A stretch of 54,798 nucleotides of DNA. Source: Clostridia bacterium. GTDB taxonomy: Bacteria; Bacillota; Clostridia; Christensenellales; CAG-138. Location: contig JAFPWD010000016.1 in assembly GCA_017395105.1 (NCBI GenBank), positions 1 to 54,798 on the forward strand. Reading direction: 5' to 3'. Positions 1-54,798 of the stretch are shown here, piece after piece (the first letter of the stretch is position 1; the number at the start of each line of letters is the position of its first letter). The translations under genes were made by a program, and so were the position numbers. The notes beneath the pieces are model-generated. The model saw only the letters and a list, made by a program, of their open reading frames with translations. It was not told the DNA's origin and searched no databases.

Positions 1-85
1 ATTCAGGTATACTATAATAATATCCGTCATACTCCCTCGTAAGCTCGACTTCTTCAAAGTATTCTGTTATTCCGTTCCTTTCCAT
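1..85 (-). CDS. 5' end of a gene running off the left edge; possibly a transposase
   Basis: An open frame on the minus strand starts at an ATG at 83-85 and runs out of the window. The 28 visible residues begin MERNGITEYF and include REYDGYYYSI. The pattern of a short acidic start followed by an EYDGY motif recalls the N-terminus of ISAs1/H-repeat-type transposases, but this is from memory and too short to be sure. A TATAAT-like box lies about 10 bases upstream and there is no convincing ribosome site, so the start is uncertain. Confidence 0.4.
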   Translation of the reverse strand, partial: MERNGITEYFEEVELTREYDGYYYSIPE

Positions 86-151
86 GCTGTGATTATATCG
101 TATTCCTCGCAGTATGTAAATTCAAAAATTGATTTCCGTGGTCAATACCTA

Positions 152-180
152 TTGAAAATTGCGCCGTTTAATGGTAATAT
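152..180 (+). promoter_or_regulatory. Probable promoter of purA
   Basis: TTGAAA (152-157), a 17-base spacer, then TAATAT (175-180), about 70 bases before the chosen purA start. The -10 box is imperfect (4 of 6). No purine riboswitch or other structure is evident between it and the gene. Confidence 0.5.
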
Positions 181-249
181 TATATGCAGTGGAATTATGC
201 GTGCGCGGCAAACGCAATGCGCCTTCCGCTAATAATGCGAGGTATTTTT

Positions 250-1575
250 ATGAACAACAGCAAATTCGATAACGATACTCTTATCAAGGATAAGCGCAAG
301 ATGGACACCTGCGCCATAGTCGGCGTCAACTGGGGCGACGAGGGCAAGGGCAGGATGGTCGATCTTATCGCCGAGGATTACGACGTTGTGGTGCGCTATC
401 AGGGCGGCAATAACGCGGGGCATACCATTAAAAACGACTGCGGAACCTTCGCGCTGAACCTGCTTCCGAGCGGCATTTTCCGCCATGAAAAGATGAATAT
501 TCTCGGCAGCGGCATGGTGGTGGATATCCGCCATCTCTGCGGCGAGATGGATAAGCTGCGCGCTGCGGGCGTTCAAATCGACCCCGAAAACCTTATGATA
601 AGCGAAAGGGCGATCATCGTTATGCCCTATCACGTTGCGCTCGACGGGCTCGAGGAAACCAGGCTTTCCGACCGTCCCTACGGCTCAACCAAGCGCGGCA
701 TCGCGCCCGTTTACGGCGATAAATTCATGAAAAAAGGTCTGATGATGGGCGAGCTTTTCGACCGCGAATATCTCATCTCCCATTTGAAGGACGTGCTCGA
801 GTTCAAAAACCTTCAGATAACCGGCGTTTACGGCGGCGAAGCCTTCACGCTCGAAGCCATGATCGAATATCTCGATACCTACGGCGAGGTTTTGAAGCCC
901 TATATCGGCGACACCGGCGCCTATATCAGAAAGGCCGCGCGCGAGGGCAAAAAGATCCTCTACGAGGCGCAGCTCGGCGCGCTCCGCGATATCGATTTCG
1001 GCATCTATCCATACACTTCCTCGAGTTCACCCCTTGCCGCATACGCGCCCGTCGGCTCCGGCGCGCCGGATATTCCGGTGAACCGCGTTATCGGCATAGT
1101 TAAGGCGTATTCAAGCTGCGTTGGCGAAGGTCCGTTCACCTGCGAATGGTTCGGCAAGGAGGCGGAGGAGCTTCGCGAGGCGGGCGGCGAATACGGCGCG
1201 GCGACCGGAAGGCCGAGAAGGGTCGGCCCGATCGACATAGTTGCCACAAGGTACGGCGTTACCGCACAGGGCGCGACCGAGATTGCGCTCACAAAGCTCG
1301 ACGTGCTCTCCTATATGAAGCAGATACCGATCTGCATCGAGTATGAAGTAAACGGCGAAAGGACGGGCGAGTTCCCGTTCCCCGCAAGGCTCGCCGAGGC
1401 AAAGCCCGTGTTCATCACAATGCCGGGCTGGGGCGTGGATATCAGCCACATCAGAAAATATGAGGATCTGCCCGAAACGGCAAGGAACTATATCGAGTTC
1501 GTGGAGCAGCAGCTCGGCTGCCGCATAAGCTTCGTTTCGGTCGGCCCCGGCAGGGAAGAGATAATTCTCAGATGA
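250..1575 (+). CDS. purA: Adenylosuccinate synthetase
   Basis: Cytosolic enzyme joining IMP and aspartate with GTP to form adenylosuccinate, the first step from IMP to AMP. The N-terminal P-loop-like motif VNWGDEGKGR (about residues 26-35) carries the catalytic Asp. GGNNAGHT, SSCVGEGPF and TGRPRRVGPID follow in the family order. The ATG at 250 was chosen because GAGG sits 7 bases upstream; earlier in-frame starts lack this. The protein is 441 residues, slightly longer than usual because of a 17-residue N-terminal extension. One divergence: the usual EGAQG region reads YEAQLGALRDID. purB follows after 88 bases, so the two AMP-branch genes are probably co-transcribed. Confidence 0.95.
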   Translation: MNNSKFDNDTLIKDKRKMDTCAIVGVNWGDEGKGRMVDLIAEDYDVVVRYQGGNNAGHTIKNDCGTFALNLLPSGIFRHEKMNILGSGMVVDIRHLCGEMDKLRAAGVQIDPENLMISERAIIVMPYHVALDGLEETRLSDRPYGSTKRGIAPVYGDKFMKKGLMMGELFDREYLISHLKDVLEFKNLQITGVYGGEAFTLEAMIEYLDTYGEVLKPYIGDTGAYIRKAAREGKKILYEAQLGALRDIDFGIYPYTSSSSPLAAYAPVGSGAPDIPVNRVIGIVKAYSSCVGEGPFTCEWFGKEAEELREAGGEYGAATGRPRRVGPIDIVATRYGVTAQGATEIALTKLDVLSYMKQIPICIEYEVNGERTGEFPFPARLAEAKPVFITMPGWGVDISHIRKYEDLPETARNYIEFVEQQLGCRISFVSVGPGREEIILR

Positions 1576-1663
1576 TCTCGCTCTCTTTCGCTCAACAGCT
1601 TCCCGCTTTGGGCGAATTCTTTTCAAAACTTATAAAGCAAACAGCCCAAAGAAAGGTAAAAAA

Positions 1664-3076
1664 ATGAAACCCTATTACGAAAGTCCGCTTTCCTCGCGCT
1701 ATGCTTCAGACTATATGCTGCGCCTGTTTTCGCCCGATAAGCGCTATCAAACCTGGAGAAAGCTCTGGGTGGCGCTTGCCCGCGCCGAGCATAAGCTCGG
1801 CCTTCCCGTAACGAGCGAGCAGGTGGCGGAGCTTGAAGCGCACGTGGACGACGAGATAGACTACGCCGCCGTTGCCGAAAAGGAAAAGCTTCTGAGGCAC
1901 GACGTTATGGCGCATATCCATGTTTACGGCGAAAGCTGCCCGAACGCCGCCGGAATAATCCACCTCGGCGCAACGAGCTGCTACGTTACGGATAATGCCG
2001 ATCTCATGCTCTACCGCGATGCGCTTCACTACATTCGCGGTGAGCTCTGCGCGGTCATAAAGGCGCTTTGCGATTTCGCAATGGAATACCGCGATATGCC
2101 CACGCTCGGCTACACGCATTTTCAGCCCGCGCAGCTCGTAACGGTCGGAAAACGCGCAACGCTCTGGGCGCAGGACTTCCTGCTCGATCTTGAAGAACTC
2201 GATTTCGTGATAGCAAATCTGCATTTCCACGGCTGCCGAGGCACCACGGGTACCGATGCAAGCTTCCTCTCCCTGCTCGAGGGCGACGAGGAGAAGGTAA
2301 AAAAGCTCAGCATGCTGATCGCCGAGGAGTGCGGCTTCTCCACCATATTCCCGGTGGCGGGGCAGACCTACCCGAGGAAGTACGACAGCCGCATACTGAA
2401 CGTGCTTTCGTCCATCGCTCAAAGCGCGTACCGCTTTGCAAACGATATGCGCCTTCTTCAGCATCTTCGCCAGGTCGAGGAGCCGTTTGAGAAGAATCAG
2501 GTCGGCTCATCAGCCATGGCGTATAAGCGCAATCCCATGCGCTGCGAGCGTATATGCTCGCTCTCGCGCTACATCATGGCGGATGCGCTGAACGCGCCGA
2601 TGACCGCCTCAACGCAATGGTTCGAGCGCACGCTCGACGATTCCGCAAACCGCCGCATCTCGCTGCCCGAGGGCTTCCTTGCCTGCGATGCGGTGCTCAG
2701 GCTCATGCGCAACGTCACCGCCGGCATCCACGTGAACGAAAAGATAGTGGAAAAGACCGTGCTCGAATATCTGCCGTTCATCGCAACGGAGAACCTTCTT
2801 ATGAGCGCCGTCAAGAAGGGCGGCGACCGCCAGGCGCTCCATGAAGTTATCAGACGGAATTCCATGGAAGCGACCGCCCGCATGAAGGAGGGGGAGAGCT
2901 GCGATCTTCTGGACAGGCTCTCAAGCGACCCCGAATTCCCGCTAACCCGCGAGGAGATAACCGCCGTGCTCGACCCGAAGGCGTTTACGGGCAGAAGTGC
3001 GCATCAGGTGGAGGAGTTCGTTGCGGCGGTGAAGCTCGATGGCATCAGCACCGATGAAGTGAGCATTAACGTTTAA
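1664..3076 (+). CDS. purB: Adenylosuccinate lyase
   Basis: Splits adenylosuccinate to AMP plus fumarate, and SAICAR to AICAR, in purine synthesis. It belongs to the fumarase/aspartase superfamily. The signature loop GSSAMAYKRNP (about residues 281-291) contains the catalytic serine, and the upstream segment TLGYTHFQPAQ is the second conserved block. Length is 470 residues, normal for the family. AAAGAAAGG lies just before the ATG. It directly follows purA, the enzyme producing its substrate, and is followed 16 bases later by a lipoprotein gene that may share the transcript. Confidence 0.95.
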   Translation: MKPYYESPLSSRYASDYMLRLFSPDKRYQTWRKLWVALARAEHKLGLPVTSEQVAELEAHVDDEIDYAAVAEKEKLLRHDVMAHIHVYGESCPNAAGIIHLGATSCYVTDNADLMLYRDALHYIRGELCAVIKALCDFAMEYRDMPTLGYTHFQPAQLVTVGKRATLWAQDFLLDLEELDFVIANLHFHGCRGTTGTDASFLSLLEGDEEKVKKLSMLIAEECGFSTIFPVAGQTYPRKYDSRILNVLSSIAQSAYRFANDMRLLQHLRQVEEPFEKNQVGSSAMAYKRNPMRCERICSLSRYIMADALNAPMTASTQWFERTLDDSANRRISLPEGFLACDAVLRLMRNVTAGIHVNEKIVEKTVLEYLPFIATENLLMSAVKKGGDRQALHEVIRRNSMEATARMKEGESCDLLDRLSSDPEFPLTREEITAVLDPKAFTGRSAHQVEEFVAAVKLDGISTDEVSINV

Positions 3077-3092
3077 TTTTAGGAGTCATGTT

Positions 3093-3752
3093 ATGAAAAA
3101 GCTTTTTATTATTCTTCTTTCGTCCGCGCTCGCTTTCTCGGCGCTTGCATGCGGCAAGAGCAAAAATACCGAGGGAAAAACGCCCGAGCAGAAAATCGAA
3201 ACCGATGCTCCGAGCGGCGTTGTTCCGCCCTCGAGCGGCTCAAGCGATGGGATCTCGGGCGAGCTTCTTCCGGGCATGTTTACGGTTTTCAAAAGAGTTG
3301 GCGGCTTAAAGCTGAACGGAATCAGGCTTTCCGCCGAGCGCACCGGCACCCCCGGCGGCATAAACAACTGGGAGCCTTCGCTGACGATGATCCGAACCGT
3401 GTTCGAGCTGGACGAATGGATAGCCTACACTTTGGAATACGAATACGACGGCGAGCCCGCCAAGCTCGGTGTTTGGCTTTTCCCGCATCGCGAGCTTAGC
3501 GAGTATAAGGATATTTCGGAGATTGAGGGAGATACGTTCTTCTGCGAGTATGAGCTTCCCTACGAAACCTATCCGCTGCCGATCGACGATATGTTCGATC
3601 TTCAGACGAAATACCACGAAAGCGGCGAATACGACCTGCTTCTCACGCTGAACGGCGAGATCATCGGCGGAACGCTCCTGCAATTTCTTAAAAAAGGTGC
3701 GCTCTATGGAATGAGCGACGAGCAGATCGCCTCTATGATGGCGGTGGGATGA
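3093..3752 (+). CDS. Lipoprotein of unknown function
   Basis: The 219-residue protein begins MKKLFIILLSSALAFSALAC, a classic lipoprotein signal with lipobox SALAC, so it should be exported and lipid-anchored at Cys20. A Ser/Gly/Pro-rich linker (about residues 25-55) leads into a compact acidic domain rich in aromatic and beta-prone residues. I do not recognise that domain. AGGAGT precedes the ATG. It sits 16 bases after purB and ends at a strong terminator, so it may be the last gene of the purA-purB unit, but nothing ties it to purine metabolism. Confidence 0.8.
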   Translation: MKKLFIILLSSALAFSALACGKSKNTEGKTPEQKIETDAPSGVVPPSSGSSDGISGELLPGMFTVFKRVGGLKLNGIRLSAERTGTPGGINNWEPSLTMIRTVFELDEWIAYTLEYEYDGEPAKLGVWLFPHRELSEYKDISEIEGDTFFCEYELPYETYPLPIDDMFDLQTKYHESGEYDLLLTLNGEIIGGTLLQFLKKGALYGMSDEQIASMMAVG

Positions 3753-3770
3753 AAGCTGAATTAAAACCAA

Positions 3771-3805
3771 AATACGCTCCGATTTGCTTTCGGAGCGTAT
3801 TTTTA
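3771..3805. terminator. Bidirectional terminator between convergent genes
   Basis: A perfect 12-bp stem (AATACGCTCCGA at 3771-3782 with TCGGAGCGTATT at 3790-3801) and a 7-base loop, followed by TTTTAT on the plus strand and by TTGGTTTTAA on the minus strand. It can stop both the purA-purB-lipoprotein transcript and the leftward gene ending at 3823. Confidence 0.9.
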
Positions 3806-3822
3806 TATTGCGTCATACTTCG

Positions 3823-4986
3823 TTACGGTTCAAACAGCGCGGATAGGCGATCATAGAATGAGCGGTCGGTTTTTAAATAGTAAAAATCGTTTCTGCTTTC
3901 ATCAAAGATTATGCAATCACCGCTCTCCTTGCCGAGCGTTATTAGGAACGTGACCGAGTCCCAATGCGTAACATGCTCGCTGCGTTTTCCATAAACGGTG
4001 GTTACCGTGAAAAGGTCGGAATATGTTTGCCCATGCGCTTCTAAATGATCTAAAAGCTCGGCGGAATCGATGATCTTTAAAAGCTCGAAAACTTCTCTTC
4101 GCTCATCGATATCGATACCTGCAACAAACGAGTGACGAGAGCTGCCTATATACCCCTCGGAACTGTTTTTCCTAATAGTGAGCTTATCGGGCAGGAAAAG
4201 GTCATCGTTATAATCGACCTTGGAATAATCGGGAACGATATAGAATACGGTCGGGTTGTAGTCCACCGCTGTGAGCTCGACCTCAAGCTCGTTCACACCT
4301 ATGATGGCTTTGAACCTGTCGGGCTCGTTTCCGGAGAGCGAAAAGGAATACAGCGTATAATCAGGGTAGTAATCGCCGCTATGCATAGCGTTTATTACAA
4401 GTGTGGAGGTAAAAAGCCCATCCACGACACCGGATTCTATCAGGGGAGTCCGGCCGGTGTTTGGCAGTGCAGCAAGATAGAAGCGGCGCGGCTCGCCGCG
4501 GTACTCGGCATCATAGCGCAAAAGACCGACAGGAGTATGGCGAGTGCTGTTTTTACCGGGAAGCGTATCGAGCCATTGGCGCACCTTTTCGGCGGTCTGA
4601 GCATCCTTTTCCTCGCAGTATGCTTCAAAGGTAAGGGCTGTATTGTAGGGCGTTTTGATACGAACGCCGCTGTCGCGATTCTTCAGCATACTTGCAAAAT
4701 ACAGCAGAAAAATCGGTATCACGATCAGCGAAGCTATAACGAAGCCTATGCCGCCTAAGCCGCTTTTGCCGTCCGTGCGCGGTGTGCGGGTGAGAAGGTA
4801 GATTATAAAGCCCATCAGGGCGGGGGCGAGCGCGGCGATGAGCGCCCAGCGCAGGGCGTACATACCGCGGCGCTTTGCATCACGGTAGACATAGCCTCCT
4901 ATTATCACGGCGGCGAGGACTAAGAGCGCCGCAATTGCCGCGAGCAGCAGGATGTTATTTATTGCCATTGATGGTACTGCACTCAT
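3823..4986 (-). CDS. Membrane protein, three N-terminal TM segments, unknown extracytoplasmic domain
   Basis: 387 residues. Three hydrophobic segments lie at roughly residues 9-33, 45-66 and 79-100. The segment VYRDAKRRGM...IIYLLTR between the first two resembles the short cardiolipin-synthase-N/PLDc_N-like membrane module of Gram-positive bacteria. The remaining 280 residues form a soluble domain I do not recognise. AGGAGG lies 9 bases before the ATG. Its start overlaps the end of the preceding small membrane-protein gene by 32 bases, placing it third in an ECF sigma operon. A role in envelope stress sensing is only an inference from that position. Confidence 0.75.
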   Translation of the reverse strand: MSAVPSMAINNILLLAAIAALLVLAAVIIGGYVYRDAKRRGMYALRWALIAALAPALMGFIIYLLTRTPRTDGKSGLGGIGFVIASLIVIPIFLLYFASMLKNRDSGVRIKTPYNTALTFEAYCEEKDAQTAEKVRQWLDTLPGKNSTRHTPVGLLRYDAEYRGEPRRFYLAALPNTGRTPLIESGVVDGLFTSTLVINAMHSGDYYPDYTLYSFSLSGNEPDRFKAIIGVNELEVELTAVDYNPTVFYIVPDYSKVDYNDDLFLPDKLTIRKNSSEGYIGSSRHSFVAGIDIDERREVFELLKIIDSAELLDHLEAHGQTYSDLFTVTTVYGKRSEHVTHWDSVTFLITLGKESGDCIIFDESRNDFYYLKTDRSFYDRLSALFEP

Positions 4987-5257
4987 GCTTCCTATCCTCC
5001 TTCACTGAAAATGCGGCGGCGCAAAGAAGGCTGCCGAGCGCGGAAAACGCTATGAACGCGATGCAAATGCCGGTGAGAATCTGGTCGGTTTTATAGGCTC
5101 TTGCCGCAAGCAGCGCGGCGGTAGCGTACACGGGAAGATACGCAAACATGAGCAGCAGCGCAAGGCGCTTCGAACGCTTTTTTTCGAGCGTGTCACGAAG
5201 CACATTCTCATTCAATGCGGGCGGTTTTTCGGCTTCAAAATCATAGATATTCCTCAT
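4955..5257 (-). CDS. Small membrane protein, possible anti-sigma partner
   Basis: A 100-residue protein with a charged N-terminal tail (about 30 residues) and two to three hydrophobic helices (about 32-50, 60-85). It overlaps the 3' end of the ECF sigma gene by 17 bases and the next membrane gene by 32 bases, so all three are translationally coupled. A small membrane protein encoded right after an ECF sigma factor is often its anti-sigma factor. No zinc-binding anti-sigma motif (HxxxCxxC) is visible, so this is inference from position. Confidence 0.7.
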   Translation of the reverse strand: MRNIYDFEAEKPPALNENVLRDTLEKKRSKRLALLLMFAYLPVYATAALLAARAYKTDQILTGICIAFIAFSALGSLLCAAAFSVKEDRKHECSTINGNK

Positions 5258-5729
5258 CTTTGAGCACCTCCTTGAGCAGTTTTCGGGCTTTGTTCAAACG
5301 GGATTTAACGGTTCCAATGGGTATCGACAGCGCCTTTGCGGTTTCTTCTATATCAAATCCACGGAAGTAGTAGAGTATCACGCTCAGCCGCAGCTTTTCG
5401 GGAAGCATGTCTATCGCGCGGCGAATCTCGGCATGGCTATCGCTTTCGGGTGCGGGCGCGGCATCCATAAGCCTTTGCTTCTCCTCCGCATCAGAAAAAT
5501 CGATAATCGGGCTTCGCATAAGGCGGCGCAGCGAGCTTCGGTAGGTGTTCACGCATATTGCCGTGAGCCACGGCTCGAAGGGCAGGGAAGGATCGTAGCT
5601 TTTGATGCTTTTGAGCACCTTTAGCCAGGTGTCCTGATAAAGATCGTCCGCCTCATGCCGATCCTTCGTGAGCGTCAGGCAAAGCCCGTAAATGCGCCTG
5701 CCGTGCGCTTCAATGTATTCGTTTATCAA
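5241..5729 (-). CDS. ECF-type RNA polymerase sigma factor
   Basis: Directs RNA polymerase to alternative promoters. Region 2 (about residues 1-65 from the chosen start) holds EADDLYQDTWLKV, and region 4 (about 100-155) holds the helix-turn-helix GFDIEETAKALSIPIGTVKSRL. Length is about 162 residues, normal for the family. I chose the TTG at 5727-5729 because AAGGGAGGT lies 7 bases upstream and the encoded start INEYIEAHGRR is where region 2 begins. The ATG further upstream (5747) has no ribosome site. First gene of a three-gene coupled operon with two membrane proteins. Confidence 0.9.
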   Translation of the reverse strand: MINEYIEAHGRRIYGLCLTLTKDRHEADDLYQDTWLKVLKSIKSYDPSLPFEPWLTAICVNTYRSSLRRLMRSPIIDFSDAEEKQRLMDAAPAPESDSHAEIRRAIDMLPEKLRLSVILYYFRGFDIEETAKALSIPIGTVKSRLNKARKLLKEVLKDEEYL

Positions 5730-5825
5730 CGCCGCACCTCCCTTCATAAGCAAATACCGCAAAAACACCGAAAAGGTTCACGGCTTGGCGCGAAAACCGA
5801 AATATATTTGAGTTTGGAGCATAAT

Positions 5826-5874
5826 AAAAGCGCGGACAAGCATATCCTCATGAGGATGAGCCACTTTCCGCGCC
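5826..5874 (-). terminator. Terminator after the SDR-DUF4177 pair
   Basis: On the minus strand an outer stem (GCGCGGA with TCCGCGC, 5830-5836 and 5867-5873) encloses an inner perfect palindrome ATCCTCATGAGGAT (5844-5857) and is followed by TTTTATTAT. It lies just past the stop of the DUF4177 gene. The branched shape is unusual for a simple terminator. Confidence 0.65.
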
Positions 5875-5887
5875 AATGGAAACGACC

Positions 5888-6079
5888 TTAGAACGAAGGC
5901 AGCGAGCTTTTGACTTCCCTTTCAAAGGTAACGAGCAAATAGCTGTTCATATAATCGGAAGTCGATAAAACGCGCCAGCCTTCGCGCGCCATGGCATTCA
6001 GCTCATCGGTGAAGCTTGCCTCGAGCTTCTCTGTCTTAAATGCTGGGTATTTCAGTATCTTGACCTTGTATTCAAACAT
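5888..6079 (-). CDS. DUF4177-family small protein
   Basis: A 63-residue protein beginning MFEYKVKILK. The layout (FEYKV strand, an ELNAMAREGWRVLS helix, then a final strand) matches the small DUF4177 family, of unknown function. The ATG at 6079 was chosen because AAAGGAG sits about 7 bases upstream; the frame extends further 5' but without a ribosome site. It lies 31 bases after the short-chain dehydrogenase gene and before a terminator, so it is probably the last gene of that transcript. Confidence 0.75.
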   Translation of the reverse strand: MFEYKVKILKYPAFKTEKLEASFTDELNAMAREGWRVLSTSDYMNSYLLVTFEREVKSSLPSF

Positions 6080-6110
6080 TGTTTTTTCTCCTTTCATATA
6101 TGGCAAGAGA

Positions 6111-6908
6111 TCATTTGCCCTTTGCATACATCTTGCCTACTATCCAATTCGTGAGCCTTGCGGGAAGCATTTTCGCGAGCACGAGGAAGAGCTTATATTG
6201 GAATCCCGCCGTGGAGAGCGGCTTGGGGTTCCTCTTTTTTGAAAGCGAAAGCATCTTCTTGGCTATCGCGGAGGGGGGCATGCCGTTCTGCTCGTCCTTC
6301 TCCATCGAAGCAACGGAGTTTTTCAGCGCTCCGTATGCCTTTTCGCCCGCTTCGCTCTTTTCGCGTGCGCCGGTGAAGCCCGTTTTGATATCGCCCGGGA
6401 GCACCGCGCAAACCTTCACCCCATACGGGCGCACCTCGTTCGCCGTGCCGAGCACAAGCGCGTTTATAGCAGCCTTCGTTGAAGAATAATAGGTCTGAAA
6501 GGGGATGGGTATGCTTCCCGCCACAGAGCCGGTAACGATTATATGCCCGCGCCCCTTTTCGCGCATATAGGGAAGCGCCGCTCTTATGCAGGCAGCCGTG
6601 CCGAAGAAATTTACATCAAACTGCTTCTTCGCCTCGCTCATCTCGGTGAACTCCACCGCGCCAGATATGCCGAAGCCCGCGTTGCAAACGAGCACGTCTA
6701 CTCGCCCCTCGACCTCGATAATTCGTTCGATGGCGGAGCTTACGGCGGCTTCGTCGGTAACGTCGCAGGGTATGCTGACCGAGCCCGAGACCTGGCATTC
6801 CCTGCGGCTTATGCCGTAAACCCTGTCGCCGTTAGCTAAAAACTCCTTAACGGCAGCAAGCCCTATGCCGCTCGATGCGCCGGTGATGACTACGATTCGC
6901 TTTTCCAT
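6111..6908 (-). CDS. Short-chain dehydrogenase/reductase (candidate 3-ketosphinganine-type reductase)
   Basis: A 265-residue classical SDR with cofactor motif TGASSGIG (about residues 10-17), NAG at about 75-77, and catalytic Ser plus YYSSTK (Tyr-x-x-x-Lys). The C-terminal 40 residues are basic and hydrophobic, suggesting membrane association. Its substrate cannot be read from sequence. It lies immediately downstream of an alpha-oxoamine synthase resembling bacterial serine palmitoyltransferase. The matching next step would be NADPH reduction of a 3-keto sphingoid base, so that is the working guess; a generic SDR is equally allowed. A terminator separates the two genes, so they may be transcribed separately. 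Confidence 0.85.
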   Translation of the reverse strand: MEKRIVVITGASSGIGLAAVKEFLANGDRVYGISRRECQVSGSVSIPCDVTDEAAVSSAIERIIEVEGRVDVLVCNAGFGISGAVEFTEMSEAKKQFDVNFFGTAACIRAALPYMREKGRGHIIVTGSVAGSIPIPFQTYYSSTKAAINALVLGTANEVRPYGVKVCAVLPGDIKTGFTGAREKSEAGEKAYGALKNSVASMEKDEQNGMPPSAIAKKMLSLSKKRNPKPLSTAGFQYKLFLVLAKMLPARLTNWIVGKMYAKGK

Positions 6909-6954
6909 TCCATTACTCCAATAATAAAACTCTTACCTGAAAACTTATAATTTC

Positions 6955-6993
6955 CTAAGAGATCCCATCGGGATCTCATCCTCAACTATTCAC
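6955..6993 (-). repeat. Intergenic hairpin-plus-GTGAATAGT repeat, copy 1
   Basis: Read on the minus strand: AGTGAATAGTTGAGGATGA followed by the stem GAGATCCC/GGGATCTC (6959-6966 and 6970-6977, 3-base loop). It lies directly behind the terminator of the alpha-oxoamine synthase gene. The left part matches copies at about 9619-9664 and 11873-11917, while the stem differs in sequence but keeps its shape. Confidence 0.6.
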
Positions 6994-7023
6994 TAAAATT
7001 CGGGCGGAGTTCTCCGCCCGAAT
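6994..7023 (-). terminator. Terminator of the alpha-oxoamine synthase gene
   Basis: A perfect 12-bp stem (ATTCGGGCGGAG at 6998-7009 with CTCCGCCCGAAT at 7012-7023) and a 2-base loop, followed on the minus strand by TTTTAG. It begins 3 bases past the stop codon at 7027. Confidence 0.9.
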
Positions 7024-7026
7024 AAA

Positions 7027-8196
7027 TCAGTCCTCTTTGATAACTTTTTCGATGATATCCAGCGCCTCGTCGAGCAGCTCGGTGGTAAGGTTCGCCATGT
7101 AGCTGGTGCGAAGCAGGCACTCTCCCGGAGGGGTGGCGGGGGGCAGAACGGGGTTGACGTAAACTCCGCCGTCGTAAAGCTCCTTCGCCTTTTTGAAGGT
7201 GCGCATCTCCTCATAGGTGTAGATGGGAATGATCGGGGTGATGCTGTCCCTTATCTTGATGCCGCGCTCAAGGAGTCCCTTGCGCATATAGGCGGCAAGC
7301 TCCATCAGCCTGGTCACGTGCTCGGGCTCGGTTTTGAGGATGTGAAGCGCTTCGAGCGTGGTCGCGCAGTTTGCGGGCGTGATGCTCGCGCAGAAGATGA
7401 ACGGGCGCGAGGTGTGGCGAACGTAGTCCACAACGCGCTTATCGGCAACCATATAGCCGCCGAGGGAGGCGAGGGACTTGGAGAAGGTGCCCATGATGAT
7501 ATCCACCTTGTCGGTAAGTCCGAAATGATCCGCGGTGCCCCTGCCGCCGTTTCCGAGAACGCCGAGGCCGTGTGCATCGTCCACCATAACGCGGGCATTG
7601 TATTTTTCCGCAAGCGCAACTATCTCGGGAAGCTTGCAGATATCGCCGCCCATCGAGAAAACGCCGTCCGTCACGATCAGCTTGCCGCTGTCCAACGGAA
7701 CGCTCTGAAGCGCCGTTTCAAGATGCTCCATATCGCTGTGGTTGAAGCGGATGGTCTTGGCCCAGCTAAGCTTGCAGCCATCGTAGATACTGGCATGGTT
7801 TTCCTTATCGCAGAAGATATAATCGCCCCTGCCTGCTATCGCGGAGATGATGCCGAGATTGCTCTGGAAGCCCGTTGAGAAGGTCATGCAGGCCTCCTTG
7901 CCGATGAATTCGGCAAGCTCCGCTTCGAGCTGAATATGCAGATCGAGCGTGCCGTTCAAAAATCGGGAGCCGGAGCAGCCCGAGCCGTATTTTTCAATCG
8001 CCTTAACGCCCGCCTCTATAACGCGCGGGTCGCTCGTGAGACCGAGATAGTTGTTTGATCCGAGCATGATGCGGCGCTTGCCCTCCATCATGACCGTGGG
8101 TGCCTGGCGCGATTCGAGCTTGTGGAAATAGGGGTAGATGCCCGCTTCCATTGCCTGCTCGACCATTTCAATCCTACACTTATCGAAAAGATCCAT
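7027..8196 (-). CDS. Alpha-oxoamine synthase, serine palmitoyltransferase-like
   Basis: PLP-dependent enzyme of the BioF/Kbl/serine palmitoyltransferase family, condensing an amino acid with an acyl-CoA with loss of CO2. Visible landmarks are GSNNYLGL, GSGCSGSRFLNGT, FSTGFQSN, DDAHGLGVLG and the PLP-lysine motif GTFSKSLASLGG. N-terminal AGIYPYFHKLES and the phrase NHASIYDG resemble bacterial serine palmitoyltransferases, as in Bacteroides, more than biotin enzymes, and no other biotin gene is nearby. Length is 389 residues. The ATG at 8196 follows GGAG by about 6 bases; the frame runs on upstream without a better site. A strong promoter and an inverted repeat precede it. The exact acyl and amino-acid substrates are unproven. 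Confidence 0.85.
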   Translation of the reverse strand: MDLFDKCRIEMVEQAMEAGIYPYFHKLESRQAPTVMMEGKRRIMLGSNNYLGLTSDPRVIEAGVKAIEKYGSGCSGSRFLNGTLDLHIQLEAELAEFIGKEACMTFSTGFQSNLGIISAIAGRGDYIFCDKENHASIYDGCKLSWAKTIRFNHSDMEHLETALQSVPLDSGKLIVTDGVFSMGGDICKLPEIVALAEKYNARVMVDDAHGLGVLGNGGRGTADHFGLTDKVDIIMGTFSKSLASLGGYMVADKRVVDYVRHTSRPFIFCASITPANCATTLEALHILKTEPEHVTRLMELAAYMRKGLLERGIKIRDSITPIIPIYTYEEMRTFKKAKELYDGGVYVNPVLPPATPPGECLLRTSYMANLTTELLDEALDIIEKVIKED

Positions 8197-8233
8197 ACCG
8201 TTCTCCAAATCTATAGATTGCATAAAAAACCGA

Positions 8234-8281
8234 GGTGTAAAACGCGCGTATATCAAAGCACATACAACGCCATTTTACACC
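8234..8281 (-). promoter_or_regulatory. Inverted repeat, probable operator
   Basis: Perfect 9-bp arms GGTGTAAAA (8234-8242) and TTTTACACC (8273-8281), 30 bases apart, start where the alpha-oxoamine synthase transcript should begin. Position over the start site suggests a repressor-binding site or a leader stem. I cannot name the regulator. Confidence 0.5.
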
Positions 8282-8285
8282 CCAT

Positions 8286-8314
8286 AATATACTACATTTT
8301 CAGCCGTTTGTCAA
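8286..8314 (-). promoter_or_regulatory. Promoter of the alpha-oxoamine synthase gene
   Basis: On the minus strand: TTGACA (8309-8314), exactly 17 bases, TATATT (8286-8291). Transcription would start near 8279, inside the inverted repeat, about 80 bases before the ATG. Confidence 0.8.
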
Positions 8315-8333
8315 TACAAAGAGCGATCGGCGC

Positions 8334-9533
8334 TTATGCCTGCGAATGCCGTTCAAGACGGAAATCGACGGAACGCTTTAAGTACTCAAGGTATTCGTCA
8401 TCGCGGCACATCGCCTTGCCGACGGCATCCGAGAGCTTTGCAACGGGCAGACCGTTCACGTACTGGAGCTTGATAACGATATTCAGAGGCGTTTCACCCG
8501 TATCGTTGGAGCAGAAGGTGCCGATGCCGAAGCTGACCTTCGCCCTGTCCTTAAAGTATTCATAGAGCTTCTGCGCACGGTCAAAATTGAGGCTGTCGCT
8601 GAACAAAAGCAGCTTCGTTTTCGGATCAACGCCGTATTTTTGATAGTGCGCGATCATCTTCTCGCCCCATTCGTAGGGGTCGCCGCTGTCGTGGCGAACG
8701 CCGTTGTAGTTGTTTACCATCGAGCGGTCGAAGTCCATCAGGAAAAGATCGGTGGTCAGCGTGTCGGTCAGCGCGGTTCCGTTGTCGCCCTTGTATTCGT
8801 CGTACCAATCCTGCATGGCGTAATGGTTAGTGTATGCAAGCGGAATCATATCGATACCCTGATACATCTGCACGAACTCATGTGCGTAGGTGCCGATAGG
8901 GGTAAGATCGTATTTCATTGCAAGATAAACGTTTGAAGTGCCAACGCAGTTCTTGGTTTCGCTCGCGAATCTTCTAACCACCGTATCCTGCCATTCCCTC
9001 GATAGGCGGCGGCGGCAGCCGAACTCGGCGAAGCCGAAGGTGTAGGTGCCGTCGTTCATCGCCTTGATCTTCGCATCGAGCCTCGCCTCCGCGCCCTTTA
9101 AAAGCTCGGCGTAGTCGAACTTGAAGCGGAAATAGACCTCGTTTATTATCTCAAGAAGGTAGATCTCAAACTGCATCGCGGAAAACAGAGGCCCGTCCAC
9201 AACCACCGAAAGCTCGCCCGAATCAGAGAGCGAAACCGAAACGTAGTCGCGTATAGGATGCCAGAGCCGCAGGAATTCAACGTAGTCGTTTTTGATGAAA
9301 CGGATGGAGCGCAGATAATCGAGCTCGGACTTGGTGAAGCGGAGACTGCAAAGGTGATCCACCTGCTCCTCGATCTCCTTCACCATTTCGGGAGTGAAAA
9401 CGATGTCCTCGTTGCGGCATTTGAAATAGTACTGCCCGCAAAGATCGGTGTGCTTGTGGAAGATGACCTGATCCATGTTGAATTTGTAAAGATCGGTGTC
9501 CAAAAGAGAAATGATGATGGGTTCAAGCTTCAT
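8334..9533 (-). CDS. pncB: Nicotinate phosphoribosyltransferase
   Basis: Makes nicotinate mononucleotide from nicotinate and PRPP in NAD salvage (Preiss-Handler route). The N-terminus SLLDTDLYKFNM is diagnostic for the family; TYAHEFVQMY, NGVRHDSGDP and FSDSLNFD follow in the usual order. About 399 residues from the ATG at 9533, chosen because AAAGGAGC lies about 8 bases upstream. The frame continues upstream but into an intergenic repeat. It stands as a single gene between ktrA and the alpha-oxoamine synthase. Confidence 0.95.
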   Translation of the reverse strand: MKLEPIIISLLDTDLYKFNMDQVIFHKHTDLCGQYYFKCRNEDIVFTPEMVKEIEEQVDHLCSLRFTKSELDYLRSIRFIKNDYVEFLRLWHPIRDYVSVSLSDSGELSVVVDGPLFSAMQFEIYLLEIINEVYFRFKFDYAELLKGAEARLDAKIKAMNDGTYTFGFAEFGCRRRLSREWQDTVVRRFASETKNCVGTSNVYLAMKYDLTPIGTYAHEFVQMYQGIDMIPLAYTNHYAMQDWYDEYKGDNGTALTDTLTTDLFLMDFDRSMVNNYNGVRHDSGDPYEWGEKMIAHYQKYGVDPKTKLLLFSDSLNFDRAQKLYEYFKDRAKVSFGIGTFCSNDTGETPLNIVIKLQYVNGLPVAKLSDAVGKAMCRDDEYLEYLKRSVDFRLERHSQA

Positions 9534-9618
9534 TTTTCGAGCTCCTTTCGGTGTTTTCGTTTTCCTGTTTATGCTTGGGTGCTTTTTAACGGCTCTTATG
9601 CGAACAACGATAATCGAA

Positions 9619-9664
9619 GAAATTCCGCAGGAATTCAACCTCAACTATTCATTATTCACCATTG
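9619..9664 (-). repeat. Intergenic hairpin-plus-GTGAATAGT repeat, copy 2
   Basis: On the minus strand GGTGAATAATGAATAGTTGA then GGTTG and a small stem (AATTCC/GGAATT, 9621-9626 and 9630-9635, 3-base loop). It starts immediately after the stop codon of ktrA. Same arrangement as copies 1 and 3. Confidence 0.6.
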
Positions 9665-9666
9665 AA

Positions 9667-10308
9667 TTAAGTAAGCTTCTCTATATCCTTGTCCTTGCCG
9701 AACACTATGAGGTGATCCTCGGCGTTGAAAACATAATCGGGGCCGGGAAGAAAAAGCCTGCCCTCGGGTGTTTTAACGGCGATGATGTTTACGCTGTGCC
9801 TTCTGCGAACGTCCACGGCCAAAATACTCTGGGTAATCCAGCGCTTGGGCGGGATGATCTCATAGATTGCGTGATCCTCGGAGAGCTTCAAAAAATCGAA
9901 GATACTGTCGTTTGCTATGGCAACGGCAAGGCGCTCGCTCATGTCGCGGTCGGGGAAAATGATGTGATCCGCGCCGTTTTTGAGAAGGAATTTCGCCTGT
10001 ATCTCGGTGGAAGCAACGGCGGTGATATTCTTTGCGCCGAATTCGCTTAATAGATCGACAATTTGCAGACTGTTTTGGAAGCTTTCGGGAACGCAGACAA
10101 CCGCCTCGTCGAAATCCTCAACGCCAAGTCCCTTAACAACGTCCCTTCTTGTGCAGTCGCCGACCTTGGCGCTTGAAACGTAGGAAAGCATGTCGGAAAG
10201 CTTCTCCTCATCGCCGTCCACTATCATTATCTCCACATCTTCCCTCGAAAGGAATTTGCAGAAATAATGCCCGAATTTGCCCGCGCCTATTACTATAAAG
10301 CTCTTCAT
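9667..10308 (-). CDS. ktrA: KtrA/TrkA-type potassium channel regulator
   Basis: Cytosolic RCK protein that binds nucleotide and gates the KtrB potassium translocator. It has an N-terminal Rossmann domain with GAGKFGHYF (about residues 8-16), an acidic strand end at IVDGDEEK, and a C-terminal TrkA-C domain (about 135-213). At 213 residues it is the short KtrA form rather than the duplicated TrkA of enterobacteria. It is encoded 85 bases downstream of ktrB on the same strand, its expected partner. Confidence 0.9.
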   Translation of the reverse strand: MKSFIVIGAGKFGHYFCKFLSREDVEIMIVDGDEEKLSDMLSYVSSAKVGDCTRRDVVKGLGVEDFDEAVVCVPESFQNSLQIVDLLSEFGAKNITAVASTEIQAKFLLKNGADHIIFPDRDMSERLAVAIANDSIFDFLKLSEDHAIYEIIPPKRWITQSILAVDVRRRHSVNIIAVKTPEGRLFLPGPDYVFNAEDHLIVFGKDKDIEKLT

Positions 10309-10393
10309 TTTTGCCTCCTAAAAGCGATATGGGAATGGAATACACCAATTCATTACCCGCTATTTTACCAAATAATCAAGGAAAAAGCAAAGC

Positions 10394-11809
10394 CTATCCG
10401 ATCAGTATTCTTTCAACGGGATCGACGAGCCGCGCATTTTCGCGTTTCTCGGCGAGCGCAAGCCCGAAGCTGAGGCTGCCAACGCGCCCAAGGAACATCA
10501 GAACGATTATGATAACGCGCGAAACGGAGGAAAGGCTCCTTGTTATGCCCGTGGTCATGCCAACGGTCGCCACTGCGGACGAGGTTTCAAAAAGCGTGTC
10601 CACAAGCGGCAGCTTATCGATGGTAACTATCAAGAGCGTTGCCGTGAGCATCAGCATAAGGTTCGTGAAGAACACCGCCGCCGCCTTGTCGAGTGCGCCG
10701 TCCTCGAGCCTGCGCCCGAAAACGCCGAAGCTGCGGTTATGTCTTATATAGCTGAAGCCGTAGATAAGCAGCGTGAAAACGGTGGTGGTCTTTACGCCTC
10801 CGGCAGTGGAGCCGGGTGAGCCGCCTATGAACATTAGTATTATCGTTGAAAGCTTGCCGCCATCGCTCATCGCCGCAATGTCGATCGTGTTGAAGCCCGC
10901 AGTGCGCGCGGTAACGGAGCCGAAGATAGCTGTCAGTATCCGCTCGCCAAGGGGCATGCCCGCGCAGGCGGCATCCTTTTCGGTGAAAAAGAGGATAACT
11001 GCGCCGAGCAGCAGCAAAAATGCGGTTGCGGTAAGCACTATTTTGGAATGCAGGCGGTATCTCTTCAGCCGCATCCCGTGCTTTAGCATATCGTCCCAAA
11101 CGAGGAAGCCGAGACCGCCGATGATTATGAGAAAATTGAGCGTTATATTCACGAGCAGGTCGCTTGAGTACGGCACGAACGAGCCGAACTTCTCAAAGCC
11201 GCCGAGCAGGTCGAAGCCCGCGTTGCAGAACGCGGAGACCGCGTGAAAAACGCCCATGAATATGCCCTTCGCCGTTCCGAACTGCGGACAGAAGCGCAGG
11301 GAGAGAAGCGCCGCGCCCGAGAGCTCCACAAACGCCGTGACCGCGATTATCTTCTTTGCAAGCCCCATGATGCCGCCGAGCTCGAACGCGCTTATGCTTT
11401 CGGAAAGAAGCTCCCTTCCGCGAAGCCCCAAGCGGCGGTTTATCATGATGAAGAAGAAGGTGGCGATCGTCATAAAGCCGAGACCGCCGAGCTGGATCAT
11501 AACGAGGATAACGCATTTGCCAAAGAGCGACCAATGCGTTGCCGTGTCCACCGTCACAAGGCCCGTAACGCAGCTTGCGCTCGTTGCGGTGAAGAATGCA
11601 TCGAGAAACGGCGTGCTCTTCCCGCTTTGGCTTGAGAAGGGCAGCATCAAAAGCAGAGTGCCGAGCGAGATTATGATGAAAAAGCCGAGCGTGATGACCT
11701 GCGTTCGGCTCATTCGCGGTCTTGGCGCACCAATGTCCGAAGCGCCGCGCTTTTTGTCGCCGCCCGCTGCCTTGATGACCTTTATGCCGCTGTTGTTTGT
11801 TTCGTTCAT
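10394..11809 (-). CDS. ktrB: KtrB/TrkH-type potassium translocating subunit
   Basis: Membrane subunit for sodium-dependent potassium uptake. Length is 471 residues with about ten hydrophobic segments and the four selectivity-filter-like pore loops of the TrkH/KtrB family (for example SASCVTGLVT, SAFCNAGFDLLG and ATVGMTTGI). It begins with a roughly 33-residue polar cytoplasmic tail. The ending LVDPVERILIG matches the family's usual C-terminus, so its TAG stop is a genuine terminator codon. No clear ribosome site precedes the ATG. It forms an operon with ktrA. Confidence 0.9.
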   Translation of the reverse strand: MNETNNSGIKVIKAAGGDKKRGASDIGAPRPRMSRTQVITLGFFIIISLGTLLLMLPFSSQSGKSTPFLDAFFTATSASCVTGLVTVDTATHWSLFGKCVILVMIQLGGLGFMTIATFFFIMINRRLGLRGRELLSESISAFELGGIMGLAKKIIAVTAFVELSGAALLSLRFCPQFGTAKGIFMGVFHAVSAFCNAGFDLLGGFEKFGSFVPYSSDLLVNITLNFLIIIGGLGFLVWDDMLKHGMRLKRYRLHSKIVLTATAFLLLLGAVILFFTEKDAACAGMPLGERILTAIFGSVTARTAGFNTIDIAAMSDGGKLSTIILMFIGGSPGSTAGGVKTTTVFTLLIYGFSYIRHNRSFGVFGRRLEDGALDKAAAVFFTNLMLMLTATLLIVTIDKLPLVDTLFETSSAVATVGMTTGITRSLSSVSRVIIIVLMFLGRVGSLSFGLALAEKRENARLVDPVERILIG

Positions 11810-11872
11810 ACTGTAACTTTTTTAAAGGCATTTGGCTGAATATTTGTTGAATACCGATTGAATAATCTTGAA

Positions 11873-11917
11873 GAAACGCTTGCGTTTCAACCCCAACTAT
11901 TCACTATTCACTAAATC
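11873..11917 (-). repeat. Intergenic hairpin-plus-GTGAATAGT repeat, copy 3
   Basis: On the minus strand AGTGAATAGTGAATAGTTGG then GGTTGAAACGC and a 7-bp stem (GAAACGC/GCGTTTC, 11873-11879 and 11882-11888, 2-base loop). It starts right after the UPF0340 stop codon. It shares its left part with copies 1 and 2. Confidence 0.6.
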
Positions 11918-12499
11918 TCAGTACTGCGCCCTCTCGCCGCCGATAAGCTTGGGGCGTGTACGCGCCATGGTGATGTTTGCGCAGCCGATCCTGGTGTTTT
12001 CATTATGGATCGGAACCACGACGGGGCGCATGTGCATCCCGATGAAAACGCCGCCGATGTCGATACCCGCACGGGCGCGGGCGCGAAGATCCTCAACCAC
12101 TACCGGTGAATCGAAGTTCTTCATTGCCTGAACGCTCCACGCGCCGCCCGCATGCAGCGCGGGCTTGACCGAAACCTCGGTAAGATCGTATTTTTTCATG
12201 CATTCGCGCTCCACAACGAGTGCGCGGTTGAGATGCTCGCAGCATTGGCAGGCGAGGAAAAGCCCCTTCTCGCGAACGAGGGGAAGCGCCGTTTCCATGA
12301 TCGCGGCGGCGACCTCCTCGGTGGAGTGCTGCCCCATGTGGTAGCCCATAACGCGGCTGGTGCTGCAGCCGATAACGATAATATCGCCCTGCTCGAGCTT
12401 ATAATACCCCTCGGAGCAGCTTTCAAAAAGCTCGTTCATAACGGCTTTTACTTCGGTTTTTATGGTTTCAAGCGTCATTGCGCCGTTTTCTTTTTCCAT
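11918..12499 (-). CDS. UPF0340 (YwlG/TIGR01440) family protein
   Basis: A 193-residue cytosolic protein of the conserved Firmicutes family named after B. subtilis YwlG, of unknown function. Characteristic phrases are GCSTSRVMGYHMGQHS, LACQCCEHLNRALV and DIGGVFIGMHMRPV. GGAGG lies 6-7 bases upstream of the ATG at 12499. The histidine and cysteine clusters suggest metal binding, but that is inference. A single gene between ktrB and the SGNH hydrolase. Confidence 0.85.
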   Translation of the reverse strand: MEKENGAMTLETIKTEVKAVMNELFESCSEGYYKLEQGDIIVIGCSTSRVMGYHMGQHSTEEVAAAIMETALPLVREKGLFLACQCCEHLNRALVVERECMKKYDLTEVSVKPALHAGGAWSVQAMKNFDSPVVVEDLRARARAGIDIGGVFIGMHMRPVVVPIHNENTRIGCANITMARTRPKLIGGERAQY

Positions 12500-12548
12500 T
12501 TTAGGCCTCCAATTGAAGAAAACTCATTTTTCATCAATATAATACTGC

Positions 12549-12576
12549 GGAAGCATGAAAACTTATCCATGCTTCC
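12549..12576. other. Perfect 9-bp hairpin in an intergenic region
   Basis: GGAAGCATG (12549-12557) pairs with CATGCTTCC (12568-12576) around a 10-base loop. It lies between the SGNH hydrolase stop and the UPF0340 start. No T-run follows on either strand, so it is a weak terminator candidate or a leader structure. Confidence 0.4.
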
Positions 12577-12631
12577 ACAGCATAATTATACTACTCTTTT
12601 ATCGGTTTTTCAAGAAGCGCGGAGCGCGGGC

Positions 12632-14038
12632 TCAAAGCAGCTCGCCGCTCTCGGCTTCGCCATCGTTTTCCTGCTTCGCCGTGTCGCCGTTCGTATCGTT
12701 TGCGCCGTTTGCCCTGTTCGCGCCTTCAATACCGAGCGCGGGGGCTATGGAACGGCGAATGGCGCGCGCCCGCTTTATCGCTGCGGTGCCAACGAGAGCG
12801 CCAACGGATATGACCGCCGCAGCGCCGCCGATTATATAGGGCAGCGTGTTGGAGGCGGGGGCGGCAAGGTCGAACGCTTTTTCTGCGGTTTCGCAGTCAA
12901 CCTTCCAAAAATCCTCGCATTCATCGTCCGCTCGATCCGCTTGAAGCGGCAGGGGAACCGAGTGCAAGGGAACGCTTTTCAGCGGCGGTAAGCCCATCGC
13001 GATCCTCATCCTTGCCGCTTCAAGCTCGGTTATCTTGCGCTGAACGCAGTCGCGGTAGACCTGAGAGCCGAGCTCGTTCGGGTGGAGCGAGCCCGCATAG
13101 GTCGTTTTGCTCGCATCGATATCGTTCGCACCCGCGCCGAAGGTTATGCGATGGATGTATTCGATACTGCGGCGGGCTTCGGGGTCGTCATAAAACGCCG
13201 AATACGCCGCGTGTCCCTCGAATTCATTCTCAACGGAAACGAAGTGTATTGGCATTCCCGAGGCGCGAAGCATCCCCACAAGGTATTCGATATGCTTGTT
13301 CAGATCGGAAACGGCATCGTTCATAAGCACGGCGGCCTGCTTGCTGAACAGCGTTTTGCTGCCCGCAGGCGAAAAGAGCCTCGGATAGCCCGCAACTATG
13401 ATCTGCGCTTGCGGCCCCGCAGCCTCGGCGATCAGCCGATATGCCCGAATAAGGCTGTCCCTTATTCCGTCGGGTGCATAGAACCGCTTCCAGAGCGAAG
13501 CGAGCTTGAGCTTTAAAAAGCTTCTGCCAACATAGGTATGCCCCGCGATCGCATGGGATATTATCTCCCCGAAGCCCGCATCGTTGCCGCCGAGCGTAAG
13601 AGTAATGTAATCCGCCTTTTTATCGCCGAGCGATTTGAAAATATCGAGCTGCGGTGCAAGCTCCTTGGTGGGGTAGGTGAGGTAATGCGGCGTGTTGTCG
13701 TTCGGGCGTAAAAAGCGCGCCTTGGCGGTCTTCTGCTGCTTTTCCCAGATATGCCGCGCCCTTGCGCCGGAGGCTGCCGCAAAGAACCAGTTTTCGTTTC
13801 GATGCTCCGCCATACTGCCGCGCACACCGGGAAGAGTAAGCTGCCCGGGCCAGCTTCTTTCGGATCTGTGTGCAAGAAAATCAAGGCTTGAATACCTGCT
13901 TGCGGTATCCTGCGCATAGTAGGGCTCTATGCCCTCGCCGGAGGAGTACGAATCGCCGAGCGAAACGATAACAAGCGAACGTCTGCCTTCGCCTGTTTTG
14001 CTTCGCGCATTATTCGTTATAGCCTTGAGCTTATCCAA
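12632..14038 (-). CDS. SGNH/GDSL hydrolase with C-terminal membrane anchor
   Basis: Serine esterase/lipase-type enzyme. Block I GDSYSSGEG (about residues 28-36) holds the nucleophile, GGNDAGF is block III, and SLHPNELGSQVY supplies the catalytic His. 468 residues. A hydrophobic helix at about 405-425 is followed by KRARAIRR, so it is predicted to be a tail-anchored membrane protein. No N-terminal signal peptide is visible, so which side the hydrolase faces is unclear. The start is a TTG at 14036-14038 preceded by a near-perfect AAAGGAGG five bases upstream; no in-frame ATG fits better. The substrate is unknown. Confidence 0.85.
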   Translation of the reverse strand: MDKLKAITNNARSKTGEGRRSLVIVSLGDSYSSGEGIEPYYAQDTASRYSSLDFLAHRSERSWPGQLTLPGVRGSMAEHRNENWFFAAASGARARHIWEKQQKTAKARFLRPNDNTPHYLTYPTKELAPQLDIFKSLGDKKADYITLTLGGNDAGFGEIISHAIAGHTYVGRSFLKLKLASLWKRFYAPDGIRDSLIRAYRLIAEAAGPQAQIIVAGYPRLFSPAGSKTLFSKQAAVLMNDAVSDLNKHIEYLVGMLRASGMPIHFVSVENEFEGHAAYSAFYDDPEARRSIEYIHRITFGAGANDIDASKTTYAGSLHPNELGSQVYRDCVQRKITELEAARMRIAMGLPPLKSVPLHSVPLPLQADRADDECEDFWKVDCETAEKAFDLAAPASNTLPYIIGGAAAVISVGALVGTAAIKRARAIRRSIAPALGIEGANRANGANDTNGDTAKQENDGEAESGELL

Positions 14039-14163
14039 GCATCCTCCTTTGCGGCACGGGAGCGCGGCAAAGCGTTTTTCGCTTGCGTGGCCGCCAACTT
14101 ATAAATCAATATGATTTTAGACTCTGAGCGGTGGTTTGTCAATATGCAATCGGCGGGCAGAGC

Positions 14164-14191
14164 TTGACAAAACCCTGATTCAATGATAAAC
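14164..14191 (+). promoter_or_regulatory. Probable promoter of leuS
   Basis: Consensus TTGACA at 14164-14169 with the nearest -10-like sequence GATAAA/ATAAAC at 14185-14191. Spacing is a little short (15-16). Transcription from here would give a leader of about 310 bases, typical of a T-box. Confidence 0.5.
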
Positions 14192-14198
14192 TTACTGC

Positions 14199-14500
14199 CT
14201 GTAAATGCGATGAAGCGGATAATCCGTCCTGCTTCACCCGCTCAAGCGAGCCGCGTTTTGGTGCAAGGCGGCAGCGGGGAAGGGCGGCACTCACCGCGGA
14301 GCTCTTGCGGCGAAAGGGTTTTCTTATTAGCTGCAAGCGTATGCCCGCGTTAAGGGCGTTGAGCGGCTCGAACAAGGCTTCCTGCTTTTTCGGGCAACCG
14401 AAGTGGTACCGCGCGGGTACTCAAACTGTTTTCCTGCGTCTTCGGAAACGGCAAAGCCGTTTTCGAGGGCGCTTTATTTTGTTTATAAACCGAAAGGAGC
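14199..14500 (+). promoter_or_regulatory. T-box leader controlling leuS
   Basis: The 470-base gap before leuS holds the universal T-box sequence TGGTACCGCG (14404-14413). It is preceded by stem-rich sequence and followed by a GC-rich hairpin (CGGAAACGGC with GCCGTTTTCG, about 14443-14465) and a T-rich stretch. Uncharged tRNA-Leu would stabilise the antiterminator and switch leuS on. A leucine specifier cannot be assigned with certainty; CTC at 14290-14292, flanked by GCGG and CCGC, is the best candidate. Confidence 0.85.
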
Positions 14501-14510
14501 TTCATAAATA

Positions 14511-16922
14511 ATGAGTGAACGCTACGAACATCTGCCTATAGAGAAAAAATGGCAGAAGATCTGGGACGATACGCATTGCTTCGAGGCGAAGAACGACTTT
14601 ACCAAGCCCAAGTACTATGCGCTGATCGAGTTCCCGTTCCCCAGCGGCGCGGGTCTGCATGTTGGTCATCCACGCAGCAACACCGCGCTTGATATCATCA
14701 CAAGAAAGCGCCGCATGGAGGGCTACAACGTCCTTTTCCCGATAGGCTACGACAGCTTTGGCCTTCCCACCGAGAATTATGCGATCAAGACGGGCGAGCA
14801 TCCCGCAAAGGTTACCGAGCGCAATATCAAGGTTTTCCACGATCAGCTCAAGATGCTCGGCTTCTCCTTCGATTATTCAAGGGAGATATACACCTCCGAT
14901 CCCGAGTATTACCGCTGGACCCAATGGATATTCCTCAAGCTCTTTGAAAAGGGGCTTGCGTATAAGGCGGAGCTTCCGATAAATTTCTGCACGAGCTGCA
15001 AGGTCGGCCTTGCAAACGAAGAGGTAGTGGACGGCTGCTGCGAGCGCTGCGGCTCTCCCGTCGTGCGCATGGTGCGCAGTCAATGGATGCTCAAGATAAC
15101 CGCTTATGCGGATAGGCTTATCGACGATCTGGACACTGTGGATTTCATCGACAGGGTCAAGCTTTCGCAGAAGAACTGGATCGGCAGAAGCACCGGCGCA
15201 GAGGTCACCTTCAAGATAGACGGCTACGGCGAGGGGCTGCGCATCTACACCACACGCCCCGATACGCTCTTTGGAGCAACCTATATGGTAATCGCGCCCG
15301 AGCATCCGCTCGTTGAGGCAATGGCCGATAGGATAACCAATATCGACAAGGTGCGCGAATACCGCGCCGCCGCCGCAAGAAAGAGCGATTTTGAGCGCAG
15401 CGAGCTTGCAAAGGATAAGACCGGCGTTCCGCTCGAGGGCGTGACTGCGATAAACCCCGCCACGGGCAAGCCGATCCCCGTTTGGATCTCGGACTATGTT
15501 CTGATGGGCTACGGAACGGGCGCTATCATGGCGGTTCCCGGCCACGACACGAGGGACTATGAATTCGCAAAAACCATGGGTCTGCCGATAATCGAGGTCG
15601 TTTCGGGCGGAGATATCGAGAGGGAAGCGTTCACCGATTGCGAAACGGGCATCATTGTGAACTCGGGCTTTTTGAACGGCATGCAGGTCGAGGACGCGAA
15701 GAAGGCGATGATCGACTGGCTCGAAAAGGAAGGCATCGGCACCAAGAAGACCAATTTCAAGCTCCGCGACTGGCTGTTCAGCCGCCAGAGGTATTGGGGC
15801 GAGCCGATACCGCTCGTTTACTGCGAGCATTGCGGCTGGGTGCCGCTCCCCGAGAGCGAGCTGCCGCTGCGCCTGCCCGAGGTGGAGGATTTCCGCCCTG
15901 CGGACGACGGCTCCTCCGCGCTCAAGCGTGCGACCGATTGGATCCACACCACCTGCCCCAAGTGCGGCGCGCCCGCCGAGAGGGAGATAGACACCATGCC
16001 CAACTGGGCGGGCTCGAGCTGGTACTATATGCGCTACTGCGATCCGCATAACGACAACGCGCTTGCGGACAGAAAGGCGCTCGACTACTGGCTGCCCGTG
16101 GATTGGTACAACGGCGGCATGGAGCACACCACGCTGCACCTTCTGTACTCACGCTTCTGGCATAAGTTCCTCTACGATATCGGCGTAGTCGGCTGCCCCG
16201 AGCCCTATATGAAGCGCACGAGCCACGGCATGATACTCGCCGAGGACGGCAGCAAGATGAGCAAGTCCAGGGGCAACGTCATCAACCCGGATGACCTTGT
16301 AAACGAATACGGCGCGGACACCGTGCGCGCCTACGAGATGTTCATCGGCGCATTCGATCAAACCATCCCTTGGAGCACTCAGGGTGTTAAGGGCTGCCGC
16401 AGATTCCTTGAAAGGGTATGGCGCCTTCAGGATATGCTCACCGAGGGCGATGGCATTCGCAAGGAGATGGCGGCAAGCGTCCACGGCTGCATAAAGAAGG
16501 TCACCGAGGACTTCGAGCGAATGAAGTTCAACACCGCGATCGCCGCGATGATGAGCCTTGTGAACGACTTCTATCAGAAGGGCGACGTAACGAGGGACGA
16601 GCTGCACACGCTGCTTATCCTCATGAACCCCGTTTGCCCGCATCTCACCGAGGAGATGAACGAGCTTATCGGCTTCTCCACCCCGATCTACGAGGGCGAG
16701 TGGCCCAAGCACGACGAAGCCGCGCTCGTTAAGGACGAAATGGAGATAGCGGTGCAGGTCAACGGCAAGATCCGCGCAAGGATGATGATCCCCGTCGGAA
16801 TCGAGGAAGCCGCTCTTCGTGAAATGGTGCTTTCAAACGACGAGGTCAAGCCCCATGTGGACGGCAAGAACATAGTAAAGTTCATCGCGATAAGGAATAT
16901 CGTGAATATAGTTGTTAAGTAA
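14511..16922 (+). CDS. leuS: Leucyl-tRNA synthetase
   Basis: Charges tRNA-Leu with leucine. Class I signatures are HVGH (residues 50-53) and KMSKS (582-586). The CP1 editing domain spans about residues 220-400, and FCTSCKVGLANEEV plus the paired CxxC motifs form zinc-binding segments. The tRNA-binding C-terminal domain includes VNGKIRARM. 803 residues, normal length. AAAGGAGC precedes the ATG. It is preceded by a T-box leader and followed by a strong terminator, so it is a monocistronic unit controlled by leucine starvation. Confidence 0.97.
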   Translation: MSERYEHLPIEKKWQKIWDDTHCFEAKNDFTKPKYYALIEFPFPSGAGLHVGHPRSNTALDIITRKRRMEGYNVLFPIGYDSFGLPTENYAIKTGEHPAKVTERNIKVFHDQLKMLGFSFDYSREIYTSDPEYYRWTQWIFLKLFEKGLAYKAELPINFCTSCKVGLANEEVVDGCCERCGSPVVRMVRSQWMLKITAYADRLIDDLDTVDFIDRVKLSQKNWIGRSTGAEVTFKIDGYGEGLRIYTTRPDTLFGATYMVIAPEHPLVEAMADRITNIDKVREYRAAAARKSDFERSELAKDKTGVPLEGVTAINPATGKPIPVWISDYVLMGYGTGAIMAVPGHDTRDYEFAKTMGLPIIEVVSGGDIEREAFTDCETGIIVNSGFLNGMQVEDAKKAMIDWLEKEGIGTKKTNFKLRDWLFSRQRYWGEPIPLVYCEHCGWVPLPESELPLRLPEVEDFRPADDGSSALKRATDWIHTTCPKCGAPAEREIDTMPNWAGSSWYYMRYCDPHNDNALADRKALDYWLPVDWYNGGMEHTTLHLLYSRFWHKFLYDIGVVGCPEPYMKRTSHGMILAEDGSKMSKSRGNVINPDDLVNEYGADTVRAYEMFIGAFDQTIPWSTQGVKGCRRFLERVWRLQDMLTEGDGIRKEMAASVHGCIKKVTEDFERMKFNTAIAAMMSLVNDFYQKGDVTRDELHTLLILMNPVCPHLTEEMNELIGFSTPIYEGEWPKHDEAALVKDEMEIAVQVNGKIRARMMIPVGIEEAALREMVLSNDEVKPHVDGKNIVKFIAIRNIVNIVVK

Positions 16923-16928
16923 AAGCTT

Positions 16929-16963
16929 GAAGGGGCGCGCGGTCTGCTGCGCCCCTTCCTTTT
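16929..16963 (+). terminator. Terminator of leuS
   Basis: Perfect 10-bp stem GAAGGGGCGC (16929-16938) with GCGCCCCTTC (16949-16958), a 10-base loop, then CTTTT. It starts 7 bases after the leuS stop. Confidence 0.9.
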
Positions 16964-17098
16964 ACCGGGGCTTTTCTCTTCAAAACTCAAGCGCAGGTTG
17001 AATCCGCTAAAGCTCGGCGTTATTTACTTTTGACACGCAATGGGGTATCATCATATTGTCTCGAGGCAACAAAACTTAAATCGAAAGGAAGCGATACT

Positions 17099-17623
17099 AT
17101 GGATAACGCAAAGACAGGAGCATATATTCAAATGCTTCGCCGCAGGGCCGGCTTAACTCAGAAGGAGCTCGCCGAGAAGCTCAATATCTCGTTTCAGGCC
17201 GTTTCAAAATGGGAAACGGGGGAGAGCCTGCCCGATACAGGCATACTTTTGGACGTTGCGGATATTCTCGGAGTATCCGTGGATAAGCTCTTGACGGGCG
17301 GCGCGTTCATCACGAACGAACGCAAGCTCATGCGCCTTGAGGACGTTAAGATAGGCTTTGAGCTTCTTGAGGATATCGGCCGCTGCTTTGGCGAAAAATG
17401 CACCTTCTATACCGCCATGATCGACGGCATAAACGAAAAGATGAACATGGATATTCTCGAGTATCTGAAGAACCCGAAAACCCGTGACGTTATGTACGCC
17501 GAGGTGCTCATTCAGGGCATTATGGACGGAAAGACAGTCGATATGGAGGAGATCGAGGCGGGGCTTGAGAATAAGAAAATGGTCGAGGTCATAAGGGAAT
17601 ACCTTAAAAAGGCCGAGGCCTGA
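17099..17623 (+). CDS. XRE-family transcriptional regulator
   Basis: 174 residues from the ATG at 17099. The N-terminal helix-turn-helix (about residues 8-62: LTQKELAEKLNISFQAVSKW) is the Cro/CI fold. The C-terminal 110 residues are helical and acidic without a recognised effector domain. The start was chosen because AAAGGAAG lies about 9 bases upstream; the longer frame has no ribosome site. It lies upstream of, and in line with, an ABC transporter operon, which it may control. Confidence 0.85.
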   Translation: MDNAKTGAYIQMLRRRAGLTQKELAEKLNISFQAVSKWETGESLPDTGILLDVADILGVSVDKLLTGGAFITNERKLMRLEDVKIGFELLEDIGRCFGEKCTFYTAMIDGINEKMNMDILEYLKNPKTRDVMYAEVLIQGIMDGKTVDMEEIEAGLENKKMVEVIREYLKKAEA

Positions 17624-17640
17624 ACGCCGATACAAAACCG

Positions 17641-17670
17641 AAAAGGGGTGCGTGGTGCGTGCCCCTTTTG
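17641..17670 (+). terminator. Possible terminator after the XRE regulator
   Basis: AAAAGGGG (17641-17648) pairs with CCCCTTTT (17662-17669) around a 13-base loop. The T-run is the 3' arm itself, so strength is doubtful. From here to 17874 (about 200 bases) I see no gene; GGAGCA/TGCTCC at 17820-17840 forms a small leader hairpin before the ABC genes. Confidence 0.45.
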
Positions 17671-17874
17671 GCGTGGCTCGCTTCAAAGCCGATGCGGCAA
17701 AAAATCGATGCCGCTTGCTCCGTTTAATTCCTATTTCGCACTTTTCGCGGAATATGCGATGCTAAACACGAATGATTCATGTGGAAAAGCAGCTGCATTT
17801 ATGATATCATATTCGAAGTGGAGCACGCAATAATGCTCCGATTCTTATGATAAGCAATCGGGAAAGGTGAAAAA

Positions 17875-18585
17875 ATGAAATTATCGATCTCATCACTTGT
17901 GAAATCATTCGATAAAAAAGAGGTGCTCTGCGGAGCATCCTACACATTCGAGCAGGGTAAGATCTACGGTCTGCTCGGAAGAAACGGCGCAGGAAAGACC
18001 ACGCTTTTCAACTGTATGAACGAGGACGTACCCATTGACGGAGGAAGCATCGTTTTGGAGGATAACAACGGCAGCAAACGCCCCCTTACTGCGGACGATA
18101 TAGGCTACGTTCTTTCCACTCCGGTGGTGCCGGATTTTCTGACGGCAAGGGAGTTTATTCGCTTCTTTCTGGATATCAACCGCGGCAAGATCGAATCCCC
18201 CCGCGAGCCGGATGAATACCTGGACTATATGCAGATAGATCAGGAGGACCGCTTCAAGCTTATAAAGGATTTTTCACACGGCATGAAGAATAAGATGCAG
18301 CTCTTGGTAAACTTCATCGCCGATCCGCCGATTCTGCTGCTTGATGAGCCGCTTACGGCGTTGGACGTTGTAATGGCGGACGAGATGAAGCGGCTTTTAA
18401 AGCGCAGAAAGCAATCGCATATCACCATTCTTTCGACCCATATAATGGAGCTTGCGCTGGATATCTGCGACGACATCGTGATACTCCACAACGGCGTGCT
18501 CGCTCCTGTTTCCCGCGATCAGCTCGATGATGCTGCGTATAAGGATCGCATAATAGCCGCGCTCAAGGAGGAAAGCAATGCTTGA
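17875..18585 (+). CDS. ABC transporter ATP-binding protein
   Basis: 236-residue cytoplasmic ATPase powering the membrane partner encoded next. Walker A GRNGAGKT is at residues 35-42, Walker B ILLLDEP at about 157-163 and the switch His in LSTHIME. The signature motif is degenerate, SHGMKNKMQ instead of LSGGQ, as is common in the bacteriocin/antibiotic and ABC-2-type exporter ATPases. AAAGGTG precedes the ATG. Its last 8 bases overlap the permease gene, so the two are translationally coupled. The cargo is unknown. Confidence 0.9.
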   Translation: MKLSISSLVKSFDKKEVLCGASYTFEQGKIYGLLGRNGAGKTTLFNCMNEDVPIDGGSIVLEDNNGSKRPLTADDIGYVLSTPVVPDFLTAREFIRFFLDINRGKIESPREPDEYLDYMQIDQEDRFKLIKDFSHGMKNKMQLLVNFIADPPILLLDEPLTALDVVMADEMKRLLKRRKQSHITILSTHIMELALDICDDIVILHNGVLAPVSRDQLDDAAYKDRIIAALKEESNA

Positions 18586-20173
18586 GGCGTTCGTTCAATC
18601 ATTCAAACTGCGGATAGCTTATCGAGTAAACGGGATCCTCTATAATCTGAAAAGGCTTCCCCTCATAAAAAAGCTTCTGCCGGTGCAGCTTTACGATTCG
18701 GCGTTTCTAAAAGCTTTCGCCCGCGTTCTGGCGGTGCTTGGCGAGATTTTCGGCTTCTTTGCAGGAAAGCTTCTTTACATAGCGCTGTTTATACTGTTGC
18801 CGTGCAGCTACTTGAAGCCGCTGCACGGTTTAGGCTATGGCGCTCTGTTTCTCAATATCTTTTTCTTTTTGACCGTACTTGGCGCATTGAGCAATAATCT
18901 GTTCTGCCAAAGCGATGAAAGCTCGTCTTACGCCGTTTTCCTTATGCGCATGGATGCAAAGCGATACGCTCTGTCAAACTACGCCTATTACATCATTAAA
19001 ACCTTCGTTGGCTTCACAGTTGTGCTTGCTTCGCTGTATTTTATAGCTAAAGCGAATGGCGTTGCCGATATCCGCCCCGTTTGGATAGTATTGATGCCGC
19101 TGCTTGCGGTCTGCGTAAAGGTGATAGCCGCCGCTGCCGATATAAAGCTGTTCGAGAGAAAAAGAAAGCTTGTTCGGAGCTTCTCTGCCGCAGCCCTCAT
19201 ATCGATCCCCTTGTTTTTTGCATTGGCATACGCCCTTCCCGCATTTGGTCTCGTTTTGCCGGCTTGGGGCTTCTATGCGGCATCCGCAGTTTTTGCGTTG
19301 TTAGCCATTCCCGCCGCAGTCTGCGTTATTTGCAGCAGCGAGTATCGCAGGATCTATCAGAAAAACCGGTATTCGCCGATATCCACAAGCGATATTCGGC
19401 GCGGCGTACAGGAAAAATACAAGCAAAAGCTGGAGCTTGGAGCCGAGGAAGCGAGCCGCAAAACCGGCTGTGCGCTGTTCAATGAGCTGTTCGTGCGCCG
19501 TCATCGCAAGCTTCTTATGCGCCCTGCGCAGCGCATGGCTGCCGTTATTGCCATAGCCGCGGCAGCAGCCGTTGTGATATCTCTTTTTGACAGCGAGCTT
19601 GCCGAAAACATCAACAGCAGGCTAATGAACACGCTGCCGCATTTGCTTCTTTTGATGTATTTTATAAACCGCGGAGCAACCACCACGCAGATATTCTTTT
19701 ACAGCTGCGACTGCAATATGCTGACTTATCGTTTCTATCGTCAGCCGAAAACCGTTTTGGAGCTTTTCAAAGAAAGGCTCAAGACCGTTGTTTTCATCAA
19801 TCTGCTTCCGAGCGCGGTCATTTGCCTGGGTGCTGCTCTGCTGCTCGTTGTAACCGGCGGCACGGAGCGAATGATCGACTATCCTGTTCTGATAATTTCA
19901 ATACTGTCCATGTCCGTGTTTTTCTCGGTGCATTATCTGGTGCTCTACTATCTGTTTCAGCCATATACCGCAGGTCTTGAAACGAAGCACCCGGTCTATT
20001 CGTTGATAAGCGGGCTAACGTACCCCGTGTGCTACGTGATCTCAACGCAGCTTGGCAAGCTGATATCGCCACTGATTTTTGGAGGCATACTCATAGGGTT
20101 CTGTGTGCTGTATACCGCAATTGCGCTTATACTTGCCTATAAGCTCGCGCCGAAAACCTTCAAGCTGCGCTGA
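18578..20173 (+). CDS. ABC transporter membrane protein
   Basis: 531 residues with roughly ten to twelve hydrophobic helices in two groups (about residues 55-240 and 315-525), separated by a polar cytoplasmic section (about 245-310). It overlaps the upstream ATPase gene by 8 bases and is its obvious partner, forming an exporter-like complex. It does not match a transporter family whose substrate I can name. A perfect inverted-repeat terminator follows. Confidence 0.85.
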   Translation: MLEAFVQSFKLRIAYRVNGILYNLKRLPLIKKLLPVQLYDSAFLKAFARVLAVLGEIFGFFAGKLLYIALFILLPCSYLKPLHGLGYGALFLNIFFFLTVLGALSNNLFCQSDESSSYAVFLMRMDAKRYALSNYAYYIIKTFVGFTVVLASLYFIAKANGVADIRPVWIVLMPLLAVCVKVIAAAADIKLFERKRKLVRSFSAAALISIPLFFALAYALPAFGLVLPAWGFYAASAVFALLAIPAAVCVICSSEYRRIYQKNRYSPISTSDIRRGVQEKYKQKLELGAEEASRKTGCALFNELFVRRHRKLLMRPAQRMAAVIAIAAAAAVVISLFDSELAENINSRLMNTLPHLLLLMYFINRGATTTQIFFYSCDCNMLTYRFYRQPKTVLELFKERLKTVVFINLLPSAVICLGAALLLVVTGGTERMIDYPVLIISILSMSVFFSVHYLVLYYLFQPYTAGLETKHPVYSLISGLTYPVCYVISTQLGKLISPLIFGGILIGFCVLYTAIALILAYKLAPKTFKLR

Positions 20174-20208
20174 TCGGCATAGCAGATCTCCACATTAAGA
20201 AATAAGGA

Positions 20209-20236
20209 ATGGACGCGGCGCGCCGCGTCCATTTTG
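20209..20236. terminator. Terminator between convergent operons
   Basis: A perfect 12-bp self-complementary sequence (ATGGACGCGGCG at 20209-20220 and its complement at 20221-20232) followed by TTTT on the plus strand. It lies between the ABC permease stop and the leftward operon that ends with the nitrilase-like gene, and may serve both. Confidence 0.8.
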
Positions 20237-20280
20237 CTAATGAGATGCAGTAATATCAAAATATCGATGCATACCTAATA

Positions 20281-20988
20281 CTAAAGCTCAACGAACAAAA
20301 GCCCTTCCTCTCCGTAATCGAGCCTTTGCACTATCCTTCCGTTTTCAAATAAGAAAGCGCCGCCTATGGACTCGGGATCGTGAGAAATGGGATTCACAAG
20401 CAGCGCTTTGTTCGCGGCAAGCAGCGATTGCTCGGCATACTCGTTTTCATACTTGCGCCATTCATCCAATGAAAAATTGACGTAAACGGGCCAAATAAGA
20501 ACGCCGTCCGTCTTGAACCTTTCGGGCATATCCCACATATCGCCGCAGAGCGCAAGCATGAAATTTTGACCTCTATACTCAAATTCGCAAACGGAATCTC
20601 CCTCGCGGTATTCTTTGCCGGCAAAGCTCTCCTTCCAACCGGTGGAAATTCTTCGGTAGTTATGGGCAAGCCTGCCGTCGATTATCACGGCGTATGAGGA
20701 GTAGACAGCCTCTCCGGCCCTTTCATAGTAGCCGAAAGCGAGATCGACACCTGCGTTCGTGCTGTATTCTTCAAGCCGATGCATCCTTTCATCGTCTTGA
20801 GAGATCGCGGTATCGCAGTCCCTTTCATAGCTGAAGCTCATTGCATCAAAGCCCTGAAGGAAGGCCTCGCCGAAGCAAAGCATATCAGCGCCGTTTTCGC
20901 GCGCTTCAAATAAGCCTCGCTGCATCTGAAACAGATTGAAGCCGATATTCCCGTTTCGGAATTCATAACAAGCCAGACCTATCTTCAT
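20281..20988 (-). CDS. Carbon-nitrogen hydrolase (nitrilase superfamily)
   Basis: A 235-residue member of the nitrilase/amidase superfamily. The Glu of the triad is E41 (FGEAFLQG) and the nucleophile is C148 (ALCGDMWDMPE). The position usually held by the catalytic Lys reads NYRRISTGWKE, so the Lys is replaced by Arg (R113) unless K119 takes over. The ATG at 20988 was chosen because GGAGAAGGA lies about 10 bases upstream at the end of aroE. Last gene of the flippase-dgt-aroQ-aroE unit, 4 bases after aroE. The substrate is unknown. Confidence 0.8.
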   Translation of the reverse strand: MKIGLACYEFRNGNIGFNLFQMQRGLFEARENGADMLCFGEAFLQGFDAMSFSYERDCDTAISQDDERMHRLEEYSTNAGVDLAFGYYERAGEAVYSSYAVIIDGRLAHNYRRISTGWKESFAGKEYREGDSVCEFEYRGQNFMLALCGDMWDMPERFKTDGVLIWPVYVNFSLDEWRKYENEYAEQSLLAANKALLVNPISHDPESIGGAFLFENGRIVQRLDYGEEGLLFVEL

Positions 20989-20992
20989 AACG

Positions 20993-21787
20993 CTAATCCT
21001 TCTCCGAATAATCACAGCCCGTCCAAAGCTTAAAAGCAAGAACGCCCTGGTGATAGAGAATGCGCTCGCCCATAACAGTTGTCAGCGAGCGGTGCTTGGC
21101 AGCTTTTATTAGCTGGGTATCGCGGTCGCTTCTATAAACGAGATCCACAACGGTGCAGGTCGGCTTCAGCAGCGAAACGAACGAAAGATCGCCGAAAACA
21201 GCGCCGTTCTTCATCCCGAGCGGAGTGGCGTTTATAAGTATATCCGCACTCGAAATCAGCGAAGATGCAACCTCGAAGCTGAAGATCGCATCCTCGATAG
21301 GGTGGGCTCGTCCGGTTTTTGCATGCTGTCTTGAAACGGTGTGCGCTGAGCAGCCGGCATCCTCAAGCGCGATCCTTGCGGCGCTTGCCGCGCCTCCGCT
21401 GCCGAGGATCACCGCGCTGCATCCTGCGGGCTCGATCCCCGCTTCACCAAGCGCATTCAAAAGACCTGCCCCGTCGGTATTGTGACCGATAAGCATTCCG
21501 TTTTCACAGCAAACTATATTGACCGCTCCCGCTCTCTTTGTAAAGTCCGATGAATCATCAAGGAGCGGGAGAATGGCTTTTTTATGAGGCATAGTAACGG
21601 CAAAGCCGTTAAGACCATGCGCTTGAACGGTTTCGCGAATGCCGTCAAGCTCGTTCGATAAAACGCGAATGCGCTCAAAATCCGCATCGATGCCGAATTT
21701 ATCAAACATTGGCGCGTAGAGCTCGGGCGAGCGGCTTTGCTCGATGGGATCGCCGATGACAGCAAAATGTTTTTTGTTTTTATCCAT
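20993..21787 (-). CDS. aroE: Shikimate dehydrogenase
   Basis: Reduces 3-dehydroshikimate to shikimate with NADPH in aromatic amino acid synthesis. The substrate-binding N-terminus has GDPIEQSRSPELY, then the catalytic-Lys motif VTMPHKK and HNTDGAGLL. The NADP-binding loop is GSGGAASAA, followed by INATPLGM and VVDLVY. 264 residues, normal length. Only 4 bases separate it from aroQ upstream, the preceding enzyme in the pathway, and it is followed closely by the nitrilase-like gene. Confidence 0.95.
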   Translation of the reverse strand: MDKNKKHFAVIGDPIEQSRSPELYAPMFDKFGIDADFERIRVLSNELDGIRETVQAHGLNGFAVTMPHKKAILPLLDDSSDFTKRAGAVNIVCCENGMLIGHNTDGAGLLNALGEAGIEPAGCSAVILGSGGAASAARIALEDAGCSAHTVSRQHAKTGRAHPIEDAIFSFEVASSLISSADILINATPLGMKNGAVFGDLSFVSLLKPTCTVVDLVYRSDRDTQLIKAAKHRSLTTVMGERILYHQGVLAFKLWTGCDYSEKD

Positions 21788-21791
21788 AGAT

Positions 21792-22226
21792 TTATCCTCC
21801 GAGTCTGCTTAAAAGGATATCGGCTCCAACAAAGTAGCTTCTGTCGCCAAGCGCGGAAACCTGCGCTGCGCACACCGGCTCTATCACGCTCACGGCGCGA
21901 AAGCTCTCCCTGTTGTGGATGTCGGAAAGATGCACTTCAACGCAGGGGATCTCGGCGGATTCTATTGCATCGCGAAGCGCATAGGAATAGTGTGAAAACG
22001 CACCCGGGTTGAATACTATCCCATCGATATTGCCGATGGAAGAGTGGATGCGATCGATAAGCTCGCCCTCGTGGTTGGACTGAAAAAACTCGGCCTCGGC
22101 GCCTTTTTCCGCGAGGTATGCGCCAAGCTCGACCATGATCTCGTCGAGCGTTTTTCTTCCGTAGATCTCGGGTTTTCTTCTGCCGAGCAGATTCAGATTC
22201 GGGCCGTTTAAAACGAGCAGCTTCAT
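21792..22226 (-). CDS. aroQ: Type II 3-dehydroquinate dehydratase
   Basis: Converts 3-dehydroquinate to 3-dehydroshikimate, the substrate of AroE encoded next. The N-terminal LNGPNLNLLGRR and NPGAFSHYSYALRDAI are diagnostic of the dodecameric type II enzyme; the catalytic Tyr falls in EIYGRKT and the catalytic His in VEVHLSDI. 144 residues from the ATG at 22226, one base after the dgt stop codon, indicating coupling. The longer upstream frame overlaps dgt and is not the family start. Confidence 0.95.
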   Translation of the reverse strand: MKLLVLNGPNLNLLGRRKPEIYGRKTLDEIMVELGAYLAEKGAEAEFFQSNHEGELIDRIHSSIGNIDGIVFNPGAFSHYSYALRDAIESAEIPCVEVHLSDIHNRESFRAVSVIEPVCAAQVSALGDRSYFVGADILLSRLGG

Positions 22227-22227
22227 A

Positions 22228-23229
22228 TTAATTCCAATCCTTGGGCACGAAAAGCCTTTCATAGTCGCGAACTGCGTAGCGGTCGGTCATGCAGGCAATA
22301 TAGTCCGCTGCAACGCGCTCCTCGCCGTCCTCATCGATGTATTTTTTGAAATCATCGGGAAGCGTGCCGATGTTTTTAAGGTAATGCTTATACAGCGTTT
22401 CCACAACGCCCACAGCCTTGCTCTCCTCCGCCTTAGCGCGAGGGTCGTGGTAGAGGTTTTCAAACAGGTAATCGCGCAGCCTGTCGAACTCCGTCATCAT
22501 CTCATCGCTCATGCGAACGAAGGGCTTGGAAAAGCTGACGGAGAGTATATCCATAATAAGCGCGTTTATGCGCTCGCCGTGCGTTCTTCCTATCTTTTCG
22601 ATGCAGCTTTTGGGCAGCATTTCGTTTGAAAGCAGCCCGGCTCTGATCGCGTCGTCTATATCGTGGTTGACGTAAGCTATACGATCCGCAAGGCTTACAA
22701 CATAGCCTTCGAGCGTGCACGGCTTGCCGCTTTTTTTATGGTTGAGTATGCCGTTGCGAACCTCATAGGTGAGGTTGAGACCCACGCCGTTCTCAAGCTT
22801 TTCAACCATGCGAAGACTCTGAATATTGTGCTCAAAGCCGCCCGGAACGAGCGCGTTCAGCACCTTTTCTCCGGAATGCCCGAAGGGGGTGTGCCCAAGG
22901 TCGTGCCCCATCGCAATGGCCTCGGTAAGATCCTCATTGAGCATAAGCGCACGGGAGATGGTGCGCGCTATCTGAGACACCTCGAGCGTGTGGGTAAGCC
23001 TCGTGCGGTAATGATCGCCGACGGGGGAGAGAAAGACCTGCGTTTTATGCTTGAGCCGACGGAAGCTCTTGCAATGGATTATCCTGTCGCGGTCGCGCAC
23101 GAACGCGGTTCGAACGGGGCAGGGCTCAAGCGGAAGCTCCCTTCCGCGCGTTTCGCTCGAAAGCGCAGCATACGGGGAAAGCATCTGCCTTTCGCGCTGC
23201 TCTATAATCTCGCGGTAGTTCTTCTGCAT
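22228..23229 (-). CDS. dgt: dGTP triphosphohydrolase-like HD protein
   Basis: HD-superfamily phosphohydrolase hydrolysing dNTPs to nucleoside and triphosphate. The metal-binding residues fall in RLTHTLEVSQIARTI and GHDLGHTPFGHSGE; a later ADRIAYVNHDIDDA supplies the last Asp. The N-terminal FRRLKHKTQVF is also typical. 333 residues, the short Gram-positive form. GGAGG precedes the ATG. It is second in an operon behind the flippase gene and directly upstream of aroQ. Substrate preference among dNTPs cannot be read from sequence. Confidence 0.9.
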   Translation of the reverse strand: MQKNYREIIEQRERQMLSPYAALSSETRGRELPLEPCPVRTAFVRDRDRIIHCKSFRRLKHKTQVFLSPVGDHYRTRLTHTLEVSQIARTISRALMLNEDLTEAIAMGHDLGHTPFGHSGEKVLNALVPGGFEHNIQSLRMVEKLENGVGLNLTYEVRNGILNHKKSGKPCTLEGYVVSLADRIAYVNHDIDDAIRAGLLSNEMLPKSCIEKIGRTHGERINALIMDILSVSFSKPFVRMSDEMMTEFDRLRDYLFENLYHDPRAKAEESKAVGVVETLYKHYLKNIGTLPDDFKKYIDEDGEERVAADYIACMTDRYAVRDYERLFVPKDWN

Positions 23230-23260
23230 ACTCTCCTCCTTTTGAATAAAAGATTTGATG

Positions 23261-24964
23261 TTATCGTCTCGAAGCGGAGCTGTTCATCTTAACTCTGAAT
23301 ATCCTGGCGAAAACGTTGCTCTTCGGCAGGAACTCAAGATCGCTTGCGTTGAACGGGCGAAGCAGTATCATCGCGGCAAGATAGACGAGCACGCCGATGC
23401 CAACGGCGATGATGGTGCCGATCGTGGGATGCCCGGCGGATGAGAGGAAGCTGTACGCCGCGTACACCGCGCCGCCCATGAGCAAGCTTGCAAAAACGGG
23501 CTTAATGAAGGTGTCCGCATAGCTTATCCTCATCTGCGTGTAATGAAGAACGAAGAATATGTCGCCGATGGCGGCGATCGCATAGCAAAGCACCGTGGAG
23601 AGCGCCGCGCCGAGGATGCCCATATTGGTGAACTTCATAAGAAGAATCATGCTGATGATCTTCACAGCACCGCCGATCGCGAGGAAGAATACGGGGATGC
23701 GCGGCTTACCCATGCCCTGGATAACACCTGTCAGCGTTTGCACGATGGAGAGGAACAGCACGCCGATGGAGGCATAGCGCATGATGCTTCGAGCCACATC
23801 CTGCATCCTTACGCCGTTTATGAGCTCTTTGCTTACTCCCAAACTGCCTTTATACAGCAGGGTCTCCATAATCGGCCCGCCAAGCACGAACAGACCGGCG
23901 GCGCAGGGGGCGCCGATGAAAAGGGCGAGCTTCAGACCGGTCGCGCTCGCGCGGTGTACGGTGCGCCGATCGCGATTTGCAACAGCCTGCGATATGGCGG
24001 GAACAAGGCTCATCGACAGCGCGAGCGTCAGCACAGCAGGCATATTGATAAGCGGGTTGACATTGGCGGTCAACAGACCGAACGACAGATTGGCAGCTGA
24101 ATCTGCGGCCTCAGCGGTCATTCCCGCAACAGTCATAAACTTATCGGTCAGTATCCTGAGTATCAGCGCGGAGTCCGCAAGCGCTGTGAGCGGCATAACG
24201 GATGCGCCAATGGTTATAGGGATGGCAATGACGAGCAGCTTCTTCAATATTGAGGAGGTTTGCTCGCTGCCATGCATCGGCTCGGTGCCGCGCGAAGAAA
24301 CGGGAAGGGTGCCGCGCTTTAGCTTGAAATTATAGTAAAGCTTTATAAAGATAAGTGCGGCAAGCTCAGAGATGCTGACGCCGGCAAGAGCGCCGATCGC
24401 GGGAACCTCAATGCGGTCGGGATACTTGCTGAACAGCATGGCAGCAAGCGCATAACCGAAAATGAATTTGATGAGCTGCTCTATGATCTGGCTTATCGCC
24501 GTTCCGGTCATGCGCTGCATACCCTGAAGATAGCCCCTGTAGGCGCACATCACGGAAACGAAAAACAGCGCGGGCGAGAGTGCAACGAAGGAGTATTTTG
24601 CGATCGGTCTGTCGACAGCATTGGCGATAACGCCGGAGAATGCAAACAACAGGATCGTGGTCACTATACCTATGCCAATAAGCAGCTTCATAGCCGCTGA
24701 AAACACTCTTTTCGCTCCCTGCGGATCGCCAAGCGCCAAACGCTCGGAAACGAGCTTGGAGATCGCGGTCGGAAGACCTGCGGAGGATATGACCAAAAGC
24801 CAGGAATAGATCGGATAGGCTACCTGATAGTACGCCATACGCTCGGTGCCTATCAAATTTACGAGCGGTATGCGATAGATCGCGCCTAAGACCTTAACGA
24901 TGAGTCCGGCTATGCCGAGTATGGTAGCTCCTTGGACGAAGGAAGTTTTCTTGCTTTGTTCCAT
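23261..24964 (-). CDS. MATE/MOP-superfamily flippase, SpoVB/MurJ-like
   Basis: An integral membrane protein of about 567 residues with roughly 14 hydrophobic helices. The opening TSFVQGATILGIAGLIVKVLGAIYRIPL and the phrase MAYYQVAYPIYSW are typical of the polysaccharide-biosynthesis/SpoVB branch of the MOP exporters, which flip lipid-linked cell-wall precursors. The ATG at 24964 was chosen as the family start (MEQSKKTSF). First gene of the operon with dgt, aroQ, aroE and the nitrilase-like gene. The 267 bases upstream (24965-25231) are AT-rich and hold no gene that I can support. Confidence 0.85.
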   Translation of the reverse strand: MEQSKKTSFVQGATILGIAGLIVKVLGAIYRIPLVNLIGTERMAYYQVAYPIYSWLLVISSAGLPTAISKLVSERLALGDPQGAKRVFSAAMKLLIGIGIVTTILLFAFSGVIANAVDRPIAKYSFVALSPALFFVSVMCAYRGYLQGMQRMTGTAISQIIEQLIKFIFGYALAAMLFSKYPDRIEVPAIGALAGVSISELAALIFIKLYYNFKLKRGTLPVSSRGTEPMHGSEQTSSILKKLLVIAIPITIGASVMPLTALADSALILRILTDKFMTVAGMTAEAADSAANLSFGLLTANVNPLINMPAVLTLALSMSLVPAISQAVANRDRRTVHRASATGLKLALFIGAPCAAGLFVLGGPIMETLLYKGSLGVSKELINGVRMQDVARSIMRYASIGVLFLSIVQTLTGVIQGMGKPRIPVFFLAIGGAVKIISMILLMKFTNMGILGAALSTVLCYAIAAIGDIFFVLHYTQMRISYADTFIKPVFASLLMGGAVYAAYSFLSSAGHPTIGTIIAVGIGVLVYLAAMILLRPFNASDLEFLPKSNVFARIFRVKMNSSASRR

Positions 24965-25231
24965 CAACAGTTTATAACGCAAACCGCCTTAGCAGGCTTG
25001 CGCAATTCTCCTTTCAAAAGCTTTATTCCTTAATGTACGGAAACAAATCACAATCATATTATACCATATCAAAACGCAATATGCTATATCTTTTGGGCGA
25101 AAATATATATTAAAATTAACACATTTACGATATGAAGTTCCAAAAATCGAAAAAAAGCTTCGTTATGGAAGCAGTTTTTCGATGAATTCTATATCAAAAG
25201 CTTGAGTATTACGCTATGAATCAACGCTTTT

Positions 25232-27226
25232 TCAGCGTTTTTTGCTCTTCGCACGGCTTACATCCGATCTTGCGCCGCCGCTTTTCGTATGCGAAGCCGC
25301 CGCCTTTGTGCGACCGTCGGTTTTTCGATTATCGCCGTGCTTCTCGATGCCTCTGCCGTTTGAGGGCTTATTGGAAGTGCGGTTCGAGCTTGCATCCGCT
25401 CCCTCGGGCGGCACAAGGCAGCCTTTGCCGTAGCCTATCAGGTCGTCGCGGTCGGCCTTTCGGAGCGCCTCGCGCACAAGCGGACGGTTCTTCGGTATAA
25501 AGTACTGCATCAGCGCGCGCTGCATCGCCTTCTCGCGCGGATCGTGGGGTATGTAAACGCTCTTCATCGTGCGCGGATCAAGCCCTGTATAAAACATGCA
25601 GGTGGAAAGCGTGCCGGGCGTGGGGTAGAAGTCCTGCACCTGCTCGGGGCGCTGACCGCTCGATTTGAGATACTGCGCAAGCGCGATGGCGGAATGGAGA
25701 GTGCTTCCGGGGTGGCTGGACATGAAGTAGGGCACTATGTACTGCTCCATGCCGAGGCTCTTGTTCAGTGCCATATACTTCGCGGCAAAGCGCTCGTAAA
25801 GCCCGCCGCCGGGCTTGTTCATACATTCGAGCACGCGGTCGTCTATATGCTCGGGTGCGACCTTGAGCTGACCGCTGACGTGGTGCTTGATAAGCTCTCT
25901 GATAAAGGTGTCGTCCTTATCATACATCAAATAGTCGTAGCGAATGCCGCTGCGAACGAAAACCTTTTTTACGCCGTCGAGCTTACGAAGCTTGCGCAGC
26001 AGCTCCACGTAGTCACGGTGATCCACGATCATATTCTTGCAAGGGTTATAACCCAAACAGCTCCTGTCCTTGCAAACGCCCTTAGTTAGCTGTTTTTTGC
26101 AGGCGGGGAAACGGAAATTAGCGGTAGGGCCGCCAACGTCGTGTATATAGCCCTTGAAATCGGGCTGCTTGATAAGGTGTTTCGCTTCCTCGATAAGCGA
26201 TTCGTGGCTTCGCGCCTGTATCACGCGCCCCTGATGGAAGGTAAGCGCGCAGAAGGCGCATTGACCGTAGCAGCCGCGGCAGCTGACGAGCGAAAACTTC
26301 ACCTCATCGAGCGCCGGGATATGCTCCTTATAGCTCGGATGCGGCAAGCGGGTATAGGGGAAGGAATACACTTCGTCCAGCTCCTCGGTCGAAAGCGGGG
26401 GTGCGGGCGGGTTGACCACAAGATAGCTTTCGCCGTGCTTTTGCACCAGCCTTTCGCCGCTGATCGCATCCTGTTCGCGGTACTGCGCCATGAACGCCTC
26501 GCAATAGGCCTTTTTGTCGCGGCAAACGCTTTCAAACGAGGGAATCTCGCGGTATTCGTAAACCCGCTCGAGGTTCGGCGCGAGATATGCCGTGCCCGGG
26601 ATATAGGTGATATCGTGAACGTTCAGCCCGCCGTCGAGCGCTTCGGCAAGATCGACCGTTTGCTTCTCGCCCATGCCGTAAACGAGCAGATCAGCGCCAG
26701 AGGAAACGAGCACAGAGGGCATAACCTTATCGGACCAATAATCGTAGTGAGCGAACCTGCGCAAACTCGCCTCTATGCCGCCGATCACTATGGGCATATC
26801 CTTGCCGTATGCCTTGCGTATCAGCGCGCAGTATGCGTTCACCGCCCTGTCGGGGCGCTTCCCGGCTTTGCCGCCCGGGGTGTAGGCATCGGTGCTCCTC
26901 GGCTTTTTCGCAACGGTGTATTTATTCACCATTGAATCCATGTTTCCCGAGTTCACGAGAAAAGCAAGGCGCGGCTTGCCGAAAACCGTAACAGAATCGG
27001 AGTTTTTCCAGTCGGGCTGCGCGATTATGCCAACGGAATACCCGCGCGAAAGCAGCATTCTACCGATTATCGCCGTGCCGAAGGAGGGGTGATCGATATA
27101 CGCATCGCCAGTAACTATAACAAAATCGGGCGAGCGTTTTCCGCATTGGGAAAAAAGCTCGTCCGAAGAGAGCGGAAGAGGCCTAAGCCCGTTCTGTTCG
27201 TTTTTCGTTTTGCTTTCGCCTGCCAT
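25232..27226 (-). CDS. YgiQ-family radical SAM protein
   Basis: 664-residue protein of the YgiQ family. A cobalamin-binding-like N-terminal region ([25 protein letters not shown]) leads to the radical SAM cluster motif [11 protein letters not shown] (about residues 314-324). [20 protein letters not shown] and a C-terminal basic disordered tail (about 610-664, rich in Lys, Ser and Gly) follow. The reaction is not known for the family. It is monocistronic, about 80 bases from the broken small-protein gene on the same strand. Confidence 0.9.
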
Positions 27227-27305
27227 ACCTTAGCCTTGATAGAATCAACTGCCCCAATTATAAAGCAGAAGGACGAAAAAGGCAAGCGTTGAAGATTGAG
27301 TGCGC

Positions 27306-27599
27306 TCAGTTAGTCGAGTCGGGAGCATCGTGTGTGTTGTCAAAAACTGTGAAGCCGAGCAGCTTTATGCGCGTGCCTACGGTATAAAGGCTTTCGCCCG
27401 TTTCTTCATCAATACCGGCGATACTGTGCATATCTGAAACAGTGTAAAGGATCGCTCTCTACTCGACCGATCCGCCGTCCTTCACGTGATAACGAATCGG
27501 GATAAGCATCAAAACCAGAAGCACTACGCAAACGATGAGAATGATTTTGCGCCGCTTTTTCTTTGCATCAGCCTTGCGATATTTCTCGTACATATCCAT
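27306..27599 (-). pseudogene. Small membrane protein gene interrupted by an in-frame amber codon
   Basis: On the minus strand an ATG at 27599 opens a 97-codon frame: MDMYEKYRKADAKKKRRK, a TM helix (residues 19-33), then PIRYHVKDGGSVE, a TAG at 27459-27461 (codon 47), then RAILYTVSDMH..., ending GFTVFDNTHDAPDSTN before a TGA at 27306-27308. Related Firmicutes proteins, from memory, read DGG-(S/T)-VEY-(K/R)-AILY there, so the TAG replaces a Tyr codon by one base change. The reading frame is otherwise intact on both sides. Either a recent nonsense mutation, a readthrough gene, or a sequencing error. The 47-residue N-terminal part alone would be a tail-less membrane peptide. Confidence 0.7.
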
Positions 27600-27658
27600 G
27601 GCTTACGGCTCCTTTGCTTATTGAATGGAAAACGGGCGATCACTCGTTTTCATCACTC

Positions 27659-27687
27659 ATTATACCATAATAGCGGCCGCATTACAA
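27659..27687 (-). promoter_or_regulatory. Promoter of the small membrane-protein gene
   Basis: On the minus strand: TTGTAA (27682-27687), 17 bases, TATAAT (27659-27664), about 60 bases before the ATG at 27599. An intact promoter argues that the amber-interrupted gene is still transcribed. Confidence 0.6.
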
Positions 27688-27777
27688 CGAAAACGGTGCT
27701 GATAAAGCCGCAATGCCAAAGCGGTGCAAAAGCGGGGGATAGCAAGATCAAATAGGCGCAGCGTGACGTTCTATAGA

Positions 27778-29271
27778 TCACTCTTTCGGCTTGGGCACCG
27801 CATACAACGCGGGTATCATCTGATAGGGTGTTCTTGCTATCTCCTCGCGTCGAACAGCGGCACCGTTCTTTCTGTATTCGGCGTAGGTCTGATAAACTCT
27901 GCCGCGAATGGCATCCCTAATGCGCACGCACTCGCCATCTTTAAGCGAATCGTCGATAATGAACTCGGGTTCGCTCGGCTCCGTGACCTCAACAAGCTCG
28001 GAGATGATCGCGATCTCGTCGTATTCTTCTGGGAATGCACCTCCGTAGATCTCGCAGCTTAAGCATTTCTTTTCATTGTCCGTCCACATAAAGATATAGA
28101 CCGTTTCATTTGTGCTGTTTTTGATAACCAGATCGGCGCTGCCCCAGCTCAATGCGGCATCGCGCCCGCCCTCGATATAGGCAACCTTCCTCGAGTGGCC
28201 GATCCTTTCTGTGGCTTCAAGCCCCGCCATCAGCGCGCAGTTATAGAGCGTTGTGCTGATCTGGCAGATGCCGCCTCCGTACTGCTGCTCGGTTTTCTTA
28301 CCTCCGCTTGCAAAGGCCGTACCGGTTTGCCATCCGTTTTCCTTCGTGCGCTCGCCGAGAACTTCGTTGCAGGAGAGCGATTCGCCGGGTTCGAGCGAAC
28401 GCGCGTTCATAAGTGCGGCGCCTTTTTTGATATTATGAACCCTTCCCGAAGCGGACAGAGAAGCGCTGTTATAAGAAGTCGAAAACACGGCTCGTCTGAC
28501 CGGAAGGACGGGAGCCTCGGCGCTCGCATTCACGGCATTTACACTCAGCTCCGCCTCGCGCACTCCGGCAAGGATGATCCTTGCGGTTTCTTCCCTGTCA
28601 AGCCTTGCTCCATCGATAGGCGCGGTTACGATGAATCTTGAATTCCTTTCAAGCTCGTTCGCATCAAGCCCCTCTGCGGCGGTGGTGCTCAAAAGCTCCG
28701 CATCCCTCGGCGGGCGGTCAATATCCTCGGCGATAGCATCCACGGCGGCTTTCAGCCTTCGATCGTCCGCTGGGCGCAGCTCGACCGAGTATTCGCCCTT
28801 GCCGTTTATAAGCGCCTTTGTTAAAACCTCGTCCAAATCGCTTTCAAGCGTTATATCGTCCTTTTTGAGAACAAAATGCCTGTCACCGTGGCGCAGTGCG
28901 CATTCATACTCGTTCATCATGCGTTCCACCTCGCCTGAAAGCCTGCGCTTCGCCTCGTATTCGTTCGATCCTCCGATATCCACACCCATCACGACAGTGC
29001 CGCTGTCGAAGATATCAGCTCTGCGCCCGCCCGTGTTCCTTGCGCTCGGAAGCTCAGTCGGTTCTGCTTTTGCGCCGCTGCCGAGCTTGCTCGGCGTGCC
29101 TTCGTCCTCTCTGAATGCAAAGAAGGCGATGGCGGCGATTATGAAAAGAACTGCCGCAGTCACGCAGGAAAGAGCGAGCCTTATGCCGTGCGCCCCTTCA
29201 AGGCCGCGCTTCGATCCGAGCCTGCTTGCATTTTTATCGGCGAGCCGATCGCCGAAACGGTTTTTATCCAT
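27778..29271 (-). CDS. VanW-family membrane-anchored protein
   Basis: 497 residues. A polar cytoplasmic start (1-30) is followed by one TM helix (about 32-52) and a large extracytoplasmic part. That part has a peptidoglycan-binding-like region (about 95-250) and the VanW domain (about 285-420) with the hallmark QQYGGGICQISTTLYNCAL. A G5-like tail follows. The family occurs in Firmicutes cell envelopes and some vancomycin-resistance clusters, but its activity is not known. No vanHAX-type genes are nearby, so resistance should not be inferred. It is divergent from the large subtilase gene. Confidence 0.9.
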   Translation of the reverse strand: MDKNRFGDRLADKNASRLGSKRGLEGAHGIRLALSCVTAAVLFIIAAIAFFAFREDEGTPSKLGSGAKAEPTELPSARNTGGRRADIFDSGTVVMGVDIGGSNEYEAKRRLSGEVERMMNEYECALRHGDRHFVLKKDDITLESDLDEVLTKALINGKGEYSVELRPADDRRLKAAVDAIAEDIDRPPRDAELLSTTAAEGLDANELERNSRFIVTAPIDGARLDREETARIILAGVREAELSVNAVNASAEAPVLPVRRAVFSTSYNSASLSASGRVHNIKKGAALMNARSLEPGESLSCNEVLGERTKENGWQTGTAFASGGKKTEQQYGGGICQISTTLYNCALMAGLEATERIGHSRKVAYIEGGRDAALSWGSADLVIKNSTNETVYIFMWTDNEKKCLSCEIYGGAFPEEYDEIAIISELVEVTEPSEPEFIIDDSLKDGECVRIRDAIRGRVYQTYAEYRKNGAAVRREEIARTPYQMIPALYAVPKPKE

Positions 29272-29303
29272 GTTTCGCTCCTTGTTGTTTTCTTATTATT
29301 CTG

Positions 29304-29332
29304 TTGAATCGAACACAAAAATATGATATAAT
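29304..29332 (+). promoter_or_regulatory. Promoter of the subtilase gene
   Basis: TTGAAT (29304-29309), exactly 17 bases, TATAAT (29327-29332). It gives a leader of about 90 bases before the ATG at 29430, with AGGAGG-like AATCGGAGG just upstream of the start. Confidence 0.8.
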
Positions 29333-29429
29333 CCAAAAAGCTGATTTAGAAGGATATCGAATCTCCCGCGAACGTCTGATTTCGATCCGCCATGCGGATG
29401 GAGATAATAAAAAGAATCGGAGGAAAAAC

Positions 29430-32400
29430 ATGAAACAAACCCTTAAGCGTGTGCTTGCGATAGCTCTTATCGCGGCAATGGCTTTCTCCGCGCTTGCGCT
29501 TCGGGCATCCACGGACAGCGTGAATGCCAAGACGAATGCGCCGGAAGCCGAACAAGCCTCCCGCCCCGTGGCGATAGACCCGAGCGAGATAGTTTCAATC
29601 ATTGTTAAGCTTGAGGACGAGCCCGTTCTTGCGCGCATGAGCGTTAAGGACAGCCGCTCCGCAACCGAAAGCTCCGTTCTCAAGCAGAAGCAGCAGAAGG
29701 TCATATCTGCCATCGCTTCCAAGCTCGTTAAGGACGAAGCCTTTAAGGTGGATTATCAATACACCCTTCTTTTCAACGGCTTCTCCTTCCACGGCGAATA
29801 CCGCCTGATCGACGAGATCAAAGCCCTTCCCGGCGTTGCGAACTGCTACCGCAGCAACGTTTATCAGGTTCCCGAGGATGTTAAGCCCGAAGGCGAGGAC
29901 GGAAGGCTCGGCACCTCCGTCGGCTGGATCAATGCGGATGATATGTGGGCACTCGGCTACACCGGCCAGGGTCAGACCATCGCGGTGATCGACACCGGCA
30001 TCAAAACGAACCATCCCAATTTTGCAACAGCACCGCAGGAGCCGCATTTCACCGCGGCGGGCATCCAGAGCGTTCTCGATCAATACGAGCTTTGCGCGGA
30101 GCAGAGCTACAACGGCACCCTTACCGGCAATCAGCTCTACCACAGCGCCAAGATCCCCTATACCTTCAACTACTATCGCGGCAGCCTCGACGTCAGCCAT
30201 GCCGATGCCAGAAGCGACCACGGCACCCACGTCAGCTCCATCGCTGCGGGCAATGACAACAGCGCAAGGGGCGTTGCATACAACGCTCAGATCGTCACGA
30301 TGCAGGTGTTCCAGAATGGCGGAGCCGAATGGTCCACCATTATGGCGGCGCTTGAGGACTGCGCGTATCTCGAGGTCGATGCCGTAAACATGAGCCTCGG
30401 TGCGGACTGCGGCTTCACCGAGGAGGACGAGGATATGGATGCCGCCTACGCTCTGCTTTCTCAGCACGGCGTGAACGTGGCGGTTGCCTCGGGCAACAGC
30501 GGCACCACCGGCAGTGGCAACAACTACTCGAGCAACACCCCCACTCTGAATATCGACAACGGCCTCACCTCCACTCCCGGCACCAATCCCGGCTCGCTCT
30601 CCGTTGCCGCAAGCTCCGACAGCGCGGCGGCCTCCGTTACCTATTTCAGCAGCAGGGGCACCACATCTGATCTTCGCATCAAGCCCGAGATCATGGCGCC
30701 CGGCGACAACATCAATGCGGCCACCGACTCCTCTTACTCCGGCGGAAACTACGGCACCAAGAGCGGAACCAGTATGGCGACTCCGCATATCGCCGGAGGT
30801 ATGGTTCTGGTTAATCAGTACGTCAATTCCAATTTCCCCAACCTCAGCGAGAAGCAGAGGATGGAGATGGTAAACACGCTTCTGATGAGCACCGCCGTTC
30901 CCTCTAAATCGGGCGGCACTCCCTATCTCGTTCGCGCACAGGGTGCGGGTCAGGCCAACCTTACCGCCGCGATCAACACCAAGGCGTATCTCGAGGTTCC
31001 CGGACAGCTGCGCCCGAAGCTCGAGCTTGGCGACGATGACGATTACTCCGGAATCTTCAGCCTCAGCTTCGACGTTGTGAACTTCGGCAACACCGCGCTC
31101 ACCTACACCGTGAACCCCTACGTTCTCACCGAGAGTACCCAGCTTAAGAGCATCGGCGGCCGACAGCTCTACTGCATGACGGATTCGGCGCTGAACATCA
31201 CCGATAACGTTACCGTGACCAAGCCGAGCACCGTCACCGTTCCCGCGAACGGCCGAGCCACCGTAAACGTAACGATTAACGTCAGCCCCTATGCTTCGTA
31301 TCTCAACGAGCGTTTCCCCAACGGTGCCTATATCGAGGGCTACGTCACTCTCGACGGCACAGTTGATCTCTCCATTCCCTTCCTTGGCTTCTATGGCGAT
31401 TGGGAGAAGGCGGCGGTATTCGATCGCGAGTACTACTACGATGCCTATCTGCACACCAACACGCTTCCCGCCGCATGGGGCGTGAACACCGCGAAGGCGG
31501 GCGACAAGCTCCTCGGTGTCAACCCCTTCGGCACCACCACCGACTTCTACTTTGACCGTGCATCCATCAGCCCGAACAACGACGGCGTTATGGATGCCAT
31601 CGACGATGTTCGCACCTATCTCTTGCGCAGCTGCGAGACCTTCCGTTATGAGGTGCTCAACGCGCAGAGCGGCGCACAGCTCTACGTCAAGGACATTCCG
31701 CTCATGACCAAGGGCGTTGAAAACAGCTGGCTCTCTCAGGTCGAGCCCGTCGGCTCCACCGAAGAGAGCGCCATCGATGCATGGAACGGCGACGGCCTTG
31801 CAAACGGCTCAAGCGTTATTCTTCGCATGACAGGCTTCATGCAGAGCTGGGATGAGTTCGATCCCGCCGCGAATGAGAACGCGATCTGGGAGATCCCCGT
31901 CACCATAGATATCCAGGAGCCAGAGGTCGTTTACTGGAATATGAATAACGGTCAGCTCGCGCTCTATGTTTCCGACAACCACTATGTCGCCTTCGCGGGC
32001 GTTTACTCCAATGCGGCCTGCACCCAGCTCATCGCTTCCCAGAGCGTTGAGGAGCATCAGCGCGGCGCTACGAGCATTCTCGACTTCAACGTTGGCAATC
32101 GCGACACCGTCTACGTTAAGCTCGGCGACTATGCGGGCAACAGCATCATAGCCACCGTTACCGAGGGCGAGGGCGGTTCGCTCGAACCCGTTGCGCTTGA
32201 AGGCGTGAGCTTTGAAACAGGCAGCCTTGAGATCTTCGAAGGCTTCAGCGGAGCACTTGTCCTCATACGGGAGCCTGCAAATGCAAACAGCTTCGACGTT
32301 GAGTGGAGCAGCGCTGATCCGAGCATAGCGACCGTAAGCGGCGGTCTTCTCAAGGCGACCGTAACAGGCGTACACGAGGGCACCACCACAGTTACCGCAC

Positions 32401-33092
32401 GCGCGACAGACCGCGATACCAACCGGGTTTATACCGCGAACGCGACCATAATCGTAAACGACTATCCTACCGTCAGCGAGGCGCTGAACGCACAGGGCGG
32501 CAATATTGCCTTCACCACCACCGGCAGCTATCCCTGGGTAGTTGAGTTCAAGGACAACAGGGCGTGCATCAAGAGCACCAACCAGGGCGTGAACTCGTCG
32601 AACTCGACCGTAACGAGCGAGCCCTTGACACTCGAGGCGGGCGACAAGCTCAGCTTCACCTGGTCCGTCAGCAGTGAAAGCAACTACGACAAGCTCAAGT
32701 TCTACGTCAACAACAGCGAGATACATAACATCAGCGGCGCTGTGAACTGGACGAACTTCGAGTACACCGTTCCTTCAAACGGCTCCTTCACCTTTAAGTG
32801 GGTCTATGAGAAGGATTCCTCCGTGCATAACGCCGACGATACCGCATGGGTCGACGATGTGAGCGTTACCTACGTCAATCCGCCCGAGCCCTCCTATCTG
32901 CTCGGCGACTGCGATCTCAACGGCGCCGTTCAGGTTGCCGATGCGGTGCTTGCGATGCGCCACAGCCTCGGTCTCACCACTCTTACCGGCGACGGCTTCC
33001 TTGCAGGCGACGTGAACCTCGACGGGTCCGTCAATATGGGCGATGCCGTCCAGATCATGCGCTATGCGCTCGAACTCATAAACGAGTTTTAA
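29430..33092 (+). CDS. Secreted S8 (subtilisin-like) peptidase with Big2 and dockerin domains
   Basis: A 1,220-residue exported protease. Domains in order: Sec signal peptide (1 to about 30); inhibitor-I9-like prodomain (about 50-150); S8 catalytic domain with D188 (AVIDTGI), H264 (DHGTHVSS) and S448 (GTSMATPH), carrying a PA-like insert region; Fn3-like C5a-peptidase-type domain (about 540-800); a bacterial Ig-like Big2 segment (about 930-1010); a carbohydrate-module-like jelly-roll stretch (about 1020-1150); and a type I dockerin with two calcium repeats (DCDLNGAVQVADAV and DVNLDGSVNMGDAV, about 1157-1215). The dockerin implies docking to a cohesin protein, but none is visible here. GGAGG precedes the ATG. 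Confidence 0.93.
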   Translation: MKQTLKRVLAIALIAAMAFSALALRASTDSVNAKTNAPEAEQASRPVAIDPSEIVSIIVKLEDEPVLARMSVKDSRSATESSVLKQKQQKVISAIASKLVKDEAFKVDYQYTLLFNGFSFHGEYRLIDEIKALPGVANCYRSNVYQVPEDVKPEGEDGRLGTSVGWINADDMWALGYTGQGQTIAVIDTGIKTNHPNFATAPQEPHFTAAGIQSVLDQYELCAEQSYNGTLTGNQLYHSAKIPYTFNYYRGSLDVSHADARSDHGTHVSSIAAGNDNSARGVAYNAQIVTMQVFQNGGAEWSTIMAALEDCAYLEVDAVNMSLGADCGFTEEDEDMDAAYALLSQHGVNVAVASGNSGTTGSGNNYSSNTPTLNIDNGLTSTPGTNPGSLSVAASSDSAAASVTYFSSRGTTSDLRIKPEIMAPGDNINAATDSSYSGGNYGTKSGTSMATPHIAGGMVLVNQYVNSNFPNLSEKQRMEMVNTLLMSTAVPSKSGGTPYLVRAQGAGQANLTAAINTKAYLEVPGQLRPKLELGDDDDYSGIFSLSFDVVNFGNTALTYTVNPYVLTESTQLKSIGGRQLYCMTDSALNITDNVTVTKPSTVTVPANGRATVNVTINVSPYASYLNERFPNGAYIEGYVTLDGTVDLSIPFLGFYGDWEKAAVFDREYYYDAYLHTNTLPAAWGVNTAKAGDKLLGVNPFGTTTDFYFDRASISPNNDGVMDAIDDVRTYLLRSCETFRYEVLNAQSGAQLYVKDIPLMTKGVENSWLSQVEPVGSTEESAIDAWNGDGLANGSSVILRMTGFMQSWDEFDPAANENAIWEIPVTIDIQEPEVVYWNMNNGQLALYVSDNHYVAFAGVYSNAACTQLIASQSVEEHQRGATSILDFNVGNRDTVYVKLGDYAGNSIIATVTEGEGGSLEPVALEGVSFETGSLEIFEGFSGALVLIREPANANSFDVEWSSADPSIATVSGGLLKATVTGVHEGTTTVTARATDRDTNRVYTANATIIVNDYPTVSEALNAQGGNIAFTTTGSYPWVVEFKDNRACIKSTNQGVNSSNSTVTSEPLTLEAGDKLSFTWSVSSESNYDKLKFYVNNSEIHNISGAVNWTNFEYTVPSNGSFTFKWVYEKDSSVHNADDTAWVDDVSVTYVNPPEPSYLLGDCDLNGAVQVADAVLAMRHSLGLTTLTGDGFLAGDVNLDGSVNMGDAVQIMRYALELINEF

Positions 33093-33135
33093 CAGTCAAA
33101 ACAGCAGCTTCGGATGCTGCTTAGTAAAATGAACG

Positions 33136-33165
33136 AGAACCGCCTCATCGTGGGGCGGTTCTTAT
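33136..33165 (+). terminator. Terminator of the subtilase gene
   Basis: AGAACCGCC (33136-33144) pairs with GGCGGTTCT (33154-33162) around a 9-base loop, then TAT. A smaller hairpin AGCAGC/GCTGCT lies just before it. Confidence 0.75.
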
Positions 33166-33202
33166 CGTTGATTTGTGCGCTTGGATATGGTAGAATCTGT
33201 TC

Positions 33203-33661
33203 ATGAAGGAAAAAATACTGCTTAAAACCGAATTTATGCGCCTTGCGCTCAAGGAGGCCGAAAAGGCGTTCACGCTCGGCGAGGTGCCGGTTGGCGCGGT
33301 CGTGGTTCAAAACGGCGAGGTGATCGCTTCGGCGCATAACCTCGTTGAGAGCCTTTCGGATGCCTCGGCGCATGCGGAGCTTCTCGCGCTCAAGGCCGCT
33401 GCCGAAAAGCTTGGTAAAAGAAGGCTTGCCGACTGCGAGCTATACGTAACGCTCGAGCCCTGTGCGATGTGCATGGGTGCAATCCTCAATTTCAGGCTCG
33501 GCGCGCTTTGCTTCGGCGCATTCGATGATGCGGCCGGCTGCACCGTTTCGCGCTGCGAGCTCGGAAGGCTGACCAACCTGAATGTTCCTTTTGTCGGCGG
33601 TATGCTTGAAGAGGAGTGCAAAGCTGTTCTTCGCCGCTTTTTCGAGCAAAGGCGCGGATAA
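33203..33661 (+). CDS. tadA: tRNA-specific adenosine deaminase
   Basis: Deaminates A34 of tRNA-Arg(ACG) to inosine. Zinc-ligand motifs HAE (residues 57-59) and PCAMC (86-90) are in place, with FGAFDDAAGC later, typical of TadA over cytidine deaminases. 152 residues, normal length. The start codon at 33203 has GAAGG-type pairing nearby. It converges on the polymerase IV gene with only 7 bases between stop codons, and I see no terminator between them. Confidence 0.93.
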   Translation: MKEKILLKTEFMRLALKEAEKAFTLGEVPVGAVVVQNGEVIASAHNLVESLSDASAHAELLALKAAAEKLGKRRLADCELYVTLEPCAMCMGAILNFRLGALCFGAFDDAAGCTVSRCELGRLTNLNVPFVGGMLEEECKAVLRRFFEQRRG

Positions 33662-33668
33662 ATAAAAA

Positions 33669-34925
33669 CTATCTCAGCGCAAACAAGCCGTCCGTATGCA
33701 GTGCGCCCTCGAAGCTTCCGGTGGAGAATACGCGCCCCTGAAGTATGCTCCCTTTGCCGTATTTTTTGCGTATCGCATCCACGGTTTTTTCAACCGCGAG
33801 GCGCTTTTTTCGTTTCGCCCCATCCTCGAAAAGGCTGCTCTGATAGGGCATCATATCGGGGATTAGCCCGGTGCAGCGAATGCCGAGGCTGCGTATGGGC
33901 TTGACCCAATTATAGCTTTCCTTCAAAAGAGCAAAAGCCGCATCGCGAAGCTCGCCCGATATGCAGCTTGCAAATTCAAGCGAGGTCTGCCGCTCGAAGG
34001 TAACGAGCGTGGTGTCACGAACGCTCAGAACCACGGTCGTTCCGAGCACCCCGTATTTTCGCATTCGGTAGGCAACGGACTCCCCGAGCGATTGCAGCAG
34101 AGCCAACGCTTCGTCAAGGCTCTTAACGTCCCTTGGCGGGGTAAAGCTGTTGCCTATGCTTTTCATCGGCGGCGCGCTGCCGATCATTGCAACGGGGGAG
34201 TTGTCGAGCCCGTTTGCGCAGTGCATCAGATCCACGCCGTTCTTGCCGAGCCAGCAGCGAACGAGCGCTTCATCGCTGTTTGCAAGCTCCCCGATCGTAG
34301 TTATCCCCCTTGCGTTCAGCTTAGCCTTGGTTCTCGGACCCACGAACAGCAGATCCTCCACCGGCAGCGGCCAAACCACCCTTTTGAAATTCTCGGGCGT
34401 TATGACAGTCGTTGCATCGGGCTTTTTTATATCCGAGCCGAGCTTGGCAAAGCATTTGTTGAAGCTCACGCCGACCGAAGCCGTGAGGCGGAACCGCTTT
34501 CTATACTGCTCGCGTATCTCATCGGCTATCTCTGCCGCATCTCCCGCGGTGGGGGCGTAGGGGCTTATGTCGAGCCAGGCCTCATCCATTCCAAAGGGCT
34601 CCATGCGGTCGCTGTATTTGCCGAGCAGAGCGCGGCTCTCGAGGGTTATCTGCTCGTACTTTTCAAAATGGCAGGGAACGAGCACGAGCGAAGGGCATTT
34701 GATCAGCGCCTCGCCGATGGGCTCCGCCGTTTTAACGCCGAAGCCCTTGGCAATATAGTTTTTCGAAAGGACCATGCCGTGCCGCGCCTCCCGATCGCCG
34801 CATACGGCAACGGGGTAGGGGGCAAGGGAAGGATCGTCCCTTATCTCCACGCTCGCATAGAAATTGTTTATGTCCACGTGCAGAATGCTTCTGTTCATCC
34901 GCTCCCGAGGATCGAAAACGCTCAT
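33669..34925 (-). CDS. dinB: Y-family DNA polymerase (Pol IV/DinB type)
   Basis: Translesion polymerase copying damaged DNA. Palm residues lie in HVDINNFYASVE (first Asp) and MEPFGMDEAWLDIS (Asp-Glu pair). ASVGVSFNKCFAKLGSDIKKP and the helix-hairpin-helix KLNARGITTIGELA follow. 418 residues. Two starts are possible: the ATG at 34925, or an internal ATG at 34898 with GGAG close by; I kept the longer. Sequence details are also compatible with the Gram-positive UmuC/UvrX branch. It diverges from a LexA-like repressor gene, and a shared regulatory region suggests damage-inducible control. Confidence 0.9.
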   Translation of the reverse strand: MSVFDPRERMNRSILHVDINNFYASVEIRDDPSLAPYPVAVCGDREARHGMVLSKNYIAKGFGVKTAEPIGEALIKCPSLVLVPCHFEKYEQITLESRALLGKYSDRMEPFGMDEAWLDISPYAPTAGDAAEIADEIREQYRKRFRLTASVGVSFNKCFAKLGSDIKKPDATTVITPENFKRVVWPLPVEDLLFVGPRTKAKLNARGITTIGELANSDEALVRCWLGKNGVDLMHCANGLDNSPVAMIGSAPPMKSIGNSFTPPRDVKSLDEALALLQSLGESVAYRMRKYGVLGTTVVLSVRDTTLVTFERQTSLEFASCISGELRDAAFALLKESYNWVKPIRSLGIRCTGLIPDMMPYQSSLFEDGAKRKKRLAVEKTVDAIRKKYGKGSILQGRVFSTGSFEGALHTDGLFALR

Positions 34926-34984
34926 ATCATCACCGCCCGAACAAGTTTTACAGAGAAAAACTCTCTTAATTATCTCCCGATAGC

Positions 34985-35013
34985 ATTATAACACTCTGAA
35001 CGGGAGATGTAAA
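34985..35013 (-). promoter_or_regulatory. Promoter of the Y-family polymerase gene
   Basis: On the minus strand: TTTACA (35008-35013), 17 bases, TATAAT (34985-34990). It is flanked by the inverted repeat TCTCCCG (34974-34980) and CGGGAGA (35001-35007), which overlaps the promoter and is a good operator candidate for the divergent repressor. Confidence 0.7.
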
Positions 35014-35056
35014 GAATGAAACTCTAACAAAAAGAGAAAAACATTTTAAAAAACGC

Positions 35057-35085
35057 TTGCAATTCTCCGAAAACTGTATTATAAT
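35057..35085 (+). promoter_or_regulatory. Promoter of the S24-type repressor gene
   Basis: TTGCAA (35057-35062), exactly 17 bases, TATAAT (35080-35085). The motif GGGAG-N4-AAAGA occurs both just after this -10 box (35086-35099) and in the facing promoter (35002-35015), so the repressor may bind both sites. Confidence 0.75.
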
Positions 35086-35137
35086 GGGAGCATAAAGAGA
35101 AAATAACTCGACTGAAACAACCGAACGGAGGTCAAAT

Positions 35138-35914
35138 ATGATAAGCGAAGTAAAGGAAAAAAAGAGCGGCAACCGCAGCAAGGGCATGAGCGAGCAGGAG
35201 AGCGCCCGCTTCGGCGCAAAGCTTGCGGAGCTTAGAAAGCAAAAGCGTATGACCCAAAAGGAGATGGCGGAACGGATCAGCCGCGAGGGCGAGCGCCTTT
35301 TCGGCAGGGAGGCGATAACCGATCGCGCCGTCAGCAAATGGGAAACGGGTGCCAGCCTGCCCGATGCGCAGCAGTTCCTCAGCATCTGCAGCATTCTCGG
35401 TATTGCCGATGCGCTGCACACCTTCCGCGGCATTGCAAGCGCGGGCGATCCCTTTGCGGGGCTCAATAAGCTCGGCAGGGAACGCGCCGAGGAATACGTC
35501 GCCATGCTCGGAGATAACCCCCATTTCTCGCTCAAGGAGACCCAAAGCATGCCTGTTCGCCAGATCCCGCTGTACGATCTTCCCGCTTCCGCGGGCACGG
35601 GCGTTTTCCTCGACGGCTCGAGCTACACCATGATTGATGCCGAAGGCTACGCCGCAAGCGCCGCCAATTTCGCCGTGAAGATCAGCGGAGATTCCATGCT
35701 TCCCATGTTTGAGGATGGGCAGATAGTCTACGTGCGCCAGCAGCAGGAGCTGACGAGCGGCGATATCGGCATCTTCATTTTAAACGGCGAAGCCTACTGT
35801 AAGATGCTCAATACCGACAACGGCGTTTCACTCGTTTCGCTGAATCCCAAGTATAAGCCCATTAAGCTCGGTGAGAATTCCGATCTGCGTATCGTGGGTA
35901 GGGTAGTGGGATAA
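35138..35914 (+). CDS. XRE-HTH / S24 peptidase repressor (LexA/CI-like)
   Basis: 258 residues. An N-terminal Cro/CI helix-turn-helix (about 25-90, MTQKEMAERIS...DRAVSKWETG) is joined to a C-terminal S24 self-cleavage domain. The predicted cleavage bond is A152-G153, the catalytic Ser is S186 (SGDSMLP) and the general-base Lys is K222 (AYCKML). The 36-residue Ser-Lys spacing matches LexA. Contact with RecA filaments after DNA damage would trigger self-cleavage and derepression. CGGAGG lies 8 bases before the ATG. Divergent to the Pol IV gene, its probable target. Unlike classical LexA it has an XRE rather than a winged-helix DNA-binding domain. Confidence 0.9.
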   Translation: MISEVKEKKSGNRSKGMSEQESARFGAKLAELRKQKRMTQKEMAERISREGERLFGREAITDRAVSKWETGASLPDAQQFLSICSILGIADALHTFRGIASAGDPFAGLNKLGRERAEEYVAMLGDNPHFSLKETQSMPVRQIPLYDLPASAGTGVFLDGSSYTMIDAEGYAASAANFAVKISGDSMLPMFEDGQIVYVRQQQELTSGDIGIFILNGEAYCKMLNTDNGVSLVSLNPKYKPIKLGENSDLRIVGRVVG

Positions 35915-36194
35915 AAGCACGCATACCCGGCTTTGATGCGAGAACTTCCTCTGCCGAAGCCGTGCTTCGCCTTTCCCAAAGCACCTGCTTTATCGGACAC
36001 TGACCAAGCTGGTTTACACCGGATGCGATGTCGGGCGTGAACGCAGGACTGTTGCTCCGCTTTCCCACAAAACGGTAGATAAAAGGCCGACGACAAGGGA
36101 ACATATACAGCGTTTACTGTACTGTTCTTCCTTGCCGGCGGCCTCTCACGTATATCTGGACTAACTGCCGGGTGGGTGCGGGCAGTCTAATGCG
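35915..36194. other. Intergenic stretch with no recognised gene
   Basis: About 280 bases between the repressor stop and the break point of the IS3 remnant. Several short hairpin-forming segments are present but no supported gene, promoter or terminator. Minus-strand frames crossing it have no ribosome site or recognisable protein. Confidence 0.5.
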
Positions 36195-36816
36195 CACCAT
36201 GCATTTTATCTTCGCTTCCTTCATCAATCTCAACACTGTTTTGTGATTGATAACATAGCCACGGTTGTGCAGCTCCATGGTTATCCTTCGGTAACCATAT
36301 CGACCCTTGTTCTCATGGAATATGTCAGTGATCTGTTTCTTTATCTCGCTGTATTTGTCCTCGTCCTTCATGTGCTTGATGTAGTAATAGTATGTGGAAC
36401 GAGGAAGCTCTGCTATCTCCAACAGCAGCGACAGCTTGAACTCGTGCCTTAATTCCCAGATCACTTGCGCCCTTTGCCTTGGCGTTCCTCTTCCAGAATT
36501 AAGGCTCTCAATTTTTTAAGTAGGCATTCTCTGCCCGAAGTCTCTGCACTTCGGCGATCAGATCCTCTTCAACCTCCGGCTTGAGCTGCTTTGGCGGTCT
36601 GCCGCCGCCCTTACTGCTCCGTCCTCGCCGCTCTACGTACAGACCTTCCGGACCTTCTTCGATATAGATTCGTTCCCATGACATTACTCTATGGTGATCG
36701 TTTATCTCGAATCGACCTGCTGTTTCACGGTAGCTCAATCCTTCGTTTCGCATGGTCTCTATGACCATCTGTTTGAACTCGCCAGTGTATTTCTTGTTTG
36801 GCATTCCTTTTGGCAT
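36114..36816 (-). pseudogene. IS3-family transposase OrfAB, 3'-truncated
   Basis: OrfA (36508-36816) encodes a 102-residue helix-turn-helix protein (KKYTGEFKQMVIETMRNEGL) ending in a leucine-zipper-like helix. A run of six A on the minus strand (36512-36517) is the usual -1 frameshift site, after which the OrfB frame continues (IESLNSGRGTPRQRAQVIWELRH...). The OrfB part contains the HTH_21 region, GRYGYRRITMELHNRGY, but after KCMVR (about 36195) the sequence loses all similarity and stops at 36114. The integrase core with the DDE residues is therefore missing, and the element cannot move itself. Confidence 0.8.
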
Positions 36817-36876
36817 ATTAAATCACCCCACTTGTTAGTATTATACCACATGTCTAACAAATGGGGTGCAGTTCAT
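36195..36876 (-). mobile_element. Truncated IS3-family insertion sequence
   Basis: The left terminal inverted repeat is visible on the minus strand at 36852-36876, starting TGAACTGCACCCCATTTG, a typical IS3-group end, just upstream of orfA. The element breaks off at about 36195 inside orfB and no right end is found, so this is a decayed copy. Confidence 0.75.
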
Positions 36877-36913
36877 TTATCGGGCTTTTTTTGCTCTATA
36901 TCTTTTTCGTATA

Positions 36914-36956
36914 GATAACATGTGTTATCCTACCGAAAAAGATTTTTCGGATTTTT
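36914..36956 (+). other. Palindrome and A/T hairpin outside the IS end
   Basis: GATAACATGTGTTATC (36914-36929) is a near-perfect palindrome with 7-bp arms. CCGAAAAA/TTTTTCGG (36933-36940 and 36943-36950) is an 8-bp hairpin followed by ATTTTTG and could act as a weak terminator. The rest of 36957-37150 holds no gene; TCACAT...ATGTGA (about 37120-37148) is a further operator-like inverted repeat. Confidence 0.35.
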
Positions 36957-37153
36957 GCTGATGGAGTTGAATCCCCGTAACCACATGCCGTCTTGGAAAA
37001 CACAGTGTTCTACATTGTATAATCCTACTAAGGTTGTTCTCGAAGCTCACCCTTGAAACAAGACATAAACGGACGACAGATAGCGTTTTCATCCTTCGTA
37101 ACCGAAATTGTGTGATAGGTTTCACATAATATGTCGAAATAATGTGATTTTGC

Positions 37154-37182
37154 TTGACTATCCACGGTTTCGATGTTAGAAT
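37154..37182 (+). promoter_or_regulatory. Promoter of the DUF4143 ATPase gene
   Basis: TTGACT (37154-37159), 17 bases, TAGAAT (37177-37182), followed by AAGGA just before the start codon. Confidence 0.65.
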
Positions 37183-37200
37183 AGCGGAATAAGGACGGTG

Positions 37201-38529
37201 ATGAGTATGAAACGTTATGCAATCAAAGACCTGCTCCGCTGGAAAGAATCCAAAAGGAGAAAGCCTCTTGCCCTGCTCGGTGCAAGGCAGGTGGGAAAAA
37301 CATGGCTGCTTGAGGAATTCGGCAAGACCTTTCCTGACGGGTACGTTAAGATCAATTTTGATAAGGAGCCTGAGCTTCATCAGTTTTTTAAATCCACCAA
37401 GGATGTTAAGCGCATAATCCAGAACCTGGCGTTTGCTGTTGGGCGGCCAATTACTCAAAACACGCTTATCATTTTTGATGAGATACAGGAGTGCGAAGAA
37501 GCGCTCAACACTTTGAAATATTTTTGCGAGGATGCGCCCGAGTATTATGTTGCAAGCGCGGGCTAGTTGCTCGGTTTGATGCTTGCCAAAGGCTTCCCTG
37601 TCGGCAAGGTTGATTTTTTGCGCCTTTACCCGATGACTTTTGAAGAATTTCTCGATGCAAACGGAGACCATAATCTCGTTGAGTATATGAGAAGCATCGA
37701 CTCGATTGAAGCCGTGCCCGAAATGTTCGCCGGACCGCTCATCGAAAAGCTTAAAATGTACTATATCATCGGCGGCATGCCCGAAGCTGTTGCCGTATGG
37801 ACGGAGGATATGGATATTCGCGAGGTCGATAGGGTTCAAAGCGAGATCCTTGAGGCTTATGAGCATGATTTTGCAAAGCATGCCGAACAGACCGATGTTC
37901 CGAAGATCAGGCTTATTTGGAATTCCCTTCCGTCGCAGCTTGCAAGAGAAAACAAAAAGTTCCTTTACAGCGTAGTGAAGAAGGGAGCGCGGGCGAGAGA
38001 ATATGAAAATGCTCTGAATTGGCTTATCAACGCCGATCTTGTGAAAAAGGTTTCCCGCATTTCAAAGCCCGGTATCCCACTCTCGGCATACGAAGACCTT
38101 GATGCGTTTAAGATCTATATGGGTGATGTTGGATTGCTTCGCAGGCACGCGCATCTTGCAAGCTCCGCTTTCGCCGAAGAAAATCGGCTATTTGAGGAGT
38201 TCAAAGGCGCTCTGACCGAAAACTACGTAATGCAAAGCCTGCAGCACGTGCAGGATGGGCGCCTATATTATTGGACGAAGACGCCGCATGAGGTCGATTT
38301 TGTGATCCAAATCGAAAACGACGTGTTCCCCATAGAGGCAAAAGCCGGACATAATATTAAAGCTGCCAGCATAAAGCATTATCTTTCGGAGTATTCGGAG
38401 CAGACCAAGCTCTGTGTCCGTCTTTCAATGCGGAATCTTTCGTTCGACGGTAAGATCCTGAATATTCCTCTGTATCTTACGGATGAGCTCGAACGGCTGA
38501 TATCGATTGCTGCTGAATTAGAAAAATAA
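37201..38529 (+). pseudogene. AAA ATPase with DUF4143, interrupted by an amber codon
   Basis: Walker A GARQVGKT (about residues 25-32), Walker B LIIFDEIQ, then YYVASAG, a TAG at 37564-37566, then LLGLMLAKGFPVGKVDFLRLYPMTFEEFL and 300 more open codons. They include a C-terminal PD-(D/E)XK-like DUF4143 core (EVDFVIQIENDVFPIEAKAG). In this family the spot usually reads AGSLLG, so TAG replaces a Ser codon (TCG to TAG). No other lesion is present, so the mutation looks recent or suppressible. The family is common in mobile and defence regions, with unclear function. Confidence 0.85.
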
Positions 38530-38619
38530 AGCTCTTCACTTTATTAAACCCTAACACACAGCATTATTCAAGCATGACATCAAACAGCAGGATATCGTTT
38601 TGGGGTGGCGAACGAACCT

Positions 38620-38996
38620 TCAAAACCCCTGCGCCACCTTCACCCCTCCCTTAAACACCACCTTGATCTCATCCTTCGATTCGACGATCACGCATTCGAG
38701 CACCTGCCGGACGAGCCTATCATCGAAGGTCATCGGATGATTGGCAAGGGTATCGATCACAGCGGTGATCTCGCCCATGCGGGATCTCGCTGCATCGCGC
38801 CGTTCTTGTGCATCGGCATACTGTTTGAGTTCGGTTTCGAGGCTTTGCTTTTCCATGGAGAGTTCGCCCATGCGCTGCTCGTAGTATGAGATATCCGCCG
38901 TGTCTGCGGATATTGTGTCGAGCAGCGCCTTGAATTTGGCGTTGATCTCGGCTATGCGCACCTGTATCGCAAGGCTTCGGTCCTCGGTTTCCATGC
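38620..38996 (-). pseudogene. 3' fragment of a large serine recombinase
   Basis: The last 125 or so codons of a serine site-specific recombinase: a coiled-coil segment (METEDRSLAIQVRIAEINAKF...SMEKQSLETELKQYADAQ) and the typical C-terminus FDDRLVRQVLECVIVESKDEIKVVFKGG. The catalytic and zinc-ribbon parts are missing. At about 38996 it abuts an IS256 fragment read in the opposite direction, so it is a dead remnant. Confidence 0.75.
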
Positions 38997-39468
38997 TAAG
39001 GCGGCAAAGACCGTTGAGACAGGGGTTGAGGAAACGCTTACGTTTATGTCCTTTCCTTCCCAGCACTGGCTCAGGATACGAACAAACAACGCTTTGGAAC
39101 GATTGAACCGCGAGATCAAACGCCGCACGAAGGTGGTCGGGACTTTTCCGGACGGAGAATCGGCGCTGATGCTTGTATGTGCAAGGCTCCGGCACGTGGC
39201 TTCAAGCGCATGGGGTTCCAAACGCTATCTCAACATGGAGCATTTGAAATCGATGATCCTCTCCGAAGAGGAAGGACTCATAGCCGGGTAACCGTTTTAC
39301 CGGTCCGAACTATATGCTTATCGCCTTCGATATGATACCGGTCCATCCCGTGCCCGTCAAGGGTAAAACAAGCGCTTCGCGCCCTTGACAGCCACGGACC
39401 GGACCGGTGCGGATGAACCAAGGCGATTAAGCAGGAAAATGAATTTGCGCAAAACTATTGACAGTACC
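38996..39468 (+). mobile_element. 3' fragment of an IS256-family element
   Basis: From about 38996 the plus strand encodes the end of an IS256-type transposase (KAAKTVETGVEETL, then HWLRIRTNNALERLNREIKR and RTKVVGTFPDGESALMLV), stopping at 39291. The right terminal repeat is seen near 39447-39467 (GCGCAAAACTATTGACAGTA). The first three quarters of the transposase are absent. Inserted in, or recombined with, the recombinase gene. Confidence 0.8.
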
Positions 39469-39590
39469 GCCCGATCCCGATAAGCTTATCAAGGACTTCT
39501 GGGATTCGGTCAACAGTCCAAACAAGGGCAGCATCAATATTCTTTCAAGCAAGGACGCAGATCCCATCGAAGTGAATGGCAATCTTACCC
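39469..39590 (+). other. Orphan coding remnant before cas6
   Basis: Right after the IS256 end, the frame reads DPDKLIKDFWDSVNSPNKGS and continues INILSSKDADPIEVNGNLTLI before running into the antisense of cas6. The composition looks like genuine protein (a helix, then beta-prone sequence), but it has no start and no end. I do not recognise it. It may be the last piece of a gene destroyed by the insertion. Confidence 0.4.
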
Positions 39591-40316
39591 TCATTCTCCG
39601 ATCATCGCAAACCCAAACCCCTGCGAGCTCTTTCCTCCTATGCCGCAGTAGTATGCGGTATTTATCATATCCGCGTCTGCGCCCAACAGATAATTTCCGC
39701 GCCAGCCCGCGATATACATACCCTTATATTTCGTTATGCACCTTGATTTTTCGTTTTTCCAAAGGCAATCAAAGTGAAGCTCGCCTTCATACTCTCTGCC
39801 GAACACCTCGCGGTATTTGCGCTTTAGATTATTCGCTACAAGCTCTGCAAATTCCGGCTCATCGGGGGTGAAATAATGAATAAAGCCGTCCTCCTCCGTC
39901 CGATAGACCGTTATAGGCGTGTTCATCTTAAAAACCATCGCGCCGGTGGTAAAGCCGCATGAGCCTGTTTCAAAGCCGACAGCCTCGCAGCTGTACCCGC
40001 GAATATTCAGCCTCGGATCCTTTTTAAGCCGGTCTTCAATGGTATCTATCAGTATGTCGTCCGCGGCGCGTATCTCAAAATCAAATTCTCCCGCGTAAAC
40101 TCGTTTTCCGTTCTCGATGGTATACCGCCCCATAAGATCGGAAAAGGTGAAAAGCTTGATCGCCGCCTGAGCGCCCTCCTTCTTATCGTGAACGGCGGTC
40201 GATAGTCCGCGGTCAAACGACATAAGCTTATACACCAGCCCCTGCATTGCCTCAAAATGCGCAAAGGGCATAATAAGCTTTTCCTTCGGTTTGATGGTGA
40301 TGATTATATGCTTCAT
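39591..40316 (-). CDS. cas6: Cas6 CRISPR endoribonuclease
   Basis: Cuts the array transcript at the base of each repeat hairpin, leaving the 8-nt handle AUUGAAAC on crRNAs. RAMP-fold protein of 241 residues. Its N-terminal strand is KHIIITIKP, H43 in AVHDKK sits where Cas6 usually has its catalytic His, and the C-terminal glycine-rich loop GIGGKSSQGFGFA is diagnostic. The ATG at 40316 follows GAGGAAAAG. It lies 10 bases after cas2 and last in the RT-cas1, cas2, cas6 operon. Here it is a separate gene rather than a domain fused to RT-Cas1. Confidence 0.92.
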   Translation of the reverse strand: MKHIIITIKPKEKLIMPFAHFEAMQGLVYKLMSFDRGLSTAVHDKKEGAQAAIKLFTFSDLMGRYTIENGKRVYAGEFDFEIRAADDILIDTIEDRLKKDPRLNIRGYSCEAVGFETGSCGFTTGAMVFKMNTPITVYRTEEDGFIHYFTPDEPEFAELVANNLKRKYREVFGREYEGELHFDCLWKNEKSRCITKYKGMYIAGWRGNYLLGADADMINTAYYCGIGGKSSQGFGFAMIGE

Positions 40317-40326
40317 CTTTTCCTCC

Positions 40327-40590
40327 TCATAAATAATCAAGTGATACGAGCATGGTTTTCCCAATGCTCTCTTTTTTTACCGCTCCGAATGAATCGAGCC
40401 GGTAGATGATGACCGAGTCCTGCTCTGCATCGATCTCCGCTTCGAGGATCGCCTTTAGCCTGTTGTAGTTTCTCTCACTGATTTCTCCCTCGAAAACCGA
40501 TTTTTGAGCGCGAACAAGATACTGCTCGCACAGCTTGCGAACGCGGTCCGCACAATTGGAAGAAATATCGTATGCAAGCGCAATATACAT
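40327..40590 (-). CDS. cas2: Cas2 spacer-integration subunit
   Basis: Small ferredoxin-fold protein that dimerises and bridges Cas1 dimers in spacer integration. 87 residues; the first strand MYIALAYDIS carries the conserved Asp (D8), and a helix with KLCEQYLVRAQKSVFEGEIS follows, typical of Cas2. It starts 4 bases after the RT-cas1 stop and precedes cas6 by 10 bases, all on one transcript. Confidence 0.93.
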   Translation of the reverse strand: MYIALAYDISSNCADRVRKLCEQYLVRAQKSVFEGEISERNYNRLKAILEAEIDAEQDSVIIYRLDSFGAVKKESIGKTMLVSLDYL

Positions 40591-40594
40591 AGCT

Positions 40595-42502
40595 TCACCT
40601 CAACTGCCGAAAGCTCTTATGCCTGCGCTTGGCGCGAATATCGGCGCAAAGAGTGTTTATCTCGTCGCGGATTATCTCAGCATAAGTCTTGAGCTCGTTT
40701 CCGACCGATACGGCGGATGCAAGCTTTTCATGCAGTGCGGAAACGAAAAGCTTCTTTCCCGCGTTGGTCAGGTAAACTCCGCCGTTCTCCTCTTTTGCAA
40801 AATGCACGGGCGCGATCATTCGCTTGTTTATCATCGAAAAAATCGTTCGATCCACTATCAGCGGCTTGTACACGTCCGCAATATCCAAATCAAGCGATTC
40901 CCTGCGCCGATTCGTTGCATGAAGATATGCAATTCGGATGTCGAGCGAGGTTTTGTTTATGGCGGTTGCAATATAGTTATAAAGGAAGGTGTTGCCAAAG
41001 CTTATCATTGCGTTCACCTCATTTTTGGGCGGGCGGCGCGTTCGCTTTTCAAAGGCGAAATTCGGATTTTTGATGATCTCGTCAAAGCATGAATAGTATG
41101 CTCCCTGCATCCGCGCCTCGATGAGCAGCAGCTCCTCGATGGTTTTGCATGCCTTCATCTCGCTCTCCATCAGCTTCAGCGCCGCCAAAGCCTCGGTGCA
41201 GCGGCTGTTTTTATAGGTTTTTCTTTGATAGCGCAGATTCAGCATTATGTTGTGATTGCGCGAAATAAGAAAATCCCTTGCATAATACATTCGCATACCC
41301 TTTGCGCGTATGTATAGCTCAAGCTGATTCAGCGGAACGTTTATATCCCTAAATCCGCTTGCCGGCTCGAATCTGCCGAGCAGCTCGCCGAATTTATCGA
41401 AAATATTGATGCGTATGCCATTGTCAAAGGCCGCCTTGATGACCTGCGGCGCAAATGTAACTGAAGAGAATACGTTCAGCTGCTCGATCGCGCCTGCGGG
41501 CAGAACGGTCTTCTCACCGCCCTCCGCGGGCTCGAACATAAGCGCAAGCTCCCTGCGTGAAAGCAGACCGTTTGAAAGGATATTCACGGTTTTCGGCGAT
41601 GCTGCAAAGCGGTTCGCGGTCCAGTTGTCGTCATACCGCCCCTCGTCGCTTCGCGCCTGCTCCGAAGCCAATATCCCTCCGCGTTCGTCCCTTGCAAAAA
41701 CAAAGCCAAGGTACTCGAATTCATCCGCTCGCGCTATCATCAGCTTCTCCGTGTTCAGCTCAAACCGCAGCTTCTCCGTCAGTATATCCGAAGCGATTCT
41801 CGCCCGTTCGCTTGCCTCCTCCTCGCTCCGCGCGAACACGATAAGGTCGTCCGCATAGCGAACGAACGGTATCTCACAACTCTCCAGCAGTATGTCGAGC
41901 TCGTGAAAATAGATGTTCATCAGTATCGGGCTCAGCGGCGATCCCTGAAGAATGCCGCGCGCTCTCTTGTGCATTCCCTTTTCATCCGCAACGCTGCACT
42001 CGGCGTATGCTCGAATAAGCTCAAGCGCCGCTCCGCCGCCGATGGTGCTTTCAAGCTTTTCGTATAAAAGCTCGCGGTCAATGCTGTCAAAGCAGGCCTT
42101 GGGATCGATCCGCGCCGCAAAGCGGTATTTATTCGCGTATTCAATAAAGGCTGCCGCTGCCGCATGCCTGCCTCTGCCTGTGATATAGGCAAAGCTGTGC
42201 TTTGAAAAGCCGTCCGTCACCTCATCGGCAAGCAGCTCCGTAAGCGCTCTCTGGACAGTAACGTCCATCGCCGTAAAGCGGCAGACCTCGCGCTGCCGGC
42301 CCTTTCTGTTCACGATCGCAAAAAGCAGCGCGGGCTTCGGCGTGTAGTTGCCCTCCGAAAGCCTCTTTTCGATCAGATCGCCGTTCAAAAGTATGTGGTT
42401 GTAGTTCTGCGAAGCCGTCATGCCGTCGATGCCGGGGTTGAATTTTTCGCGGCGCAGTGCTCCTGATATGCGTATAAGCGCATCTTTATTCGGGGTTTTC
42501 AT
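40595..42502 (-). CDS. Reverse transcriptase-Cas1 fusion
   Basis: 635 residues combining two enzymes. The reverse transcriptase (about 1-290) is of group II-intron-like type, with motif A Asp in RIDPKACFDS (D133), RGILQGSPLSP (182-192) and the catalytic box YADD (216-219). The Cas1 integrase (about 300-635) has likely metal ligands E462 (IEARMQGAYY), H528 (YLHATNRR) and an acidic residue in LDLDIADVYKP (D540/D543). Such fusions accompany type III systems and can acquire spacers from RNA. There is no fused Cas6 domain. GAGGTGA precedes the ATG and a consensus promoter faces away from the array. Both active sites look intact. Confidence 0.95.
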   Translation of the reverse strand: MKTPNKDALIRISGALRREKFNPGIDGMTASQNYNHILLNGDLIEKRLSEGNYTPKPALLFAIVNRKGRQREVCRFTAMDVTVQRALTELLADEVTDGFSKHSFAYITGRGRHAAAAAFIEYANKYRFAARIDPKACFDSIDRELLYEKLESTIGGGAALELIRAYAECSVADEKGMHKRARGILQGSPLSPILMNIYFHELDILLESCEIPFVRYADDLIVFARSEEEASERARIASDILTEKLRFELNTEKLMIARADEFEYLGFVFARDERGGILASEQARSDEGRYDDNWTANRFAASPKTVNILSNGLLSRRELALMFEPAEGGEKTVLPAGAIEQLNVFSSVTFAPQVIKAAFDNGIRINIFDKFGELLGRFEPASGFRDINVPLNQLELYIRAKGMRMYYARDFLISRNHNIMLNLRYQRKTYKNSRCTEALAALKLMESEMKACKTIEELLLIEARMQGAYYSCFDEIIKNPNFAFEKRTRRPPKNEVNAMISFGNTFLYNYIATAINKTSLDIRIAYLHATNRRRESLDLDIADVYKPLIVDRTIFSMINKRMIAPVHFAKEENGGVYLTNAGKKLFVSALHEKLASAVSVGNELKTYAEIIRDEINTLCADIRAKRRHKSFRQLR

Positions 42503-42522
42503 GCTGTTTTCACCTCATTGGC

Positions 42523-42551
42523 ATTATATCATAGAGTTAAAACTTTGGCAA
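42523..42551 (-). promoter_or_regulatory. Promoter of the RT-cas1/cas2/cas6 operon
   Basis: On the minus strand: TTGCCA (42546-42551), 17 bases, TATAAT (42523-42528), giving a very short 5' leader that carries the ribosome site. Confidence 0.75.
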
Positions 42552-42720
42552 TAATTATCCAACCCAAATGAAATATTTTATGTTTTTTGATTTTTATTAG
42601 TAAACTATTGCTTTTATTACGATATTTTTAAACTCATTTTTTGATGGAACAAGATTTTGGCAAAAGCTTGACAACACAGCCTGTTGTGTGTTATAATCCC
42701 AACAAGAACAAAACCTTGTT
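42552..42720 (+). promoter_or_regulatory. CRISPR leader with array promoter
   Basis: AT-rich leader between the adaptation operon and repeat 1. Its promoter is TTGACA (42668-42673), 18 bases, TATAAT (42692-42697), so transcription starts near 42704, just before the first repeat. An inverted repeat ACAACA/TGTTGT (42671-42676 and 42682-42687) lies within the promoter spacer. AAGAACAA/TTGTTCTT (42704-42711 and 42716-42723) forms a hairpin spanning the leader-repeat junction. GGCAAAAG (42659-42666) is the exact complement of the first eight bases of the repeat. Confidence 0.8.
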
Positions 42721-45350
42721 CTTTTGCCATTCCCATAGGGAATTGAAACGAAAGAATTTACGCTTAAACTCCGCGTCATACTCCTTTTGCCATTCCCATA
42801 GGGAATTGAAACCCGCAGGGCTTGTTGGGGCTACTTTTTAGAGCAGCTTTTGCCATTCCCATAGGGAATTGAAACAAGACGGCAAGACGCCTTTTTATAG
42901 CTTCCTGCACCAGCTTTTGCCATTCCCATAGGGAATTGAAACTTGTAGGCATAAACTACCTCCTTAAAATATTTTAGCTTTTGCCATTCCCATAGGGAAT
43001 TGAAACTCGGCGAGCTGCACGTAAATATCGAGACCGTCGGTCGTGCCGAAACTGCTTTTGCCATTCCCATAGGGAATTGAAACAATTAAGCGATTTCGTA
43101 AAATCGCCCAACTTCCACTTTTGCCATTCCCATAGGGAATTGAAACTCAATAATCAGAAACACTGATATATTGGCTAAGCAGGCTTTTGCCATTCCCATA
43201 GGGAATTGAAACCTCATATCAGAGTTTATGATAGCAATCCGCAGACTTTTGCCATTCCCATAGGGAATTGAAACGGATTGAAATCGTATAACAAATCAAC
43301 AACGAGTCTTTTGCCATTCCCATAGGGAATTGAAACGATTTACCGATTTTACTTACTGAAAATGGCAACACTTTTGCCATTCCCATAGGGAATTGAAACG
43401 GGACCGGTGATCGTCATGTGTGCGTTATCCATTTTCTTTTGCCATTCCCATAGGGAATTGAAACATAGTTAGTTACCAACTGTATGATTCAAATCTTGTT
43501 GCACTTTTGCCATTCCCATAGGGAATTGAAACCTCTCGGCGGCTGCAAGGGCTTCTATCTCCGCATCCTTTTGCCATTCCCATAGGGAATTGAAACAATA
43601 TATTCCGCATCAAACGACACATAAGGTACATTGGCCTTATCTTTTGCCATTCCCATAGGGAATTGAAACACTTCCTGCAAAGAGCAACAACCCGCGCAGT
43701 CCTTTTGCCATTCCCATAGGGAATTGAAACATACTCCACGGTCTTTTGGCTTGTGCGGTGTCGCTACTTTTGCCATTCCCATAGGGAATTGAAACGTGAC
43801 GAAAACGATATGGCTCTCCGTAAACGGGATGGTGCATAACCTTTTGCCATTCCCATAGGGAATTGAAACCTCCCACCGCAGCCATTTCAGATCGTTTCAT
43901 GTCACTTTTGCCATTCCCATAGGGAATTGAAACTAACCTCAACGGGGATATCCGTCCTGCCGTTGCAAGCTTTTGCCATTCCCATAGGGAACTGAAACCT
44001 TATCCCATACATAGCCGAGCGCGGAACACTTATCGCCTTTTGCCATTCCCATAGGGAATTGAAACAAGCCGTCGCGCTCAAAGAGTATTCGTCCGGCACG
44101 TCTTTTGCCATTCCCATAGGGAATTGAAACGTGTCAGTCACGCAGGAATACCGCCTGCCCCGTATCCTTTTGCCATTCCCATAGGGAATTGAAACACAAC
44201 AAAACGGAAACAGAAACGCTAATATTTCCGTTTCTTTTGCCATTCCCATAGGGAATTGAAACCCCGCATTGTTTACGCGTTTACTTAACCTGTGGACTTT
44301 TGCCATTCCCATAGGGAATTGAAACGAAACAAGGACCACGCAGTAGACATGTGTTTCCTTTTGCCATTCCCATAGGGAATTGAAACAGTAAAATACTGCC
44401 ATAAACATCGCGCCGACAAACAGCTTTTGCCATTCCCATAGGGAATTGAAACATGGAGTCTTTTTCAACTGACGACGACTATCAACAGCTTTTGCCATTC
44501 CCATAGGGAATTGAAACTTGTCCCTTGCTTTTAGCGCCAATATAGTCTTGGAATCTTTTGCCATTCCCATAGGGAATTGAAACAATACCGCATCCAGATT
44601 AGCCCAAAACTCTTTACTTTTGCCATTCCCATAGGGAATTGAAACATAATTCTTTCAATTTCGTCAGCTTCTTGATCAGCTTTTGCCATTCCCATAGGGA
44701 ATTGAAACCATGTAGGCACAAGATTGTCTGGAATACTTATTCCCTTTTGCCATTCCCATAGGGAATTGAAACGTATTGGCTTGTTGCGAAGCAACTCATA
44801 CTTCCTGCTTTTGCCATTCCCATAGGGAATTGAAACTTGCCTTCCGGTGTGTTGAAAAAGTCAAACGCTTCCTTTTGCCATTCCCATAGGGAATTGAAAC
44901 GCTTTTTTGAGGTTTCTAGAATTTCCTTCTCTGTCCTTTTGCCATTCCCATAGGGAATTGAAACCCATCGTTTGCGGCATATAGTTTAGCTATTTCTGGT
45001 TTACAGCTTTTGCCATTCCCATAGGGAATTGAAACAATAGCGTCCATTGGTTTTGCTTCTCTATCATGTACGACTTTTGCCATTCCCATAGGGAATTGAA
45101 ACGCAGATTTGCAGGGGAGTAAATGGTAAAATCTCGCCTTTTGCCATTCCCATAGGGAATTGAAACTAGAAGATAACCATTGAGCACATTTCGTATTTTC
45201 TTTTGCCATTCCCATAGGGAATTGAAACCTTTTCCTTTCGGTTTTAATTATTTCGAGCTCCCTTTTGCCATTCCCATAGGGAATTGAAACACCTCCTTGT
45301 TAAGATGCTTGGAATTAAAATTGCTTTGCCATTCCCAAAGTGAGACCGGC
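42721..45350 (+). CRISPR. Type III CRISPR array, 40 repeats plus a degenerate terminal one
   Basis: The 29-bp repeat starts CTTTTGCC, contains the palindrome ATTCCCATAGGGAAT and ends ATTGAAAC. I count 40 copies from 42721-42749 to 45262-45290. All are identical except copy 20 (43970-43998), which has AACTGAAAC. A decayed 41st copy at about 45324-45350 keeps only CTTTGCCATTCCCA. The 39 spacers between the 40 repeats are mostly 32-39 bases, with long ones of 48, 44, 45 and 42 (numbers 5, 14, 17 and 35). None are duplicated by eye. The ATTGAAAC end marks rightward transcription, matching the leader promoter, and gives the standard type III handle. Confidence 0.98.
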
Positions 45351-45442
45351 CTTTCAAGCGAGCCCCGCTTCGGGCGCACTCATTCACCATTCGAGTTTTT
45401 TTCCGCATATTCTTTTCGATATAGCAAAACATAAGCTTTCAT

Positions 45443-45458
45443 TGTATAATGGTATAAT
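45443..45458 (+). promoter_or_regulatory. Probable promoter of the DEDDh exonuclease gene
   Basis: Two TATAAT boxes in tandem (45445-45450 and 45453-45458), the second with the extended -10 form TGGTATAAT. No good -35 box. They lie about 20-30 bases before the start codon. Confidence 0.5.
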
Positions 45459-45477
45459 AAACCCGGAGGTGTAAAAA

Positions 45478-45981
45478 ATGCTTTATTTCAGTTTTGATGC
45501 CGAAACGGACGGGCTTTACGGCGAGGTCTTCGCCATTGCCGCGATCGTTGCGGGCGATAACGGCGAGATCGTGGACAGCTTCCTGCTCAAATGCGTCGAG
45601 CCCGGCGTTTCCGATCCCTGGACGAGGGAATACTGCCTGCCGAATCTTGCGGATATCCCGAGTTGTGAGAGCCGCGCCGAGCTTCGGCAAAGGTTTTGGA
45701 GCTTCTATATGCGCTGGCGAGATGAGTGCGTTGCGGTGGCGGACGTTCCTTGCCCCGTGGAGGCAGGTCTTCTGCGCGCCTGTGTGGAGGAGGATGAGGA
45801 AAACCGCCGCTTCCTTGCGCCGTATCCGCTGATCGACGTTGCCTCCGTGCTGTTTGCGCACGGCGTGGATCCGCATATCGACCGCTTCGAGTTCTCGGGG
45901 CATGAGGGAAGCAAACATAATCCCTTGGATGATATGATCGCTTCGACAAAATGCTTGCTGAAGGTTTTGAATAAGCGGTAA
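45478..45981 (+). CDS. Small DEDDh 3'-5' exonuclease
   Basis: 167 residues with the RNase H-like exonuclease fold: D7 and E9 in FSFDAETDG (motif I), a candidate D89 in VADVPCPVEAG (motif II) and H147 with D151/D152 in HNPLDDMIAS (motif III, DEDDh type). CGGAGGTG precedes the ATG. It lies between the array and the effector operon. Two roles fit: degrading the second messenger made by Cas10, as recalled for DEDD nucleases next to CorA effectors, or trimming prespacers, as DnaQ-like enzymes do in other systems. Its position beside the CorA-like gene favours the first. It is not fused to Cas2. Confidence 0.85.
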   Translation: MLYFSFDAETDGLYGEVFAIAAIVAGDNGEIVDSFLLKCVEPGVSDPWTREYCLPNLADIPSCESRAELRQRFWSFYMRWRDECVAVADVPCPVEAGLLRACVEEDEENRRFLAPYPLIDVASVLFAHGVDPHIDRFEFSGHEGSKHNPLDDMIASTKCLLKVLNKR

Positions 45982-46014
45982 GCCGCGAGAAATGTGCGGA
46001 AAAAGACAAGCGGG

Positions 46015-46043
46015 TTGACTTGCGGAATAAGCTATGATATAAT
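46015..46043 (+). promoter_or_regulatory. Promoter of the effector/cmr operon
   Basis: TTGACT (46015-46020), exactly 17 bases, TATAAT (46038-46043). The leader is about 60 bases to the ATG at 46112. The tight gene spacing downstream suggests one transcript through cmr6. Confidence 0.8.
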
Positions 46044-46111
46044 ATGCATGCTGTTTAAGCCGTATCGCATCGTGCATTTCAGTGTCAAAAATTCTCCACG
46101 GAGGATCAGCC

Positions 46112-47716
46112 ATGCTGGCATATAGCTATCATTCATTTATGTTGCCTCTCATCTGGGATCACGGAAACAAGGGTGATCCTTCCTTTGCCAAGCTTTGCCG
46201 CGTGTTTGACGATAATCCTTATTGGAATAACGCCGATCCCGATCCCGAAACGGGCTTCTCGCCGGAGGATGACCCGCTTGATTTCTATTCCGAATATCAG
46301 TATTTCTATCCGCAGGCGCGCGGCGCGCTGTACGGCTACGGCGGCAAGGTTGTGCGCTCATTCGTTATGGCGGAGCAGAGCGTACGCAACAAGGCGAAAT
46401 ATATCATCAAAAAGGGCGACACGACTTATAACCTGCTGCTAAATGCGATCAGGGTGAAGATATACTCAAGCGGCGTGATGCTGTTTATGCTCGAGTGCGA
46501 GAACCACGAGCATTGCGACCTTGCTTCGGTCAAGGCGATAAACGATTACGGAAGGAGGATCTGCCTTCCATTTATCAAGCCATTCGGTTCCGCCTGCGCG
46601 GACAAGCTTGAGATTGTTATAGACGATCTCGGAGTATTTGAAACGGACTTCGATGCGTTCCGGCAGAGAATGCTCGATGCTTCTGCAGATAAGGACAGCA
46701 GAAGGCGTGCGATCAATCTTGACTATATGGCGGGCTATATCCGCAGGTTGCTCGGCTTTGGCTCGGAGTATGAATTCGTTTCATCCGAAACGAGGAACAA
46801 AAAGCATATCTTCATCCGCCCCGCTTTGGATGATCGAATGTTCGTTGCCTGTGCTGTGACCGACAGGGAGCGGACGGGGGCTTTCCTTTCAGTTCCGGGG
46901 AACGATACCGAGAAAATAGAGCGCGAATATGCGTTCATGCGGGATGAACCGCTGCAAAAATCATTATATGAACTCATCTTTTTGGATAGAGAAGATTATT
47001 GCTCCTGTATGAATGAGAAGATGCGAAAGGAGCTGCTCGATGCGCATGTGTACAAGCGCTGGCTCGACAGCGGCAGCATCTATGCAATCGCCGCGCAGAG
47101 CCTTGTGATGCTTACGGACGGCGGAGCATCCTTCCTGGTTGATAATTTTTTGACCGAATACGTTAAGATGGCCTGTCTCTGCCTTGCTCAGCGCGCTTCG
47201 CTGATTCTTTTTCAAAAACAGATAGCAGCTATTTCAACAAGAATGAACGACGGCAAAAAACGCACGGGAGTCCGATCGGTTTCCGCGCTGATGAACGTTC
47301 AGGAGCGATTTTCAACCTTTGAAAGTCAGCTTTGCTTCGATGAGATAAGCTCGCAGGAGCAGGCAATCGAGCTTTACGATATGTTCCGCTCCTCGTTTAA
47401 GATCGAAGGCGAGCTGGAAAACGTCAAATCCCAGCTTGAAGGGCTGAACCATACCGCCGATACCTACCTCGAGCTCGGCTTCAATAAGATAGGCTATATC
47501 TTCGCTCTGCTTGGCGCGATCTATGCGCTCGGCGAGATATTTAAGGACGAGTTCGCCGCGCTGATCGGCCGTGGACTCGCCCGGCTGACGGGCAATTCGG
47601 AGTATGCATCCGAAGCCGCACCGCTCCCGGTATGGACGCTGTTCGGGATTCTTGTGCTTAGCGGTGCATTGGTGTGGTTCATAGTCAGATTCTATTACAG
47701 AAGGAGAAGAAGGTAA
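46112..47716 (+). CDS. CorA-like two-TM membrane effector of the type III system
   Basis: 534 residues from the ATG at 46112, which follows ACGGAGGA. A large soluble N-terminal region (1 to about 350) includes YFYPQARGALYGYGG and KAINDYGRRICLPF. A long helical stalk (about 400-460) then leads into two closely spaced TM helices (about 465-483 and 505-525) and a basic tail YYRRRRR. Stalk plus two C-terminal TM helices is the CorA plan, although the GMN motif of magnesium channels is not visible. As recalled, CorA-type proteins in HD-less type III-B loci are activated by SAM-AMP and disrupt the membrane. Annotation as that effector rests on topology and context. Confidence 0.6.
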   Translation: MLAYSYHSFMLPLIWDHGNKGDPSFAKLCRVFDDNPYWNNADPDPETGFSPEDDPLDFYSEYQYFYPQARGALYGYGGKVVRSFVMAEQSVRNKAKYIIKKGDTTYNLLLNAIRVKIYSSGVMLFMLECENHEHCDLASVKAINDYGRRICLPFIKPFGSACADKLEIVIDDLGVFETDFDAFRQRMLDASADKDSRRRAINLDYMAGYIRRLLGFGSEYEFVSSETRNKKHIFIRPALDDRMFVACAVTDRERTGAFLSVPGNDTEKIEREYAFMRDEPLQKSLYELIFLDREDYCSCMNEKMRKELLDAHVYKRWLDSGSIYAIAAQSLVMLTDGGASFLVDNFLTEYVKMACLCLAQRASLILFQKQIAAISTRMNDGKKRTGVRSVSALMNVQERFSTFESQLCFDEISSQEQAIELYDMFRSSFKIEGELENVKSQLEGLNHTADTYLELGFNKIGYIFALLGAIYALGEIFKDEFAALIGRGLARLTGNSEYASEAAPLPVWTLFGILVLSGALVWFIVRFYYRRRRR

Positions 47717-48255
47717 TGAGCAGTAACAACATACTCAAAAAACTGTATGATGCGATATGGCTCAAATACAAACTCAAAAAGCTGCGTTATGCGATGTGGC
47801 GAGTGAAGTGGCTCTTTCATTTCACAAGAAACAACCCCTGCCATACGCAGAGATTCTATCATGAGTTCATTAAGACGATTGGACTTGATGAATGGAAGAA
47901 ACTAAACCCCGAGATGCGAAACGCATGGAATGCCGCAGCGGGCAGCTTCGATAAGCAGTATGGGCTTGTGAAGGCTTGGCGCGGGATAGAATTCAAAGGG
48001 GAACCGTATTTGGACGGAAAAACACGCAACGAACCTGATGTTGAAGAGTTAAATAATAAAGCGAAGAAACTCGAGAAGCTCGTCGATCAGCTTGATAGAG
48101 TGCTGAAAGCTGCTATTGCGGCAAAAGTGGATGCGGACACACTGACACGCTCTACGGTCAAAAAGCTTAGCGAGTTGGCGGCCGAGATGGGTGAAACCGC
48201 AGAACGGCTTGTGCCTAAACAGGCGGACTCGAAGAAACCAAAACAGAAGAATTAA
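47716..48255 (+). CDS. Unknown coiled-coil protein in the cmr operon
   Basis: 179 residues. The ATG at 47716 shares a base with the stop of the CorA-like gene (TAATG), so it is translationally coupled. The N-terminal 50 residues are very basic and aromatic (LRYAMWRVKWLFHFTRN). A middle segment follows (about 50-110, LNPEMRNAWNAAAGSFDK), then a heptad-like helix (about 115-160, ELNNKAKKLEKLVDQLDRVL) and a charged tail. I recognise no domain. Its coupling to the membrane effector and place before cmr1 suggest it modulates that effector or docks it to the membrane or the Cmr complex; this is inference. Confidence 0.75.
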   Translation: MSSNNILKKLYDAIWLKYKLKKLRYAMWRVKWLFHFTRNNPCHTQRFYHEFIKTIGLDEWKKLNPEMRNAWNAAAGSFDKQYGLVKAWRGIEFKGEPYLDGKTRNEPDVEELNNKAKKLEKLVDQLDRVLKAAIAAKVDADTLTRSTVKKLSELAAEMGETAERLVPKQADSKKPKQKN

Positions 48256-48275
48256 ACACAAAGGAGGAAATGCCT

Positions 48276-49571
48276 ATGAGAAGTTTTGAACTGGTCTATG
48301 AACTTAAGCAGCAAACGCCGATCATACATTTTCAGTATGCTCAAAAGGGCGCCGCGCTGCGAGCTACGGAGGTCAAACCGAAGCTGGACAGGTATATCGC
48401 CAAACAGTACTGGAAGCTGACAGGGGCGAGTATACCGAAGAAGTGGTTGATCCAAGATGGAAAAGGCGCGCTGGCCGCCGATGCCGCCGAGCGCACCCGA
48501 GATAAGCGGTTGATCCCGGATGAAAAAGGCGCGCTGAATTACCGAATGGTGATAAAAAGCGAAGGCGAAGAGCACGTTGAACTTGGTCGCAAAACTCCAT
48601 ACGACATTTATTACGGAAACAGCGGCAGAGACAAGCCGATATTGGGATCAAAATCCAAAAAGCTTAGTCTGAAGCTGATCTGCACGGTCCGATATAAGGA
48701 TAACAGAACGGGCAAAACGCTGCTCGAGTTTATGAATGAGATGATCCCTTCCTTTTTCATCACGCATAACTTCGGATCGATGCAGCGAAAGGGATTCGGC
48801 TCGTATGTGATAGGCTCGCCTGATCGTGATGAGATAGCGAAAGCATTGACTGAGCACTATGGGGCAAGCCGCTGTTATGCGTTTGACGTCGATAATGATG
48901 ACATCAATGGCGATTTCAATACATTTGCAAGAATCAAGCATATTTACAGCATAATCAAATCCGGTGTCAATCTTGTTGACGGCACAGGCGATAATCATGG
49001 CAGATACAGGCGTTCGCTGCTGTTCTTATACATGCATGAAAGGCAGAATATCAGCAATGAAAAGGCGTGGCTTAAGCAGAACAATATGGCACCTACGAAC
49101 GTTGGCCTTAATGCCGGAGCGTGGCACCGACCTGCCGCCAACCATCCATCTCATTATGTCAGAGCGATTCTCGGCGTAGGTGAAAAGCTCGAGTTTCGCA
49201 ATTCTCTTGACAGGGAGAATCGCAGCAAGACGATAGTTAAGATCAAAAGCGATGTCATCGGCAGATTGAAATCACCGATCTTTTTCAAGGTGATAGGCAA
49301 CGTGGTCTACTATATCGGAGAACAAATCAATCCTGTGATATTTGGTCAAGACTTCGTGTTTACCTCACGCGGAACAGTAAAAAACCTTACTGTGCCGGCA
49401 GCCTCCCATTTTGATATTGCGGACTTTTTGGAATATTGCTACGAGCAGTTGAATTATAGCAGTGATGACATTCAAGCGAATTATCCCGGTTCGGGTTATA
49501 AGGCTCTAAGAGACTTTCCTCTGACAAGAGGTGTGAGAATAAGAAGATACGAAGGGGGTTCTTGGGCATGA
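48276..49571 (+). CDS. cmr1: Cmr1-type RAMP subunit
   Basis: 431 residues from the ATG at 48276, which follows AAGGAGG by 8 bases; an ATG at 48270 is too close to that site. The opening YELKQQTPIIHFQ, then ATEVKPKLDR, matches the RAMP start of Cmr1 in Bacteroidetes-like type III-B loci. The glycine-rich loop FGSMQRKGFGSY is a RAMP hallmark. Cmr1 caps the 3' end of the crRNA-bearing backbone and helps capture target RNA. Its stop overlaps the cas10 start (ATGA). The assignment to Cmr1 rather than another RAMP rests on gene order and these motifs. Confidence 0.8.
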   Translation: MRSFELVYELKQQTPIIHFQYAQKGAALRATEVKPKLDRYIAKQYWKLTGASIPKKWLIQDGKGALAADAAERTRDKRLIPDEKGALNYRMVIKSEGEEHVELGRKTPYDIYYGNSGRDKPILGSKSKKLSLKLICTVRYKDNRTGKTLLEFMNEMIPSFFITHNFGSMQRKGFGSYVIGSPDRDEIAKALTEHYGASRCYAFDVDNDDINGDFNTFARIKHIYSIIKSGVNLVDGTGDNHGRYRRSLLFLYMHERQNISNEKAWLKQNNMAPTNVGLNAGAWHRPAANHPSHYVRAILGVGEKLEFRNSLDRENRSKTIVKIKSDVIGRLKSPIFFKVIGNVVYYIGEQINPVIFGQDFVFTSRGTVKNLTVPAASHFDIADFLEYCYEQLNYSSDDIQANYPGSGYKALRDFPLTRGVRIRRYEGGSWA

Positions 49572-51106
49572 ATAAACAAACCTACATCGCCATCACCATC
49601 GGCCCCATTTTCGACACGATGAGCCTTGTTTCCACTCCCGCCGCGCTCTGGGCTTCGAGCTATATGTTTTCCTATATCTCAAAGCGCCTGCGCGAGGAGC
49701 TGATCGAAAGCGGAGTCGATAACGATGCGTTCATTACCCCGTATATGAAGGATGATACCGTGCTCGAGCGTAACCCGGGCGTGGGCATGCTTCCGGATCA
49801 TATCATCTTCAAAAAGCCGGAGGGTTTCACCTTTGCCGCCTTCGAACTCGCGAAGCAGGCCGTGCTCGAAGATGTGAATAAGAAGTTTCACATTCATGAT
49901 TTGAAATTCCTTTCGGAATACATAATGATCTCCGCGGTGGAGTTCGAGGCAAGCAACCCCATCATGGAGAGCAACGGCCCCATCAATGCGCTTGAGCTTG
50001 CAAAGGCGTTTGTGGCGAAGGAAAAATGCAATCCGCTGCTTGAATACTTCACAAATGATGGCAGCGACACAAACAAAAACAATGCTATCAAGGTCAGCGC
50101 AATGCAGATAATCGGCAATAACGGTCAAGAATGGCAGCTTCTCGACAGAATGAAGAATATACGCCAACTTGAGCATATTGCCCGCGCCGAAACGACAGAT
50201 AATTTCAAGCGCCATCGCTATTACGCGATAATCCGTTCCGACGGCGACAACGTGGGCAAGACCATCTCCGAGCTGACCAACGCCGATGAGTTCCACAGCT
50301 TCTCCGAGAGCTGCATATCGTTTTGCGAGGGGATAGCGGCGTTAGTTAAGAAATTCAACGGCGTTACGATCTACGCGGGCGGCGATGACCTGCTTGCGAT
50401 CCTGCCCTGTGAAAGCGGCGGGGATAAGCACCTTTTCCGCTTCGTGCGCCGTGCAAACGCGCTGTTCAAGGATAAGCTCGGAGCTATGTTCGAGGCCGCA
50501 AACAAGGCGCGAAGGGAAAAGAATCCAAACGCCGAGGAGTACGAGCCCTCGCTCACCTTCGGCATAACCGTTGCACACTATAAGTACCCGCTCTACGAAA
50601 CGCTTGAGGATTCTGCGAATCTGCTCTTTGGCGTTGGAAAAAGACAGGATGACTATAAAAACGCAGTCCTGCTTCGCCTTATCAAGCATTCGGGGCAGAC
50701 AAGCACCGTTTGGATCCATAACGACGTGCTTTCCGATGGTGTCATCTGCACGAAAAACGCGCTTATCTCCCTGCTCGATCGGGCGGTCGCGGGCGGCGAA
50801 GCATCAAATGACCTGCTGCTCTCCGCGTTCCATAAGGTCGCCATGTTCGAATCGCTTTTCAACTCGGTGGACAAGGCTCAGGTCGTCAACCTGTTCAAAA
50901 ACACCTTCGACGATACCTCCCACCAGGGCAGCGACTTCCTGCACAAGGAGCTGCCGGAGTTGTTTGGGGAGCGTATCCTCTCGGGAAGCATCGCGGCACT
51001 TGGCGCAGACGGCAAAAAACCCGATCCCAAGGATCCTGCCGCTGCGTTGAACAGCCTTATGAGGATAGTCAAATTCTACGTTGAAGAGGCAGGTGAAGAA
51101 AAATGA
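49568..51106 (+). CDS. cas10: Cas10 (Cmr2), cyclase-type, lacking the HD domain
   Basis: Large subunit of the Cmr complex. 512 residues, about half to two thirds of the usual length, because the N-terminal HD nuclease is absent. The protein opens directly with TYIAITIGPIFDTM and the LWASSYMFSYIS helix of the first Palm-side domain. The Palm motifs are RSDGDNVGK (about 223-231) and the catalytic GGDD at 271-274 (YAGGDDLLAI), so nucleotide-messenger synthesis is predicted to be intact while DNA cutting is not. The ATG at 49568 overlaps the cmr1 stop. It is coupled to cmr3 by another ATGA overlap. Confidence 0.93.
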   Translation: MNKQTYIAITIGPIFDTMSLVSTPAALWASSYMFSYISKRLREELIESGVDNDAFITPYMKDDTVLERNPGVGMLPDHIIFKKPEGFTFAAFELAKQAVLEDVNKKFHIHDLKFLSEYIMISAVEFEASNPIMESNGPINALELAKAFVAKEKCNPLLEYFTNDGSDTNKNNAIKVSAMQIIGNNGQEWQLLDRMKNIRQLEHIARAETTDNFKRHRYYAIIRSDGDNVGKTISELTNADEFHSFSESCISFCEGIAALVKKFNGVTIYAGGDDLLAILPCESGGDKHLFRFVRRANALFKDKLGAMFEAANKARREKNPNAEEYEPSLTFGITVAHYKYPLYETLEDSANLLFGVGKRQDDYKNAVLLRLIKHSGQTSTVWIHNDVLSDGVICTKNALISLLDRAVAGGEASNDLLLSAFHKVAMFESLFNSVDKAQVVNLFKNTFDDTSHQGSDFLHKELPELFGERILSGSIAALGADGKKPDPKDPAAALNSLMRIVKFYVEEAGEEK

Positions 51107-52335
51107 CCAAGTATCTATTCAAGTTTACCCCCGTTGAACCGTATTTCTTCGGGAATGAGAAAACGCTCGCAAAGTATCCCGAGTATGATGGGAAAAAGAA
51201 CGAACAAAACGATGCAGCTGCGAAAAAAACGGACGGGCAGAGCAATGCGCCGACCGCCGATACAGCCTCGATTCAGAGCCTTTACTTCGCTTCAAGCGAG
51301 GATACGCCGTCCCAATCCACGATACTCGGCGCGATAAGGCTCATGCTGCTGCTCGACAACGGCAGGAGCTTGACCGATTTTAATGCATACACGAAGGCCG
51401 AGAAAGACCTTATCGGCCCCAAGAGCTTTAAGCCCGATGAACATGATACGGAATTCGGCTGTATTAAAAGTATCTCTCCGCTGTTCATTATCGATGGAAA
51501 CGACCAAGCTTTCATCCCGATGCCGCGAGATCATGTCTTTTCCGACAAAAACGAAAACTACACCCCCTTTGGCGAATATAAGGCCATGCGCTGTGCCGAG
51601 GGCGAAAAGCTCTATCCGACCGAATACGATCCCAAAACCGCCGGGTGGTACACCTTCGTTTCGACCAATGGCGGCTGCATCAAGGATATGATCAGCTCCG
51701 AGGTGCGAGTTGGCATCAAACGCAAAACGCAAGACAAGGGCTTTTTCAAGCGCAGGTTTAAAAAGCTGAATAAAGACTATTCCTTCGCGGTGATCTGCGA
51801 GCTGAACTGCACGGTCGATGAAGACGGCATGTTCAGAAACGCGGGAACGCATCCCGATCAGGCTTTCTCCGATTGGCCCGTCCGCAAGACCGCCTTCCTC
51901 GGAAGGGCGCGTTCGCCGTTTGCGGTGGAGATCTATCAAACGGATATGGATATCGAAGCTTTATCGCAGCAGCTTCTTGATACAAAGCATAAGGCTACGC
52001 GGTATCCGAGCGCGGAATGCACTCTTGTTTACTGCCTCTCGGACGCCTTCGTTTTGCCCGAGAAAAAGTATGAAAACGTGCTCTTCGCCGCAACCGAAAC
52101 AAGGGATCATCGCTCGCTTTCAACGGGCGAGAAGAACGGCATGCTGTATAAGCGCAAGGATTTGAGCGTTATGCACCGCCTTCTTAAAGCGGGAAGCGTG
52201 CTCGTTTTCGAAAACGAGAAGACTGCGGCGTGCTGGATAAAAAATAACACCGACGGCCGTGAATCCGCTAAGAATATTGGCTATAATAGTTTCATTACAG
52301 TTCCAAAGAAGGAAGAAAACAAGGAGGAAGAATAA
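51103..52335 (+). CDS. cmr3: Cmr3-type RAMP subunit
   Basis: 410 residues. The start KYLFKFTPVEPYFFGNEKT and the glycine-serine segment SQSTILGAIRLMLL match Cmr3, the Cas5-like subunit that grips the 5' handle of the crRNA next to Cas10. A hydrophilic, Lys/Asp-rich insertion (about residues 28-55) looks disordered. It overlaps cas10 by the ATGA and directly abuts cmr4, as in standard III-B operons. Confidence 0.88.
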   Translation: MTKYLFKFTPVEPYFFGNEKTLAKYPEYDGKKNEQNDAAAKKTDGQSNAPTADTASIQSLYFASSEDTPSQSTILGAIRLMLLLDNGRSLTDFNAYTKAEKDLIGPKSFKPDEHDTEFGCIKSISPLFIIDGNDQAFIPMPRDHVFSDKNENYTPFGEYKAMRCAEGEKLYPTEYDPKTAGWYTFVSTNGGCIKDMISSEVRVGIKRKTQDKGFFKRRFKKLNKDYSFAVICELNCTVDEDGMFRNAGTHPDQAFSDWPVRKTAFLGRARSPFAVEIYQTDMDIEALSQQLLDTKHKATRYPSAECTLVYCLSDAFVLPEKKYENVLFAATETRDHRSLSTGEKNGMLYKRKDLSVMHRLLKAGSVLVFENEKTAACWIKNNTDGRESAKNIGYNSFITVPKKEENKEEE

Positions 52336-53157
52336 ATGAAAACGCATCTTTACAAGCTTACCTGCATCACCAATATGCACGTCGGTTCCGACTCTTCGAA
52401 TTACAGCATCGTGGATAACGAGGTCGAGAAGGACGATCTGCTCGGCTGCCCCACCATCCATTCCTCCGGCGTTAAGGGTGCGCTCAGGGATATGGCCGAA
52501 GGTCTCAAGCCTGATCTTTCGGAGAATGCGATAAATAGGATCTTCGGCGCACCTGCCGAGAAGAATAAAATCGAGACCCCGGGTGCCTTCGCCTTTGTTG
52601 GAGCGCATATGCTCACCCGTCCGCTTCGCGCTTCGGGCGGGAATTTGACCTATATCAACGTTACCACCCCGACCGTGGTAAACAACTTCATTACCCTCGT
52701 CAATAGCTTCGACTGCGTGCCGGAGGGACTTAAGGACCTCAAGCCGATCGATCCGATTTTCCATGAAAAACAGTTCCTCTGCACCATACAGGATATCAAG
52801 ATCGAGGATGAGGAGACCGCACCTCTCAGCATAGATCCTATGCAGATTGAGCTTCTCAAAACGCTGCTTGGAGGGGATTTTGCTCTGGTACAGAGCTTTG
52901 AGGACTATCCGCTGCCGGTGGTGGCGAGGAACAAGCTTGGCGAAAACAAGAATCTCTGGTATGAGGAGCTAGTTCCGCATCACACCGTGTTCTATCTCAT
53001 CATCATATCACCGGAGAAGTGTGATGCGGATATCGAGGTCGACAAGTGGCTCAAGGATGAAAGCATAGTTCAGTTCGGCGGCAATGCCTCGATCGGCTGC
53101 GGCTACACTCTTATGAAAAAATGGGAGGGAACAAACGATGAACAGAAAGATCGATAA
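52336..53157 (+). CDS. cmr4: Cmr4 backbone and target-RNA cleaving subunit
   Basis: Cas7-like subunit repeated along the crRNA. 273 residues. The RAMP start CITNMHVGSDSSN, IHSSGVKGALRD and the C-terminal FGGNASIGCGY are diagnostic. D27 in SIVDNEVEKDD is at the position of the catalytic Asp that cuts target RNA at 6-nt intervals, so RNA cleavage should be active. It begins one base after the cmr3 stop and overlaps cmr5 by 20 bases. Confidence 0.93.
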   Translation: MKTHLYKLTCITNMHVGSDSSNYSIVDNEVEKDDLLGCPTIHSSGVKGALRDMAEGLKPDLSENAINRIFGAPAEKNKIETPGAFAFVGAHMLTRPLRASGGNLTYINVTTPTVVNNFITLVNSFDCVPEGLKDLKPIDPIFHEKQFLCTIQDIKIEDEETAPLSIDPMQIELLKTLLGGDFALVQSFEDYPLPVVARNKLGENKNLWYEELVPHHTVFYLIIISPEKCDADIEVDKWLKDESIVQFGGNASIGCGYTLMKKWEGTNDEQKDR

Positions 53158-53575
53158 GCTTATCCCCAAAGCGATCGATGCGCTTAAGGACACGGCAAAC
53201 TGCAAGATCTCGACCGACGGAAGAAGCATCGACAGCGCCTACCGTTCCGCGATCTCATCCTTCGGAGCGGCGATCACGCTCGGAAGCCTGAAGGCTGCCG
53301 TAGCCGTATTTACCAAGGATGCCGAAGGCGGAGAAGCGGGCATCAAGCGCTCGGAGCTGCTTCGTGCGATACATTTCCTTGTTTTCGAAAATGAGGGATG
53401 GCTGGAAAAAGCTGAGGTTTTCAACAGGGTGATCGCAGAGACGGCTATATCGGCAAACGAGCGCAGCCTCAGGCGCAGATTCATCAATGCCGCCGTTGCG
53501 CTGAAGCTTGCGATGAATGCTTTTGAGCTGACAAAGAAGGAAAATACCGGAGGTGGTGAAGGTGCAGAATCTTAA
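53138..53575 (+). CDS. cmr5: Cmr5 small subunit
   Basis: All-helical small subunit lining the target-RNA channel. 145 residues with the typical core AISSFGAAITLGSLKAAVAVF and a later AIHFLVFENEG. It overlaps cmr4 by 20 bases and its end overlaps the cmr6 start. GGAGGGA in the cmr4 tail is its ribosome site. Confidence 0.9.
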   Translation: MNRKIDKLIPKAIDALKDTANCKISTDGRSIDSAYRSAISSFGAAITLGSLKAAVAVFTKDAEGGEAGIKRSELLRAIHFLVFENEGWLEKAEVFNRVIAETAISANERSLRRRFINAAVALKLAMNAFELTKKENTGGGEGAES

Positions 53576-54347
53576 CCTCTTATTCAATAAGACCTATTTT
53601 TCGGAACTCGAAGTTCCTGTCAATGATGGTGCACGCAAACGCAATGATAAATGGTTCAGTGTCCACAATAAGATGATAATCGGTATCGATCCCGATTCCG
53701 ATTCCCAACTCCCCCAATTCTCCGCCACGGATTACGCCAATTTCATGGATGAAGCAACGGCGGACAGGCTCTGCACCCATCGCTTCATTATGAAAACCCT
53801 CTACCCGGGACTGCTTGTCGGCACCGGCTATGCGCACGAGGCGACGCAGGGCTCGAACAACTGCATCAAGCTCGGCTTCTCCTTCGACTATGTGACGGGT
53901 CAGCCGTATATTCCGGGAAGCTCCGTGAAGGGTATGCTAAAAAGTTGCTTTAGCGAGGCAAGCGTTATCGGCGAGATCATGGAGCCAATGGGCGTGAAGC
54001 TGACCGATCAGCAGGTCAAGAATCTGCGAGAGCAGATCTTTGAAGGCAATCGTGACGTTTTCTTCGATGCTGTGATAAGAGCAGGCGACGAAAAGCAGCG
54101 TATCCTCGGAGAGGACTATATAACGCCGCACGGAAAAGATGAAACCAAGTCGCCCAACCCGCTTTTGATGCTCAAGATCCTGCCGGATGTTAAGTTCGAG
54201 TTCAGATTCAGGCTGACCGATTCCATGCTTTCGGAGGAGTGCATCGTATCCGCGGATGTCAAACGGCGCCTGTTTATGGAGCTGCTGTCCATCTTCGGCA
54301 TCGGCGCAAAGACCAACGTAGGCTACGGCATCCTCGAGCTGGTATAG
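53562..54347 (+). CDS. cmr6: Cmr6-type RAMP subunit
   Basis: Cas7-like subunit near the 3' end of the crRNA. 261 residues; PGLLVGTGYAHEAT, GQPYIPGSSVKGMLKS and the C-terminal GIGAKTNVGYGILEL are classic Cmr6 features. I chose the GTG at 53562 because CCGGAGG lies 8 bases upstream; earlier GTG codons overlap that site. The gene stops at TAG (54345-54347), but the same frame stays open for 87 more codons into a zinc-ribbon segment, raising the question of readthrough or a recent nonsense mutation. Confidence 0.92.
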   Translation: MQNLNLLFNKTYFSELEVPVNDGARKRNDKWFSVHNKMIIGIDPDSDSQLPQFSATDYANFMDEATADRLCTHRFIMKTLYPGLLVGTGYAHEATQGSNNCIKLGFSFDYVTGQPYIPGSSVKGMLKSCFSEASVIGEIMEPMGVKLTDQQVKNLREQIFEGNRDVFFDAVIRAGDEKQRILGEDYITPHGKDETKSPNPLLMLKILPDVKFEFRFRLTDSMLSEECIVSADVKRRLFMELLSIFGIGAKTNVGYGILELV

Positions 54348-54611
54348 GATCGCAAGGCCCCCGAAACGGTATCGGATCACTCAGCCGCAGCAACGGGATC
54401 GGATCGCACGGGAGCCGCTCAGAGCAGTGTGTGCCGGAGCTGCGGAAAGCTGCTTACGGACAAGAAATATGTTGTTTGCAACAATTGCAACATCAAAGCC
54501 AAGCAGAGCGGTAAATGCGCCGTATGCGGAAAGCAGACGGATCGAGCTTCAAACGGAAGGGGCTACTACCCGCTTTGCCGCGATTGCAACTTCAAATACA
54601 GAAATCCATGA
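54348..54611 (+). other. Zinc-ribbon segment in frame behind the cmr6 TAG
   Basis: Starting right after the cmr6 TAG, the frame is open for 87 codons. A Ser/Ala/Thr-rich linker (PETVSDHSAAATGSDRTGA) is followed by a double zinc ribbon with paired cysteines: CRSCGK, CNNCNI, CAVCGK and CRDCNF. A GTG at 54429 could start a 60-residue protein, but it has no ribosome site. The linker-like sequence and shared frame suggest it is, or recently was, a C-terminal RNA-binding extension of Cmr6. Confidence 0.65.
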
Positions 54612-54688
54612 TCCGCGCAGTGAAGCGCGCAGCAGGCACGTGCTCAATGTATATTGCAGGGGCTGTTGCATTAAGCCCCAATAAAACA

Positions 54689-54720
54689 AGACCGGGCGAT
54701 CCGCAAGGGTTGCCCGGTCT
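54689..54720. terminator. Hairpin terminator after the cmr operon
   Basis: Perfect 9-bp stem AGACCGGGC (54689-54697) with GCCCGGTCT (54712-54720). The plus side is followed by GCTGCTTTC, the minus side by TGTTTTATT. A smaller GGGGCT/AGCCCC hairpin precedes it at 54659-54679. Together these end the cmr transcript. Confidence 0.7.
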
Positions 54721-54730
54721 GCTGCTTTCA

Positions 54731-54738
54731 TGTATAAT
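54731..54738 (+). promoter_or_regulatory. Extended -10 promoter near the right edge
   Basis: TGTATAAT at 54731-54738 with no good -35, about 45 bases before an ATG at 54782. Confidence 0.4.
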
Positions 54739-54781
54739 TAGTTTAGCGAAAAAAACAGACAGAAAGCAGGGATATTGTACA

Positions 54782-54798
54782 ATGAAAGCACGCGGAAA
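54782..54798 (+). CDS. Start of a gene cut by the window edge
   Basis: ATG followed by AAAGCACGCGG (Met-Lys-Ala-Arg-Gly) after a promoter-like box and a CAGGGA ribosome-site candidate. Only five full codons are visible, so neither product nor reality can be judged firmly. Confidence 0.3.

Follow-up and report, generated by a model that had tools for sequence, protein, structure and literature searches.

The locus described here raises the question of which messenger its Cas10 produces, which protein responds to it and how it is removed again. The analysed stretch, referred to as the window, comprises 54,798 bp of contig JAFPWD010000016.1 (assembly GCA_017395105.1, Clostridia bacterium) and stems from a genome that is 68% complete. 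A gene for a CorA-like membrane protein heads the tightly packed gene series corA-orf179-cmr1-cas10-cmr3-6, with RT-cas1, cas2, cas6 and a CRISPR array close by. The gene content is that of type III-B (Cmr1-6 with Cas10/Cmr2). We consider it likely that this type III-B system signals via SAM-AMP, with the CorA-like protein as effector and a DEDD-type nuclease for turnover of the messenger. The observed basis of this reading consists of gene content, homology, residue conservation and recurrence of the locus; from it we infer the identity and binding of the messenger, the channel action, and the reaction and role of the nuclease. The features are as follows.

39591..40364, minus strand: cas6 (Pfam Cas_Cas6_C, E 3.6e-29)
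40327..40590, minus strand: cas2 (Pfam, E 1.3e-19)
40595..42502, minus strand: RT-cas1 fusion (Pfam RVT_1, E 5.6e-25; Cas_Cas1, E 2.1e-72)
42721..45290, no strand assigned: CRISPR array, 40 exact copies of the repeat core followed by one degenerate copy
45478..45981, plus strand: dedd, ORF for a 167-aa DEDDh-like exonuclease, predicted SAM-AMP phosphodiesterase, with homologues in five other corA-cmr loci
46015..46043, plus strand: promoter-like site in front of corA (TTGACT-17-TATAAT, TG before the -10 element)
46112..47716, plus strand: corA, 534-aa CorA-like membrane effector, predicted to be SAM-AMP-gated (PADLOC PDLC01174, E 4.1e-69)
47716..48255, plus strand: orf179, ORF of 179 aa with a homologue in L002
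48270..49571, plus strand: cmr1 (PADLOC Cmr1, E 7.6e-68)
49568..51106, plus strand: cas10/cmr2 without HD domain, with GGDD, D77 and E143 (Pfam palm2, E 2.7e-23; aligned to PDB 9lq5)
51103..52335, plus strand: cmr3 (PADLOC Cmr3, E 2.8e-20)
52336..53157, plus strand: cmr4 (Cmr4, E 8e-33 in the scanned ORF set; homologous gene in L002-L004)
53138..53575, plus strand: cmr5 (Cmr5, E 1.6e-28 in the scanned ORF set; homologous gene in L002-L004)
53553..54347, plus strand: cmr6 (Cmr6, E 2e-29 in the scanned ORF set; homologous gene in L002-L004)

The CRISPR repeat reads CTTTTGCCATTCCCATAGGGAATTGAAAC on the plus strand, and its copies are mostly 61-77 nt apart (39 copies listed by the repeat search). 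None of 50,697 phage records matched the array in megablast at E<=1. The two ORFs singled out by the initial annotation, dedd and corA, are both intact and conserved in five other CRISPR loci. Their ATG codons are preceded by 'ggaggtg' and 'ggagga', respectively; a GTG 30 nt further upstream would extend the corA product to 544 aa. The promoter-like site before corA matches 11 of 12 consensus positions. As three such sites were found compared to 3.3 expected from shuffles, its position and quality alone count in its favour and are suggestive. The start codon of orf179 shares one base with the corA stop codon. The orf179 product is 47% identical over 81 aa to a protein of L002 (loci L001-L009 compared); in a sample of 81 genomes, which does not include that of L002, it was found in its own genome only. 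Searches in Pfam, PADLOC and NCBIfam assigned it to no convincing family.

The dedd product shows identities of 66% to its homologue in L002, 43% in L042, 39% in L066 (Syntrophothermus lipocalidus), 31% in L003 and 31% in L004, with 32 invariant columns across the six proteins from CRISPR loci. Motif I (DxE) corresponds to D7 and E9 and motif III (H-x4-D) to H147 and D152. These motifs and their order are shared with E. coli DnaQ, oligoribonuclease, RNase T and ExoX. For motif II, Glu95 aligns with the Asp of 'FD' in the PolC exonuclease 2p1j and in DnaQ, and is present in 15/15 aligned relatives, compared to 9/15 for D89. D89 was dropped as a candidate, since both alignments place E95 at this position. 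The motif II acid is thus probably Glu (PVE) instead of the Asp (FD) of the E. coli DEDDh exonucleases. The label 'DEDDh' used in the initial annotation therefore applies in a broad sense only.

Membership in the DEDD superfamily is modestly supported by profile comparison. In hhalign, a 13-row profile of the family matched an alignment of DnaQ, Orn, RNase T and ExoX with a probability of 60 (E 8e-5), while 15 negative controls with the same query gave E>=0.16. Other row sets gave lower values (six CRISPR rows: probability 12, E 0.0024; 15 rows: probability 19, E 0.0013). Individual E. coli enzymes gave weak matches, and RNase T did not stand out from some of the controls. Pfam RNase_T matched one of six family members (E 0.21). 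The window protein itself matched no Pfam or PADLOC family and only one NCBIfam model at chance level, its relatives (six in Pfam, two further ones in PADLOC) gave no usable match, and a PDB search with the single sequence returned nothing at E<=1. Loci of this kind are easily under-annotated, because the nuclease and the relatives tested lack a usable family match.

Nine loci, including the window, contain a strong CorA homologue together with Cas10; they include close kin (window and L002, L003 and L004). Six encode the DEDD protein, one a DHH/NrN enzyme (PADLOC DHH_CorA, E 6e-91), one a SAM-AMP lyase (L041; PDB 9lqd, E 3e-70) and one none of the three. No two of these enzymes were found together in any of the nine loci, which fits a replacement of one messenger-degrading enzyme by another. 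L073, which has Cas10 and only distant CorA-like genes and is not counted among the nine, yielded no DEDD, NrN or lyase gene.

This distribution bears on an alternative that we regard as unlikely, namely that the exonuclease has no messenger role and acts in RNA processing, trimming 3' ends of crRNA intermediates or RNA protospacers for RT-Cas1. The protein resembles exonucleases of the RNase T/Orn type, and Cas6 and RT-Cas1 are present at the locus. Crispr RNA trimming was also proposed for the NYN nuclease of Bacteroides fragilis, with mention of RNA protospacers, and this enzyme left SAM-AMP undegraded in that study (PMC11346440). However, none of the nine CorA loci was found to combine the DEDD protein with NrN or the lyase. 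Of 391 genomes sampled from the class, two gave strong matches to the DEDD profile, both with corA and cas10, whereas crRNA trimming would be expected for type III systems in general.

Turning to the messenger itself, the Cas10 protein carries GGDD at residues 271-274, and its Pfam domains at E<=1 are Cmr2_N (residues 8-92), palm2 and mCpol, with nothing else. This agrees with the earlier description of a GGDD-containing Cas10 without HD domain. The accompanying claim that the island encodes no CARF effector is in line with the scan: none was present among the PADLOC matches listed (25 of 43 families) for 33 further ORFs of the window (the 30 longest non-overlapping of 78 plus cmr4-6). As the genome is 68% complete, such an effector may be encoded elsewhere. 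D70 and E151 of B. fragilis Cas10 are the SAM-site residues described in PMC10600005, and in PDB 9lq5_B the residues D70, E151, D328 and D329 follow the numbering of that paper. D77, E143, D273 and D274 of the window Cas10 align with these four residues. E143 was left unaligned by single-sequence phmmer; a profile of eight Cas10 proteins resolved the alignment. Both SAM-site acids are present in the Cas10 proteins of all nine CorA loci and in that of L125, whose genome has CorA on another contig. They are jointly present in none of the three other Cas10 proteins aligned; the Cas10 of L073 lacks both.

It is accordingly very unlikely that the product of Cas10, sensed by the CorA-like protein and degraded by the exonuclease, is another messenger such as cyclic oligoadenylate, pppApA or a linear dinucleotide. 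The two acids are both of the SAM type, and no Csm6-type model is among the PADLOC families listed. Moreover, a 3'-5' exonuclease needs a 3' end, which cyclic molecules do not have. In favour of a different messenger, a cA6 response was proposed for a divergent Actinomyces CorA clade (PMC11229360), and DEDD relatives such as REXO2 are described to degrade linear dinucleotides (PMC10600005).

The corA product matches the PADLOC 'CorA-like' defence model PDLC01174 over residues 4-496. Its two strongest hydropathy peaks are both C-terminal (460-478, 1.54; 507-525, 2.33), in line with the two transmembrane segments noted initially; two weaker peaks lie at 109-127 and 325-343 (cut-off 1.3). Hence, by sequence, the protein has the layout of CorA effectors, with a characteristic N-terminal domain and a CorA-like membrane domain at the C-terminus. 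A PDB search with the sequence alone returned nothing at E<=1, while a search with the family profile gave five matches at E<=0.1, all to the membrane region of CorA transporters (E 0.07-0.09, weak). The proposed relation to CorA, for which an unrelated fold had been named as counter-evidence, is thus supported at the sequence level by the PADLOC match and these weak transporter matches. Identities are 63% to L002, 31% to L042, 28% to L066, 33% to L003 and 32% to L004. Two CorA homologues, one of which ends early, were observed in genomes without detectable Cas10, a point that counts against the SAM-AMP reading. Weak matches in four genomes of the same family (L006-L009) were taken as chance; a check of the match in L007 showed the ATPase of an ABC transporter.

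Among 11 homologues, R148, D240 and D241 are conserved in 11/11 and R149 in 10/11. Judged from motif and spacing, these RR/DD pairs appear to match R152-R153 and D219-D220 of B. fragilis CorA, where the pairs are required for immunity.

The GMN motif is the signature of CorA transporters. An ordinary Mg2+/Co2+ transporter, with both genes being chance neighbours of the CRISPR genes, was rejected as most implausible despite the related C-terminal region. GMN is absent from 11/11 family members (window and ten relatives), Pfam CorA (PF01544) does not match, the large N-terminal domain recurs in the CorA proteins encoded at eight further loci with cas10, and the corA stop codon overlaps orf179, which comes next in the cmr series.

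Taken together, the SAM-AMP assignment suggested initially is supported by D77/E143 of Cas10, R148-R149/D240-D241 of the CorA-like protein and a DEDD partner as in S. lipocalidus. In the proposed SAM-AMP pathway, binding of foreign RNA by the Cmr-crRNA complex would activate the Cas10 palm, which would join AMP (from ATP) to S-adenosylmethionine. The CorA-like protein would then take up SAM-AMP in its cytoplasmic domain, with the RR/DD pairs at or close to the binding site, and in the bound state may open or disrupt the membrane, thereby stopping the infected cell. The DEDDh-like exonuclease, a predicted SAM-AMP phosphodiesterase, would cut the phosphodiester bond from the AMP end and yield SAM and AMP, the products reported for NrN. 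Cleavage would keep the messenger low, reset the alarm and perhaps keep the channel responsive. Among the published accounts available to us, degradation tests with SAM-AMP concern NrN and lyases, and none was found for a DEDD enzyme.

A DEDD gene beside corA is described for the type III-B loci of Streptococcus oralis and S. lipocalidus (PMC10600005), and we found the homologue adjoining corA in the latter (G629). In both species, as in the window, the cmr locus contains corA with a gene for a DEDD-family nuclease as its neighbour; the S. lipocalidus proteins are 39% (DEDD) and 28% (CorA) identical to those of the window. Distinctive of the window are the 130 bp between dedd and corA, which hold a promoter-like site, and the presence of orf179 after corA. 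The arrangement is thus already published, and the window is most likely another, well-preserved example. The B. fragilis Cmr-CorA-NrN system likewise combines a D70/E151 Cas10 and a CorA-like effector with a gene whose product degrades the messenger (PMC10600005), the enzyme being a DHH phosphodiesterase instead of the predicted DEDDh-like exonuclease. Loci with a SAM-AMP lyase (L041; PMC12255297) have the same type of effector and Cas10, with a PII-like lyase in place of the phosphodiesterase. The initial annotation regarded the DEDD nuclease as a candidate off-switch. The term may be too simple, because immunity of the reconstituted system from B. fragilis is reported to depend on degradation of the messenger (PMC12255297).

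Relatives of the nuclease were also found on 17 IMG/VR viral contigs. One of them (L092, positions 5992-6492), which has a portal gene about 1 kb upstream, is 46% identical to the CRISPR enzyme of S. lipocalidus. In the tree of DEDD proteins, seven of 12 inner branches are open, and CRISPR and viral rows are not separated. When viral contigs were searched with the S. lipocalidus protein alone, none of three candidates was confirmed; the CorA profile likewise gave 0/21 confirmed candidates on IMG/VR contigs. The window DEDD protein had no tblastn match at E<=0.1 in 50,697 phage records, which speaks against its wide spread in sequenced phages. It is possible that the viral relatives are anti-CRISPRs. 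More tentatively, the family may be a clade of its own among 3'-5' exonucleases, marked by a motif II Glu (DEEDh) and specialised in SAM-AMP and similar nucleotide messengers, representing a third kind of turnover enzyme in CRISPR systems and an anti-CRISPR in phages.

The window and L002, which comes from an uncultured member of the Clostridiales in the same family, offer compact loci for testing the least-studied type of SAM-AMP-degrading enzyme, beside RT-Cas1. A third enzyme chemistry would help to test whether turnover itself matters for immunity, and the phage relatives of the DEDD protein provide a testable anti-CRISPR lead.

The nuclease gene and the gene of the CorA-like membrane protein beside a III-B system, described in the initial annotation as a candidate SAM-AMP (or other non-cOA) signalling pair, were confirmed as real, intact open reading frames. 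Together with a third gene, they precede cmr1:

45478-45981, + strand: dedd, small nuclease gene, intact ORF of 167 aa
46112-47716, + strand: corA, CorA-like membrane protein gene, intact ORF of 534 aa from ATG, good ribosome-binding site
47716-48255, + strand: orf179, ATG sharing one base with the corA stop codon, end 14 nt ahead of cmr1

After cmr1 follow cas10, cmr3, cmr4, cmr5 and cmr6, each overlapping or with zero gap. The genes RT-cas1, cas2 and cas6 are located on the opposite strand, past an array in which the repeat core occurs in 40 exact copies. Between dedd and corA, a promoter-like site (TTGACT-17-TATAAT, TG ahead of the -10) was observed, although shuffled sequence contains no fewer such sites. 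Among the loci compared, orf179 is common to the window and L002 (uncultured Clostridiales RUG13271) only. In positions 1-39000, ORFs of the scanned set match the PADLOC models PDC-S01, RmrA, dGTPase and mad3. The assembly, of which the window is contig 17, has 1.9 Mb, is 68% complete and yielded one Cas10.

In this Cas10, the Cmr2_N match covers residues 8-92 and no HD domain precedes it, in agreement with the earlier description of a Cas10 lacking this domain. PDB 9lq5_B (600 aa) has D at position 70, E at 151 and DD at 328-329; since these numbers agree exactly with D70, E151 and D328-D329 of Bacteroides fragilis Cas10 in the excerpted text of PMC10600005, the structure was taken to be that protein. 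The residues align with D77, E143 and D273-D274 of the window Cas10. Both acidic residues at the D77/E143 places are present in all nine Cas10s of CorA loci (eight and that of L091), including that of L004 (Schwartzia), which has GGED instead of GGDD. In the three comparison Cas10s, where the alignment is poor, the pair is never complete (L123 E/A, L124 D/Q, L073 S/T), and PMC10600005 gives N300 and R436 for these positions in canonical Pyrococcus furiosus Cas10. The comparison left out L122, a second Cas10-like match in genome G473 with no ORF of 300 aa or more containing GGDD, GGED or GGDE. In genome G286, a CorA homologue was found at a contig start (L045:6-1403), with purine-synthesis-like genes further along, and a Cas10 carrying D and E of the SAM-AMP type on a different contig (L125:2426-4027). 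The two are perhaps one system, split by the assembly or acting in trans.

The membrane protein matches two 'CorA-like' defence models of PADLOC with E-values of 4e-69 (residues 4-496) and 5e-69 (residues 4-461). It has no match to Pfam CorA and the GMN motif is absent from all 11 family members compared, which is why we refer to it as CorA-like and not as a CorA transporter. At E ≤ 0.001, the PADLOC CorA-like model finds matches in 142 of the 391 class genomes; among the weak matches listed, the majority fall on C-terminal model positions (roughly 348-444). When an 11-sequence profile was compared with PDB at E ≤ 0.1, only CorA structures were obtained, in the membrane region (E 0.07-0.09), and from these matches kinship with CorA can still be recognised. 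By hydropathy, the two highest peaks fall in the C-terminal part and two weaker ones further in. The proposed CorA-type assignment is supported at the sequence level. R148 and D240-D241 occur in 11 of 11 homologues and R149 in 10 (His in L004). Based on motif and spacing, these pairs would correspond to R152-R153 and D219-D220 of B. fragilis CorA, which are required for immunity according to passages of PMC10600005.

For the nuclease, no Pfam or PADLOC match was found and the NCBIfam match is at chance level. Among six DEDD members, weak Pfam matches were obtained to Rv2179c-like (two members, best 0.0025), RNase_H_2 (0.015) and RNase_T (0.21), but also to MIF4G_like_2 (0.0019) and DUF4800 (0.21). 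A profile of 13 relatives matches, over 148 columns, an alignment of DnaQ, Orn, RNase T and ExoX (prob 60, E 8e-5), whereas 15 other E. coli proteins yielded E-values of 0.16 or worse for this query. Against the same alignment, the six CRISPR rows alone gave prob 12 (E 0.0024) and 15 rows prob 19 (E 0.0013). With each DEDD query, single E. coli enzymes matched weakly, RNase T and once DnaQ being no better than some controls. Of the DEDDh label given initially, motifs I and III are fitted by D7, E9, H147 and D152. For motif II, PolC and DnaQ alignments pair the Asp of 'FD' with Glu95 ('PVE') and the His before it with D89; the motif-II acid is probably Glu95. This residue is found in 15 of 15 aligned relatives (eight later-found viral contigs were left out of this count), while position 89 is Asp in nine and His in six. 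Pending a structure, the predicted catalytic set is therefore D7-E9-E95-D152 with H147.

The search for CorA homologues covered one genome-contig scan, which gave 3 loci, and partly overlapping samples of 151, 391, 398, 189 and 63 genomes. Nine distinct loci (the window, L002, L003, L004, L042, L066, L040, L041 and L091; L053 duplicates L002 and L067 duplicates L004) combine Cas10 with a strong CorA homologue, defined by E < 1e-100 with a profile, A6, built from most of those loci. Outside the nine are loci with only distant CorA-like genes or without Cas10 in the fetched DNA. The DEDD gene is present in six of the nine: the window, L042 and L066 have it upstream and codirectional, L002 has it divergent, and in L003 and L004 it follows cmr6; identities to the window nuclease are 66% (L002), 43% (L042), 39% (L066), 31% (L004) and 31% (L003, Anaerovibrio). 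L040 has a DHH gene (PADLOC DHH_CorA, E 6e-91) and L041 a SAM-AMP lyase (PDB 9lqd, E 3e-70). Neither DEDD, NrN (the DHH-type phosphodiesterase) nor lyase was found in L091, nor in L073, a Cas10 locus with distant CorA-like genes outside the nine. No two of these enzymes were found together in any of the nine; for NrN and lyase, a single query sequence each was used. In 391 class genomes, the DEDD profile gave four matches, two strong ones in CorA-Cas10 loci (own genome and G473) and two weak ones, one a piece of 48 positions and the other an 870-aa frame. The homologous L066 enzyme is taken to be that of Syntrophothermus lipocalidus, one of two species named in PMC10600005 with corA adjoining a DEDD gene, so that by homology the window nuclease is assigned to this published CorA-associated DEDD group.

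Directly before corA, L091 has a gene of about 100 aa (8842-9144) whose WDGH-domain match is weak, falling below the Pfam cut-off, and which also matches PHROG phage families (E 2e-7); it is possibly a fourth turnover enzyme. In L089, a CorA homologue (9080-10924) is followed by a SAM-AMP-lyase-like gene (10942-11328) and the contig end, past which any cas genes would have to be located. On plasmid pTM1 of Tistrella mobilis, a DEDD relative (L102:8013-8555) adjoins RAMP-type CRISPR genes and the gene of a 584-aa protein with a GGDE motif; the profile detected no CorA among six proteins tested.

The window locus probably follows a SAM-AMP signalling scheme. Foreign RNA would activate Cas10, which would join AMP to SAM; the resulting SAM-AMP would act on CorA and be cut by the DEDD nuclease. 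From the enzyme class, 3'-5' exonuclease attack on the AMP end would yield AMP and SAM, the products of NrN. The pair reading proposed at the outset is supported by D77/E143 of Cas10, the RR and DD pairs of CorA and the DEDD gene in six of nine loci. The term 'off-switch' used for such enzymes may be an understatement, because degradation by NrN or lyase is required for immunity in the reconstituted B. fragilis system, as described in passages of PMC12255297. No DEDD-enzyme assay was found in the open-access literature searched, and the 2025 classification describes SAM-AMP pathway components as not thoroughly characterised (PMC12669027).

DEDD relatives are encoded on 17 different IMG/VR contigs (L092-L100, L112-L114 and L117-L121; nine in one search, 15 in another). 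The nine of the first search share 31-44% identity with the window nuclease; for the relative in L092, identity is 46% with the S. lipocalidus enzyme and 42% with that of the window. Ten neighbouring proteins scanned at six of these loci included portal or terminase in three fetched stretches (L092, L098, L100), integrase and exonuclease in L093, an Abi-alpha-like gene in L099 and no match in L096. No CorA candidate was confirmed with the profile in viral contigs. As an anti-CRISPR role has been proposed for a phage SAM-AMP lyase (PMC12255297), the viral proteins are candidates for a phosphodiesterase version. They may equally be general phage exonucleases. PHROG 2259 'RNase H' matches two of nine relatives scanned (eight viral, one plasmid) and also the S. 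lipocalidus CRISPR enzyme (E 4e-6), and the DEDD tree does not settle the descent of CRISPR versus viral enzymes.

CorA homologues with both RR and DD pairs were also found in two genomes (95% complete) without a match in the Cas10 palm search (L043:9756-11141; L044:9115-10452). In the CorA tree (midpoint root), their position next to the DEDD-linked CorA clade is moderately supported (80/91). The L044 frame stops inside the membrane region, with TAA within the PADLOC match. A further locus, L090, has no Cas10 within its 13.3-kb contig.

Taken together, the window locus is another case of the published CorA-associated arrangement, with the observation confirmed and its interpretation supported. 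Four points, each only a lead, might be new to a specialist: the motif-II Glu, the DEDD relatives in phages, the solo CorA proteins and the L091 WDGH gene.
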